A stretch of DNA of 64,000 bases from Peronospora farinosa (lineage: Eukaryota > Oomycota > Peronosporomycetes > Peronosporales > Peronosporaceae), in assembly GCA_947646735.1 (NCBI GenBank), contig CANTFK010000921.1, forward strand, positions 1-64,000, read 5' to 3'. Numbering within the stretch: position 1 is the stretch's first letter; each line of letters opens with the position of its first letter. Position numbers and translations under genes: made by a program. Below, in pieces: positions 1 to 64,000 of this stretch. Below the pieces are notes generated by a model. That model was not told the origin of the DNA and searched no databases. It saw only the letters and a list, made by a program, of their open reading frames with translations.

Positions 1-396
1 ATGCCAGTAGAAGCACTGACATCACTTCTACCGTCCTCAATCAAGTCACTATCCCTCGAATCGATTAGCGAGTCGTCTGATAAATCAGACGACCCGAAAA
101 TTTCACGGTATATTAATTGCTTAATGTACTACGTCCCCTCTTCGTAAATGGTGAAGACGAGGTATACCCAGGGGAGAGCCCGATTGTGGCGCAAGTGGCT
201 TTGAGTCGGATGCGTCATCGGACTCACCAGAGTAGTCAACGACTAACTCTGTGTCAACATCTTCACGTGTCGAAGCGCCACGTGAACCTGCAACAGGCGT
301 TGCTGGCTGAGGCTGTGAGGCCTCAGTAGCGGCTGCACACAGGCGTGCAGCCGAGTTCTTGGCTGCCTTGGGTGGGACGCGCATTGACTGGGTCAT
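1..396 (-). pseudogene. Antisense 3' gene of element A0, decayed
   Basis: An ATG at 396 on the minus strand opens a 91-codon frame running away from the 3' LTR, opposite to the element's gag-pol direction. It begins MTQSMRVPPKAAKNSAARL and includes REDVDTELVVDYSGESDD, closely matching the antisense frame of the complete A element (MTKSMRVAAKAVKNSAARL; REDVDPELVVDYSGESDH). Near 175 the frame shifts and then stops; further related sequence continues in other frames to base 1. The protein is acidic and Ser-rich, probably disordered, and of unknown function. Confidence 0.6.
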
Positions 397-497
397 AGCG
401 ATAAAAAAAGTTGGAATAAAAGCAAATCTATTAAGTGCTCCGTTTCCATAGTCACTAAATAGTCACTAATGTGACTGTTTGTTGAGGAGGGGGTTGA

Positions 498-951
498 TGT
501 AACGGGTGAGTCCGTTACATAATATTGACACTTATATGAAGTGTCAATAAAATATTATTATAACTAATAATATTTTGACAATATTACCTTTTCGTATAAT
601 ATTGTTCTTAGATCTCCTTGAAGTTGGAGATGCCCTCTCATTGGTTAATATGGGCCATCATATCAATCAACGCGCTGACCAATGGCCGATGGACGCGCGC
701 AATGAGTGGAGGGAAAGTTGTCAACATACATATTATACTTTAATATAGTTAACACAGGTTATAACAGATTAGTTAAGATAGTTAACTATATTAAATACAG
801 TTTTCTTTTCCTCTACTTCTAAGCGTTTGTTTAGAAAGTAAAGCTTCCTCTGCCTCTTGTGTAAGAAAGGTAATTGAGGCACCTGCTTTCACTGTAATCA
901 GTGAAAGTAGACTATACTGTAATCAGTATAGACGGAGGGTGCCCCATTACA
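498..951 (+). repeat. Family A LTR (3' LTR of A0)
   Basis: 454 bp, starting TGTAACGGGTGAG and ending GGGTGCCCCATTACA. It aligns along its length with the LTRs at 41161-41617 and 48850-49302. It contains successive short inverted repeats, for example GTAACGG/CCGTTAC at its start. Confidence 0.9.
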
Positions 952-1296
952 ACATATGTCCCATCAATGACCGATGCTTATCGCCACTTTGGGGTGATGG
1001 CAGTGTTGTGGTGTCATTGTAGTCTACAATGAGAGATGGATCTTCATCCACATTAAAGTGAGATGGAAGGTTCGGCTCAGTGCCTGAATCACTTTGCGAC
1101 GGCTGCGATAAATCGCGGCGCGTGCGCTTAGTGCTGGACTGCATGGGTGCCGTTTCAGGCGACCCATCAGCCTTACCACGTTTAGGTGGCATGAGTACTG
1201 AGCAGACTAAAGCGGCGCGTGTATAACGGCTCGCAAGTCTCTCTGTTTCCTAGGCGATGTTTTACAAATTAAAAATCGTTCTAAAACGGAAGATAA
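952..1296 (+). mobile_element. Family B fragment B0, 3' internal end
   Basis: Reverse complement of about 4185-4530 in the complete B element, so the B0 sense strand is plus. It carries the first ~80 codons of the family's antisense gene: ATG at 1192 on the minus strand, protein beginning MPPKRGKADGSPETAP and containing DEDPSLIVDYNDTT. The frame is cut at 952 by insertion of A0. Only a few residues differ from the intact copy at 4289. Confidence 0.85.
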
Positions 1297-1898
1297 TGTA
1301 ACAGGGCATCTAGTTACACGTAAACATTAAGTAATATACTTAATGTAAGGTCTAAAAGTATCCATGATTACTTTTGACCTGTCACTTGGGTGCGATACAC
1401 AAATGTGATCCACCCTCATGAATGTGATATCTATTTATGGATTCACATGAGAAGGGATGACGCTAGTTGAAGCTAGGCATCAAGACGTCTCAGAAGGACG
1501 TCAGTTGCGATCTTAAATCTAGATTTAAGATCATGCGACAGGATACGCTTCTAAAGAGTCGCGTATCCGATCTCTCTCTATATATATATAGCCAATCAGT
1601 AGTTAAATATATATTTAGTTATAATTAATTAGATATATCTCAGTCTTGAATTTACTTAAACATACACACCACGCACGGGAAGTTGCAAGACTTCTGCGTG
1701 ACGTCAGTGCTTTAGTGTTAAGAAGTTCGTTGCACTCTCGCTTAAGCGAGAGGCAACTGGTGGTACGACTGCTTAAGCAGTCGACCAACCTCCTAACCAC
1801 CCTCGCACGCAAAGGTAAGACGGTCTAACCGCTTCCTCGCTTGTGCATAAGGTGTGTGCTAGTAGCACGAGGCAACTTCGTAGAAGTGCCCGTCTACA
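1297..1898 (+). repeat. Family B LTR (3' LTR of B0)
   Basis: 602 bp, from TGTAACAGGGCATC to GTGCCCGTCTACA; reverse complement of the LTR at 3582-4184. It carries a 24-bp perfect palindrome at 1509-1532 with arms GATCTTAAATCT and AGATTTAAGATC. Confidence 0.9.
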
Positions 1899-3576
1899 GA
1901 ACGAATATAACCTGGTGGATGAGAATAATCATTTTTACAGGATACCCCAGAGCAATATATTTCTATCGCGATTATCTAATAGAAATCGTATGCGTGTTAA
2001 CTGATCATCCAGAGCGGACCCGATGAGAATAAGTCAAAAGACTATAACGTGTCACTGTCACTCGCTCTACTTCGTTTCTGATGTGCAGGCTAATCATCAT
2101 AGTAAGATTTATTTGTCTGGTAGCTGCACGATACGTTATACAAACGGATTACGAACAATTCCACGTCAGCCAGATAGAGAGACCACCAAAAACCGACGAC
2201 TACATGACGCTGCACTGCTCTAAGATCTAACTGAGATGATCGCATCGTCTTTTAACCCGGAATCTGACACATGCAGAATTTACTAATTTTAAGACAATCT
2301 ACAGAGTTTTGTCAACTCTATATTTGCTTCATAGCGCTTTCCAATTTAAACTTCGAGCAACAGCGGACATGAGACGAAGACTTCCAAAGAGCCAAGTCAC
2401 CGGTCTCATTTACCTGGTAGGGAAGTCCCTTAATAGTGGCCCCAGGTAAAAGGAAGATGTCTTATTTTAGCTGCGTTTGCTTCGAGAGGCAGCGCAGCAT
2501 GCGAACCACAAGGAGAGAAACAACCCATAATTCCGGGATGAGGAGCACGACGTTCGAGAACGTCACCCCTCATATAGTTTCTGCTATTCTACGTCCGCTT
2601 TGCGGTCGCTGACCCTTCGCCGAGCGCAAAATCGGTCCCACGAAGCGAACTTGCCGCGTACGTGAGATTAGCCTACTCATACGCGTCAGCGGACAGTCGG
2701 GGATGATCGGATTGGTAACCGGCGCTTGCTGCGAGATCAGCACCCTGCATGCACCCTGAGATGGATCACCGATCACACATGCCTCGTGCGGAGTGTTATC
2801 CGACGTCTGGAGCTAGCAGAATTAGCCAGCGAGGAGTAGAACGACGTAGTTTTGGTAGAACCACACTGATATCGAAGATAGTCATAAGCACTTGAATTAA
2901 CGCTCAGTTTATATTATATTTTGCTTCATTGGCTTGCTCCGTCTGCGTGACCACGCTATTAAGTTTAGCGGAACAAGTGCATGCATAAACATAAAAGTGC
3001 GTCTGCAGAGCAAGAGGCAGCGAAGGTCTAACAAATACTCCTTTGACAATTTTGAGTGGTCGCTATAAGATTAAGCAATGAGATAGAGATGTGAGCAACG
3101 GCATCTACCTTCGCCTAGTAACAGAAATTTTACAAGCACCATCGTCAGCCAGTAGACGGAACGGCACAGTTTGACGTTTCAAAATTTTGTAAATCATAAT
3201 GGTAAGTAGACGGTCAGTTCAGTATTTGAGGAGAAATAATGACATCTCGACCTCTGGTGGCTTCAATCAACAAGCGTTTATATAGAGATACGAGATAGAG
3301 AAAATCACGTACATTAACAGTGCAGAAAGCGCACAGAACGCCTGCGACGAGGACAAACTCGCGCATTTTTGAGGTGCGCTTGAGGAAGACTTGAGCCCAA
3401 GTACTAGGTATTAAGTATTTTTAAGTCTGTTTTTTATTTTGGTTTTCAATTTGTACCAATTAACGAAGATTTTCAAGTCGTAATAAATACGACAGTGTTT
3501 CCGCCTTTCGGGAAACGCACATTTCCAGGGTGATTTATCATTGGTCCATATTAAGTCTAAAAAAGTTGTTGTGAGG
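1899..3576. other. No gene seen
   Basis: About 1.7 kb between two repeats. Only short open frames with no recognisable domain, no clear repeat family and no RNA gene that I can identify. It ends at the target site of element B (TCTTG, 3577-3581). Confidence 0.5.
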
Positions 3577-3581
3577 TCTTG

Positions 3582-4184
3582 TGTAGACGGGCACTTCTAC
3601 GAAGTTGCCTCGTGCTACGAGCACACACCTTATGCACAAGCGAGGAAGCGTTTATACCGTCTTACCTTTGCGTGCGAGGGTGGTTAGGAGGTTGGTCGAC
3701 TACTGAAGCAGTCGTACCACCAGTTGCCTCTCGCTTAAGCGAGAGTGCAACGAACTTCTTAACACTAAAGCACCGACGTCACGCAGAAGTCTTGCAACTT
3801 CTCGTGCGTGGTGTGTATGTTTAAGTAAATTCAAGACTGAGATATATCTAATTAATTATAACTAAATATATATTTAACTACTGATTGGCATATATATATA
3901 TATATAGAGATCGGATACGCGACTCTTTAGAAGCGTATCCTGTCGCATGATCTTAAATCTAGATTTAAGATCGCAACTGACGTCCTTCTGAGACGTCTTG
4001 ATGCCTAGCTTCAACTAGCGTCATCCCTTCTCATGTGAATCCATAAATGGATATCACATTCACGAGGGTGGATCACATTTGTGTATCGCACCCAAGTGAC
4101 AGGTCAAAAGTAATCATGGATACTTTTAGACCTTACATTAAGTATATTACTTAATGTTTACGTGTAACTAGATGCCCTGTTACA
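3582..4184 (-). repeat. Family B LTR, 3' LTR of element B
   Basis: 603 bp, starting TGTAGACGGGCAC and ending GCCCTGTTACA on the plus strand. It is the 3' LTR relative to pol; the purine-rich stretch on the minus strand just before it (AAAACGGAAGATAA) is the likely polypurine tract. It contains many adjacent inverted repeats, for example the palindrome CTCTCGCTTAAGCGAGAG (3728-3745) and a 24-bp palindrome at 3949-3972, plus a (TA)n run near 3890-3905. Confidence 0.93.
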
Positions 4185-4288
4185 TTATCTTCCGTTTTAG
4201 AACGATTTTTAATTTGTAAAACATCGCCTAGGAAACAGAGAGACTTGCGAGCCGTTATACACGCGCCGCTTTAGTCTGCTCAGTACTC

Positions 4289-5734
4289 ATGCCACCTAAA
4301 CGTGGTAAGGCTGATGGGTCGCCTGAAACGGCACCCATGCAGTCCAGCACTAAGCTCACGCGCCGCGATTTATCGCAGCCGTCGCAAAGTGATTCAGGCA
4401 CTGAGCCGAACCTTCCATCTCACTTTAATGTGGATGAAGATCCATCTCTCATTGTAGACTACAATGACACCACAACACTGCCATCACCCCAAAGTGGCGA
4501 TGAGCATAGGTCATTGATGGGACATATGTCCCCATCATCTGAGGCACCCGTCCTTGAGGAAGCATCTATGCTTCCTACAAGCGAAGGTAAAGCCTCGTCG
4601 TCTGCGCCTACGAGCGTAGCGACTAAGACTGAGCACGCTACTTCGAAAGGAGTAGTCGCGACTCAGTCAGATGTTACTTCTCAGGCTGATGTCTTGACAA
4701 TCCATAATGGAGAGTCAGACTCAGGTGAGTGTGAGCTTAAAGCTCCACCAAGTACACCGTCGGCCTCACTAGCCCGCCGTCGCGAGGGCGGCTACGTGAG
4801 TGGTGGCTTGCCACCAATGCCACCTCCATCTGAGTGGATGAACTCGGATGGGTCTAGCGCAGCGCTTTTGCAGCGTGCCACTATAGACGCTCATAGATTC
4901 TATAGCGTCTTTCCTTTGTGGAAAAAGCAGGGCAAAGCACTTGGTCGTGCTTTCCCAATTCCAGTCGTGCTGCGTTCTAACGAAACAGCCGACGAATATG
5001 AAGCTGAACTTCGGCGCCGTGTTACCTTGCATGAAGATGCAACTAAACAAAGGTCGCAGCGAATCAGCTTCGACATGAAGCGTGCGCATGAAATTATGGG
5101 TGGTAAGCGACCCCCAATTAATTCTCGCCACGCTTCTTCTGCTAGTCCTTCCGGACCTAGCAGAAAGAAGACAGCTGGTGCTGCTTCACATAAGCAGCCA
5201 CCAGCCCAGGCACGTCAACGCGCAAAGCGTCCACAGGCTTCCACGAGTCAAAGCTCGTTGGGTAACCCTTCCACTGGACAAGGATTTGGAGCTTTCGCTT
5301 CACAAACCGGTGGGCCAACAGCCTTCCAACAAGGAAGCGCGTGTTCCCTTCCGTGTCCACCAACACAGGTGGCGCCCGATAGGAGTGGCGATTTCGCCCA
5401 CCTAATCGCGGCTGCCTACCCTGCTGCTGTTCAGTCGCAGGGTGAGACCGCTGCGCTGAAGAGGCAGGTGAAAGATGTCGAGAGTCAAGTCTCGCGACTG
5501 ACCTCGGATCTGCGTGATGTGAGGGCGAGGGACCGTCAGGGGTATGACCGTCTGAAGACCCGTTTGGACATCCTAGAGCGACTGGTGATGAGAGACCCGC
5601 GTCAAGCGCGGAGCCCTCCTCGATCACCGAGTCCCCTATCGCCTCGTTCATACACGGGTAGCCTCTCGGCTTCCTCGTCGCCTGATCGGTCGCGACGCTC
5701 GACTCACAGTCGACGTCACCATCGGTCTCGTTAG
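4289..5734 (+). CDS. Intact antisense gene of family B, unknown function
   Basis: A 481-codon frame opposite to gag-pol. Its ATG lies 105 nt inside the 3' LTR. The protein has an acidic Ser/Thr-rich N-terminus with DEDPSLIVDYNDTT (about residues 49-62), a middle region with AFPIP (about 218) and charged helical sequence, a Ser/Ala/Gln-rich linker, a heptad-like coiled coil (about residues 395-440, with VKDVESQVSRLTSDL) and a basic RS/SP-rich tail. I do not recognise the family. Counterparts occupy the same place in families A and C. Its last ~580 bp overlap the chromodomain ORF (5157-6119, minus). This is the only long undamaged frame in the element. Expression is inferred, perhaps from a promoter in or near the LTR. 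Confidence 0.75.
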   Translation: MPPKRGKADGSPETAPMQSSTKLTRRDLSQPSQSDSGTEPNLPSHFNVDEDPSLIVDYNDTTTLPSPQSGDEHRSLMGHMSPSSEAPVLEEASMLPTSEGKASSSAPTSVATKTEHATSKGVVATQSDVTSQADVLTIHNGESDSGECELKAPPSTPSASLARRREGGYVSGGLPPMPPPSEWMNSDGSSAALLQRATIDAHRFYSVFPLWKKQGKALGRAFPIPVVLRSNETADEYEAELRRRVTLHEDATKQRSQRISFDMKRAHEIMGGKRPPINSRHASSASPSGPSRKKTAGAASHKQPPAQARQRAKRPQASTSQSSLGNPSTGQGFGAFASQTGGPTAFQQGSACSLPCPPTQVAPDRSGDFAHLIAAAYPAAVQSQGETAALKRQVKDVESQVSRLTSDLRDVRARDRQGYDRLKTRLDILERLVMRDPRQARSPPRSPSPLSPRSYTGSLSASSSPDRSRRSTHSRRHHRSR

Positions 5735-6119
5735 ACCGATGTGAATATGTGATCTCTTCTGGATCAACATACCGCTTCAGACGACCCACGTAAAATACGG
5801 GGTGCGTCTTCATATACGGTGGGAGAGTGAGCCTATAATTTAGGTCTCCAGCTTCTTCAACCACTGTAAAGGGCTCAATGAATCGGGGCAATAGCTTAGT
5901 AGTACCATCAGGTAGTACAGAAATTGCATGTTTAGGTAGGGTAGCAGTACTTAATAGCACTTTGCACCCAACACTAAAGTGTTCATTGTTTTTGCGACCA
6001 TGCTGGTCTGCATATTGTTTTTGCTTGTCCTGTGCGCTTGCCATCGCGTCACGGACTTTACGTGTGATGGCTAATCGCTCATCCACAAAGCGCTGAGCTT
6101 TGCTCACGCTTATCAGCAT
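5157..6119 (-). CDS. GPY/F module and chromodomain, end of pol (family B)
   Basis: 320 codons on the minus strand. The N-terminal part holds the integrase C-terminal GPY/F-type segment (LLPRFIEPFTVV ... HPVFYVGRLKRY, residues about 75-115). A low-complexity spacer follows, then a chromodomain (RFLVGRLLAHRF, LVQWKGYPTSFDSW, residues about 260-310) near the C-terminus. Chromodomains of this type direct integration to modified chromatin in other Gypsy elements. The frame overlaps the integrase ORF by 40 nt in another frame, a frameshift relative to the presumed single pol protein. The opposite strand of its C-terminal half codes for the antisense gene. Confidence 0.88.
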   Translation of the reverse strand: MLISVSKAQRFVDERLAITRKVRDAMASAQDKQKQYADQHGRKNNEHFSVGCKVLLSTATLPKHAISVLPDGTTKLLPRFIEPFTVVEEAGDLNYRLTLPPYMKTHPVFYVGRLKRYVDPEEITYSHRSNETDGDVDCESSVATDQATRKPRGYPCMNEAIGDSVIEEGSALDAGLSSPVALGCPNGSSDGHTPDGPSPSHHADPRSVARLDSRHLSPASSAQRSHPATEQQQGRQPRLGGRNRHSYRAPPVLVDTEGNTRFLVGRLLAHRFVKRKLQILVQWKGYPTSFDSWKPVDALRVDVPGLVAAYVKQHQLSSFC

Positions 6120-7581
6120 CCAGCTCGCCTATGACGCCTCCAAGAGGTCGTTCATGGGTCGACGCTGTTAATAACATTATAGGGCCATCGGCAAAGAGCA
6201 CAGGCATTTCTTGCCGTGCCTCCTCTGTCACACCTATAGGTGTCGTGACCACTGCTAAACTAGCAGTGTCACTAGGGCAACCTTGGCCCTTTTTGGTATT
6301 CGCACCGAGCGAAGTGAGGGGCCCTCCCCCACTAAGACTCGGGCTGCGTACAAACGAGACTGGCGTTCGAGGATGACGCAGTCCGTTAATGTAAAACGGT
6401 GTTTCACCCGTACTGGCGTGAACACTGTTATTAATAGCGAACTCCACGAATGGCAATGGCTTGCTCCATTCTTTAGGAGTCGCTATTGTACGCAACACAT
6501 CCGCCACGACTCGATTGGCCCGTTCTGTTTGGCCATCGGTCTGGGGATGATCAGCGGTTGACATGTGGAGCTTGCTACCCAGCAGCTCGAACACATGTCT
6601 CCAAAAATCCGACGTAAAACGCGGATCCCGGTCCGATACTATGGACTCGGGCATCCCGTGTAGTCGATACACGTGATCCAGGAACAAGAGGGCAGCCTCT
6701 TTTCCTGAGATCTTGGTGCTACATGGTGCCAAATGCACCATCGTGCTTAATCTGTCTACAAAGACGACGAGCCCCGTCCTGCCTTTATGGTCAGGCGGTA
6801 AGCCAAATTTGAAGTCCAAACTGACCGACTTCCAGCATTCAGTAGGAATCGGCAGTGGCTTCAGTGGCGCACTGTTTGAAGGTGCAGGCTTTATGCGCTG
6901 ACACTCTTCACAAGAGCGAATATAGTTGGCCACCCACCGATATAGGTGGGGCCACCAAAATTCCTCTGACACTCGTAATAATGTCTTTTCACGGCCCAGA
7001 TGCCCACTAGATGGCGCATCATGGCACTCGTGAAGTATCATCAGCTTGAGATCTGTGTCATGAGGGACATAGATTCTCAAGGGTCCACAGGGTGACAGTT
7101 GATGCCATAACAGGCCATCACTGTAACTAAAGTGATTTAACTTCGCTTTGAGGTGCGACGGAAGGGTAACCTTTCGTCCACCAAAATGATCCAACAGCAG
7201 GTGACAATGTTCGTCCTGACTGTAACACTCCTTGATATCGGAGGCCATTGAGCTCGTCACATGGTAGGCCTTCATGGCTGCCAATGTTGACGACTCAACT
7301 TGTGCTTTCGCACGAGACACACTATCCTGGTGTCTTGCCTCGAAGTCTGGTCTGCGCGATAACGCGTCAGCCAGGACATTCGACTTACCCGGCTTATATT
7401 CAACTTTAGAATTAAATTCAGAGAAGAATGTTAGCCATCTCGCCATTCTCGGCGAAAGGTGCGGTGAATTTATAGCGGTCCGCAGTGATGCGTGATCCGT
7501 ATAAACCACAAAAGGTTCGGTGCCCAAGAGGTGCACCTTCACAAGGGCATACTTAATTGAAAGTAGCTCCTTGTCATGCAC
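6079..7581 (-). CDS. RNase H end plus integrase (family B pol)
   Basis: 500 codons. Begins inside RNase H (VYTDHASLRTAI, ADALSRRPD) and continues into integrase. The HHCC zinc finger is visible (HECHDAPSSGHLGREKT, then CEECQRIK). The catalytic triad is present: Asp in SVSLDFKFGLP, Asp in IVSDRDPRFTSDFW and Glu in HPQTDGQTERANR. After RHPRTP there is a Gly-rich LSGGGP segment, then a tail that runs out of frame before the chromodomain. It is separated from the upstream RT frame by frameshift damage near 7580-7710. Confidence 0.9.
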   Translation of the reverse strand: MHDKELLSIKYALVKVHLLGTEPFVVYTDHASLRTAINSPHLSPRMARWLTFFSEFNSKVEYKPGKSNVLADALSRRPDFEARHQDSVSRAKAQVESSTLAAMKAYHVTSSMASDIKECYSQDEHCHLLLDHFGGRKVTLPSHLKAKLNHFSYSDGLLWHQLSPCGPLRIYVPHDTDLKLMILHECHDAPSSGHLGREKTLLRVSEEFWWPHLYRWVANYIRSCEECQRIKPAPSNSAPLKPLPIPTECWKSVSLDFKFGLPPDHKGRTGLVVFVDRLSTMVHLAPCSTKISGKEAALLFLDHVYRLHGMPESIVSDRDPRFTSDFWRHVFELLGSKLHMSTADHPQTDGQTERANRVVADVLRTIATPKEWSKPLPFVEFAINNSVHASTGETPFYINGLRHPRTPVSFVRSPSLSGGGPLTSLGANTKKGQGCPSDTASLAVVTTPIGVTEEARQEMPVLFADGPIMLLTASTHERPLGGVIGELDADKREQSSALCG

Positions 7582-8821
7582 AGGGTAATTCAGCTCGGCA
7601 GCTTTTAAAGCCGAGACTTATACGAAATGACACGGTCAAAGCCGTTGCCATCCTTCTGCATAAGCGCGCTGCCGATTGCAAAATTGCTTGCATCGCAGAC
7701 GACGCTAAAGGCTTATCCGCGTCTGGCAATGCCAAGACCAGTGCCTCTACAAGAGATTGCTTCACTGAATTGAACGCATCTTCTTGTTCCTATGACCAAG
7801 TCCATTCTGTATCCTTTTTCAAAAGGTCAGACAACGGCTTAGTCTGATCCGCATAATTCTTGCTGTACTTATGCAAGTAATTAGCGAGCCCAAGGAATTG
7901 GCGCAGATCCTTCACATGTCGTGGGACTGGCCATTCCTTTACAGCCTTTACCTTTTCTGGGTCTGCTCGTACACCATGTGCACCTACGATGCAGCCCAGT
8001 ACAGGGATCTCGGGGACCCCTATTACGCACTTTTGCAAGTTCACGTATAATTGCGCGTCACCCAGAGTCTGCAACACAGCGTCTAAATGACGCTTGTGCG
8101 ACTCTATCGTGCTCAGACCGTCCTCCGCCCTACTATGCACGAATACATCGTCAAAGTAATGGGGCGCGTAGGCACGGTGCTGACGCATCACGTGAGCCAC
8201 TACTCGGTTGAATGTTGCCGGAGCATTTTTCAACCCTTGTGGCATCACAAGCCACTCCCACAGCATACCGCTTGGGGTGCTTACTGCCGTTTTGGCTACA
8301 TCGGTATCTCTCATGAGAACCTGATAGTAGCCATCCTTCAGATCCAACGCGGAAAAGATAGTTGACTTTCCCATGGAATTTATCAAGACATCTTTCCGCG
8401 GGATCGGCGTTTGAGCTGGAATGGTGGCCGTGTTCAGCTTATTATAAGCGTGAGCCACGCGCCATCCACCCGTTGCTTTACGCACACAGAAGGTCGGGCT
8501 GCATTGAGGCGACTTGCTCTCACGTACATGTCCCGCCTTAGCTCGCTTGTCGAAGAACTCATCGATGTAATCGACTTGTTCCTTCGGCAACGGCCATTGC
8601 CTGGTCACACAATACTTGGTGCCAGGTTCCAGGTCAATTTCGTGCCTGATGCCCCTATCGGCCGGTAGGCGGCTCGGCACTTCTGCTGGAAACACATCGC
8701 GGTGTTTCCACAGAACATCATAGAACGGGCTGTCCTTCAAGGCATCCCAGCCTTGAGCAGTGAACCGTTTCTTTTTGTCCGTCTCCAAGACGCTCTCCCA
8801 TACATTGTGGATGAAGAGCAA
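7574..8821 (-). pseudogene. Reverse transcriptase and RNase H start (family B), one stop and a frameshift
   Basis: The RT palm is well preserved: HEIDLEPGTKYCVTRQWPLP, FSALDLKDGYYQVLMR, MPQGLKNAPATFNR and the catalytic box YFDDVFVHS. A thumb/connection region follows (LGCIVGAHGVRADPEKV, FLGLANYLHKYSKNYA). An in-frame TAG at 7790-7792 (after TEWTWS) interrupts the frame, which continues for 72 codons to 7574. Near 7710 the RNase H sequence slips out of frame, so the enzyme as encoded is truncated. Confidence 0.88.
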
Positions 8822-9606
8822 CAGTCCACCACGTTCTCTCCTGAAACTGGTGCGACTATCTCGTGGATCTTTCTTTCCTTAAGTTCGGACAGAAACAGAT
8901 TCCACGTCATCTCCGAGAGATTTACTATCTCCTCGGCAGATGCCAAGACAAGTTGGAGCACCTCAACTGAGAATGCCTCCGGCATTTTGTCTTCGACGGC
9001 CTCGAACAACTCGTTCGTAGGTCCGTCCTCTTGGACCGAGACTGATCCAAGGGTCACTCGTTTCGACGTGCCCTTGATCGTCTTAATACGTCTGGTGCTC
9101 GTTCTTCGAGTCACCACGACCTTTGACCTGGAAGAAGGTGTCGTTGCTATCTCAGCTAACGCACCCCTTCCAACCGCACCAGGCTCTTGGCACTGTGCCG
9201 GTTCTTGTGGCGCTTGACTTGCTGTCAGCCCACCGTCAACTGCCACAGGCTCTCGGCTCTGTGCAGGACCATTGTACGCATGACTACCTGTCATCGCCCC
9301 ATTCACTACACCAGTCTCTTCGACCTGGGTAGGAATATGTGTCACCTGGCTTTCCGCCAGTGCACTTCCAACTACACCACTCCTTTCGAGCTGGGTAGTT
9401 CCTGGTGTCGATTGACATACCGTCATCGCACCCTCGACCGTGTTGGACACAGCACCATCCACATAAGCCTCTCGCAAGAGCACATCCTTTCCGGTGTCTT
9501 GCGTAGAGCTAGCGACTGTGCGTGTACGCCAGTCTATCCATGGTTGGTGTTTAGCCAACCAAGGCATGCCTAGGATGAGGTCATACGGACTCTCCATACC
9601 TAGCAC
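8737..9606 (-). pseudogene. Protease C-terminal part and PR-RT linker (family B)
   Basis: 289 codons. Starts with the conserved end of the retropepsin fold (YDLILGMPWLAKHQPWIDW, residues 6-24), which in a healthy copy would be fused to the protease ORF 9600-9914. A long variable linker follows, with imperfect repeats built on PAQSREPVAVDGG / PAQCQEPGAVGRG. It overlaps the RT frame out of phase, so at least one frameshift lies near 8740-8820. Confidence 0.75.
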
Positions 9607-9988
9607 TGTGAACTTCTTCTTACAAGAGAACTGAAACTGAAGGCGAGTCCAACTTGAAGTCTTTCCAATTTAACGAGCGCGCCATTCGCTAAACGAACGA
9701 TCGCCTCTTCTCGCTTGCCATCCTGGCAAAGCGACTCATAACTCGCCGGCCTCTTTTTCAGAGCCGCGAGTTTCACAAAGTTTTGTGATGCACCCGAATC
9801 CACGAGAAGGGTCATCACTTGGTCATCGCCTCGTACTCGAACGCTATAGACCAAAAGGGTTGAGGTCCGACCTTTCGGAACCTCAGGGACTATGCTACCC
9901 ATTTGTTCTATCACTCTGAACTTAGGGGTAGCTTCAGAGTCCGCGACAGTAGGGCATCCAGCCCCTACTGCGTTACCGCATTTCCCGA
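9600..9988 (-). CDS. Aspartic protease (family B), in -1 frame of gag
   Basis: Retropepsin domain with active-site motif LLVDSGASQNF and flap/body residues downstream. The frame is open upstream through the gag stop codon to the slippery site at 9980-9986, so it is entered most simply by -1 frameshifting rather than by its own start. The C-terminus slips out of frame near 9620-9640 relative to the continuation in 8737-9606. Confidence 0.8.
9947..9986 (-). promoter_or_regulatory. Putative -1 frameshift signal at gag/pro (family B)
   Basis: Read on the minus strand: slippery heptamer G GGA AAT in the gag frame (9986-9980), 9-nt spacer GCGGTAACG (9979-9971), then a 24-nt hairpin (9970-9947) with arms CAGTAGGG and CCCTACTG. 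The gag stop TAG lies in the 5' arm. The protease is in the -1 frame and is open throughout. Families A and C have the same heptamer class, the same spacer length and the same arms. Confidence 0.8.
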
Positions 9989-11063
9989 CCCATCTTGGGC
10001 AGGTGCTGAACCCGTGCGTCGTGCACGCTGGTTTTTCGCACCTCCCTTCGGGTTGGGAATAGACCTTTTGCTGGCTGCCTTAGCACCAGCAGATACCTTG
10101 GCATAGCAGCGAGCCATCATATGGCCTCGCTTGCCGCACTTGTAGCAGATCACATCTGCATTACCTAACTCCATAGGAGTGGCATTAGACTTCTCGGACG
10201 ACGGCCTGTAATAGGCTGTCGCCGAGGCGCTGTTGTAGGATTGCTCCTCAACTAAGGCAATGTCAATTGCCTCTTCCATCGTCGCTGGCACCTTTCTGAA
10301 AAGGGCCTGACGCGATGGCCATGCCTAAGTCCATTCATGAACGTGGCCACCTTGATACGCTCTGGTATCGGTTCCCCATTGATGGACGCCGACAGCGAAC
10401 GCATCTCCTGCACAAACTCTTGCAGAGAGCGGTTCGCCTGTCGTGCTCTAAAGAAGCGCGCCATAAGCAACACTTCGTTGTTAGGCGGCTGATACATGGC
10501 ACGAATCTTTGCCTTAAAGATCGCCCATGATGGAAATGCATCAGCATTAGCCATCAGCGCAGAGTATGACCATTCTGACGCTTTGCCACGCAAGTTGGAC
10601 ATGGCATACGATACCATTCTGGTGTCGTCTTAGATGAGCTGCGCCACTCCACATTGCTCCACTGCTAATAGCCAGTGAACAATCGTGTGAGGGCTAGTTC
10701 CATCGAACTTCGGAGAGTCCATCCGAATGGGCCTTGGTTGAGCAGGCCGGGCAGAGAGCGTCTCAACAGTTCTGTTGAGCGCCCCATTACGTGCCTGCTC
10801 AAGCCTAAGCTCATCCTGAGTCTTAGTGATGGACTCAGCGGTGGCTTGGCTGTTTACCTCGGACGCGTTTCTACGCTGTCCGAGCACAAACGCCTCAAAT
10901 TGCTCCAACTGAGCAACATGTTGCTCAGGAGGACAATGCAAAAGATTGACCAGGGCTTGTTCACCAGGTCCTGCGCCATATGCTCTGCCAACTCCCTATG
11001 ATGTTGGGAGAGGTAAGGGAAGTCACTCCAGTCCATATTAAGGACCATGTCAACCACACGCAC
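9965..11063 (-). pseudogene. gag of family B (capsid and zinc knuckle), damaged
   Basis: Three overlapping frames together make a gag. The N-terminus is helical (WSDFPYLSQHHRELAEHM). The capsid-like part contains DSPKFDGTSPHTIVHWLLAVE and NLRGKASEWSYSALM, with the retrotransposon-gag signature FRARQANRSLQEFVQEMR. A CCHC knuckle near the end reads CYKCGKRGHMMARC. Damage: a frameshift near 10950, an in-frame TAA at 10630-10632 and a frameshift near 10300. The frame ends at the TAG inside the frameshift hairpin. Confidence 0.85.
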
Positions 11064-11087
11064 GCTCAGAGAGACGGGACGTGGGAA

Positions 11088-11105
11088 GGACTACTAGTGC
11101 TACCA
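11088..11105 (-). promoter_or_regulatory. Primer-binding site, family B
   Basis: On the minus strand, TGGTAGCACTAGTAGTCC starts 2 nt inside the LTR at 11108. Its complement ends GCTACCA, as a charged tRNA 3' end would. It nearly matches the sites of families A and C, supporting both the LTR boundary and the minus-strand orientation. Confidence 0.75.
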
Positions 11106-11107
11106 AG

Positions 11108-11718
11108 TGTAGACGGGCACTTCTACGAAGTTGCCTCGTACTACGAGCACACACCTTATGCACAAGCGAGGAAGCGGTTATACCGTCTTACCTTCGCGTG
11201 CGAGGGTGGTTGGGAGGTTGGTCGACTGCTTACGCAGTCGTATCACCAGTTGCCTCTCGCTTAAGCGAGAGTGCAACGAACTTCTTAACACTAAAGCACC
11301 GACGTCACGCAGAAGTCTTGCAACTTCTCGTGCGTGGTGCGTATGTTTAAGTAAATTCAAGACTGAGATATATCTAATTAATTATAACTAAATATATATT
11401 TAACTACTGATTGGCTATATATATATATATATATAGTATAGATCGGATACGCGACTCTTTAGAAGCGTATCCTGTCGCATGATCTTAAATCTAGATTGAA
11501 GCTCGCTAACTGACGTCCTTCTGAGACGTCTTGATGCCTAGCTTCAACTAGCGTCATCCCTTCTCATGTGAATCCATAAATGGATATCACATTCACGAGG
11601 GTGGACCACATTTGTGTATCGCACCCGAAGTGACAGGTCAAAAGTAATCATGGATACTTTTAGACCAAACATTAAGTATATTACTTAATGTTTACGTGTA
11701 ATTAGATGTCCTGTCACA
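11108..11718 (-). repeat. Family B LTR, 5' LTR of element B
   Basis: 611 bp, TGTAGACGGGCAC to GATGTCCTGTCACA. It aligns along its full length with 3582-4184, with scattered differences, including loss of the 24-bp palindrome (AGATTGAAGCTC replaces AGATTTAAGATC). Confidence 0.92.
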
Positions 11719-11723
11719 TCTTG

Positions 11724-12226
11724 AGAGGTAGTCGGATGCCTCATCATCGTATCTTTTCTACTTCGGTATGTCAAACAATATACAATCCGGAGCTCGGACG
11801 AAAATGTCGACAGACACAGCTTAAAGTATTTCATTTTTCGATCCAAAATAACCTGGTTTAGTCAAATATGCAACAATAACTGCTTTAGACTGTTGCAAAC
11901 CTAATATTTTTGAGCTTCGCTTTGAAGACAATATATTAACTTGTTCGCATCTTGAGCTTTCAGTTAGTTGACAAACATCCTTTGTTGGTTTTTGAGAAGT
12001 GGGGTCGGCCGATGACCACCACTCGTGTCCAGCGCATAGTGCACATCTAGTTACTAGTTGCACGGAGCTAGATTAAGTTTATATTTAGATAAAGTTATGT
12101 GCGTGCTTTCAACCGACGTCTCTTGAAATTCAAAGATTCTTGATCGCGGCTTTTCGGTGCTATGCATTTCCAAGCTCACCTTCAGTCGGAGAAACCTACA
12201 CTAACTCGACATACTGTACGACTGTA
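11724..12226. other. Upstream region of the GP63 gene
   Basis: About 500 bp between element B and the protease start. No ORF with recognisable similarity. It presumably holds the promoter, but I see no convincing initiator. Confidence 0.4.
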
Positions 12227-14077
12227 ATGATGTTTTCGTCAGCGAAGTATATTCTGTTGTTGCTGCTCTCGTGTTGTTCGATTCGGATGGTAAGAAGTTG
12301 TATTCATGATTTACTTGACCACAAGTGCGTCACCGGACATCAAAATTACGACGACAATCACCCGTTCATAGCAGACAATCGAAAACGCAAACAACGCAAA
12401 TTACAAGACGCATCACCAACGTTCCAGTCTATTCGAATGACACCATACTATGACGATTTAAGTCTCAACAAGCTCCCAACCGCTACCCGGGCCGAAGTAT
12501 TCAAATTTGTAGGAGAAGCGATTCAACGTATCAGCACGAGACTTCAGGTCGTACCTGTTAGTGGAAACCTTTTTGCAGAGCGGTTTTGCACCCGCGATTT
12601 TGCCACCACACCACCGGTGTGCCATTCAATTGCAACGAACGAGACGTGCTTGGAAATGCCAATGCCAGATGACCATTTCGCTTCATTGGAGTACTGCGAC
12701 AAGTGCTCTTCCAATGGCTGCACGAATTGCAAAGTATCGCCGGCTGGAGCTGGTATATCAAACACGGACTTCCTCATATACGTGCGAGCTGAAGACACCG
12801 ACCGTTGCAAGAGTGGTAGAACGTTAGCCTACGCATCAACCTGCCAGCAAGATCAGTACGATCGTCCTACTTTTGGAATGGTCAATTTCTGCCCAAACCA
12901 GCTCAGCACTGCAACGTCAGCTTTCGAATCCCAGGTGACCACAGCACTTCATGAATTTACTCATGCGCTTGGGTTTTCATCTCGCTTCTTTGCTCTGATG
13001 CGAGACGAAGATGGTACACCGAGAACTCCACGAGATGGCAAAGGAAGTCCGCCTACGCGCTCATCAGGAACGTGTCCAAACGGCAAAAATATCACTTACT
13101 ACGTGGAACCTTCGAGCACAACGATTACATATTCGACTGAACGGAACCATATCGTTGCAAAAATGGTTACTCCTCGTGTTCGCAGTTTTGTACGAGATCA
13201 CTTCAATTGTTCCACGCTTGAAGGTGCTGAGATCGAGTCTCAAGACGGTGAATGTCTCGGTTCGCACTGGGAAGAACGACTGTTTGAACCCGAATACATG
13301 ACACCCGTCACGAGCTATCGCAACGTTTTTAGTGCTCTCACGTTGGCTTTCTTTGCAGATTCAGGTTGGTATCGCGTTGATTCGTCGATCTCTGAGGTTA
13401 TGCATTACGGACGGAACAAGGGCTGCACGTTTGTGACTGAGAAGTGCCTCGGTCCTGCGATGTTTCCTGTAGCTTCGGATCACTTCTGTGCGACACCCGC
13501 AAACGAGTTCCAGGGATGCTCGATTGATGCCACATCGCGCGCGGTATGTTCCCTAAGCACGAACAACCTAATGATTCCAACGGAGTATCAATATTTTCCA
13601 GAAAATCCGACAAAGGGTGGATCAAACAACTACGCAGACTTCTGTCCGCTCGTTGTGGGCTATACAGGTGGTGACTGTTCCATTTCAACGAACCTTTCAA
13701 AACTCGGCACGACCACCATTAACGCTTTTGGTGAGACGTATTGTCCTGCATGCAAGTGCACAGCGACTTCTCTGCGCAGTGCTGATTCTTTGCAATGGTC
13801 GATAGGTACACCGAGACAGAGCGGTTGCTACGCCATGCGGTGTTTTATCGATAATAATTCAAGCACCCTTAGTGCTATTGTTGAGCTCACTATTCCACGT
13901 AGTCAAACACTGGAAGATGTGCGGCTTAAGTGCATCGAAAAGGGACAAAAGTTATCTGTACCAGGCTTTACCGGTGACATCACATGTCCAGACCCGTTTG
14001 TCGTGTGTGCAACCAAAGAAACGAACAGAATTTTACTTTCCGATACTGAAAGCGACAGCAACGTTTTATTCAAATGA
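12227..14077 (+). CDS. GP63/leishmanolysin-like secreted zinc metalloprotease
   Basis: 616 codons from the ATG pair at 12227/12230; an upstream in-frame ATG at 12140 is less likely, because the chosen start puts a hydrophobic signal peptide (KYILLLLLSCC) at the N-terminus. M8-family features: HEFTH zinc-binding helix (His242, Glu243, His246), a distant third zinc ligand in GSHWEERLFEP (His347) and a Met-turn EYMTP (Met358). Many paired Cys follow in the C-terminal domain. The spacing between HEXXH and the third His is about 100 residues, filled by a Cys-flanked insert. Family members are secreted or surface proteases; in oomycetes a role in the host interface is plausible but not shown here. 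No intron, no frameshift. It is convergent with the glycosyltransferase gene downstream. Confidence 0.92.
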   Translation: MMFSSAKYILLLLLSCCSIRMVRSCIHDLLDHKCVTGHQNYDDNHPFIADNRKRKQRKLQDASPTFQSIRMTPYYDDLSLNKLPTATRAEVFKFVGEAIQRISTRLQVVPVSGNLFAERFCTRDFATTPPVCHSIATNETCLEMPMPDDHFASLEYCDKCSSNGCTNCKVSPAGAGISNTDFLIYVRAEDTDRCKSGRTLAYASTCQQDQYDRPTFGMVNFCPNQLSTATSAFESQVTTALHEFTHALGFSSRFFALMRDEDGTPRTPRDGKGSPPTRSSGTCPNGKNITYYVEPSSTTITYSTERNHIVAKMVTPRVRSFVRDHFNCSTLEGAEIESQDGECLGSHWEERLFEPEYMTPVTSYRNVFSALTLAFFADSGWYRVDSSISEVMHYGRNKGCTFVTEKCLGPAMFPVASDHFCATPANEFQGCSIDATSRAVCSLSTNNLMIPTEYQYFPENPTKGGSNNYADFCPLVVGYTGGDCSISTNLSKLGTTTINAFGETYCPACKCTATSLRSADSLQWSIGTPRQSGCYAMRCFIDNNSSTLSAIVELTIPRSQTLEDVRLKCIEKGQKLSVPGFTGDITCPDPFVVCATKETNRILLSDTESDSNVLFK

Positions 14078-14094
14078 CAATGGATCTCTCAACA

Positions 14095-14285
14095 TGTCCA
14101 AACGGCAAAAATATCACTTACTACGTGGAACCTTCGAGCACAACGATTACATATTCGACTGAACGGAACCATATCGTTGCAAAAATGGTTACTCCTCGTG
14201 TTCGCAATTTTGTACGAGATCACTTCAATTGTTCCACGCTTGAAGGTGCTGAGATCGAGTCTCAAGACGGTGAATGTCTTGGATC
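14095..14285 (+). repeat. Duplicated internal piece of the GP63 gene
   Basis: 191 bp nearly identical to 13073-13263 inside the protease gene (offset 1022 bp), lying 18 bp after the stop codon. It codes for the segment CPNGKNITYYVEPSS through DGECLGS. The copy ends just before the codon for the third zinc-binding His. An in-frame ATG at 14074 gives a 71-codon ORF through it, but no catalytic residue is included. Confidence 0.95.
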
Positions 14286-14480
14286 GTGATAGCTCGGTGC
14301 GAGGTATTAACAACTATGAAATTGTCACCGACTGAAAAATGCCCGACCATATTTCATTCGCTATCTATTTGTGTGTTTCTCGAACGAAGCCACAAGTATT
14401 CAACATTTTTACTTAACAGATATCCTACTTGACAATCATTCGTGTAAGCCGCACGCGTCGCAAAATCTCAGTCACTGCTG

Positions 14481-16235
14481 CTAATTTGTTCCGGTCGGCT
14501 TGCCATTTTGTTTCTTGTAGCCACTTTGTCGGACAATATCAGTGGCGGCAGCAGCAAGCCGAAGAAGATCATTCTCGAGATTCGCGAAGGGAAACGCGCT
14601 CATCGGCTTTAGCGTAAAGAGCTTTTCGTAGTTTACCGCTTTACCATAGCATCGTCGAAATTGTGGAAAAGCCTTGCCGCCGTCAGAACCACGCACTTTG
14701 TAATCTAAGAGCGATGATGTGGGATTGAACTGCTGAATATGGGTCCACAAGATCCGGTTGTTGTCAAGTGTAAGCTTCTGTGCGTTACGATGCAAAAAGA
14801 GCACACGCCCACTTAAGTCGTGTTGTACCATGGTAACACCGCAAAACAGATCGTAGTCCGCATGTTTTGTTCCAGCGGAGCCAGGCGGCCCCGGTATCAT
14901 GTAAAACGAGCTCTTGGACTTGAGCCATGCAAATCGAAACAAATCCTTGTCGCCCCACACGAGCCGCATCTTCAGGTAAGTTCGAGGAAGAGAATAACCG
15001 TAGTACATGAGCACGTTCAATGCCTTGTAATGCATTCTTCGATTGATCAGTACTTGGCCGCTTTCCTGTTCAAACATGTCCACATAGTCCAGTCCGAAAA
15101 ATTCCCAGACGTAGCTAGTCTTTTGAATGTTAAAAGTCGAATAACTTGGTTTCCAAAAGTCGGGCCAAAAGATAGCACCCTTATTTTGAAACTGCGGCGT
15201 GTCGAAAAGAAACGTCGGGTCACGCACTGCAAAATTATCGGCATCCAATAATAGCACTTGATCGAATGCGCTATAGTAAATAGCATACAGCTTTGTATAA
15301 AACCCGACAGCTCGTGGATCTTTCATTTCCCGCATGTACGTTCCATATCGCTCAGTCAATTCACGAAGCAGCGGGTGCGCCACATCCACCTCCGAGCGCT
15401 TATACCACAACTCGATTGGCAGAGTGCAGCCCATGTCTCGCAGCGATCTTACCGATGCGTACACACTTTGCAGCAACTTCTTATAAACTGCAATCGTAAT
15501 TCCCCGTGTGTACGAAAAAGGCGGAGTTGGAACAACCCGCAGTTCTTTTTTCAGCTGCTGAAGATCCTTTTTCATCATTTCCACCTGTGCTTGTTCCGAT
15601 TGCTCTGTCATTGCTACAGCAGCACGTAATTGATCCTCGACCAGCTGCTGTTGGCAACCAATAAACGAAAAATTCGAGTCGTGCACATACTCGGTAGATA
15701 GACGTGCGTAGTCCATTAAACTCGCAAATTCTTCGCATTTGAACTTAACTTTTACACAAAGCGAATCACAGTGCATCTTCATCACGTGACGCACTTCACC
15801 CGTCGTTTTATGTCGAACTTCACAAAACCCACTTTCTCCGTGACGCACCGTGACATTGCACGCTCTATCATTGCTCGGATCAGGTCCTCCATTAGGAGAA
15901 CAAGCTTGTTGAGCTTTCCAGCCTACACACTCAAAGCTGCTTGCCCATTCGTCCTTGGCCTCTGGTAGATGCCGCATGATCTTTTTCACTTGTATTCCGC
16001 GTATGCCATTGCCATCGGTTGCGCTATTGTTGTGCACTGTAATACGTGGCAACTGCAGATCTCCATACTGGACAAGCGACGCGATACAGATCAGGCCTAT
16101 TGCGCAGCTCATGACAATGAATAAGAACAAGCCGTACATCGTATTATGATACATACGATTGCCATTGTACAGGCGGCCTTTACTGTCCTTGCCGTCTTTA
16201 AACTTTGTCGCATGGGTGGAATCCACATTCGTCAT
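14481..16235 (-). CDS. Type II membrane mannosyltransferase-like glycosyltransferase
   Basis: 584 codons. A short basic cytosolic tail (residues 1-30) is followed by one membrane anchor (about 33-58, with GLFLFIVMSCAIGLICIASL), a Cys-containing stem and a coiled-coil-like stretch (EQAQVEMMKKDLQQLKKEL). The catalytic domain begins near residue 240. A DxD-type metal site is visible in LLLDADNFAVRDP (about residue 330). Downstream WPDFWKPSYSTFN, ESGQVLINR and WGDKDLFRFAWL resemble the MNN1-like alpha-mannosyltransferase family (GT71 / Mannosyl_trans3). Expected site is the Golgi, acting on glycoprotein glycans; the exact linkage cannot be read from sequence. The frame is intact. Confidence 0.88.
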   Translation of the reverse strand: MTNVDSTHATKFKDGKDSKGRLYNGNRMYHNTMYGLFLFIVMSCAIGLICIASLVQYGDLQLPRITVHNNSATDGNGIRGIQVKKIMRHLPEAKDEWASSFECVGWKAQQACSPNGGPDPSNDRACNVTVRHGESGFCEVRHKTTGEVRHVMKMHCDSLCVKVKFKCEEFASLMDYARLSTEYVHDSNFSFIGCQQQLVEDQLRAAVAMTEQSEQAQVEMMKKDLQQLKKELRVVPTPPFSYTRGITIAVYKKLLQSVYASVRSLRDMGCTLPIELWYKRSEVDVAHPLLRELTERYGTYMREMKDPRAVGFYTKLYAIYYSAFDQVLLLDADNFAVRDPTFLFDTPQFQNKGAIFWPDFWKPSYSTFNIQKTSYVWEFFGLDYVDMFEQESGQVLINRRMHYKALNVLMYYGYSLPRTYLKMRLVWGDKDLFRFAWLKSKSSFYMIPGPPGSAGTKHADYDLFCGVTMVQHDLSGRVLFLHRNAQKLTLDNNRILWTHIQQFNPTSSLLDYKVRGSDGGKAFPQFRRCYGKAVNYEKLFTLKPMSAFPFANLENDLLRLAAAATDIVRQSGYKKQNGKPTGTN

Positions 16236-16777
16236 TGGTTATGGTATTATTTTTTTGAATGACGATTGTAGTAATTTCTTGCTATTTTTGAGCTGTTGAT
16301 AAATTTGGACATACGTTTTGCAACAGCTCATACCAATTTCTACATTCTATAAGAGAGGCTTGCGATTAATGAACTATTGGGCGTTTTTTACACGTACAGA
16401 ACAAATTTGTGCAAGAGTAAATGCCTTATCAAGCCTTACAATCTTAGACTACTAATAAATGAGAACTGTCGTTAATTTATTGCTTTAGCCGCACCTAAAG
16501 AACTCGAACAACTTTCATCCTAATACTACGATACAAATTTAAACTAGTGTACTACAAAGTAATTCCATAGTAATACTTATACTATGGTGTGGCACACTAC
16601 GAGTGGCTCTGTGAGGTCTGAGGTCGGCAACGGCCAATCGTTTTAAAAACGGATTCGAAGTGCGGCGAGTGCCCTCTCGGGGCATGCGTACCTTAGGTGA
16701 AGAGTGACATTCACAAGTGGGTAAGCTGGTATTCACAACTTCTTTCTCTTTGAGGAATTCCCATTGGGATGCGAAAT
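16236..16777. other. Upstream region of the glycosyltransferase gene
   Basis: About 540 bp. On the minus strand TCATTC (16262-16257), 22 nt before the ATG, fits the oomycete initiator core TCAYTY. Nothing else recognised before the LTR-like sequence at 16778. Confidence 0.4.
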
Positions 16778-17676
16778 TGTATAATAGCCCATTCTATTAC
16801 ATAAGTCGTTATAGGAATAATGCATAATTACATAAGTAGGCATAGGGCAGTATCCGATCAGCGGTTACTGCGCGTCATCTTATTAGTGGTTTATTCGTAG
16901 GGTGCCAGACCCATTAACTAGCCAGTAATATATCGACCTACACTTAAGTAAATTCAAAGAACACTTTCGTACTTACAACGAATAGATCAAAAGTATAAAC
17001 AGAGATAAAATTACCAAAATAATCACTCAACGCACCCGGTGTAGCGGAGCTGCACAGCTCTTTAGCAAGAGGAAGACTTTCGGCTGGAAGCCTCTTAGTT
17101 CTAGAGAACTAAATAGAGTGAAGGCTAAAAGCCACTTAGTTCTAAGGAACTAATTAAACGACTTAAAGTCACCCTCTTCTAAGGAAGTAGGAGAGACTTT
17201 TAATCAATCAAGCAATATGCTTAAGGTTCAGAGAGCCAACGCACAGAGTGCAAGAACAAGCTAGAAGCTTAAAGGTTCAGAGAACCAACGCACGAAGTGC
17301 ACAAGAGAACAAGGCAAAACGACTTGCGATCTTAAGCTCAAAAGGAGAACTGATTTTATTTATGCTTTAAGATTTTATGAATAGTCCTACTCTAAGTACA
17401 CTACACTAGATTTATATACTATGATAGTAATTATAATATGCAGACTTTGCTATTGGACGACGTATCGTCTAAACATCTGTGTATGATGTACTTAGTACAG
17501 CGTTATCGATTACGAATCCTAATCGATAAGATACGGTATTACCGAATACCGTATCTTAACGCTTATACATAATACCTCTCTATAGAGAAGTATCAAAATG
17601 CATTATATGCAATGTATAGGGGAGTTCAACCGTAAACTTTCGAGATGATGTTGCAACCGTCGTGTACCCCGTTACA
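16778..17676 (+). repeat. Diverged family C-like LTR, boundaries uncertain
   Basis: Bases 16778-16990 align with the family C LTR (shared CATAATTACATAAGTAGGCA and GGGTGCCAGACCC). After that the sequence diverges but contains a direct repeat built on GGTTCAGAGAACCAACGCAC (about 17223-17300) and a hairpin at 17528-17557 with arms AAGATACGGTATT and AATACCGTATCTT. It ends CCCCGTTACA, as an LTR would. It could be one long variant LTR or two pieces. Confidence 0.45.
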
Positions 17677-17709
17677 CCCGGTCTCATAGCTTAATATGGA
17701 GTATCTCGC

Positions 17710-17889
17710 GACTAGATGTGCCGTTGGTCACAGATTAAAAGCATAAAATGCGTCGACAGCAACCTTATGTGCTTTGGAATCAATTATATATCCCGTCGGC
17801 GAAATGGATATATAATTGATTCCAAAACACATAAGGTTGCTGTCGACGCAATTTATGCTTTTAATCTGTGAACAACGGCTCATCTAGTC
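17710..17889. repeat. 84-bp inverted repeat around a 12-nt loop
   Basis: Arms 17710-17793 and 17806-17889 are near-perfect reverse complements (three mismatches noticed by eye). The right arm continues into family C sequence from just after the integrase core (compare about 24505-24565), so this is a head-to-head junction of two C-family pieces. Confidence 0.9.
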
Positions 17890-18600
17890 CTGACGCGATG
17901 CATTCCATCGCGTCTCTCGTTGCTAATTTCCCCCATTACAGCATACTTCGATTTGAGTTCGGCTGCAGCAATCGAATTGCTGCTAATACGACAAGGAATT
18001 ACGCGTGTTGTTCGAGATGCACTACCAGAGGTAGTCGACAATCAAGAGGAGAACGCTGACAGAAGAGGTCAGAGATATACTGGCATTTCGAGAAGGCGAC
18101 AGAGTCTACTTGCCAACAGCGGATTACCGCCACAACAGTGACGAACTTGGTCCCTAATAGGTTAACGCCAAGATATGTTGGCTCGATGTGGGTTATAAAA
18201 TTTCACGGTGATGCCTACACACTAGACATACCTACCGCTCTGCGTTTGAAGACGATATTCTACGTCGGGCACCTGTAGATCTTACCTACCGGTGGATCTC
18301 CTAAAAAACCTTCCCTACTCCTCTATGTCGGGCCATATTCCGACATCCCAACTTGATGCAGATTACGAGACAGACGCGGATAAATCATCTTGCACGTCTG
18401 ACATCCTTTACGGACATGTAGTACAGGCGCCACTAATTACGTGTCATGCGACAGATGCGGCGGCGCAAATTTCCAGCAGAATGTTTATTGTGCGTGTATT
18501 CGCGCCTATTCAGTTTGGTTGTAAATGAAGTTCCTTCACGTCAAGTATCGTATCATCGTCTTAATAAGGCGCACTATAATCGTTACAACGCGTCATCGGT
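17806..18600 (+). mobile_element. Family C fragment, post-integrase region
   Basis: Matches about 24510-25030 of element C: IELLLIRQGITRVVRDAL, and then the GPY/F-type stretch around 18180-18280. Frames are broken throughout. Beyond about 18350 the similarity is weak. Confidence 0.65.
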
Positions 18601-18696
18601 GTAATTGATGGTTGCCTTGCTCTACTGCACGATAGCGAGTGAAGAGCGTCTACGTGGTTACGGAAGATTCAAGATAATCAACACCTTCAAAATTGG

Positions 18697-19002
18697 TCAC
18701 GATCGAATGTCATACAATCCATATCTATTCGAGCTCCAAATAGATCTCAGTGTCGCTCTAGTGATCGTTGTTGCTTTGAGGCTTTTATGTATCGTTTTCC
18801 GTTGAATGTCCCTCCAGCGAACCCTGTTATGCTTTTCGACATGGTTCTTTGTGGGCGCCAAGTCACTACTCGACGCATAAAACTTACGATCCTGATGATC
18901 GTCAATACGGTCGACCATCCAGCGTCGCGCACCTGATGCATCAATCAAGGAAGGAGAAGCATCACGACGGAAAATCTGTGGCAATGAGCGCCAATTTACA
19001 CA
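18697..19002 (-). mobile_element. Family C chromodomain fragment, minus strand
   Basis: Reverse complement of the chromodomain region near 25300-25520: RRWMVDRIDDHQDRKFYA and APTKNHVEKHNRVRWRD. It stops at the left target-site copy of element C. Confidence 0.75.
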
Positions 19003-19007
19003 GTCGG

Positions 19008-19328
19008 TGTAATGGGGCAACCTATTACATGAGTAGTTATAGGAATAATGCATAATTACATAAGTAGGCATAGGGCAGTATCCCATTAGCGGATACTGCG
19101 CGTCATTTTATTATTGGTTTATTATTGGGGTGCCAGACCCAATAATTAACCAATAATAATTTGACTTCCATGTTGAGTGGTTCCCATGCGCTAGGGAACA
19201 AATTCGCACTTACTGCGAGGCAAAACTAAAACAAAAATAAAACAGAGTTATATTTACGAGTTAAAATTGAGAGCGCTTCCTCAACGCCCTTTTAGTGTAA
19301 GATGGTAACGGGTCCTTAGCCCGGTACA
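19008..19328 (+). repeat. Family C 5' LTR
   Basis: 321 bp, TGTAATGGGGCAACC to TTAGCCCGGTACA. It contains a 22-bp inverted repeat with one mismatch (19108-19129 and 19138-19159), then GTTCCC/GGGAAC and TCGCA/TGCGA hairpins. Confidence 0.93.
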
Positions 19329-19330
19329 CC

Positions 19331-19348
19331 TGGCAGTACTTCGTAGTC
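19331..19348 (+). promoter_or_regulatory. Primer-binding site, family C
   Basis: TGGCAGTACTTCGTAGTC, 2 nt after the LTR; the complement ends in CTGCCA as a tRNA 3' end should. Close to the A and B sites. Confidence 0.7.
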
Positions 19349-19354
19349 CTTCCA

Positions 19355-20373
19355 ATGACCAGATTCGAGATGAACATTGACGAGTCTTCGGTGGCTCCAG
19401 CGGTCTCGCTGGAGCATTCTGACTTCCCACATCTCATCTCGGTGGAGTGGAGGCACTACACCGCTCTCGGGTGTCTGGCGAAACTATTGTGACGTCGCTG
19501 CTGAGCACAGCGACGCCTGATGCTCAACGTGCCGCCATCCAAGACTTTATGGTGCGCGAGCTCGCCGAAGCGAATCGGTGAGTATTGACTCCCTCGCGCA
19601 CTTCGCACCATGATGCTATCAAGATGGAGACGTCAATGTACTCCGGTGATGGTCCGGATCGTCTCCCCCTTAATCGCTGGTTTCGCGAGGTGGATATTGC
19701 TATAGCGTCAAGATTAATTGACGCTCCGACGTCCAAGGTCAATTTCCTGTTGTCTCGTCTTGCTGGCAAAGCCAAGGAATGGGCTCTCGGAAAGCTCGTC
19801 GTAGATGAGTCGGCGTTTCCTACGCTCAACGATATCTAACGTGACTTACGACTGGATCTCGAGCCTCCTCAAGATGAATCTCGCTTGCGTGCAGATTTCT
19901 TCTCACTCCGACAGGGCAAGCTGTCGATGCGTGACTACGTGCAGAAGACACGTCATCTTGCTTCGTGCATTACCACGCAGCCAATTGACATGTATTCACA
20001 AGTCCATGTCTTTATTTTTGGTATGCAAGAGGGCATGACGCGTTACTGTCTCACACGTGCTGAGCCAAAGTCCCTCGAGGAGTCATTTGCCCTCGGTATG
20101 TGAGGATTACACTGTCGGTCGTCGTACCTGCACGAGCGTCACAACATTCCCGGAAGTTTGGCCCAGATCAATGGAAATTGATGCAATTGAGTCCTCTCGT
20201 GGTCGGGCAAATCATTAAGCCGCGACATTCGCAATCCTAACACGATGAAGTGTTTTCGCTGAAAAACAGGCCATCGTGCGGCTGTCTGTCGTGCACCTGC
20301 GCCGGTGACTATCAACACAGCTGAGTCACGAGAAGACGCTGTGTCGTCGGTGGTCCCGCCAAAAAACGAGTAG
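19355..20373 (+). pseudogene. gag of family C, damaged
   Basis: Starts at the ATG at 19355 or 19370 (N-terminus includes HSDFPHLISVEWRHY). The capsid-like part has [19 protein letters not shown] and DFFSLRQGKLSMRDYVQKTR, matching the gag signature of A and B. An in-frame TAA lies at 19837-19839. The CCHC knuckle near 20240 reads C-F-R-stop-KTGHRAAVC: the second Cys codon has become TGA. The zero frame ends at TAG 20371-20373, inside the frameshift-signal spacer. Confidence 0.8.
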
Positions 20374-20400
20374 TTCCAGTAGGCGTGGGGCGCCCTACTG
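20361..20400 (+). promoter_or_regulatory. Putative -1 frameshift signal at gag/pro (family C)
   Basis: Heptamer A AAA AAC (20361-20367) in the gag frame, 9-nt spacer GAGTAGTTC (20368-20376), 24-nt hairpin (20377-20400) with arms CAGTAGG and CCTACTG. After slipping, codons starting at 20367 lead directly into the protease frame. Confidence 0.8.
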
Positions 20401-20630
20401 GCAGAAATGGAGCCCCGAGTACTCAGGTGGCAGCTCGGGCTCCTAGCCCCAAAGTGATTTATACTCACTTCAATGCCACCATCATGCGCGATGATTCGAG
20501 ACTGATTATTATCAGTCTCATCGTTGCTGGAGTGAAGCGACCACTTCGAGCGTTGTTGGATTCTGGCGCTTCCAACAACTTCTTTCGTGCATCCTGTTTG
20601 TACCTACTCCCGTCGGCTATCACGGTTTGA
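20367..20630 (+). pseudogene. Aspartic protease (family C)
   Basis: Retropepsin start with active-site motif LRALLDSGASNNFF, in the -1 frame relative to gag. A TGA at 20628-20630 breaks it. The end of the fold continues near 20760-20830 (FDCILGIPWLSRYQPKIDW) in another ORF. Confidence 0.8.
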
Positions 20631-21007
20631 GAAGGTCCAGGTGACATCGTTGTCAAACTTGCCGATGGACAACCAAAACGTGTCCCGCGTGAAACAGTTT
20701 TTTTGTACACTTTCGACGGCTTCCAGAGCAACGACGAATTTTTGGTGTACGAGATGAACTATGCATTTGATTGCATACTTGGGATACCGTGGCTGTCACG
20801 GTATCAGCCGAAGATAGATTGGCTATTTAGGTCCGTCAAACGACAAAGCGGATATGACTTCAGTGAAGTATTTACTCATTTGTTGGTCGCTATATCGATT
20901 GGCCTCACGTCAGGGTCGTGAACGAACTCGCTACGACTAGTAGTCAACACAGAGAGAGCGATGGCCCTCTGTGCGCAGTATGTTCCGTTACACTGACGGA
21001 GCCACAG

Positions 21008-21440
21008 AACGAAGCGTTCGAACAGCGGTTTCCGCATACACAGACATCGGTCGAACAGGGGTTCCCGATGCACAACGAGGCGGTCAAACAGCGGTTTCCG
21101 TACACACAGACATCGGTCGAACAGGGGTTCCCGATTCTCAACGAGGCGGTCGAGCAGGGGCTCCCGCATACAAGCACATCGGACGAGCAGGGATCCCGAT
21201 TTACAACGAGGCGGTCGATCAGGGTCTCCCGCATACAAGCACATCGGACGAGCAGAGGCTCCCGATCAATTTTGAGGCGATCGAGCAGGGGCTCCCGCGT
21301 ACAAGTACATCGGACGAGCAGAGGCTCCCGATTCCAAACGAGGCGGTCGAGCAGGGGCTCCCGCGTACAAGTACATCGTACGAGTAAACGCTCCCAATTA
21401 ATATCGAGGCGGTCGAGCAGGGGCTCCCGTAAACAAGTGA
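21008..21440 (+). repeat. 66-bp tandem repeats coding in the PR-RT linker
   Basis: About six copies of a 66-bp (22-codon) unit, each made of two related half units: EQGLPRTSTSD and EQRLPIPNEAV. A one-base change in the unit near 21190 throws later units into another frame. The repeats lie between protease and RT. Confidence 0.9.
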
Positions 21441-21571
21441 AGCGGTCGAAGACAAGCTCCCGCCTTTTATTGACGAGAATGGGCGGACTATGGATCCGCA
21501 TGAGACCGACGTGGTGGAGACAGAGCTCTCACGTCTAGAGGGAGGGTACATCATCCTCTTGTGATAGCGAC

Positions 21572-23463
21572 GTGCCAGTATCTAGCAGGGGCTTGAAACG
21601 CAAGACAAAACGCAAGAAAGGAGCACGTCGATCACCGAGACGACGCAATTTACGTCAACATGCTGATGCATTTGATTCCGTAGTGACAGAATCCGTATGC
21701 GCGCTTGAATACGTGGAGGGATCCCCACATCGTGGCCGCTACATTGAGGTAGCGAGCCCACCGTGCACTGCTGCAGATATCACATCTCTACCAGACCTTA
21801 CATGGAAAGACTTCCTTCATGACCTCAAGGCCGGCGACATCGAGCAAGTGTGCATCGTTTCAGCCACCGAAGCAGCCAGTGAAGAAGTTCTGGAGGCTCG
21901 TTCGAAGAGCGCCGAGCCTAAATCAGCGCGTGAAGAACGCTTCGCGGCACAGTCTTGGGATGCTCTTCGTGCTTCGGGCAACCCTGTATACGATATCGCC
22001 CGTGAGTACGCCGATATTTTCCCGGAGAAAATTCCAGCTGAGCTTCCGGCGGATCGTGGTGTGCGACACGAGATAGATCTCGTGCCAGGATCGAAATATT
22101 GCGTGACACGGCAGTGGCTGTTACCGCGCGACCAAGTCATCGCTATTGATGAATTTTTCGAGGGTCGCCGCAAGGCTGGCCATGTCCGCGAGAGTATCTC
22201 ACCACATACGAGTCCGACTTTCTGTGTGAAGACAGCCACCGGCGGTTGGCGCATAATACACGCCTTCAACAAGCTGTATGACGCCACGATCCCGGCTCAA
22301 ACGCCTATCCCTCGAAAAGACATGGTATTAAATACCATGTCCGGGAGCGAGATCTACAGCGCCATAGATCTGACAGACGGTTTCTATCAGATCCTCATAA
22401 AGGACAGTGATATTCCGTTCACTGCGGTCAGCACCCCAAGCGGGATGCTTTGGGAGTGGTTAGTCATGCCACAAGGTCTTAAGAATGCTCCAGCTACGTT
22501 TAATCGGATGGTGACATAAGTACTTCGCCCACTTCGCGACTTTGCACCGAGCTACTTTGACGACATTTTCGTTCACAGCCGCGCTGAGCAAAAGCTCAGC
22601 GCTACGGAGGTACACCTTCGACACTTGAAGCAGGTGTTTCAAGTTATGCGCGAGAATAAACTGTATGCTAATTTGAAGAAATGTGTCTTCTGCGCTCCCG
22701 AGATTCCAGTACTCGGTTGCTACGTCAGCAAGGAAGGTGTCCGCGCTGATTCTGAGAAGATCTCATCGATCTGTTCCTGGCCAACGCCCAGGAACCAAAC
22801 TGAATTACGTCAATGGCTCGGTCTGGCGAATTACTTGCATAAGTATACGAAGAACTATGCTGAGCTAATTCAGCCATTATCGACTTTGCTCAAGAAAGAT
22901 GCAGTATGGTTATGGACGGCAGAACATCAATCTGCCTTCGACTCCGTAAAGAAGAGCTTGTCCGAGGCACCGGTGCTGATGTTACCTGATGACTCTAAGC
23001 CATTCCACGTCGTATGTGACGCGAGCAATTTCGCTATAGGATGTGCCCTCATGCAATTTGATGACGAGGGTCGAGAGCGCGTCGTGAGCTTTCAATCACG
23101 ACAGATGAAACCTACCGAGAAAAATTATCCGGTACACGAAAAGGAACTTTTGGCTATGCGCTACGCGCTAATCAAGCTCAGAGTATATTTGCTCGGCGAA
23201 AAGATGTTTTCTATCTACACAGATCACGCATCATTGCGTACCGCCGTCAAGGTCCTCACTTGTCCCAGCGTATGGCACGGTGGTTGTCATTTTTTGCCGA
23301 GTATAATTTTGTGGTGCATTACAAGCCTGGCAAGAATAACATTCTCGCTGACGCGCTTTCTCGTCGTCCTGATTACGATCTTCGGCGCGACATAGGTCAC
23401 CAAACGGAGAATGTTGATGACGACGAAGATATCTGTGTGTGTTGTATTGAACTGAGGACTTGA
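21572..23463 (+). pseudogene. Reverse transcriptase and RNase H (family C)
   Basis: RT is readable from RHEIDLVPGSKYCVTRQW through YSAIDLTDGFYQILIK and MPQGLKNAPATFNR; an in-frame TAA (22517-22519) follows, then the catalytic box YFDDIFVHS and thumb (LGCYVSKEGVRADSEKI). RNase H continues with VVCDASNFAIGCALMQF and YTDHASLRTAV, then shifts frame near 23250 into ARWLSFFAEYNF and ADALSRRPD. Catalytic residues are present but the frame is broken. Confidence 0.88.
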
Positions 23464-23638
23464 TTGCGATGATTTCGACACCCGTGCTTTCGATCCGAAC
23501 TCAGATCGCTGAATCCTACGCGAATGATTCCTTCTATGCAGGAATCATCAACTATCTCAGGGACCCGAGCGAAAAATTACTCGCGAAGTTGACGAAACCA
23601 ACACGCGACAACATCAAGCGTTACGCGCTTGACGGAAA

Positions 23639-24723
23639 TTGTTGACGTACACGATGGACGTCTTTGATTCCCCACGTGTCTTCATCCCTGCTGATGACGA
23701 CCTTCGAGCCCTATTGGTTCATGAATTTCACGACAGCCCAGCTGGCAGACACCTGGGTCGCGAGAAGACGTTTGCGGCTATTTCTCGCGTATTTTTCTGG
23801 CCGCGATGTAAAAGTACATCCAGAAATGGGTGTGCTCCTGTGAAACCTGTCAGCGTGTGAAGCCCGCGCCGTTTTCACAAGCCCCATTGCACCGCTTCCA
23901 ATTGCTACGGAAGCCTGGCGCTCGGTCAGCATGGAATTTTTTTATTTTTGGACTTCCACCGTATGAACAATGCGCACGGGCGTATTAGTTTTAGTGGATC
24001 GATTCAGAAAAAATGGTGCATTTTTCTCCGGTCTCCGCCAACATTACGGCGGATACGACAGCGAAAATATTCATTGATCTTATCTTTAGGCATCACGGAT
24101 TGCCAGAATTTATTGTTTCGGACCGTGACCCGCGTTTCACTTCGGCTTTCTGGGCACAATTATATCAGCTATCAGGCACGCGGTTGCTTATGTCTACGGC
24201 GGCCCATCCAGAGACGGATGGGCAAACGGAGCGTGTGAACAGAGTGATCGAAGATGTCTTGCGCAATTATGCAACATCGTTCTCATCATGGAGTTCATTT
24301 CTTCCACTTGCAGAGTTTGCAATCAACAATGCTGTCCATGCGTCAACCGGGTTGACGCCCTTTTTCGTTAACAACGCGAGGCATCCTCGCGTTCCGACGC
24401 TGCTTGCTCTCTCAGCTTCGGAACACCCTGTCTCCAAGCTTGCTGGGGGAGTATCTACGGATGGAATTGCGCCGAAACCATTGATAATTAATTACGATGA
24501 GGATAAGGTTGCTGCCGATGCACCTAATACTGGTAATTTTGTGGCCAACGGCATATCGACTCCTGACGCGATGCTTTCCATCGCGTCTCCCGTTGCCAAT
24601 TTTGCTCTAAAAGAGAATACGTCGCCTGTAAGTTCGGCTGCAGTAACCGAATTTCTACTATTACGACAAGGAATCACGCGTTTTATGCGTGATGCATTAC
24701 AAGAGGCAGTCGACAAGCAATAG
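23639..24723 (+). pseudogene. Integrase (family C)
   Basis: HHCC finger part HEFHDSPAGRHLGREKT, with the Cys pair region following. The core has IVSDRDPRFTSAFW (Asp) and HPETDGQTERVNR (Glu). A frameshift lies near 23860-24010. The tail reads RHPRVPTLLALS, then LAGGVSTDG. Confidence 0.85.
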
Positions 24724-24815
24724 GAGAATGCAGACAGAAGAGGTAGAAATAATATGTTTATATTTCAAGAAGGCGACAGAGTATTGTTATCAACAATGGA
24801 TTACCGAACACCTTA

Positions 24816-25845
24816 GTGACAAATTTGGGCGCTAATAAGTTAGTACCAAGATATATTGGCCCATTTCGGGTTGTTAAGGTGCATGGTGACGATTACACGG
24901 TCGACATACCCACATCTATGCGTTTGCACCCGACGTTCTACGTCGGGCGCCTCAAGGCTTACCTGCCGGCGGATCTCCCTTCGAATCTTCCCCGCTCTTC
25001 TGTACCGGCTCAAAATCCGACATCCCTTGATGACGACGTTGACGACGACTGGGACCAAGTCCTGCCCGAACGCGTGCAGACTCGATCTGCTGGGGTCCTC
25101 CGAACGCAGTCGTCTCAAGTTGACGTAGGCGCTCAACCAGTACCAGCTGCTCACGTCGAGTCCGCTCAGCATCCTCAGTCGCAGCATCCGCACGATCTTA
25201 AAGCTCTCTCATTCATCTCGCGAGCATCAAGTAGGGCATTCTTCGATTCCTCGACTTCAGCGTGAAGTAGACGCAGCTCATCATTCAACTGTGCAGGCGC
25301 CCGATTACGAAAATCGGCTCTAATCGCCAGAGGTCTTCCGTCGTGATGCTCCTCCTCCCTTCAAAGAAGCATCGGGTGTGCGACGTTGGATTGTCGACCG
25401 AATTGTCGATCACGAGAATCATAAGTTTTATGCGCCGAGTAATAACTCGGCGCCTACGAAGAACTACGTCGAGAAACATTACATGGTGCGCTGCTTGGTA
25501 TATTCGCCGGCGGACGATACATGGGAGCCATCGAGTACGCTGTTCCAAGATGAACCAGACGTGGTCGAGGATTATGAGTCGCGTAGGAAGACGGCTATTG
25601 CGAGTAATGCTGCCTATTCCATCCCCAATCTCGCGAGCAGTGATGCTCGCGAGCAGCAGAACTTTGACGACGAGTTCCCGAGCGATTCCGAGATTTATTA
25701 TGAGGCTCGAGAAAACTTGGATGTCATTTGCGACTATGTGGGATGCCAAGCGAATCGAATTTGGCGCACGTGGGGATCGAACCAGCGACATCACGATCAA
25801 GAACTCTGTGGTACACCACTGCAACAACGGAATGATAGCGAATAA
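24816..25845 (+). pseudogene. GPY/F module and chromodomain (family C)
   Basis: Two frames. The first has LVPRYIGPFRVVKVHGDDY and HPTFYVGRLKAYLP (GPY/F). The second starts near 25343 and has RRWIVDRIVDHENHKFYAPS and VRCLVYSPADDTWEPSSTLF, a chromodomain-like fold with an insertion. An out-of-frame stop region separates them near 25265-25340. Confidence 0.8.
25762..25835 (-). other. tRNA-like remnant inside element C
   Basis: On the minus strand there is a T-arm-like GGTTCGATCC, with an anticodon-arm-like and a D-arm-like segment upstream (TTGCAGTGG), resembling a full tRNA layout. But the acceptor ends do not pair and the T-stem has mismatches, so it is at best a decayed tRNA-derived piece. 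It sits exactly where similarity to the antisense gene stops. Confidence 0.35.
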
Positions 25846-26007
25846 AGAGTTTCATTATGAGCTCTCGCAATTCTGGATGATTAGCGCCGATATAACTGTA
25901 TAGCGTCCACGGGATCAAGTGAGCCATCGTGACTCGCGGTGTCTGCTCCCTGCAGATCGTACGGTTATTGTCGTCAGATATATCCTTGCGCGCGCGGCCA
26001 GGGTCAT
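25838..26007 (-). pseudogene. Remnant of the antisense 3' gene in element C
   Basis: An ATG at 26007 on the minus strand, 121 nt from the 3' LTR, aligns with the start of the ORF at 63626. One base is missing after ATG. In a downstream frame the sequence reads PWTLYSYIGANHPELRELIM, against PWRLYGLEGAVEPEPLEFM in the intact copy. It ends near 25838. Confidence 0.7.
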
Positions 26008-26127
26008 GCTGCTCAGTTGCGTGTCACTGAGCAGGTTCGAGGTTGTGTCGCTGCATCTTTGGTGGAAAGAATCATTTTTCGTGTTACTTACTTTGTAGTA
26101 AGCACAACTTAAAGGGGGGGGGGGTGA

Positions 26128-26446
26128 TGTAATGGGTCTACCTATTACATAAGTAGTTATAGGAATTTATACATAATTACATAAGTAGGCATAGGGCAGT
26201 ATCCGATTAGCGGATATTGCGCGTCATTTTATTATTGGTTAATAATTCGGGTGCCAGACCCAATAATTAACCAATAATAAATTGACTTCCATGTTGAGTG
26301 GTTCCCATGAGCTAGGGAACATATTCGCACTTATTGCGAATCAAAACTAAAACAAAATAAAACAGAGTTATATTTACGAGTTAATTAAGGGCGCTTCCTC
26401 AACGCCATTTTAGTGTAAGACGGTAACGGGTCCTTAGCCCGTTACA
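26128..26446 (+). repeat. Family C 3' LTR
   Basis: 319 bp, TGTAATGGGTCTACC to TTAGCCCGTTACA; aligns fully with 19008-19328. It is preceded by the polypurine tract AAAG followed by a poly-G run and TGA. Confidence 0.93.
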
Positions 26447-26451
26447 ATCGG

Positions 26452-28893
26452 GGCCTTGACATAAGCAACCGCGTGACTAATAGCTGAAAGTAGTTTGGCC
26501 CAGAAAGCTGAAGTGAAACGCGGGTCACGGTGATAAGCAATAAACTCTGACAAGCCGTGATATTATAAGATAAGATCAATGAAGATCTTTGCTTTCGTCT
26601 CCGCTGTAATGTTGGCGGAGCCGGAGCAAAATGCACCATTTTGCTGAACCGATCCACTAGGACCACTACGCCCGTGCGTTTATGTTTATCCGGTTTAAGA
26701 TCGAAGGTGAACTTTATACTGACGGAACGCCAGGATTCGTAAAAAATTGGAAGCGGACACAATGGAGTTTGTGAAGACGATGCGGGTTTCACACCGTGGC
26801 AAGTTTCACAGGAGCGCACTCATTTCTGAATAGACTTGTATATTAGCGACCCGAAAACGCGCGCGATATGGCCGACGCGACCCAGGCAACGACCAGCTGG
26901 ACTGTCGTGAAAGAAACTTAAGATTTAAACGGTCGCTGAGGTCGTCATCAGCAGGGATGACGACACGCGGGGAATCAAAGACGTCCATCGTGTACGTCAG
27001 CAACGGAACGTCAAGTGCATAAGCTTTATGTTATCGCGTGTTGTTGTTTCGCTAACTTCGCGAGTGTAGCCCTCACTAAGGTGTCTGAGGTGATTGATGG
27101 TTTCCGCATAGAAGGAATCATTTGCGTAAGATTCAGCGATCTGATTTCAGAGAGACAGCACAAGTGTTAAGATCATCAAATTGAGCCCCAGCTCAATGCA
27201 ACACGCGCAAACATCGTCGTCGTCGACACTTTCTGTCTTATGACCTATGTCGTGCCGAGGATCGTAATCAGGACGACAAGAAAGCGCGTCAGCAAGAATG
27301 TTATTCCTGCCAGACCTGAAATTTAACACAAAATTGTACGTGGTAAAGAATGACATCCATCGTCCACACGCTGGGACAAGAAAGGACGGCGGTTCGCAAT
27401 GATGTGTGATCTATATAGATTGAATACTTCTACTCGCCTAGTAATTTTATAAGTATGAGTATAATTTAACATAATAAATAAATATACTCTTAACTTGATA
27501 TGTGCGTAACGCACAGCCAAAGGTTCCTTATCGTGTACCGAATATTTTGTTCTGCAGGTTTCATTTGTCGTGATTAAAAATTCACGGTGCACTCTCGAAC
27601 CTCATCAAATCGCATGAGGGCAAATCCTATAGCGAAATCTCTCGCGTCAAATACGACTTCAAATGGCTTGAAGACATCAGGTAGGATCAGCACTGGTGCC
27701 TTGGACAGGCTTTCCTTCACGGAATCGAAGGCAGATTGATGTTCTTGTGGTGGAGTGCGATCACAAAATTTCTGATGTGATCCCGACTCTCCACTGGCGC
27801 CCAGACGACCGACTAACGGAGGGGGTACCCCGTATCCGTGTAACTTTTCTGCCTCACCTTGTGTACCCGTCGGTAGGGCGGGCTGCACTCTTCTCGGTGG
27901 ACTTGAGTCGATGCTGAACTTGACCAGGGTTGGGAATCGGTCGGGGGTTCGATCACGTGGAATATCCTCACGCGATCGAAAGTTGTATGGGGGGTGCTCT
28001 ATGAGTCACCCTGGGCTGCCTTGAGACCGCCTAATCCAAATGTAGATACTTGATCCACTTGGTTTCGCTTGATCTTCTGACCACTTGAGCCGTCTCGATC
28101 CTGTGCCTTTTCCTTTACGTTGTATACTGCGTCCGATCGCAGGGGGGTTTTGCTTGGGTTGAGAGTTCTTGTAATCCCTGGCCAAACAAACCAGGGATAT
28201 CACTTATCGTAGCGTAGCAGAAGCTCTTGATCGTCGGGGGCTAAAGTTATCCGCCCGGAAGAGAAGTCTGCGTGCGTGCTTAGAAGTAACAGAAAACTCT
28301 CTTAAAATGTTAACCAATGAAATACAAAATCCTACATTATGCCTATCTGTATGACAGTACCTACTGCCGCGTGTCGTCTCTTTCAGGAAAATCAGATCTC
28401 GGTATGTGGTCCACTTCGGATACCATCTCGATCTTGATCCGTCGATCGAGGTTACGATCGATCTGTAACCGGTTACATCTCGCGATCGGCTTTCTGATTC
28501 AAGGTTACGATCGACGATCACACTTGTTGATCACGATCGACGATTGCGATCGAGCGATCTCCCATTCTGATCGTCATCACAGCCGCGTAATTCTCGGCCA
28601 ACCGTGGTCATCACATGATCGTTCCAGATAAGCTGTCATTCCAATACAATAGCCAAGTATAAACTATGCGATCATTCATCGATAGATCTTGATCGCTCCC
28701 ATACAATAGCCAAGTATAATCCATAGGATATGACTTCCGCCGTGTAAGTGGTCCACATTATGATCACTTTCGATATTGTTGATCAAATTTTTCTTGATCG
28801 ACTTCACCACATTCTGCCTTCCATAAATAGACTGCATCTTTCTTGAGCAAAGTCGATAAGGGCTGAACTATCTCAGCATAGTTCTTTGTATAC
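26452..28893 (-). mobile_element. Older family C fragment, minus strand, RT to integrase
   Basis: Reverse complement of family C pol. From right to left: thumb region (28893-28820), RNase H (SAFDSVKESLSKAPVLILPD, 27770-27590), ADALSCRPD (about 27285), then integrase (DSPRVVIPADDD, CETCHGVKPASS, VVVLVDRFSKMVHF to about 26452). A solo LTR (27746-28811) splits it. It ends at the right border of element C and carries many stops. Confidence 0.8.
27746..28811 (-). repeat. Solo family E LTR in a C fragment
   Basis: 1066 bp with inverted ends TGTGGTG...CACCACA, the family E LTR ends, flanked by TTCT on both sides (27742-27745, 28812-28815). Removing it rejoins the C-family RNase H sequence exactly. 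Its left part matches the reverse complement of about 52800-52955. The right part (28420-28560) is rich in GATCG-containing palindromes. Confidence 0.85.
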
Positions 28894-30048
28894 TCAGATC
28901 GGGTCCTTCGATATTGAGTCGACGGCCATACATTTACGATATACTTATTCCTGCCGAATCGTGGGATGTATTATGCCAGAAAGTGGAGCGGTTGCTAGAC
29001 GTGTGCGACTATTGGAATTTGTCGGTCAGTGCAGTCAAGAGCGCGTGGGGATGTCGGAAGGTCGAGTATCTTGGACATCGAGTTTCCAAGGAGGGACTAG
29101 AGGCCCATTCAAAAGACCTTCAATCTTTGGTCGACCTACCTTTACTGACAACGAGGCTATGTAATGTAATTAATTCTTGAAAGCCTAAATTACTACAGCA
29201 GATATATCGAAGACTATGCCATATACGCATCGATCCTCTATGAACTGAGAGAGGTATAATTTCCACGCGTGGGGGTGAAAGTTGAAGGCTAACGATGGAG
29301 CGACGGCCAAGGGAGAAGACGAAGAAAAATGGTCCAAGGTCCAAGTAACGTTTGCCATGCTCATGAACAATATTGCTACAGCACCCATTCTACGACATTT
29401 CTACCCGTCTACAGAGGCGGTAATTATTGTATACGCAAGTGAATGGGCCATCTCGGCGTCATTGGTGCAGAATTGCGACGGCCTGCTTATGTCAGTTATG
29501 TTCACGAGCCGTACCCTCTAGTCGAATGAGATGAAGATATAGCACGGTGGAAAATGACGTGTTGGCGTTGTTACGAAGATTGGAGATCTGTTTCACGATG
29601 TTGTTCGCCCGACCCCTCAAGGTTCTGAAGAGACATTCTACACTAGCATGGCTAGATATATTCTCCGTGTTGCAGGGTCGTTTGGGGAGTGTGCTGCTCT
29701 CTTGTCCCAGTGGACGTTCTATATTGTCAAGTGCTATAGGATGTGCTGGGAACGTTGGCAGCCAACATTACATTTCGAGAAAACGTGGACTGAATTTTGT
29801 CGTCGATTGCTTCTAGGAAGCAATCCAGATAGACGATCGACCTACCTACGCCCACGGTTGAACCTGACGAAGAACCCTATGTAATGAGTTTCGATAGGTC
29901 GACCCGGGTGAAGCAAGGAGGAGGGGCCTGTAGCGCTATTGTATGGAGACTTCCTACATGAACTATTGTCGAGGCTGCCTCGAAGTACCTCGCTAAATTT
30001 ACAGTGGATGAGGCGGAAATGAGGGCATGTTGCTGGATTTTGACCTGT

Positions 30049-30890
30049 AATGTTCAAACACGCTGCTAGTACTTTAAGGACGCTTATATGTTTGTTTTTA
30101 GCTGTCAATTACCAGCACAGATACATGGCTCCATGCTTTGGGAACATAATCGATATTGTAATGCATATTTTTTAAAAGGCGCATCGCTCACCACTGTACT
30201 CAGAAGAAAATGCAAGTTAAGGTTATATCAGATTCTACCAAGCTCGCTTGTAAATCTTCATTGATCTCTCCCCTTACGGGTTGTAACAGCACGCAAGCCA
30301 CGCGAAAAATCGCATCACGAATGGTCAGATTAATCTACTTGGTATAATATTACATTTGAAAGTACCTGACTATCACAAAGCGTTCATTTGCAACTCGTTC
30401 TAATGGTACATTTCTTGCGACATCGAATCGAACCGGCAATTCTGGATCACGTGGATCAAGCGACCGTGAGACTCACACAGTCCTCGCTTCAAGTGCGGCA
30501 CCCAACATTCTCTCTTCTAATCATGACCCAGCGTGTACGTGTACCACTCGCTTGCGTTCGCTTTGTTTCGGCGACGAAGATGCATCGCTAGGGATTCCCA
30601 GCTTTCCATTTGGATAAATATCGAACAAGTCTCACCTAAGAGGTAGTAAGCAAGCAATGCATGGTGGACAGTAACGCGAGGCTGCCTTCCTCAACCGCGT
30701 CGCAGACTTTGGCGAGTCCAGGAAGGCTGCCGCGCGGTCACTTGATTTACGTCTATGAAGTCAGATTGCCTCACCCTACTGCTCATATGGGGTGGTATCA
30801 TATTGTGGTAGCAGAAAGAACGTATTACACTTGTTTTATGTTCATCGCCTATTTTCATGGAGGAACCGTAATGCTTGGAGGTTAATAATA
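30049..30890. other. Unidentified insertion within the E-like pol
   Basis: Element E sequence breaks after TTTGACCTG and resumes at TTAGAGTCTCTTGAGCGACG. The insert has no clear terminal repeats, no recognisable protein and perhaps a 3-bp TGT flank. A 74-codon ORF (30661-30885) has no features I know. Confidence 0.5.
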
Positions 30891-32928
30891 ATGTTAGAGT
30901 CTCTTGAGCGACGTCGGCTGATTATCTGTGGAGATCAAATTGGTTTTAAGACAGATGCGTGTATAGATCGAGTGTATGGCTTCAAGTTTATCCCCGTTAC
31001 GGGCGAAGGCATTAAGCAAGCTCCAGTCGTGGACCTCCCATGCATGAAACGAGACTGGAATCAGAGCGCGAACCAGTTGGTCAGTGCGGCTTTGCACCAA
31101 CACAAAATGATCGAGTCAATACCAAAGGAAGAATGGCCATGTCTAGAAGCGATCAATCGGCTGGTAGAGGTGCTAGTACCTAAAGAATGAAGTCCATCTG
31201 TCACGCTATTCGCGATGACTTGGTCACGGTCCCTCGTGAGAAAATATGGAGAAGTTATGCAAGAAAACGTAGCACAACGACTCGGAGTGGACCGAATTCG
31301 AGATGTGCAAGATGAAGAGAGCTGGGTACGAGAGTGAAAGGCATATTTGAAGAAAGACTGGAGTGACCTGTCTGTGGAATCGGTTCGTACTTGCATCAAA
31401 ATGTCTGGAGACTACGAGATAAGTGAAGAAGAACTGCTAGTTTAGTGCCCCGGTCAGAGAATCGAGAGAGACGACCGAGAGATAACTGTCAGATTGGTGA
31501 TACCGAGAGTCTCTAGGCCGACGTCCTTCATCACTATCATACCAGTCTAGAGAGCGGTCATCAGTAAATCGGACGTAGCTACTATCGAATCCGGCGATAC
31601 TGTCATTGAAGAGGTCTGTTTCGGAGTGTCCAGATGTATGTGTGTCGTTGCATGGATTGCGAGACTGGGAAAGAGAGTCCTACCTTACAAGGGAAGACTC
31701 CGAGCAATGTCGAAGCGACGTACCCTTTTGAAACCATCGCGATGGACCATATACCCTCTCTGACCAAGTCGTACAAAGAAAATACGGAAGTGCTCATCTA
31801 GGTCGCTATGTTCACCGTTATGTGATGGCTGGAAACCAGTTCTTAATGGACGGCCCAGACAGTAGCCGAGGGGTATCACGGATGTGTTTTCCGCCGTTTT
31901 GGAGCCAGTGAGGTGATTCGTCACGATCGGAAACCGCGGTTTCATTCAAACTTCTTCCGAGCGTTTAGCCGCATGGCGGGTCAACGTCAGCAAGCGACCA
32001 TAGCCTACCGATCTCAGACGAACGATAGTGCGGAGAGAATGGTCCAGACTCTGACCAGGTCGATCAAGATGTATGTGGCCGACGCAGAGCAACGAGGCTA
32101 GGATGAGTATTCAGAACGTTTGAAGCTCGCGTTAAACACGGCACACGGCAGGGTACGGGAGAAAACACCATTTATCTTCTGTATGATTGAGACGCTAGGA
32201 CCACTCTTGAAACCATGTTACCAGTGGTGAATACTCGACGTCGGGAATCAGGACATCGGAGATGGAAATATCGCATTCAGAGCCACTATCAGCGAGCAAG
32301 GGATAAAGTTAACGAGAACCTACGGGCATCTAGACAGGCTCGGATACAAGCGCATAACGAAGGGGTAGTCATTCAGACAGGGGCCCGGGTATGGCTATAC
32401 TTAGACCGGGTGAAGGAAAGGTACACCAAAAAACTGGCCCCCCTTCTGGCACGGACCTTTCCAGGTTCTGGAATTGGTCACGGATCATGCAGAACGTTTG
32501 GAGCTACGATGCACGGAATACAGACTATTCCCAATTGTGCACCTCTCCAAGCTCAAGCCTGTCAGAGAGTTCGCTGATCGACCCAACGGCGAGCTAGAAT
32601 AGACAGAGAGGGCCGGGTCGATTTTTCGACAAATGTTTGTTACCATAAGATATAGGGTGACGGAAGCTGGAGGAAGGTGAGTACGAAGTCGAAGTAATTT
32701 TGGAAAGTCGCACAGGTAAGAATACTCGGTATGGACGGCAGCAACGAAAATTTCTCGTCCTTTGGAAGGGGCAAGCTGGCTCCTCGTGGGTAGAAAAAGT
32801 TGATTTGAATTGTGGAGCCTTACTCCGGGATTTAGAGCGCAAGAAGACGATCCATTACCGTTTCGAAATGATGCAAAGTCATGAGAACTAGCGATGTATA
32901 CCGGGACTCTTGGAAGGTAGACCATAGT

Positions 32929-33060
32929 CTCCCATTGAAGGACCAGGTCCCTCTTCGGTAGACCCAGTACCTCATCGGTAGATCTTGGTCACTCATCGGT
33001 AGACCCGGTCCTCCATCACTAGACCCGGTCCCTCATCGGTAGACCTGGATCTCCTATGAA
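32929..33060 (+). repeat. ~21-bp minisatellite after the E-like chromodomain
   Basis: Six imperfect units of the type GGTAGACCCGGTCCCTCATC, the same motif repeated in family E LTRs. It follows the chromodomain stop. Confidence 0.85.
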
Positions 33061-34920
33061 GGGCTTCGTCCCCTCACGAATAAGGCCCTTTGTACAGAAG
33101 AACGAAGAAGGAAGAACTGACATGATTACCTTGACACAGAAGTAATTATGACAAAAGAGATGGAAGATAGAAAATGCCAAAATGAAGTCAGGAAGAGAAC
33201 GAATGCTCGTGTTCATAGGGAAACCTAAGAAGTTGGACTTAAACTTAACCTTGATGCGAGGGAACAAGGTCCCAGGATGAGGCACGGATGTCAGCCGATA
33301 CTGAGTGAGCCACGGCCACGCGGAGTCCGACACCTGAAGGGCTGATAGCAAGTCGACTAGATCTGATCCCTCCTCACGACCGAGATATCTCAACACCCGC
33401 AGCGACGCCGAGGAAGGCGCCTGAAGAAGGGGTCCAATAGGATGACGATGTCACATCGGCCGTCGCTCATTCCTACGAAGATTAAGTCGATCACATCCCG
33501 CCACGCACGAGTTGCCCTACCTCGACGTATCTTACGCACCTTGTAGTATGATGCGAGGAACGAGTTAAACGCGCATTGTACTTCGAGATCCACACACAGT
33601 GGGTCGCCTCCGAAAGATCTTGGCTAAGGTCGTTTTTAAAACTGGTTGTACCGCGAGACCAACTTGAAGAACCAGCCTACCTGTTGAAAGGATAGGGGCG
33701 GAAGCGATACCTCGGAAGTTTTCCACGGCTTGGTAGCCAGGAGGTTCTGGACCATGGAGGGGATGACCAACGATAATTTCCATTTGGGGGGATGGTCTAC
33801 GTTCCCGTCGGGTGGTTTAAACTATCCCCAAGGAAGATCAAGATGATCGACCAAGTCGTTGGGCGTCATCGTGGTAACACAACAAGAGATGACCAAGTCG
33901 AATGACCAGAGTGCCACTTCCGCTGCGGAGAAAATATTAGGCTGCATTTACCCGGGGATAATAATCCCTTGGGAAGCAAGCTTGAGTCGTCAGGGGTTGA
34001 ATAGTAATAGATCGCAGCTTCAGGGGAAGATTTTTATTGGATACCGACTCGCTCTACGAGTCGAAGGACCCAAACATTGACTGGTTCAAGGAGGGTTGCG
34101 GCTTCAGAGCAGGCTTCACGGGAGAGACGGCTGAGAACGGAAGAACCGCAGAACGTTTGGCCGCAGGACGACGAACAGAAGACCGAGACTTCGCCAGGAC
34201 CGTTAGGATCACTTCGTTGTCGTCACTTGGATCATCTTCGGAGGAATCTAGCATAATTGGAGAGCTGCCGATAGAAACCCCTGACAAGAGTACTGCGGAC
34301 ACTGGGGTAGACGAATTGCCAGACTTAACGGACTTTCTGGACTTGGCAGACTCGCGCGAAGAATGCCGCTTGGACCTCTTGCCAAAAACTTTCATCTATT
34401 TCAAAGATGAGTCCGCAGCTGTGGACGGAGGCAAAGAAGACGGAGTTGGACCTTGGGGCAGCCCACCTGAGTAAGTAGCGAGGTCGAGTTCTGCAGCTAA
34501 AAGGGGGTATCGACTTTAAATATAGTCGATGGTCCTCCGTTGGTGGTTTAACAGCGCCTTCTCCTGTTGAAGGTCGTCATGGAGCTAGGCCACCAGCCGG
34601 CAGTTGTCGTGTGATTCCGCTTCTATGCGCTCACACCGGGCGGTCATGTCGATGGCAGGAGAGGGAAATGCAGCTAGTCGACCTTCGCAAGCTTTAACTC
34701 GGCGAGATTGCGCATCCACGTCAGCTGCAGGTCATGCAGCTTCGCGCACTCGGATAAGGTTGGGCAACGTGAAGATCGAATCATTAAGCGAGGAGACCAA
34801 TGGGGCAAAAGCACCGGGTGAATCTGTTGTAGAAGAAGCGGCGGCGACAGGGTGGTCCCCAATGTTGGAAGTTGCGGTGGAATTTAAAAGCGACGACACT
34901 GGCAAAGGCGGGTCGACCAT
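33019..34920 (-). pseudogene. Decayed minus-strand ORF beyond the E-like pol
   Basis: Broken frames on the minus strand look like one former gene. It starts MVDPPLPVSSLLNSTATS (ATG 34920), then a basic/acidic Ser-rich part (GKRSKRHSSRESAKSRKS, MLDSSEDDPSDDNEV; 34395-34054), then FNSFLASYYKVRKIRRGRA and AWRDVIDLIFVG (33593-33390). Composition and position after a chromodomain resemble the antisense genes of A, B and C, but no strong motif proves it. The plus-strand ORF 34037-34474 is its shadow or the reverse. Confidence 0.4.
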
Positions 34921-34975
34921 GGATGATGTAGACGTCGTAGTCACCTAACGGCTCTTCACGAGTGAATATGCGCAT

Positions 34976-35690
34976 CGCATTTTCAACTTAAGAATTTCTA
35001 CGTCCTCGGGATCTCACAGCATTTTTTTATGACGACTTCAATAACGTGTTGTCATTACGGTAGGTGATGTGGTCTCCCTTCAAATTTATATGCGATACGA
35101 TTGTATTGACAAACGGGATTGTAACGTCGAACATGCCGACTTGTCAAAGTCGGACTTGAGCTGATATTTTGCCCACTTGGCCAGATGAATCTGCAGCACA
35201 ATACTACTACAGATTTCGATGCACGTTAGGCATTTTACTTTATTTAAATTAGGCAGATTAGGTATCTATTACTATATTGCATAATCTGAAGAGGCCTGTA
35301 AATCAGTTAACACTGATAGCTATGGACAGAAGTCTCGTGAAAGCGATTAAATCTTTTGCTTAATGCTTGATTCCATTGGGACAATTAACATTGTAAACCT
35401 CGACACAATCACGCACATTTTGTTCAGTATAGTTGTTTAAAACAAGCAAGCCATCCTATATTTCTAAATTTAAGCTTTGTATGTTGAATCGAGAATATCT
35501 CAGCAGTTCTCTATAATGTCAAATCTATATGTTCACTCTTGCTGCATTGATTACGAAGCATACGCTCTGATTGCGTATATGGATGCTGTAATTTTACTTC
35601 TCATCTCTATACTTCGTTACGAAGCCAGTCCCTCTATTTCTCACCTTCCAAAATTCTAAGTACTCGAGATCATCATTGTTGAAAATCAAA
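34976..35690. other. Upstream region of the bZIP gene
   Basis: No gene seen. TAGGTGA followed by TGTGGT at 35061-35073 resembles a polypurine tract/LTR junction. TCATTGTT at 35673-35680, about 20 nt before the ATG, fits the oomycete initiator core. Confidence 0.4.
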
Positions 35691-35694
35691 AGTG

Positions 35695-36975
35695 ATGGAC
35701 GACTTGGTACTTGACGAATTGGTCGACTTCTTTCAGACATCCGATGAATTTGCTCTCTCAACTGCAGTAACATGTGATGATTTGCATCAAGATGATTTCT
35801 ATCCGGACGTGGAATCTCTTCTAGATCCGTTCATGCCAACTTTGCTTCCCCTCGAACCAATTCCAGTCGACAATGCTGTGACCCCAGTTATGCCAGCCTC
35901 TGCTAACTCGGAACGCTTAACCGTTCAACAACAACAACGTCGATCCAAGGATGCTGCTCGACGTAGTGAATATCGCAAGCGACAAAAGGAGGAAAAGGAT
36001 TCTTTACGTAAAGAGATTGACGAGTTATCCGCTAAACTTGACAAGTTACAGGATTCAACAGACGCTGGTCGGACATCCCCATCCACTGACGGTGCACTTT
36101 TGAACTATTTATGGAAATCCATTGCGTCTCGACAAAAGAATCATCTTGAAAATGCTGAGAAGGAACAGCAGCAGCTACGAGCTGCCATCAGTTCACGAAC
36201 CACATTGATTGAGAACATGTGTGGACTTTTGAAGAAGCGACTTCACGATGGATCGGTTGCAAACGATGAATTTGGAGACACGCCGCGACTTAAAAAGCGA
36301 ATGCTTCTTACACCGACCGATTCGGCGCTATTTCACACGTTTATTCGAGAACTTCATACTGTCTACTTGCAAACTGATGAAGTTATCACTGCCTGCAATT
36401 CGTCCATGACGAAAAAGTTTCCGGCAATTACCAGATTCAAGGATAAAGAAACGGAATACTATCAGGAAGCTGACCGACAAACACTGCCATTCAAATACAA
36501 GCAGATCTGTCAGTCATTATGGCATTGGGCTCAGCTAAAGCACCGACAAGAGGACCGAGAAATTTATGAAACGATGGAAGACCCGGGCAATATAATAGCG
36601 ATGAAGTTTCGAATCACAAGCCGTCGAATGGGCGAAACTGTGTCGTTGCTGCAGCGAACTGCTGCTCGTCGGTTTCAAGAGGTCAATCGCGTTGTCGTCG
36701 TGTGGAAGGTGTTTTCTGAAGGTGAAGGACTGTTTCAAGGGATGCATTCCGACGAGACTGGATGGTGTGTTGTTCGACCATCCACAGATAGTTCCATGGG
36801 CGGGACAATCCTGGAGACATGCATACGGCGCGTACCGATGCACTTCACCAGTTTGATGACTTATACACCCGTCATCAACGAATTTACGGATCTGGTCTTT
36901 GCTACGGGAGACGAAGAGAACAAAAGTGTTTTAAAAGCTCTAGAGACGATGTCACTTGACGCTGAGGGTTGTTAG
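35695..36975 (+). CDS. bZIP-like transcription regulator with atypical basic region
   Basis: 426 codons from the ATG at 35695; the in-frame GTG just before it is not a start. The N-terminus is acidic (residues 1-60). A basic region near residues 80-97 reads RRSKDAARRSEYRKRQKEE and is followed by a leucine-type heptad stretch (RKEIDELSAKLDKLQ). Another coiled-coil segment (ENAEKEQQQLRAAIS) precedes a ~230-residue C-terminal domain with LWHWAQLKHRQEDREIYETM and VWKVFSEGEGLFQGMHSDET. The layout resembles the large oomycete bZIP/M96 mating-specific-like family; this assignment is from memory of the family and not certain. The invariant Asn of the bZIP contact helix is Ser, and the following invariant Arg is Glu, so DNA binding may be altered or lost. 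The frame is intact. Confidence 0.75.
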   Translation: MDDLVLDELVDFFQTSDEFALSTAVTCDDLHQDDFYPDVESLLDPFMPTLLPLEPIPVDNAVTPVMPASANSERLTVQQQQRRSKDAARRSEYRKRQKEEKDSLRKEIDELSAKLDKLQDSTDAGRTSPSTDGALLNYLWKSIASRQKNHLENAEKEQQQLRAAISSRTTLIENMCGLLKKRLHDGSVANDEFGDTPRLKKRMLLTPTDSALFHTFIRELHTVYLQTDEVITACNSSMTKKFPAITRFKDKETEYYQEADRQTLPFKYKQICQSLWHWAQLKHRQEDREIYETMEDPGNIIAMKFRITSRRMGETVSLLQRTAARRFQEVNRVVVVWKVFSEGEGLFQGMHSDETGWCVVRPSTDSSMGGTILETCIRRVPMHFTSLMTYTPVINEFTDLVFATGDEENKSVLKALETMSLDAEGC

Positions 36976-37377
36976 GAAATGGCAAGTAATCTGAATGAAG
37001 CGCATGGCTTAGGGAAGCAGTAGACTTACTACAGAAAAGCAATTGATAAAACAAATCAAAAACCTGCTCCCAATGATTTCAGTTATTGTTTTGTTATGCG
37101 TCTTTGTCAAGAGGATTCCTTACTACTGATATAATCCTTTCAAGATCTCAAGGTTTTTGCCATCACATAAAGTTCCAACAACACAAGCTGCACGCAACGA
37201 AGAAACACCTGCATAATAGTACACCTTCATTCGAATTCTTCGAGTACAAGATCATGTCTAAAGTATATACTCACAAACATGTTTTGCATTATATAAAAAC
37301 CTCCCACGAATGAACCATTCTCTTCATCTTCGTAGTGCTTTATATTTCTCCATTGACTTTATAACGAGACTTCCACA
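36976..37377. other. No gene seen
   Basis: 3' flank of the bZIP gene, AT-rich. No repeat or RNA gene recognised. Confidence 0.4.
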
Positions 37378-37385
37378 TAGCGCTA

Positions 37386-37937
37386 CATGTATGTGAACAC
37401 GTTACGCGAGTCGTCTCGCCACCAAAGTGGCTCAACTTCCGCATGCGTCGGGTTATCTCTCTTCTCTACATTTCTCTCTATTCTCGCCAGGGTTCATTAA
37501 GCGTATACGCCGCGCTGAAGGCCGTCTAGGCTGCACGATCCTTTGCACACAGGCAAAAGAGGTGCAGGTCTGGGGCCAGTCGACGACGGTGTCCAGCGGT
37601 AGGTTTCTTGCTTTAATCCCTTGGATGTCTATCTTGTCAATAGGTCCTACCCAGGGAGGGTCTCTTGTTGCTTGAATCGGGAACAAATGATTACGCGAGC
37701 GTACCTAAGCGGAGATGCCGGAACTTCGGGACTTCGAGCGTGGCGGCGTACATCGTGGCGGCGTACATCGTGGCGGCTTGACTGGCGGCTAGGGATGAGA
37801 GCGGCAAGAGAGAGGTGTGTAGAGGGAGGGGACCGTCAAAAACTAACGGATGCCTCGAAAGCATCCGTCCAAGGCCTGAGCTAGCATTAAGCTAGCTCAA
37901 GCCTTCTATGAGGGCGTTACCCCAACCCGACCTGGAT
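37386..37937 (-). mobile_element. SINE-like element, copy 1
   Basis: 552 bp, flanked by TAGCGCTA (37378-37385 and 37938-37945). Shares nearly all its length with 40233-40797. Read on the minus strand it starts near CCAGGTCGGGTTGGGGTAAC and ends with CACGTTCACATACATG. It contains the hairpin with arms AGCTAGC/GCTAGCT, and another with arms ACGGATGC/GCATCCGT. No coding capacity recognised. Confidence 0.75.
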
Positions 37938-37945
37938 TAGCGCTA

Positions 37946-39030
37946 TATATATTAGAGGTAAATGAAACGGCAGAACATTTAAAAAATCATCAGATCCGTA
38001 TCCGATTGACACTTTACCAGCGCATGGTGTTCATTTTGTTTGGTGTTGTAATACGATAACCTAACGGTTTTGGCCAACGCTCTACAAAATGTATCGGTGC
38101 TCTCACGTCATTTCTGATTGAAGAATTGGATATATTATAAACGAATAGTAAACTGTTGTTGGAAAAGAAGCACATTGACAGTTGAGCAGTGCAAATGGAA
38201 TTGTGTAATGTATAAATGCTTGGTTATACCTTTAAAGACTTGATTATATCGATACTGAGGCAAATTAAACTTCTAAGCCACATAACTCCTCCAATATCGC
38301 TAAACAATCGTAGTCTGGATGCTGGATAGAAGAATGGGTTTATGATGTTCGCTGATACATATGAAGTGGCTTCTGATACCTAATTCGAAGGGCAACTATT
38401 ACACACCAATACCATCACACGCTGACAAAGCTTTTTGGAAACTATAGCGCTCAAGCTCGCATTATGAGTCGCATTGAGATTTAGCTCAAGATTATAAACT
38501 ATTTCTGAGTTTTCTTTAGAGTTTTTTAGGTCTAACTAAAGCGCTTGTAGCTCCCATATATTTAGCTCGTTTTAATCGCAATTTTTATAGACGTAAAAAT
38601 ATCAGAAAGTTTTCGATTAGAAACCCCTTCGCAGACCAGCACCAGAAACAGGGTCCAAAATCGAAATTAATATGATGTCGACGCCAAACGGCTATATACT
38701 GTATTAAAACAAATTTTTTTCGAATTAGCTGAACTTGACAGAAGCGTCAAATTACCTACTGCCCCCAACACCAAATCATCACGCCAAAGCTGCATACAGC
38801 ACAGTAGGTCGCGTTTTACAGGACGGTATGTAGATTCTAATTAGTCGGGATGTCTTTGATCGGGCTTGGTCACTTTCTGCTTCCATAGTAGATCATATGG
38901 GCCGTATCAAACCTATACTATCACTATTCCTCCTTAGGCAAAAGCAGCAGAAAGCACTGGTAGTGGCACTTATTACGTTCGTTACCTCCACAAACAACGC
39001 GAAGCAGTCAATCGACGTCCGCCGTACAAC
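37946..39030. other. No gene seen
   Basis: AT-rich sequence between the first SINE-like copy and the Harbinger relic. Short frames only. Confidence 0.4.
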
Positions 39031-39282
39031 CCTTTTAAATGCTCATTTGTTAATGAAACATAGTTCATTCAGATGGTCCGAATGGAACGAGCAGATTTCT
39101 TTTGGCTAGTTGACCAATTCAGGGCCGCTCTTCAAAAGGACATCGTCGGCAGAGGTGCCCCGTTGTCGGTTGAGATACAAGTGGCAGTTGCCCTGTACCG
39201 CCTTGGCCATGGCAGCACCTTCGTCACAATCATCCACATCTTAAAGATTGCAAATAAACCGCCAACACGATCACTACCATAG
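39031..39282 (+). pseudogene. PIF/Harbinger (HARBI1-like) transposase relic
   Basis: Only an N-terminal piece remains, spread over two frames: RADFFWLVDQFRAALQKD and RGAPLSVEIQVAVALYRLGH with STFVTIIHILKI, the pattern preceding the DDE domain in oomycete HARBI1-like nucleases. The catalytic domain is missing; no terminal inverted repeats found. Confidence 0.6.
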
Positions 39283-40219
39283 TAGCTGATAATATTTTTG
39301 ACGTGCAGAGCTGTGGCGTATCCCAGCTTGATGGACGGTGCTATGTGACAAGATATCACTCAGTTTTTTTCTAATGAAGCAGGGGATTTACGGGATCGTA
39401 GGTGCGATTGATAAATATCAGAAAACCTCCTAATGACCCATAGAAGAGCTTCATCAATCGCAAAGGTTGGGCATCAATTTATTGTCAAGCTGTGTTGGAA
39501 GGTCAAGGGAATTTTAAATTGTGCGTATTTTGGATATTCACCTATAGCCGTTCCAATATACTAAGATTCAATGCATCTATCTTCTAAGTATATGGTAGAA
39601 TCTTGGGATCCATTCATGACCAGCAATTATTTCGCCGAAGCAAAATAGGCAGAGATCCCGCAGCGGGCGTGCAGATCTTCGCAACCGACAAATTTATGAT
39701 TGGTAACTTGAAATTACGATTCCACCTAGTCATATATACTAGCACTCCTTCAAATCATGTTACATAGAGAGCTCAGGCTACCCCACAAGCAAGCGGGTCC
39801 TCCCGCCATACCCAAACTCTACAGGTCATGAGGACAAGACGCATTTCAACTTCTGTCACTCGCCAGAAAGGTACAATTATTCGATTTAATTTTCCCATTC
39901 GGTGAAGAAATTACACGCAGAAATGTCGCTCACCTTCGCTCCTAGGATGATTGTAGACAATCGCCTTTGGACCCCTTAAAAACAGGTTTATGATTCTAAT
40001 GACCTCCACATCGCCGCTTCGAAACAAGCTCGCAATATTACGTTCGCATGTATGATAATTCACAACACTTTGAATGCCAGAAACTATGACTTGTGGCTAC
40101 CGTGGTGGAATCTCCGTATTGGGCGTGAAGTACGGTGCATGAGTGCCCCGCGACCCAACTATGCTTCGACCATTGGGCAACAATATTGTTCGCGAGGAAG
40201 TAAAAGATTCATGCGACAA
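39283..40219. other. No gene seen
   Basis: No recognisable coding or repeat sequence, up to the second SINE-like copy. Confidence 0.4.
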
Positions 40220-40232
40220 TATGACACGACTA

Positions 40233-40797
40233 TGTATGTTATGTATGTTAACGCGTTACGCGAGCCGTCTTGCCACCAAAGTGGCTCAACTTCCGCATGC
40301 GTCGGGTTATCTCTCTTCTCTACATTTCTCTCTATTCTCGCCAGGGTCCATTAAGCGGCGCGTTAAGCGGCGCGCTGAAGGCCGTCCAGGCTGCACGATC
40401 CTTTGCACACCGGCAAAGGAGGTGCAGGTCTGGGGCCAGTCGACGGCGGTGTCCAGCGGTAGGTTTCTTGCTTGGATCCCTTGGATGTCTATCTTGTCAA
40501 TAGGTCCTACCCAGGGAGGGTACCTTGTTGCTTGCACCGTGGAACAAAGGATTATGCGAGCGTACCTAATCGGAGATGCCGGGACTTCGGGACTTCGAGC
40601 GTGGCGGCGTACATCGTGGCGGCGTACATCGTGGCGGCTTGACTGGCGGCTGGGGGTGAGAGCAGCAAGAGAGAGGTGTGTAGAGGGAGAGAGGCCCGTC
40701 CTAAAGTGACGGATACCGCGAAGCATCCGTCCAAGGCCCAACTAGCATTACGCTAGCTCAGGCCTTCCGGGAGGGCGTTACCCCAACCCGACCAGGT
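40233..40797 (-). mobile_element. SINE-like element, copy 2, with 13-bp target duplication
   Basis: 565 bp, flanked by TATGACACGACTA at 40220-40232 and 40798-40810. On the minus strand the 5' end carries TGGTCGGGTTGG (40794-40783), which fits an RNA polymerase III A box at 10 of 12 positions. The 3' end is a simple-repeat tail (ACATACATAACATACA). A hairpin GGCC...ACTAGC/GCTAGC...GGCC lies at 40735-40764. No B box is evident. Confidence 0.8.
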
Positions 40798-40818
40798 TAT
40801 GACACGACTAATGGACAC

Positions 40819-41160
40819 TCAATTGAAATCCGCATAACCTAAGCCTAAACTGAAAGCGTAATCATTTATTGTTAGCAGTAGAAATTGTTCATCACCCGAT
40901 TCGTTTTTTTGTATGGCTACTTCCTGAAGGGGCAATTTGCGCTCCTTCAGGTCCAACCTTTGGATCTTCAACTCGTACTTAAAATTAGCGACCGCCGTTC
41001 GACGCAGAAAATCACTCTCGTTACGCTTCGCACGCCGCGTCGCTTCTCTGCATTTTAATTTCTGCTGCCTTGAAGATACTGCGCGAGAAAGTCATTCGAC
41101 TACGACACTGTTTCAGCAATGTCATGTATCGCTTTAAAACCATCAGCGCGCTGCTTTCCT
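40819..41160 (-). pseudogene. C-terminal part of a host gene split by element A
   Basis: On the minus strand a 90-codon open stretch (41091-40819) codes for a charged helical sequence: ATRRAKRNESDFLRRTAVAN and YELKIQRLDLKERKLPLQEV, ending at TGA 40821-40819. This style fits the C-terminus of oomycete Myb/SANT-like transposon-associated or DNA-binding proteins. The likely N-terminus lies beyond element A at 49303-49716. Confidence 0.5.
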
Positions 41161-41617
41161 TAACGGGGTGAGCCCGTTACATAATATTGACACTTATATG
41201 AAGTGTCATTAAAAATATTATTATAACTAATGATATTTGACAATATTATCTTTTATTATAATATTGTCCCTAGATCTCCTTGAAGTTGGAGATGCCTCTT
41301 TAATTGGTTAATATGGGCCATCATATCAACCAACGCGCTGACCAATGACCGATGGACGCGCGCAATGAGTGAAGGGCAAGTTGTCAACATACATAGTTGT
41401 AGTTTAATATAGTTAACATAGGTTATAACAGATTAGTTTTATTAGATAGTTAACTATATTAAATACAGTTTCCTTTTCCTTCTCAACTAAGCGTGTATTT
41501 AGTTGATTGACTTCCTCTGCTCACGTGTACGTGAGGTAATTGAGGCACCTGCTTTCAATGTCATCAGTGAAGGTAGACTATACTGTTATCAGTATAGTCG
41601 GTGGGTGCCCCATTACA
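41161..41617 (+). repeat. Family A 5' LTR
   Basis: 457 bp, starting TAACGGGGTGAGCCCGTTAC and ending GGGTGCCCCATTACA. The first ~310 bp are almost identical to the 3' LTR; the last ~140 bp differ strongly. Contains TTTAATATAGTTAAC/GTTAACTATATTAAA (41403-41417, 41449-41463). Confidence 0.9.
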
Positions 41618-41619
41618 CC

Positions 41620-41637
41620 TGGTAGCACTTCGTGGTC
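41620..41637 (+). promoter_or_regulatory. Primer-binding site, family A
   Basis: TGGTAGCACTTCGTGGTC, 2 nt after the LTR. The first 10 bases equal the family B site. Confidence 0.7.
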
Positions 41638-42824
41638 CGTTCAGCGACCACCGCATTATCCGCTATGGACTCAGCGGGTGATGATTTCCGCCATTTGAGT
41701 GACCTCGAATGGAATGCGGTTCAGCTTATGGCTGAAATCATCGACAACCCTGCCGTTGGTGCCATGTTGCTCTCTCTTAGCGGAGACGGCCAACATGCAA
41801 CCATCGCCAAGTTCATTCAACATGAACTTGACGAAGTTGTAAAGAAACTCATCTTGCTAGAGGAGCAAGGTTCTCAATAGGGTGACCTGTTGAGAGAACA
41901 AGGCGCTCAACAAGCTGAATTGTTGATGCAGAAGGGTGCCCAACAGTCAGAACTGTTAAGACAACAGCAGGATAGTGCTGTTGCTGCCGGGTCGACGTGT
42001 ATACTTCGACCCGAGTCCTTGAAGATTGATATCTCCAAGTACAAGGCAGTCGAAAGCGACTCCTTGTTAAGATGGTTTGTCGAAATCGACGATGCCATTG
42101 AGGCTCGTCGCATCGATGACGATGCGATGAAGGTCAAGTTCGCCATGTCGAATTGGCAGGACGTGCCAAAGCGAGGGCCTTAGGGCTCAAACTGCACGAC
42201 CCATACGTTTTGCCAACGTATGATGTCTTCAAGGCGCGGCTCAAACACACGTTTGAACCGCCTCGCGACGAATCTAGGGCTCGTGCTGATCTCCTGGATT
42301 TGAAACAGGGTAAGAGTGATATACACGCTTACGCCCAACACGTACGATACCTCGTTAGTTGTATCGTGCTGAACCCAATCGATGAAAACACGCAATTTAC
42401 TGTGTTCATCAAGGTTCTGACAGATGGTCCTTTCAAGACCCACCTGTTCCGCTTGGAACTAGAATCGCTGGATCAAGCGATCTCTGCAGTGAAACAGGAG
42501 GACTTTAGCCTACAACAGGCTCACGTCCACTCGGGGTCCTATCGTCCACTGAGATGACAGGAGGGAGGAGGTCCAGAACCAATGGACCTCTCCTATGTAG
42601 AGAGCGAGCGACCTCGCTCTCCAGGGTACAAGCGATTGCAAAAGTGCAATCGCTGTCAGAAGTTGGGCCACTACGCTTATGAGTGTAGTGCCCCACGCCC
42701 AGTATCTCGTAACACTGGGAGTGACGATCGTCCGTCTGCCAAGAAGGGCCAGAGACGTGGGTCCCACGCTGCTGCGAAATCGCAACAACGTGGTGGACCA
42801 TCAAAAAACGGTCGGGGTCAGTAG
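41632..42824 (+). pseudogene. gag of family A, damaged
   Basis: Capsid-like gag with Gln-rich repeats (REQGAQQAELLMQKGAQQSE), SLLRWFVEIDDAIEARR, and the signature DLLDLKQGKSDIHAYAQHVR. The CCHC knuckle reads CNRCQKLGHYAYEC. Damage: TAG at 41878-41880, frameshift near 42160, TGA at 42555-42557. It ends at TAG 42822-42824 inside the frameshift hairpin. Confidence 0.85.
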
Positions 42825-42842
42825 GGGCGGAGCGCCCTACTG
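42803..42842 (+). promoter_or_regulatory. Putative -1 frameshift signal at gag/pro (family A)
   Basis: Heptamer A AAA AAC (42803-42809) in the gag frame, 9-nt spacer GGTCGGGGT (42810-42818), 24-nt hairpin (42819-42842) with arms CAGTAGGG and CCCTACTG. The protease frame is exactly -1; one TAG (42899-42901) now interrupts it. Confidence 0.8.
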
Positions 42843-42901
42843 ATCCAGCAAAGTCAAGAGAGTTCGCGGGACTCTTGACGAGGGTTGCTCCCAACACATA
42901 G

Positions 42902-44848
42902 TCACTGTGTGTTGCCGCTCCCAGTGATGAGGTATCCCTCATCACCTTGAAGATCGAAGTGACAAAGAACATGCCACTTCGCGCCCTAGTTGATTGTGGG
43001 GCTTCGAACACTTTTGTTCGACGCCAATCGCTAGATGATCGTAGGCTCAAATATGTTGAGCGCGAGACCCCTCCAACGAGGATGACGGTGCGCCTTGCAA
43101 CTGGCGCATACGTAACAGTAAAGAAACATGTAGTGGGAATTCACTACACGCTTGAAGGCAAAAAGTACGATGATGATTTCATCGTACTTGATCTGGATGA
43201 CAAATTGGATGTCATCCTAGGATTACCATGGCTAAGAAGGTACGAGCCATGGGTCAGCTGTCAGCATCGAACCGTGAAGATGCCTGCCGCTTGTTCATCA
43301 GATGGCCATCTGATGAACGTCTTGGAGCGTTCACAAGCGTGTGAATGTATTACGAGTGAGTGTGATGGCCTCACTTGTGGTTCGGTCGTTTGTACGACTG
43401 CACAAGAACTCAGCGTGACAGACAGTCACACTGTGGAGCAAGCTGCCGGCGGCTGTGCACAAGCACAGGCAGCGCCGAAGGTCCACCACTCGAATAAGTC
43501 GAGTGGACCGGGACATGAATGTTCGCCTAGAGGGCAGCATTCTCCGAAGAGTAAACCGGTTGCCCAGAAGCGGCAACACGGTAATCCTAGATCAACTGGA
43601 GAGTTGATCGTAGAGGATCTCGCTGTGGTTGCGCCACCAGAGCTAGAGGAAGTCGATGGAACAAGTTCCATCGAGCCTGTGGGAATAAGTCCCCAGGAAA
43701 TAATCACTGAGGGAATAAGTCCCCAGTGCCCTGAGGGAATAAGTCTCCAGAAAGTAACCGAGACGTTGAACGTCTTGGTTAATGACGGACCAAACGTAGG
43801 CGCTTATACGCTTGATCTGACCGCGCCTCCGAAGTTAACTTCGGAGATAACTCAGCTGCCTACGCTAGTGCCTAAAAGGCTCTTGCGTGATCTGCGTAGT
43901 GGCAAAGTTAAGCAGATGTGTCTGCTCGTCGCAGAGGATATGTACATGACTGACATTCGGTAAGCAACAGTTTTTGCCGAGAACGAACGGGTTCTCAGCA
44001 GCTCATCAATGGACAAGAGTTTCCTGACTCGGATAGAGCGATATACATCGCAATCCTGGGAGTCACTAAAGCCAAATCCTTTGTATAAGGATTTGGTCGA
44101 AGTCAAGGATGTATTCCCTGAATCTGTTCCGTGCGAGTTACCTAAGTATAAAGGTACTCGACACCAGATCGACCTAGTTCCTGGCACAAAATATTGTTTC
44201 ATGGAGCAGTGGCCACTGCCTCGGGAGCAGGTCGAGGCGATCGACAAGTTCTTTGTCGATCGCCTAGCATCGGGCCATGTGAGGGAGTCGACTTCACCTC
44301 ACAGCTCTCCGACCTTCTGTGTGCGCAAGGCCACAGGAGGGTGACGGATAGTGCACGCGTTCAATAAGTTGAACGCTGCAACGATACCGGCGCAAACGCC
44401 GATACCGAGAAAGGACGTAATCATAGATGGTATGTATAAGAGTACCATCTTTTCGTCCATGGATCTGATGGATGGTTTCTACCAGATCCTAATGCGTGAA
44501 CGGGACATCCCGTACACAGCAGTGAGCACTCCCAGTGGTATGCTCTGGGAATGGTTGGTGATGCCGCAAGGGCTCAGTAATGCACCAGCCACATTCAATA
44601 GATGTGTTTCACATCTATTGAGACCGGTGCGCGAATTCGCACCGAGTTACTTTAATGATGTGTTTGTCTATAGCCGGGCTATGGACGATAAGCAGACGTG
44701 GAAGTCCATAGACTCGACGTACGTTAGGTTATTACACTTATGCGCGAGCATAAGTTTTACGCCAACCTCAAGAAGTGTATATTCGCAGCTAGCGAAATAC
44801 CACTTTTTGGGTGCATCGTCGGAAAGAACGGCGTACGCCCTGATCTAG
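42902..44848 (+). pseudogene. Protease, linker and RT palm (family A)
   Basis: Protease motif LRALVDCGASNTF and fold end LDVILGLPWLRRYEPWVS; the linker has repeated GISPQ units; RT follows (RHQIDLVPGTKYCF, MPQGLSNAPATFNR). The catalytic box reads YFNDVFVYS: the first Asp of the pair is Asn, so RT would be inactive even if the stops (TAA 43961, TGA 44342) were read through. The frame is lost near 44720. Confidence 0.88.
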
Positions 44849-46560
44849 AAAAGATTAAGGCGAACACCGACTGGCCAGTGCCAGTCGATTTTAAGGTACT
44901 AAAGAAGTTCCTTGGGCTAGTGGCGTACTTGCACAAGTACTCGCGCAATTACGCCGAAATGACAGTACATCTTTCTTGTTTACTCAAGAAAAATGTAAAG
45001 TGGAATTGGAACGCTAACTGTCAGCATTCCTTTGAACGTATCCAGCAAAGCTTGATGCAATCGCCAGAACTGGCGATTGCCGATCAAGACAGACCATTTC
45101 ATGTGGTCTGTGACGCCAGCGATTTTGCAATCGGCTGTGCACTGATGCGATATGATACAGACGGCACAGAGCGTGTCGTCTGTTATCAATCGCGTCAGCT
45201 GCAACCGGCTGAGCGCAACTACCCGGTGCATGACAAGGAACTCCTTGCCATGAAGTATGCACTGGCTAAGTTTCGCGTCTATATTTTAGGAGATAGACCT
45301 AGTATTGTGTATACAGACCATGCTTCACTACGCACGGCTATAAACAGTCTACACCTCTCGCAACGTATGGCGAGATGGTTGTCGTTCTTCGCGGAGTACA
45401 ACTTCTCCGTGGAGTATAAACCGGGACGACTTAACGTCGTCGCCGATGCTCTCTCACGTCGGCCTGACCTAGAGCCGACAGTGCAATCCGACAGTGATGT
45501 GAACACCACTGTCGCTACGCTGAGTACCAGCGTCTTGTCGTCAATCTTGCTCGACGACATTAGAAGGGCATGCGCACAAAATAATGATCTTGTACGCCTG
45601 GTGGAGTACCTCAAGGACCCATCCACGCAAGCTAAGAAGCGCTTGCCTGCCATGTATTAATCTTCTCTACATCGATACACCCAGCGGAATGGTTTACTGT
45701 AATACATAGCCGTCAACAACGACACGCCTCGTGTCGTTGTACCGCCACAACATGATCTCAAGTTACGGATCATGTTTGAGTTTCACGATGCACCAGTTAG
45801 TGGATATTGCGTCCGTGAAACGACTTATCTCACGGTCAGTCACGTTTTTTACTGGCCACGCCAGTATAAGTTCCCGCGCAAGTACGTGCGTGCTTGCGAG
45901 GTGTGTCAACGAGTGAAACCTAGTCCTTCACTACGTGCACCATTGCAGCCTCTACCTGTTCCGGCAGAGTGCTGAGAGTCCGTATCAATGGACTTCGTCT
46001 TTGGGTTTCCCAAAGACGCTCACGGGAATAATGGTATTCTCGTGTTTGTAGACAGGTTCAGCAAGATGGTACATCTTGTTGCTGTACCTGAGTCGATCAC
46101 AGCAGAGGGCTGTGCTCGAGTGTTTATCGATACAATCTTTCGATTGCACGGTTTACCCCGTGAACTTGTGTCCGATAGGGAACCCCGGTTCACGGCTGAG
46201 TTTTGGCGTTCCGTGTTCAAAACACTTGGAACACGGCTCACAATGTCTACTTCTGACCATCCAGAAACCGATGGTCAGACTGAACGCGCCAATCGCATCC
46301 TCGAAGAGATTCTTCGAGGTTACGTCCACTCTTTTACGAGTTGGAGTGAGTTCTTGTCGATGGTCGAATTCGCCATCAACAACTCAGTCCATGCGTCCAC
46401 GACGCATACACCGTTCTACGTTTATGGCCTTCGCCATCCACGTGTACCCATCTTAGTAGAGGGTGACTCTAATTTAAGGGGGGGGGAAGGACTCGCTCGA
46501 GCGAGAGCCAATCTGGCTCTTGCTCATCACGCGACGACGTTATGGTCGACGCGAAAGTAA
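44740..46560 (+). pseudogene. RT thumb, RNase H and integrase (family A)
   Basis: One reading frame with stops at 45658 and 45973, and at least one more near 45700. RNase H: VVCDASDFAIGCALMRYD, YTDHASLRTAINS, ADALSRRPD. Integrase finger: FHDAPVSGYCVRETT, where the second His is Tyr, and CEVCQRVK. Core residues remain: MDFVFGF, LVSDREPRFTAEFW, HPETDGQTERANR. The end has a G9 purine tract (46478-46486). Confidence 0.87.
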
Positions 46561-46915
46561 CCGAAGTCGTACCATTCGACTTCGGTGAAGAGGAAGAGAG
46601 TAAGAGCGATGACGCTCTTGCTGATAACGATGCTGAAGATATCAGCATCGTTAGAGGTATCACAAGTGAGAACAGTAATGTTCTCACTGAATTAGTAACC
46701 GATGTCTCTGCAGTGCACTTACAATGCCAAAAGCAACGAGTCAGCTGAGGATTTCCTGCTGACTCGTGAAGCGTTAGTCCGTTTCGTGCAAGACTCCTCG
46801 CAGAAGTGGTGGATAAGCAAACGCGAAACGCAGACAATAATGGAAGGGCAAATGCTCAGACATTTATTGTAGGTGATTTAGTTTTACTGTCAACAGTAAC
46901 CTACCTAAACATGTA

Positions 46916-47695
46916 GTGACTCACGTGGGAAGAAATAAATTGTTGCCCAAGTACATCGGCCCGTTTCGTGTATTGCGCCGCCTAGGCAACGTATACACTA
47001 TCGAGTTGCCACGCAGGATGCGTACGCATCCTACGTTTTTCGTGAGACGTCTTCGTCCGTACGTTCAGTACGCGGCTTCTTCGAACGACGAAGATAGCTA
47101 TTATTCTCAAGAATCCTCTTCAAATTCTTGTTGTCACGAAACAAATTCGATACCTGGTCGTGTAGAGATGAGATCGTCCCATGATATAGGACGATCTCCT
47201 GACGAGCTGTCGCCAGCTCGTTACTTCGAGAATGAAGTCGCCGTTCATTCTCCAATAGTGCGACAGCATTGTTTGCCCAAGACCTCTCATGGTCAAACCC
47301 AAGCTGTCGCACAATGTCCTCTAAGCGGCGACGCTTATCCCGTTCGTGATCAACATCACAACGGAGCTCATGAGTTACACGGGCAAACCCGTCTAACTCA
47401 GCAGCCAAGTCCGATGAAAGAATCGGACAGGGTTTTTCCTCCACCACCGCATCCGCTGGTGGACTCCCATGGTGGGAAGCGCTTCCTCGTGGAACGCTTA
47501 CTAAAGCACCGCGAGGTGAAGGGACGTCGGACGAGTTATCTCGTCCGGTCGCGTGGCTATCCGCCTTCGACGCATTGCTGGGAACCTCGGGACCAACTGA
47601 TGGCTGACGTTCCCGGCCTTGTCGAACAACACGACAAGGGACACCCGATGGTGAAGAAGGACCATCGGAAAAATGAGCGCCCAGCGCGCTCGTAA
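46916..47695 (+). CDS. GPY/F module and chromodomain (family A)
   Basis: About 259 codons without an ATG start; part of pol. LLPKYIGPFRVLRRLGNVY and HPTFFVRRLRPYV are the GPY/F segment; the chromodomain is near the end (KRFLVERLLKHREVKGR, SRGYPPSTHCWEPRDQL). The opposite strand carries the coiled-coil part of the antisense gene. Confidence 0.8.
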   Translation: MTHVGRNKLLPKYIGPFRVLRRLGNVYTIELPRRMRTHPTFFVRRLRPYVQYAASSNDEDSYYSQESSSNSCCHETNSIPGRVEMRSSHDIGRSPDELSPARYFENEVAVHSPIVRQHCLPKTSHGQTQAVAQCPLSGDAYPVRDQHHNGAHELHGQTRLTQQPSPMKESDRVFPPPPHPLVDSHGGKRFLVERLLKHREVKGRRTSYLVRSRGYPPSTHCWEPRDQLMADVPGLVEQHDKGHPMVKKDHRKNERPARS

Positions 47696-48753
47696 AGGGA
47701 TTTCAAAGTAGCAATCCCTTCACGCATCTCAGAATAGATGCGAGCTCTCCACCAGGGCTTAGTAAGGAGGTACGCCTTCTTAGGCGCTCTTGACGAGGTT
47801 CTCAGGCACCCCGGGCATGGGTCGCCCCAAGAGAGGCATAACAGGCCTGCCTCTCTAGATAACCGGTGCAAAGGATAGCATGCACCGGAAGTACTTCGTT
47901 TCTCAAACTTATTGCGGCTAGCATAAAGTCTTTGGAACCAAGCCTCTTTCCCAACGTTTAAAACGTTGGTGATAAACGCGTTCCAAGATTGGAGGAACGC
48001 GTCAGCCTCACGCTTCTTGTGTGGGCCATACCATCGATGTTCAAGAAACACATCGATGTAATAGTCGTTCTTAGTGCGAAAGTTCTTCGCACTGGCGTCA
48101 AGGCGGTAAAGCTTTGACGCATCAAACAACGGTATGGGGAATCGTTCGTTGGTCTTTCCAGACCAACGATCAAGCAGATGCTTGGGTAGCATCCATGGCT
48201 TTCGATCAGGAGCAATACGCAATACGTTGCGGTCTAAAACCTCCTGCGTGGTGTCAAAAGAAGTACCGACACCACGAGCATTAGTGCCAACAGAAGTACC
48301 GACACTACGAGCATTGATATCAGTAAAAGCACTGACATCACCCTTACCGTCCCCAATCAAGTCACTATCCCTCGACTCGTTTGGTGAGTCGTCTGATTCA
48401 TCAGACGACCCGAACATTTCACGGTACATTGATTCACTCAATGTACCACGATCCCTCTTCGTAGCATTAGACGACGAGGTATCACCCCGGGGAGAGCCCG
48501 GGAGTGGAATAGGTGACTTTGAGCCGGATGCGTGATCCGACTCACCAGAGTAGTCAACGACTAACTCTGGGTCAACATCTTCACGTGTCGAAGCGCCACG
48601 TGAACCTGCAATTGGCGTTGCAGGCTGATGTTGACTTCCAGCAGGCACATTAGTGTCTGTCTGCTAAGGATGTGAAGCCTCAGTAGCGGCTGCACACAGG
48701 CGTGCAGCCGAGTTCTTAACTGCCTTGGCAGCGACGCGCATTGACTTAGTCAT
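47031..48753 (-). pseudogene. Antisense 3' gene of family A, decayed
   Basis: ATG at 48753, 97 nt inside the 3' LTR. The frame has a TAG at 48664-48666, then runs 363 codons to 47557. It contains DPELVVDYSGESDH, acidic FGSSDESDDSPNESRDSDL, RFPIPLFDASKLYRLDAS and ADAFLQSWNAFITNV. After a frameshift, 47447-47031 continues with coiled-coil sequence (DHERDKRRRLEDIVRQLG; LHDQVSNLFRDNKNLKRIL) and a basic tail. The layout matches the intact family B gene; DAFLQSWNAFI is close to DALQRSWCAFI in the family C copy at 63626. Function unknown. Confidence 0.7.
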
Positions 48754-48849
48754 AGCGTGAAAATTGTTGGAATAAAAGAAACCCAACAAGTGCTCCTTTC
48801 ACATAGTCACTAAACAGTCACTAATGTGACTGTTGGTTGGGGGGGGTGA

Positions 48850-49302
48850 TGTAACGGGGTGAGCCCGTTACATAATATTGTCACTTATATGAAGTGTCAC
48901 TAAAAATATTATTATACTAATGATATTTGACAATATTATCTTTTATTATAATATTGTCCCTAGATCTCCTTGAAGTTGGAGATGCCTCTTTAATTGGTTA
49001 ATATGGGCCATCATATCAACCAACGCGCTGACCAATGACCGATGGACGCGCGCAATGAGTGAAGGGCAAGTTGTCAACATACATAGTTGTAGTTTAATAT
49101 AGTTAACATAGGTTATAACAGATTAGTTTTATTAGATAGTTAACTATATTAAATACAGTTCTCTTTTCCTCTACTTCTAAGCTGTCGTTTTGAAGCTTCC
49201 TCTGCCTCTTGTGTAAGAGAGGTTTTGTGGCACCTGATTTTACTGCCATCAGGGAAGGTAAACTATACTATTATCAGTATAGTCGTAGGGTGCCCCATTA
49301 CA
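48850..49302 (+). repeat. Family A 3' LTR
   Basis: 453 bp, TGTAACGGGGTGAGC to GGGTGCCCCATTACA, preceded by a G-run polypurine tract. Its last third resembles the A0 LTR more than its own 5' LTR. Confidence 0.92.
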
Positions 49303-49716
49303 ATGATCGTCCTTGGTTTCCTTAATCATATGAAGAAGCTCCAAGGTCGCGCTGTAGTAGGTCCAAAAAAGTTGAGCTGAGGCAGCCGCCAAGCGTTGCT
49401 TTTCTATCAGTATCGTATTTTATTTTCTACGCAAAGCTGCTTCTTCTTCTCGGCAGTCCATCTAAGCTTTTTCTCTTCTTTTAGCTGCTTTCTTTCCTTT
49501 CTTCTTCTTTGCTTGCTCCATGTCTGCTCTGGTGCGACGCTTTTTCTTCTGAGGCAGTATTGGGGCCTCCCCCTCCTCCTCTCGGGAACCATTCTCGGAG
49601 CCATTCAGAGCAGCGAGTGCTTCTTACTTTGACTGAGTGGGTTTTGGTGGAAAAAATTATAGTCCGGCTTACGCATCACTCGTAATTGTAGAGTCGTTGA
49701 AGTCAGAGTCACTCAT
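49303..49716 (-). pseudogene. N-terminal part of the host gene split by element A
   Basis: Minus strand, ATG at 49716: MSDSDFNDSTITSDA, interrupted by three in-frame TAA codons, then ALAALNGSENGSREEEGEAP, a nuclear-localisation-like KKKRRTRADMEQAKKKK and, after a frameshift, LRWTAEKKKQL, resembling a Myb/SANT-type start. The last stretch before element A reads LAAASAQLFWTYYSATLELL. Probably continued at 41160-40819. Confidence 0.5.
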
Positions 49717-49932
49717 GGTCAAAGGAACCACGAATCGAACCGAAAACTCTTGGAGAATGTTGCATATATGTTACAGCTTAAATAGCTTACTTAGTGAGTA
49801 CCCGTAGTCATTAATCAAAAGCCTCAAAAATTCAATTTTAAAGGCGTTTTGTCTCGCCCACAAACTCAACAGCAGGGTAAGAGGAGGTACTAAAGTTTTA
49901 TTAAATCATAAAAGCGCTAAATTGAGTGTATG

Positions 49933-50533
49933 TGTAACGGGCTCATAGTTACACGGTTCGTTAAGTATCGAATACTTAACGGGCAGGTCTAAATGGGTAC
50001 GGGTTACCTTAGAACTGCCACTTGGGTGAGGCACATCAATGTGACCCACCCTCGTGAATGTGATATCCATGTATGGGTTCACATTCAACGAGGATGACGC
50101 CAATTGGGACTGGGCGTCATGATGACGCTTCAGACAGACGTCATGAGTGAGCTTTTATATATTTTAAGCTCGCACGTAAGGATACGCTTCTAAAGAGACG
50201 CTTATTCGATTTTACATCTGACCAATCAGTAGTTAGATTGATACTTAGTTAATTTCTATTTATTGTAAGTCAGTCTTGAATTTGCTACATCACACTCACT
50301 GCGCACGAGAAGACTAAGGCAGGTTTCGTGACGCAGTTAGGTGCTTGTTCTGAAGTTCGTTGCGCGTATCGCTTAAAAGCGACCGGCAACGTCTGGCACT
50401 GCGCTTTAAGCGCCGACCACCACCACCACCACCACCGCACGCGGAGTTAAGACTGTATACCCGCGCTTCCTCACTCTGCTCGAAGGTGTGTGCTCGTTGC
50501 ACGTTCCAGCATCTTTTGTATTGCCCGTCTACA
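49933..50533 (+). repeat. Solo, diverged family B-like LTR
   Basis: 601 bp, TGTAACGGGCTCATAG to TTGCCCGTCTACA, same orientation as 1297-1898, flanked by GTATG and GAATG (an imperfect duplication). Contains a (CAC)n run near 50420. Hairpins are kept, although their sequences differ from family B. Confidence 0.85.
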
Positions 50534-50852
50534 GAATGAATTACCGCTTCTTATAACTCAATAATACTTCAGAAAAAAAAACTTAGATACCGTTTATAAT
50601 CTTGGTCTTTGACAAGATGTGCCAGAAGCTTGAAGACTTATAACTAGACGCTACAGCAAGAAGTGTAGTGTCGTGTAATTGTTTAATATGCATTCACCAA
50701 GTTAAAAGAGTTTTTTTGTGGAATGAGTTAATAAAATAGGATAACAATTGTCAACCCATCACAATACTTCGCTGAACGTATAAAATTAGCATTTTGGTGA
50801 CGTAAAGCGAAAGGAAGCTGTGACATGTTCTTGACTGACAGAAGGGCTTTCT
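50534..50852. other. No gene seen
   Basis: About 320 bp of AT-rich sequence between two LTRs. Confidence 0.4.
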
Positions 50853-51814
50853 TGGTGAAGTGCTGTTTAAATTTGGAGACCCCAAAGGCCAGTTGGATTC
50901 GGTGTATAAGAGACCGTGTATCAGCGAGAGGAGACCAGAGAGACAGGGGGCTTCGAGGGGAAGTGACCGTTGGCGGAAAACAAATTGCAGGACTCACATA
51001 AGAGAAATCATTACCAGAGTACCGTTTAGCCGGTACCGAACTAAATCGGCGACGATTCCCTTTGGAAGGCCCGGTATAGTGTTGGTAGACCTCGGTCAAG
51101 TGTTGGTTGACCTCGGTCCCTCATCGGTCTACCTGGGTCCCTCGGTGGTTGACCTCGGTCCCTCATCGATCGACCTGGGTCCTTTAGTGGTAGACCTCGG
51201 TCCCTTATCGGTCGACCTGGGTCCTTCAGTGGTAGACCTCGGTCCCTCATCGGTTTTCCTGGGTATTTCAGTAGTAGAACTCGGTTTCTCAGTGGTAGAA
51301 CTCGGTGTCTCATCGGTCAACCTCGTTCCCTAAGTAGAAGAATTCAGTCCCTAAGTGGTAGACCCGGTCCTTTATCGGACTACCTGGGTCCCTCAGTAGT
51401 AGAACTCGGTCCCTCAGTGGTAGACCCGGTCCCCCATCGGTCTACCTGGGTATCTCGAGGTTCAGCCACTCCTAACCAGTCAACACAAGGATTATACTAG
51501 TCGACACAAAGAATCAGGGCTTGAGACAAGAATAGAGGAATGAAGTTCAAAGGATAGGACTACATTAAATGCTACTCAATTTGAGATCTATGTGACACGA
51601 CTCCGTCGTCCTAAAAGAACTTGCTCTAAGCTACCCACCTGTTCCGGGAAGGGATACACTTTGGCCCCCCGTTGAAGACAGCTGCGTGGATAAGTATAAG
51701 TGCGAAAGAACTTCAGCATATATTTGTCCTGTGAGTTTGTTCGAGTAGCAACCCCCCAAGACCCGCTATCGAAAGCGGTCTCCCTCACCTCACGGTCCGG
51801 GAGCTAAGCAAAGG
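50853..51814 (+). repeat. Truncated older family E LTR (E0)
   Basis: Aligns with the first ~800 bp of the E LTR, ending at CGGTCCGGGAGC..AAAGG, where element E begins. Its 21-bp minisatellite (about 51075-51450) is longer than in E. It appears to have been cut by insertion of E. Confidence 0.75.
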
Positions 51815-52957
51815 TGTGGTGAAGTGCTAATTTTGTGATATGGAGGTCCCGGACTCCAGTTGGATTCAAAGTATAGGCCGTGGGTCAGGGACAGGGGACC
51901 AGAGAGACAGGGGCCTCAAATGGGGAGCGACCGTTGGTGGAGGACAATCCGCAGGATTCGCCGAAGAAAAATCAGTATCAGGGTACCGGTTAACCGGTAC
52001 CAAAGGGAGTTGATCATGGTCGCTCATTGATCGACCTGGCCCCTCGTTGGTCGACCCGGTCCCTCATTGGTAGATCTGGGTCCCTCATTGGTAGACCTGG
52101 TCCCTCGTCGGTCGACCCGGTCCCTCATTGGTCGACCCAGTCCCTCGTTGGTCGACCCGGTCCCTCATCGGTCGACCTGGGTCCCTCGTTGGTTGACCTG
52201 GGTCCCTCATTGGTTGACCTGGGTCCCTCATTGGTCGACCTCGGCCCCTCGGGGTTCAGCGACTCCGGACCAGTTAATACAAGGATCAGACCAGTCGACG
52301 CAAGGAATCAGAGCTTCAGGCAAGGATAGAGTAAAGGAGTTAAAAGGATAGGACTATATTAAATACTACTCAATTTGCGATCTACGTGGCACGACTCCGT
52401 CACCCAAGAAGGACTTGTTCTAAGTTACTCACTGTTCCGGGAAGGGATATATTTTGGCCCCCCGTCGAAGACAGTTGTGTAGCGAAGTTCAAGGGCGAAT
52501 AGAGCTCCAGGATATATTTGGCCTGTGAGCTCGTTCGAGTAGCAACACCCCCCAAGACCCGCTATCGGAAGCGGTCTCCCTCACCTCAAGGTCCGGGAGC
52601 AACGTAAAGGTCAGGTGGTTAATACCCCTGAAACAGAAGGAAAAGGCCAGGGACGACAAGCTTCCTGAAGAATTTGGCTCTAAGCCCTCTCTCGACAAAG
52701 TCGACCGAGTGGCCACCTACCGGCCCACCAAGTGAAGCATATCCACTCGAAGCCCCCCCCCAGGTCTACCTCTTTCAAGACAGACATCTACAACTTCACC
52801 CAAGTCTTTCGAAGAGTTCAACCCGCCAAACGAAGGGTACACAAGGTGAGAGAAGGTCCATACAAGGCATCGGGGTACCCCCTCCGACAGTCGGCAGTCC
52901 GGCACAGTGAGTGGTTTGGGGTCTCATCATACAATTTTGAGAACCCACTCCACCACA
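51815..52957 (+). repeat. Family E 5' LTR
   Basis: 1143 bp with ends TGTGGTG and CACCACA. Carries about eleven 21-bp units (52030-52255) of the type GACCTGGGTCCCTCATTGGT. Confidence 0.9.
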
Positions 52958-55476
52958 ATGGTGCGCGTGCCCGGATCTTCGGAAGACGCGGGATTTCACC
53001 GCGAGTCCCAAGATGATAAAGATGTTCATGTCAAGAAGGAGCACAAGACCGAAGAGCCACGGGAAGACCGATCGCCAGTGACTCAAGAAGAAACAAACAA
53101 AGGATCGAAGGACCGACCGGGCCTTGGGAGGGGCCCGGTCAACATGGTCGAGGTTGAATTCATTGAAGAGAAACCTAAATACCCTCCCTATGTCCTCGTT
53201 GAGGACACCTTGGGTCATGACGCCTATCATGATCCAGAGGACCATCAGCCGACGGTGAAAACCGAGAGGCTAAGGTCCCCAAAAAAACAACAAAACAAGA
53301 TCGCGCAATCCAAGCCGACGAAGTTCCGGATGAAGGCACCCGGAAACACCAAGTCGATAGACCCCGAGAGGGAAGGACTGGCGTCATGGACAGACGCTGA
53401 TGTCACGAGGGCCTACCACCAGCGCAAGCTGAACGCGTTCCTGGAGAGCGACCCCGTCGCGAAGATCCTGGAGATCCGGCAGCTGGGTCAACTCACTGGG
53501 CCGGTGTCGACCCTGCCACGGCTGCACTCCGTCACGGACGCGATCACAGCGCTGGTCACCATGCTTCGTGAAGCGAACATGGTCGCAGGTCGGTTCGACC
53601 CGGACGACCTGCTATTCCTGGCGTTCGACAGAATCACAACAACGTTAGAGCACATGCACAAGCGTCTGTCGATCCTGGTGGGTACCACACCAGCAACGGA
53701 ACACCCACCTCTGGTGACACCTACACACATGCGGTCCAACGACAGCCAGATGACGCCTTAGGACATCACGGTGGGTCCCCACATGTACGGAGCCGCCGGC
53801 CACCCAGGGGCGAATCAAGACCCATCTCAACACCGGATGCCAAGCGGCCAGAGGGAAGCAGCACCGTGGTCCCCAGGATCGTCCTCAACTGGGTCGGTCA
53901 CTAGGATGCCCCTAGGCCCTACTGGAGCGGCGCTGCTCCAGGCCCGAGCGCGCAGCGCGGAGCAGGAGCCAAGTGGTCTTGAAACGGTGACGCGTGGCAA
54001 GAATAAAAATCATTCCGATTTTCAGCCAATGGAAAATCAGCAAGAGAAAAATTGGAATTTGCTCTGCCCCGTGACGAAGATGCTGGGGGGGGGACCTACC
54101 TACCCGGTAGGCGATTTGCAGACCCTCTTCGACGCGGCGATGGCAAGATTTTTGAATGAACGCCAAGTACCGCGGGCACACCCTAACGGGAATGTAGCAG
54201 GAGGAAGACCAGAGGCGCAAAGGACGACCGCTCACCACGACCAGCATCCAGGCATACAAATGCCAAGAGGCCACACGATGACCGACGTCGATATGGAATC
54301 CGTCGGTTCCTGTGAGTTCGACCCTGACAACATGGATTTGAGGGGACCTCAGTCGATGATGGCGAACGCAGCGCTGGGACAGATGCCAAATATGGTCCCT
54401 CGCATCAAACTATCGGCGACCTCGGACCTTAAAGAATTTCATGGAAGAGACCAAGACGAAGACAGAGCGCGCAGCTGGGTGTCGACGGTCAAGACAGCAT
54501 TCATAAGAGACCAAGCACCAGATGATGAACGATGTCTCGTTTTTGGAGGATGGCTGACTGGACCGGCACAGAATTGGTACCGTCAACGTGGTCGCTCAGT
54601 CCAAGGAAACTGGAAGGACTTAATCCAAGAGTTCATGATTCGTTTCTGTGGTACGGGGGTACCGGTCGCCCGCCAGTACTACCATGCGAAGAAAAGGTCG
54701 GAAGAGACCCCGCTGGATTATCTGTACCGCCTGAATGTGCTTGGACTCAGAGCGAAGATGAAGATTAAGGATGGGTCGCCCAAGATTCAGAAGGATCACG
54801 TCGATCACTACATTTTGACGGTGGACGACCCAGAGCTAGCAGACAAGTTGACTATGCTGCGTCTGGCGGACGTGGAAGAATTGGAGGAAGTATTGACAGC
54901 ATGTCAGCGGACGAAGGCAAGACGAGGCAAGATGCTGTTTGGATCAAACAAGTTTCGTCAGAAGGCACCGGCACTACCCGAGAGGCCGAGAGATCTAAAT
55001 CGCCGCTCCATACATGCAGTACGGACGCCCCTGGAAGACTCGAGCTCTGAAGATTCCAGTCCAGACTCCTCGGAGAATGAGGGAGATCTTAGACGAGTCT
55101 ACCTTATGGAGAAGGAAGCGGGGAGGGATCCAAGTGTGAGGTTCTCAAAGAATCTACCGACTAGGGAGGCCGACCAACATCGCCAGGCGGTAGACCAGCG
55201 ACCCGGCCCATCATCAGCGACCCCAAACACGAGATGTGCATATTGCGGGTCCAAGAAACATGGAGATCTGAATTGCTGGAAAAGATTGACCTGCGACCGC
55301 TGTGGAAGGAAGGGTCACCCATCATATCGCTGCCTGTTTGTATGCCGGGGTTGTGGAGAGATTCACGAGACTGGGAAGTGCCGATGGAAGAGTTCTACAA
55401 TTTGTTCCGTCAATGGTACAACCCAGCCAAGCACGCAGGGATGTTCCCGGAGAAACTCGAGAAGATAGCAAATTAG
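52958..55476 (+). pseudogene. gag of family E, one stop and one frameshift
   Basis: The ATG at 52958 is the first base after the LTR and overlaps the primer-binding site. The N-terminal part is acidic/basic; the capsid-like part has DLKEFHGRDQDEDRARSWV and GWLTGPAQNWYRQRG. Three zinc knuckles follow: CAYCGSKKHGDLNC, CDRCGRKGHPSYRC, CRGCGEIHETGKC. A TAG at 53759-53761 replaces a Gln codon (CAA in the second copy at 62819-62824). After the third knuckle one base seems missing; the proper end, FYNLFRQWYNPAKHAGMF, is in another frame and stops at 55474-55476. Confidence 0.85.
52959..52975 (+). promoter_or_regulatory. Primer-binding site, family E
   Basis: TGGTGCGCGTGCCCGGA directly after the LTR; the complement ends GCACCA, tRNA-like. 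Different from the A/B/C site. Confidence 0.65.
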
Positions 55477-55519
55477 GACGCTCGCCAGGTTTGAATCTGG
55501 TACGAGCCGAGCGTTCTAA

Positions 55520-56331
55520 TTGTTGCATCTTTGCATATGTGGAGAAACAGCCCAAGGAGGGGGCGGGTATTCCAGTTAAGATTGGAAATATATCGAAGAT
55601 TGGAAATTACCCTGTGGTCTATGTTGCTTCTTTAGATAAGCCTAATAGTTTTGTTCGAGAAAGTTCAGTAATGGAGTTGGACTTATTGCCAGGCGAGTCT
55701 AGGGGGTACTGGAAATACCACGCCACTACTAAATGGTTCAGGCAAGCGAAAGCCTCTGGAAAGGTCAACAACGACCATGCAAATTTTTTGTTCGATACTG
55801 GTGCCGAGATATCCATTCTGGATATCGCCTTTGCTCGTAAGGTAGGCTGCCAAATTGATGAAAGTGAACGACAAGAATGTATTGGTATTGGGGAAGCCGT
55901 ATACACGCACTCGCATCAAGGTCACTCTGAATGGGAACTTGGTGTACATCTTTAAGGTGTGGGTAGGCCCTATTGTAGACCAGGATGCAATTTTGGGGGT
56001 GGACTTCATGGTCACAGCCGGTATCCGGTTAGACTTGGCCGACGGAGCTCTCTGCCTCCCCGATGAAGTTAGGGTACAATTGACCGGGCGAAGGACGCTG
56101 TACAATACTCGAGTATCGGATGTGAAATTGGGTCGGTATGTACAGATATCCGTTAGAGGATGTACGGAAGCGCCTCTCAAAAGGTCGACCTCAGAACAGT
56201 GGAAATTGTGGGTCACGAGAGGCGAACGATGGGTGACCACCATGATACAAGGGATAGGGCGTCGACCGATTTTGAAGATAACCAACGTCAGCCCTCGCCC
56301 CTTAACATTACACGAAGATATATGTGGTTGA
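55520..56331 (+). pseudogene. Aspartic protease region (family E)
   Basis: Retropepsin motif FLFDTGAEISILD near 55785-55825, and the fold end DQDAILGVDFMVTAGIRLDL in a shifted frame near 55980-56040. At least one frameshift lies near 55890. Confidence 0.8.
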
Positions 56332-59063
56332 CTAGGGATCAAGTTCCGAGAACGCCAGGGTTTGTCTCGGTAGGCTCTCGAAGATATGCGGAATGGCTAA
56401 ATCTGGCTTATGAATCTACTACCGACCAAGTCGACCATCAGGTCGACCTAACGGAAGAGGAAGAGGGGCCACTAGTGGAAAGACCAGAGTATAAGACTCC
56501 GTCACACATCTTACAGCGACCGCAGGCCCCAACCCCAATGATGAATATAACGCACCAACCGGCACCCGACAGAGAAGAACAACCGTGCAAAGAGAAGGTG
56601 AATTGGCAGGAAGGGTCTACCCTGGAACGGAGTGAAGCTAAGGAGAACCTACCTGCAGTGATCACTACCAATGAGAAGGAAGTCAAACCGGTAGACTTGT
56701 TACAGGCAGATGACCAGGTGTGTTCTTTCGAGAGTGGAGAACTTTGGGCCGAGGACATAAGTCCAGGGTGGGCGGTCGTACCGGAAGTGGACCCCTCATC
56801 CGAAGGCATTGCGTTAGAAGATATACGGATTCCAGATCCAGATGGGAACACTCCCGAAGAGGTGGACCGGTTGCGACAAATAATATGGAAGAAACGACAT
56901 CTGCTGATGGGTAAAGGTAACGCCTTATCCCCGGCCGCCCGAGGAGCGATATGCGATATCGATATAGGGAACGCAAGACCGATCGCGCAACGCGTACGAA
57001 AGGTTGCCCCTCAATTCAGAGAGAAGCTAGCCGACCTGATCAAGGGATTGTTATCAGCAAAGATCATTCAGCCTTCCACCTCGCCATGGGCCAGCCCAAT
57101 TGTAATTATCGTGAAGAAGAATGGGGTCGATATTCGATTGTGTATCGACTACCGGTTGGTGAATGATCTTACCCAGCTCATGGTATACCCGATGCAGTTG
57201 ATTAACGAATTACTGGAAAACTTGGATGGAGCTTTATGGTACTGTTCTCTTGATATGGCGAGTGTTTTTGGGTCGTCAGCATGACCGAAAGGGCGAGATT
57301 ATTCTCTCTCAGCTTTCGTTACTCCACTGGGATTATTTGAATGGCTTCGGATGCCTTTTGGGCTTAAGAATGCGCCTCAGATATATCAAAGGTTGTTGGA
57401 TAATGCATTATATGTATTCTTACGGATTTCGCCAGGGGCGGCCACAGATGAAACAGAGGATTTGTTCGCAACAGGGGAGCCCGATGCAAACTCGGGCCTC
57501 TCTGTATTGGGTCGACGATCATACATTGACGATATACTTGTGCCGGCCGAATCGTGGGACGTATTATGCCAGAAAGTGGAGCGGCTGCTAGACGTGTGTG
57601 ACTATTGGAATTTGTCGGTCAGTGCCGTCAAGAGTACGTGGGGATGTCGGAAGGTCGAGTATCTTGGACATCGAGTTTCCAAAGGGGGACTAGAGGCCCA
57701 CCCAAAAGATCTTCAGTCTTTGGTCGACCTACCTCTACCGACAACACTGAAGGCTATGCAGTCCTTTCTAGGAAGCCTAAATTACTACAGCAGGTACATC
57801 GAAGATTATGCCATATACGCGTCGATCCTTTACGAACTGAGAGAGGTGGATTTTCACGCTTGGAGATGCAAATTGAAGGCTAACGAGGAAGTGGCGGCCC
57901 AGGAAGACGACGAAGAAAAATGGTCGAAGGTACAAGTAGCGTTTGCCATGCTCAAGAACAAGATTGCTACGGCGCCCATCCTACGACATTTCGACCCGGC
58001 TAGAGAGGCGGTCATCATTGTCTACGCAAGTAATTGGGCTATTTCGGCGTCGTTGGTGCAAAATTACGACGGCCTGTATATGCCGGTAATGTTTACGAGC
58101 CGAACCCTCAAGTCAAACGAGATGAACTATAGCACAGTGGAAAAGGAAGTGCTGGCGTTGCTACGGATATTGGAAACTTGCTTCACGATGTTGGTCACCC
58201 GACCTCTCAAAGTTCTGACGAGGCATTCTACACTAGCCTGGCTAGTAAAGTCTTCGGGGTTGCAAGGTCGCTTAGGAAACTGGGCCGCTCTGTTGTCACA
58301 GTGGACTTTGGAGATTGTGAAATGCAAGAAAGGCGAGGACCAGGTACTGGGGGCGTTAGCTGCCAGCATCACGCCTCGAGCGAATGTGGACTCAATTCTG
58401 TCGTCAATTGCTCCCAAGAAGCAATCCAGGCAAGTGGTCGACCTACCGACGCCCACAGTGGAACTAAATGAAGAACTGTATGTGATGAGTTTCGATGGGT
58501 CGGCCCGGGTGAAACAAGGGGGAGGTGCTTGCAGCGCTATTGTGTGGAGGCTCCCTGCGTGGACTATAGTTGCAGCTGCATCGAAATATCTCGACAAGTC
58601 TACGGTGAATGAAGCTGAATATGAGGGCATGTTACTGGGTTTTGACCTGTTGGAGCCAATGGAGCGACGGCGTTTGATTATTTGTGGAGACTCCAATCTG
58701 GTTATAAGACAGATGCGTGGAGAGATTGAATGCAAAGCTTCAGGTTTATCCCCGTTGCGGGCCCAGGCGCTGAGTAAACTCCAGTCGTGGCCCAACCAGG
58801 CAGTCCTACATGTGAAACGAGACTGGAATCAGAGCGCAGACCAGTTGGCTAGTACAGCTTTACATCAGCAGCAAGGGGTCGAGTCGATACCAAGAGGAGA
58901 GTGGTCAGGTCTAGAAACAATCAATCGGCTGCCAGAGGTGCTGGTCCCTAGAGACCGGGGTCAGTCGGTCAAGGTATCTGCGGTGACGAGATCACGGCTC
59001 CCCGTCAAAAATATCGGGAGAGGTTATGCAAGAAGATGTGGTACAACAACTCCGGATGGATAG
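56332..59063 (+). pseudogene. RT, degenerate RNase H and second RNase H (family E)
   Basis: RT: CIDYRLVNDLTQ, LDMAS, then a single-base loss near 57262 breaks the frame; it resumes MPFGLKNAPQIYQRLLDNAL and the catalytic YIDDILVPAESW. The Gypsy RNase H (IVYASNWAISASLVQNYDG ... TRHSTLAWL) has lost two catalytic Asp residues (TDAS to VYAS, TDH to TRH). A second, intact-looking RNase H follows (SFDGSARVKQGGGACSAIVW; NEAEYEGMLLGFDLL; ICGDSNLVIRQ; WNQSADQLA) with D, E, D, D present. A frameshift near 59010 separates it from integrase. Confidence 0.87.
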
Positions 59064-60093
59064 AATCCGAGATGCGCAAGAAGAGGAGAGCTGGGTGTGC
59101 GAGTTGAAGGCATATTTGCAAGGAGACTGGAAAGACTTGTCGGTGGAAGCGGCCAGAAACTGCAGCAAAATGTCGGAGGATTACGAGATAAGTGAAGAGG
59201 GACTGCTGGTGTACTGCCCCGGCCAGAGAATCAAGGGAGACGACCGAGACATAACTGCCAGATTGGTAATACCTGAGAGTCTCCAAGCCGACATCCTCCA
59301 TCATTATCATACGAGTTTGGAAGGCGGCCATCAGGGGATCGGACGTACTTATCATCGGATCCGACGATATTGCCATTGGAGGGGTCTGTTCCGGAGTGTT
59401 CAGAAATATGTGGGTCAGTGCATAGATTGTGAGACTGGTAAAGGGAGACCCACTTTACAAGGGAGGTCTCCGGGGAATGTTGAAGCGACGTACCCCTTCC
59501 AAATTATCGCGATGGACCACATACCATCTCTCCCCAAGTCACATAAAGGAAACACGGAACTACTGATCTGGATCGACCTGTTCACAGGTTATGTGATGGC
59601 TAAAGCAAGTGCGTCACGGACAGCCCAGACAGTGGCTGAGGGATATGAGGAATGCGTTTTCCGCCGTTTTGGTGCCAGTGAGACGATCCGTCACGATCGG
59701 GAACCGGGGTTTATGTCGGACTTCTTCCGAGCGTTCAGTCGTATGGTAGGTCAACGTCAGAGAGCGACCATGGCCTACCGACCTCAAGCGAACGGCACTG
59801 CGGAGAGAATGGTCCAGACTCTAACAAGATCGCTCAAGATGTACGTAGCCGACGTGGGACAGCGAGACTGGGATGAATACGTGGAACGATTAACGTTCGC
59901 GTTAAATACGGCTCAAGACAGAGTACGTGAGGAAACACCGTTCTATCTGGTACATGGATGGGATGCTAGGACCACTCTTGAGACTGGTGAACACTCGACG
60001 TCGAGACTCAGGACCTCGGAGATGGAGATATCGGATTCAGAGTCACTATCAGCGAGCAAGAGACCAAGTCAACGAGAATTTACGGGCGGCTAG
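59026..60093 (+). CDS. Integrase (family E)
   Basis: 355 codons. HHCC finger (HHYHTSLEGGHQGIGRTYH; CIDCETGK), core Asp in IIAMDHIPSLP, Asp in RHDREPGFMSDFF, Glu in PQANGTAERMVQ. The frame ends in SESLSASKRPSQREFTGG after losing phase near 59990. Confidence 0.88.
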   Translation: MQEDVVQQLRMDRIRDAQEEESWVCELKAYLQGDWKDLSVEAARNCSKMSEDYEISEEGLLVYCPGQRIKGDDRDITARLVIPESLQADILHHYHTSLEGGHQGIGRTYHRIRRYCHWRGLFRSVQKYVGQCIDCETGKGRPTLQGRSPGNVEATYPFQIIAMDHIPSLPKSHKGNTELLIWIDLFTGYVMAKASASRTAQTVAEGYEECVFRRFGASETIRHDREPGFMSDFFRAFSRMVGQRQRATMAYRPQANGTAERMVQTLTRSLKMYVADVGQRDWDEYVERLTFALNTAQDRVREETPFYLVHGWDARTTLETGEHSTSRLRTSEMEISDSESLSASKRPSQREFTGG

Positions 60094-60657
60094 TCAGGCT
60101 CGGGTGCAAGCACAAAATGAAGGGGTAGTCGGCCACGAAATTCATCCAGGGATCCGGGTATGGCTATACTTGGACCGAGTGAAAGAGGGGTATGCCAAAA
60201 AATTGGCCCACCTATGGCACGGACCGTTACGAGTCCGGGAATTAGTCGGAGATCATGCAGTACGTTTAGAACTACGAGGTACAGAATACAGACTGTTCCC
60301 AATCGTGCACATCTCCAAGCTCAAGCCCGTCAGAGAGTTCCCCGATCGACCGAACAGCGAGCTGAAAGTGGATGGAACAGATCGAGTCGACTTCGATGAA
60401 TTTCTGCTACCAGAAGACAGCTGGGTGCGGGAATTGGAAGAGGGCGAGTATGAAGTCGAAGAAATTTTAGAGAGTCGTACAGGCAAGAAGACTCGGTATG
60501 GGAGGCAACAACGAGAATTCCTCGTGCAATAGAAGGGACACCCTGACCCCTCGTGGGTGGACGAAGTGGATCTGAATTGCGGAGCCTTACCCCGGGACTT
60601 CGAGCGCAAGAACACAAGCCATAACCGCTTCGAAGTAATGCAAAGCCATGAAAACTA
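59990..60657 (+). pseudogene. GPY/F module and chromodomain (family E)
   Basis: LWHGPLRVRELVGDHAV and FPIVHISKLKPVREFP are the GPY/F segment. The chromodomain begins YEVEEILESRTGKKTRYG; its conserved Trp codon is TAG (60530-60532) where the older copy near 32762 has TGG. The frame then continues KGHPDPSWVDEVDL to about 60657. Confidence 0.82.
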
Positions 60658-60882
60658 GCCGGCGGTAGCAAGTTTCTTGGAAGGTGGACCGAGTCCCTCA
60701 ATGGTCGGCCCAGCCCCTCGTTGGAAGACTTGGGTCGCCTGCGGGGCGGCCTTGAATTTCAAAGAGTTAAGGGTATAGGAGAATGGAGAACAAAGGGGAC
60801 AATGAAGGACCTACATGACGAAGGAAGTGAAGACATGCGCGTGTTCAATCCGTTGCACGGTTGAGCAAGTGCAGGGGGCGGC

Positions 60883-62024
60883 TGTGGTGAAGTGCTAATT
60901 TTGTGATATGGAGGTCCCGGACTTCATTTGGATTCAGAGTATAGGCCGTGGGTCAGGGACAGGGGACCAGAGAGACAGGGGCCTCAAATGGGGAGCGACC
61001 GTTGGTGGAGGACAATCCGCAGGATTCGCCGAAGAAAAATCAGTATCAGGGTACCGGTTAACCGGTACCAAAGGGAGTTGATCATGGTCGCTCATTGATC
61101 GACCTGGCCCCTCGTTGGTCGACCCGGTCCCTCATTGGTAGATCTGGGTCCCTCATTGGTAGACCTGGTCCCTCGTCGGTCGACCCGGTCCCTCATCGGT
61201 CGACCCAGTCCCTCGTTGGTCGACCCGGTCCCTCATCGGTCGACCTGGGTCCCTCGTTGGTTGACCTGGGTCCCTCATTGGTTGACCTGGGTCCCTCATT
61301 GGTCGACCTCGGCCCCTCGGGGTTCAGCGACTCCGGACCAGTTAATACAAGGATCAGACCAGTCGACGCAAGGAATCAGAGCTTCAGGCAAGGATAGAGT
61401 AAAGGAGTTAAAAGGATAGGACTATATTAAATACTACTCAATTTGCGATCTACGTGGCACGACTCCGTCACCCAAGAAGGACTTGTTCTAAGTTACTCAC
61501 TGTTCCGGGAAGGGATATATTTTGGCCCCCCGTCGAAGACAGTTGTGTAGCGAAGTTCAAGGGCGAATAGAGCTCCAGGATATATTTGGCCTGTGAGCTC
61601 GTTCGAGTAGCAACACCCCCCAAGACCCGCTATCGGAAGCGGTCTCCCTCACCTCAAGGTCCGGGAGCAACGTAAAGGTCAGGTGGTTAATACCCCTGAA
61701 ACAGAAGGAAAAGGCCAGGGACGACAAGCTTCCTGAATAATTTGGCTCTAAGCCCTCTCTCGACAAAGTCGACCGAGTGGCCACCTACCGGCCCACCAAG
61801 TGAAGCATATCCACTCGAAGCCCCCCCCAGGTCTACCTCTTTCAAGACAGACATCTACAACTTCACCCAAGTCTTTCGAAGAGTTCAACCCGCCAAACGA
61901 AGGGTACACAAGGTGAGAGAAGGTCCATACAAGGCATCGGGGTACCCCCTCCGACAGTCGGCAGTCCGGCACAGTGAGTGGTTTGGGGTCTCATCATACA
62001 ATTTTGAGAACCCACTCCACCACA
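60883..62024 (+). repeat. Family E LTR shared by E and a second unit
   Basis: 1142 bp, TGTGGTGAAG to CACCACA, preceded by AGGGGGCGGC (polypurine tract). Minisatellite at about 61100-61323. It is followed by a new primer-binding site and gag, so it serves both as 3' LTR of E and 5' LTR of another unit. Confidence 0.9.
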
Positions 62025-63203
62025 ATGGTGCGCGTGCCCGGATCTTCGGAAGACGCGGGATTCAAATGCGAGTATTAAGGAATATATAGATGTTCAAGTC
62101 AAGAATGAGCACAAGACCGAAGAGCCACTGGAAGACCGATCGCCAGTTACTAAAGAGGATACAAAAAGGATCGGATGACCGACCGGACCTTATTAGGGAG
62201 CCCAGTCAACATGGTCGAGGTTGACTTTATTGAAGAGAAACCTAAATACCATCCCTGTGTCTTTGTAGAGGTCACCTTGGGTCATGATACCTATCATGAT
62301 CCAGAGGCCATCAGCCGACGGTGAAAACCGAGAGGCTAAGGTCCCCAAAAAAACAACAAAACAAGATCGCGCAATCCAAGCCGACGAAGTTCCGGATGAA
62401 GGCGCCAGGAAACACCAAGTCGACAGGCCCCAAGAAGTCAGGACTGGCATCATAGTTGGACGCTGACGTCCACGAAGGTCTACCAAACGCAAGGTGGAAG
62501 CATTCTTGGAATGCGAACGTCGCGACGACCCTCGATATCTAGCTGATTAGGACAGCTCACTGAACCGGTGTCAGCCCTACCACGGCTGCAGACCGTCACA
62601 GACGCGATCACTGCGCTGGTCAACCTTCTTCGAGAAGCAAACATGGTCGCAAGACGGTTCGATACGGACGACCTGCTGTCCCTGGGATGCGACAGAATCA
62701 CAAGACTTTAGAGAATATACACAAACGTCTGTTGACCCTCGTTGGTACCACGCCAGCAAAGAGACACCTACCTTTGACGACTCACACACAATCACGATTC
62801 AGGGACAGCCAGATGACGCTTCAAGACATCGCGGTACACCCTCAAATGTATGGAGCCACCGAATATTCATTAGCGAAGCAAGGTCCATCTTACCTCCTGC
62901 CGCCAAGCGGTCAAAACGCAGCGGGGCAGCGGTCACAGAGATCATCGTCTTCGACTAGTTCATTAACGAGGATTCCCCTAGGACCGACAGGTGGCGTGAT
63001 GATTCAAGCCCGAGCGCGCAACGCTGAGCAGGAACCACAAGCTCTCGAAACGGGGACGCGTGGCATAATGAAAAATCATCATCTTCATTTTCAGCCAATA
63101 AAATACTAGCAAGGACAAAAATTGGAACTTGCTCTGCCAGGTGGCAAAGATGCTGGAAGGGGAAGCGTCTACCTAGCTGGTAGGTTATCTACAGACCCTG
63201 TTC
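62025..63203 (+). pseudogene. gag N-terminal region of a second, tandem E unit
   Basis: Follows 52958-54120 of element E with more decay (many frameshifts). Ends at 63203, where a family C LTR is inserted. It keeps the Gln codon that is TAG in the first copy. Confidence 0.85.
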
Positions 63204-63513
63204 TGTAATGGGATAAGGACCCGTCGCCGTCTTACACTAAAAGGGCGTTGAGGAAGCGCTCTTAATTAACTCGTAAATATAACTCTGTTTTATTTTGTTT
63301 TAGTTTTAATTCGCAGTAAGTGCGAATATGTTCCCTAGCTCATGGGAGCCACTCAATATGGAAGTCAAATTTTTTTAGTTAATTATTAGGTCTGGCACCC
63401 CAATAATAAACCAATAATAAAATGACGCGCAGTATCCGCTAATCGCCCTCTGCCTACTTATTTAATTATGTATTATTCCTAAAACTACTTATGTAATAAG
63501 TTGCCCCATTACA
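63204..63513 (-). repeat. Family C LTR (3' LTR of C3)
   Basis: 310 bp, reverse complement of the LTR at 26128-26446; plus-strand ends TGTAATGGGATAAGG and TTGCCCCATTACA. Confidence 0.92.
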
Positions 63514-63625
63514 TCACCTCCCTCTTTTAGTTGCGCTTATTTCAACGTAAGCGCGAAACGCAGAAATTTCCTTCTCGACTAACGGCGTAACTTCGAACCT
63601 GCTCAATTAGACATAACTGAGCAGC

Positions 63626-64000
63626 ATGGACCCTGGACATCCACAAAACGATATCTCTGACAACCAGAACTGGGGACACCAAGCGACAATCCGAAGAGAG
63701 CAGTCGCCGCAGGTCATGGATGGGGACTTGCAACCGTGGCGCTTGTATGGTCTTGAAGGTGCTGTCGAACCCGAGCCACTGGAGTTCATGAAGGACTTCT
63801 TCACGCGATACCGTACAGAGAGAGGCAAGACGACGAACAACGCATATACCGACGATGCGTTACAGAGGTCTTGGTGTGCCTTCATCAGACGCTGGAACGC
63901 GAGTCGACGTGAAGGAACGTCCTTCACGTCCTGGTTAGACGGTCGCGAGGGAACGCGTGATAGACACGCTATTGGCGACCTGCGCCAGCGCATCTGTCGT
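63626..64000 (+). CDS. Antisense 3' gene of family C, open to the window edge
   Basis: ATG at 63626, 113 nt inside the 3' LTR and opposite to the element's gag-pol. All 125 codons to the window edge are open. The protein starts MDPGHPQNDISDNQNWG, then PWRLYGLEGAVEPEPLEFM, KDFFTRYRTERGKT and DALQRSWCAFIRRWNASR. LY-x-L-(D/E) and DA-x-x-x-SW-x-AFI also occur in the family A antisense gene, and PW-x-LY...GA..PE in the remnant at 25838-26007. No known family recognised. The minus-strand frame 63607-63993 is also open, but has no domain similarity. Confidence 0.65.
   Translation, partial: MDPGHPQNDISDNQNWGHQATIRREQSPQVMDGDLQPWRLYGLEGAVEPEPLEFMKDFFTRYRTERGKTTNNAYTDDALQRSWCAFIRRWNASRREGTSFTSWLDGREGTRDRHAIGDLRQRICR

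Follow-up and report, generated by a model that had tools for sequence, protein, structure and literature searches.

Organization of element B and its antisense gene

The window analysed here is a stretch of 64,000 nucleotides from Peronospora farinosa (contig CANTFK010000921.1), to which all coordinates refer. Its minus strand carries a complete Ty3/Gypsy insertion with a chromodomain, named element B, at 3582-11718 (8137 bp). The insertion is bounded by a 5' LTR (11107-11718) and a 3' LTR (3582-4184, TG...CA), with 95.9% identity between the two and edges read by eye from the sequence, and is flanked by the target-site duplication CAAGA (3577-3581 and 11719-11723, read off the sequence). On the sense strand, Pfam recognized gag, a zinc-knuckle, reverse transcriptase, one RNase H, integrase and the chromodomain, whereas matches to a protease were weak. 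The end of RNase H, the H2C2 region and the integrase core were located at 6079-7446 (minus strand, Pfam). The 3' end of pol, at 5157-6119 (minus strand), comprised the SH3-like part of the integrase, a spacer and the chromodomain (Pfam SH3_Tf2-1 and Chromo). A first-pass annotation of this DNA had described every pol frame of the element as damaged and, indeed, the sense frame was found to be split into short, broken ORFs.

The same annotation had reported an intact ORF of 481 codons antisense to gag-pol, and this ORF was confirmed at 4289-5734 on the plus strand, from ATG to TAG, by the ORF list, the genome copies and the selection analysis. It starts just inside the element, 104 bp from the edge of the 3' LTR, and shares 578 bp with the chromodomain ORF, close to the 580 bp estimated earlier. 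About 40% of the gene is therefore the reverse strand of pol, with the first 289 codons lying outside it. In 400 sequences simulated for the 8137-bp element with an order-1 Markov model, no ATG ORF of 481 codons was obtained on either strand (mean of the longest ORF, 128 codons; maximum, 295 codons), which excludes a chance origin.

The ordered layout proposed for the product (acidic motif, helical middle, coiled coil and RS-rich tail) was right in outline. From the N- to the C-terminus, with all parts on the plus strand, we distinguished an S/T/P-rich region (codons 1-150; 4289-4738), which holds the acidic motif DPSLIVDY (codons 51-58; 4439-4462); a middle domain outside pol (codons 151-289; 4739-5155); a linker opposite the chromodomain (codons 290-365; 5156-5383); a coiled coil (codons 366-440; 5384-5608); and an RS-rich basic tail (codons 441-481; 5609-5731). 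In an alignment of six B-type proteins, the pattern D-P-x-L-x-V-D-Y was invariant (6/6), and a similar motif was present in several proteins of the C-type described below. The best coiled-coil window (residues 380-414) reached 8.9 on a home-made score, versus a maximum of 8.2 in 60 shuffles. Searches of Pfam and the PDB with the antisense proteins gave only scattered, weak coiled-coil matches. In the PDB sequence search, nothing was retrieved for the B-type and the C-type gave weak coiled-coil-like matches, with a best E-value of 0.058. YCAYTYY is an initiator motif of oomycetes; it was absent from the 708 bp upstream of the antisense gene in all nine copies looked at.

That the antisense ORF is unbroken beside a broken pol, as had been pointed out, stands as a fact. 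Within a single copy, however, it is only weakly informative, since gag-pol, with about four times the length, will collect more lesions; the case for the antisense gene comes from comparing copies.

Two further observations were made at the borders of the element. The LTR part at 3989-4185 differed by about 30% or more in 9 of 24 B-type pairs, while the antisense ORF differed by less than 10%; the LTR variants look as if they had been exchanged between copies, misalignment being the alternative. Moreover, an ORF for a Leishmanolysin-like peptidase (12227-14077; Pfam Peptidase_M8) adjoins the element, and 196 bp of this ORF (13069-13264) recur, 98% identical, at 14091-14286.

Copies and relatives of the B-type gene

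To place the gene among its copies, we searched the 46.9-Mb, 274-contig assembly that contains the window. At least 89 places matched the B-type protein, of which 22, including the window copy, spanned the full 481 residues with no internal stop; intact copies, whose absence would have spoken against a gene, thus exist elsewhere. One of these 22, L032, has no ATG. A second copy in the window, described in the first-pass annotation as sharing the first 80 codons or so, is present at 952-1192 (minus strand), with its LTR following at about 1297-1898. It belongs to an inverted repeat of 639 nt, formed by 952-1590 and 3891-4529 (99% identity). Its homology breaks off at codon 80, cut short by the adjoining tail of another Gypsy element (window positions 1-951). 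This tail is a C-type 3' end on the plus strand, with an 83% match to 48321-49302; its LTR begins at about 489, and in translation the minus strand shows the beginning of an antisense frame belonging to this element. From the sequence, the junction may be read as a nested insertion.

A single-sequence search and an alignment-based search with the B-type protein retrieved the same 13 related proteins, down to 44% identity; the best matches came from Peronospora effusa and P. farinosa. Compared with four distant relatives, codons 151-289 showed 55-73% identity versus 30-56% for codons 1-150. These relatives also bear on the proposal that the element carries a captured host gene. Such captures are known in plants, according to the part of the literature covered (PMC7264820), but none of the 13 relatives had a named domain or a host-gene name. 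Furthermore, the neighbouring pol could be aligned at less than 10% difference in 24/24 copy pairs, so that those copies sit in the element. Finally, about two fifths of the gene being the reverse strand of pol fits overprinting better. Capture from the host thus appears extremely unlikely.

Five pairs of B-type matches were inverted, each on one contig and about 3-25 kb apart (G000 C57:114828-120637, C266:368254-381210, C267:630568-641674, C42:401624-412882 and C216:101296-129419). The two pairs compared differed by at most 0.3% in codons 1-289. These pairs could be large inverted duplications or an assembly effect.

Selection on the gene outside the overlap with pol

Selection was assessed by dN/dS (w), using an alignment of 49 of the 89 matches and 24 disjoint pairs drawn from the tree. 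Neutral w values were simulated, taking the transition/transversion ratio and the CpG rate from the leader and LTR part, which could be aligned in 15 of the 24 pairs; counts such as 1/200 give the simulated runs with a w at least as low as that observed.

Outside the overlap, dN/dS in the antisense frame was below neutral, as expected of a gene kept in use: w was 0.62 for codons 1-289, versus a neutral value of 0.78 (1/200). This constraint was located in the middle domain, where w was 0.52 (bootstrap 0.43-0.64) versus 0.83 (0/200). It did not extend to codons 1-150 (0.73 versus 0.74; 88/200), for which, outside the short acidic motif, no constraint was detectable among recent copies. In the same copies, after leaving out pairs with less than 80% coverage or more than 15% difference, pol had a w of 0.43 in the chromodomain ORF outside the overlap (23/24 pairs) and of 0.49 in the integrase (21/24 pairs). 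The middle domain was thus conserved about as well as other proteins of the element, whereas codons 1-150 were not.

The low w was a property of the antisense frame. In pairs differing by at least 4%, w over codons 1-289 was 0.51 in the antisense frame versus 0.83-1.26 in four of the five other frames; with the disjoint pairs, one minus-strand frame of this part had a w of 1.13. In codons 151-289, the antisense frame was open in 38 of 49 copies, and each of the five other frames in none. Counted per copy, the antisense frame was open in 22 of 49 and pol, over a longer stretch, in 4 of 49; these counts carry no weight, since antisense similarity had been the basis for choosing the copies. The earlier reading as a gene is supported.

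The fifth other frame, also on the minus strand, had a w of 0.59 in pairs differing by at least 4%, an effect of sharing its third positions with the antisense frame. It was rejected as a gene, since each of the 49 copies had at least six stops in it, whereas the antisense frame was stop-free in 33 of 49.

Divided constraint in the overlap

Over the whole overlap, the antisense frame was weakly below neutral (w of 0.72 versus 0.80; 24/200) and the pol frame had a w of 1.03. When the overlap was split by layout into three parts, the two frames behaved in opposite ways. In codons 290-365, which face the chromodomain, the antisense frame was unconstrained (w of 1.33) and pol was held (0.61; 6/200). 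In the coiled coil (codons 366-440), w was 0.51 in the antisense frame (0/200) and 1.63 in pol, and the RS-rich tail (codons 441-480) was similar, with 0.58 (1/200) and 1.18, respectively. The constraint is therefore divided, with pol held at the chromodomain and the antisense frame held at the coiled coil, a pattern that a by-product of pol would not give. Taken with the result for codons 151-289, both the middle domain and the coiled coil of the B-type protein are under purifying selection in the antisense frame.

Antisense genes in elements C and D

A second Gypsy element with a chromodomain, element C, lies on the plus strand at 41161-49302 (LTRs at 41161-41617 and 48850-49302, 92.1% identity), and its integrase is 54% identical to that of element B. 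Its antisense gene (47557-48753, minus strand) has a stop and a frameshift in the window copy, but is open for 588 codons in other copies, including L052 and L054, and starts 96 bp from the LTR edge. The search of the same genome with the C-type protein gave 119 match rows. Relatives were found in P. effusa and in many proteins of Peronospora matthiolae (120 of the 189 matches listed); among the matches listed, those of P. matthiolae included clusters of 1335 and 524 member sequences. With the C-type alignment as query, no related locus was confirmed in the viral_contigs and genome_contigs collections.

Selection on the C-type gene was estimated from 20 copies (the 8 best-scoring and 12 picked among stop-free matches), giving 10 disjoint pairs. 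The middle domain (residues 222-362), which lies outside pol, had a w of 0.40 versus a neutral 0.79 (0/300), and only the antisense frame was open there, in 20/20 copies. Residues 17-221 were not constrained among recent copies (0.97 versus 0.80). The overlap of the C-type showed no preference for the antisense frame, with a w of 0.72 for antisense and 0.76 for pol in disjoint pairs, and of 0.80 and 0.64, respectively, in all pairs. The same was true of its coiled coil (0.61 and 0.58; four pairs).

Among 17 C-type proteins, H312, C322 and C329 were invariant and C332 nearly so (L052 residues 312-332, in the middle domain). Judging from this conservation, these four residues could form a metal site.

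The LTRs of element D are at 19008-19328 and 26128-26446, and about 300 bp separate pol from the 3' LTR. Its antisense coiled-coil ORF is broken in the window copy (24952-25530, minus strand, placed by locus arithmetic). We fetched 8 of the 41 match rows, including the window copy, and in 7/7 of the others an antisense ORF of 192-209 codons was found inside pol. Over the whole ORF, w was 0.51 in the antisense frame versus a neutral 0.80 (0/100) and 0.98 in pol (four disjoint pairs), and 0.66 and 0.80, respectively, in all pairs. In the coiled coil, the antisense frame had a w of 0.24 versus 0.92 (0/200) and pol 1.83, in only four pairs. The parts before and after the coiled coil showed no antisense constraint (0.82 and 0.85).

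These data bear on two explanations that give the protein no role or a secondary one. According to the first, the ORF would be a shadow, i.e., an untranslated open frame that reflects nothing but the codon pattern of pol. The 578 bp shared with pol in element B, the D-type ORF lying wholly inside pol and the lack of antisense preference in the C overlap would all fit a shadow. On the other hand, the first 289 B-type codons are outside pol and codons 151-289 are constrained, the same holds for the C-type middle domain, and constraint of the B coiled coil in the antisense frame and not in pol is opposite to the pattern expected of a shadow. We consequently give this explanation almost no credence. 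According to the second, the useful product would be the antisense RNA, which would pair with genomic RNA and tune the element via small RNAs, the protein being secondary. Regulation by antisense RNA has been proposed for other elements (PMC7264820), and Gypsy elements of Phytophthora infestans are reported to give rise to small RNAs of both sense and antisense orientation (PMC3522703), in the parts of these sources covered here. However, selection follows the antisense codon positions and varies by protein region, neither of which is expected from an RNA, and such a role therefore seems very improbable.

Relationships between the antisense genes of elements B, C and D

By coordinate arithmetic, position 1 of the antisense codons faces position 1 of the pol codons in B, C and D, and integrase alignments with offset arithmetic indicated that all three coiled coils lie opposite roughly the same part of pol. 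The B and C genes, in addition, share place, orientation, phase and layout, plus a motif, compared here as EDVDPSLVVDYNES in the B-type protein P0006 and EDVDPELVVDYSGE in the C-type. Comparison of whole-protein profiles gave one match between B and C (probability 58%, E-value 1e-4), mostly opposite pol. When the profiles were limited to the parts outside pol, the comparison reached only P = 0.011, carried by the motif E-D-V-D-P-x-L-V-V-D-Y. The middle domains of B and C showed no significant similarity and could not be aligned by profile. Pairwise B/C scores were above the best of 200 shuffles in three of the five pairs tried, and not in the other two. On this sequence evidence, B and C may descend from one ancestral gene whose middle domain was replaced or evolves very fast, or they may be partly independent genes.

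Comparison with known antisense genes of LTR elements

Among plant Gypsy elements, antisense genes of the class aORF-3R are described as gene23 of maize Grande, in rice RIRE2, in Silene and other Retand elements (TRP28), and as ORF2 of bean PvRetro13. In the portions of these accounts available, they are antisense, placed between pol and the 3' LTR, present in most copies and of unknown function; the Grande product is nuclear and that of PvRetro13 has an SMC domain (PMC7264820, PMC11963269). The B-type gene is likewise antisense and next to the 3' LTR. Unlike aORF-3R as described there, it has about 40% of its length cut from pol, with constraint divided by segment. The host also differs, B being an oomycete chromodomain element and Retand a plant lineage of non-chromoviruses. 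Moreover, the Pfam family of TRP28, Transposase_28 (PF04195), was matched by none of the 6 B-type and 17 C-type proteins at an E-value of 0.1. By analogy, we read the B-type gene as akin to these plant genes, now found in a new host group, and with an overlap whose constraint is divided.

Outside plants, brtn is an antisense gene of Boty-like Gypsy elements in Botrytis, as far as the consulted portions of the reports go (PMC8365987, PMC7264820). Like the B-type gene, it is an antisense extra gene in a non-plant Gypsy element; it is fungal, and the likeness is one of description alone. In HTLV-1, HBZ and the APH proteins are antisense products with a promoter in the 3' LTR; HBZ is nuclear, with an activation domain at the N-terminus and bZIP at the C-terminus (PMC10186651, consulted in part). 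The resemblance of the B-type protein, known from sequence, is to this layout only, and bZIP was not matched in B-type and C-type proteins at an E-value of 0.1 (Pfam), unlike HBZ.

In oomycetes, according to the portion covered, Chronos is a Gypsy element with a chromodomain after the integrase and an archaeal-type RNase H, and the word "antisense" is absent from the main text describing it (PMC5348765). Elements B and C also have the chromodomain after the integrase (Pfam Chromo). However, the pieces of them scanned contained only RT_RNaseH and, unlike Chronos, no second, archaeal-type RNase H (RVT_3); their integrases are 28-29% identical to that of a Chronos-like element in the window. Chromodomain Gypsy elements of Ectocarpus are described without such an antisense gene in the available part of the report (PMC12477816). 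Among the records listed from the open-licence literature, titles and the starts of abstracts yielded no oomycete case, and hence nothing in them contradicted the first-pass statement that no description in oomycetes was known.

Proposed role of the antisense protein

Overall, the ORF is probably a genuine accessory protein gene of a group of chromodomain Ty3/Gypsy elements in a downy-mildew-like oomycete, antisense to gag-pol, with a product that would act in trans on the element. Antisense transcription would start in or beside the 3' LTR, and the product would form a coiled-coil dimer. Its N- and C-termini are basic in composition, and these ends may allow entry into the nucleus; together with the coiled coil and the constrained middle domain, they point to a nuclear dimer. 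There, the protein would act on the element cycle, most likely on LTR transcription or on the integrase-chromodomain complex at chromatin. Being encoded antisense, it can be made only from integrated DNA and not from genomic RNA; its dose should therefore follow the number of integrated copies, including those with a dead pol. Constraint close to that of the integrase in the same copies implies that the protein is of importance as long as elements are active.

Two other roles for a protein were considered. It might suppress host silencing, by small RNAs or chromatin, and so allow expression of the element. The strong divergence between families, with middle domains of B and C beyond profile alignment, would fit an arms race, as would the loose N-terminal part, but no Pfam match to known suppressors was found, and we consider this role unlikely. 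Alternatively, it might be a nucleoprotein or integration cofactor working with the integrase and chromodomain, in nuclear import or target choice. Its basic termini, coiled coil and near-integrase constraint would fit a need in each round; on the other side, the antisense product is not made from packaged RNA, and no domain in common with any such cofactor was found in Pfam, so that we judge this role to be no more probable than silencing suppression. By analogy with HBZ, a trans-acting regulator of the element is tentatively favoured over both.

A bolder reading of the trans-acting regulator, which we hold only tentatively and think is more probably wrong than right, is that the antisense gene is ancestral, and that what preserves pol between integrase and chromodomain is chiefly the coiled coil encoded on the opposite strand. 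The protein would then be a sensor of copy number, with fast-evolving middle domains fitted to each family. If so, a single DNA segment would have two uses, for pol at the chromodomain and, next to it, for the antisense protein.

Antisense genes of LTR elements have been noted before in plants and a fungus, with function unknown in the parts of those sources covered (PMC7264820, PMC11963269). The present case adds selection at the protein level, another group of eukaryotes, occurrence in at least two element families and a constraint divided between sense and antisense within the overlap. Whether antisense regulators like that of HTLV-1 are common among LTR elements can thus be put to the test. 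The annotations of downy mildews may also hold many "uncharacterized proteins" that belong to this antisense-gene family.

Other features of the window

Near the 3' end of the Chronos-like element of the window, no antisense ORF reached 170 codons. Among the pieces of the window scanned, RVT_3, the second RNase H, was found only in this element, within 57351-59060. Its terminal repeats (51815-54130 and 60883-63203) are 2.3 kb long and 89% identical, and the left one runs into the gag ORF starting at 53783. Elsewhere, an ORF of 426 codons (35695-36975) looked, by eye, like a host basic-leucine-zipper protein.
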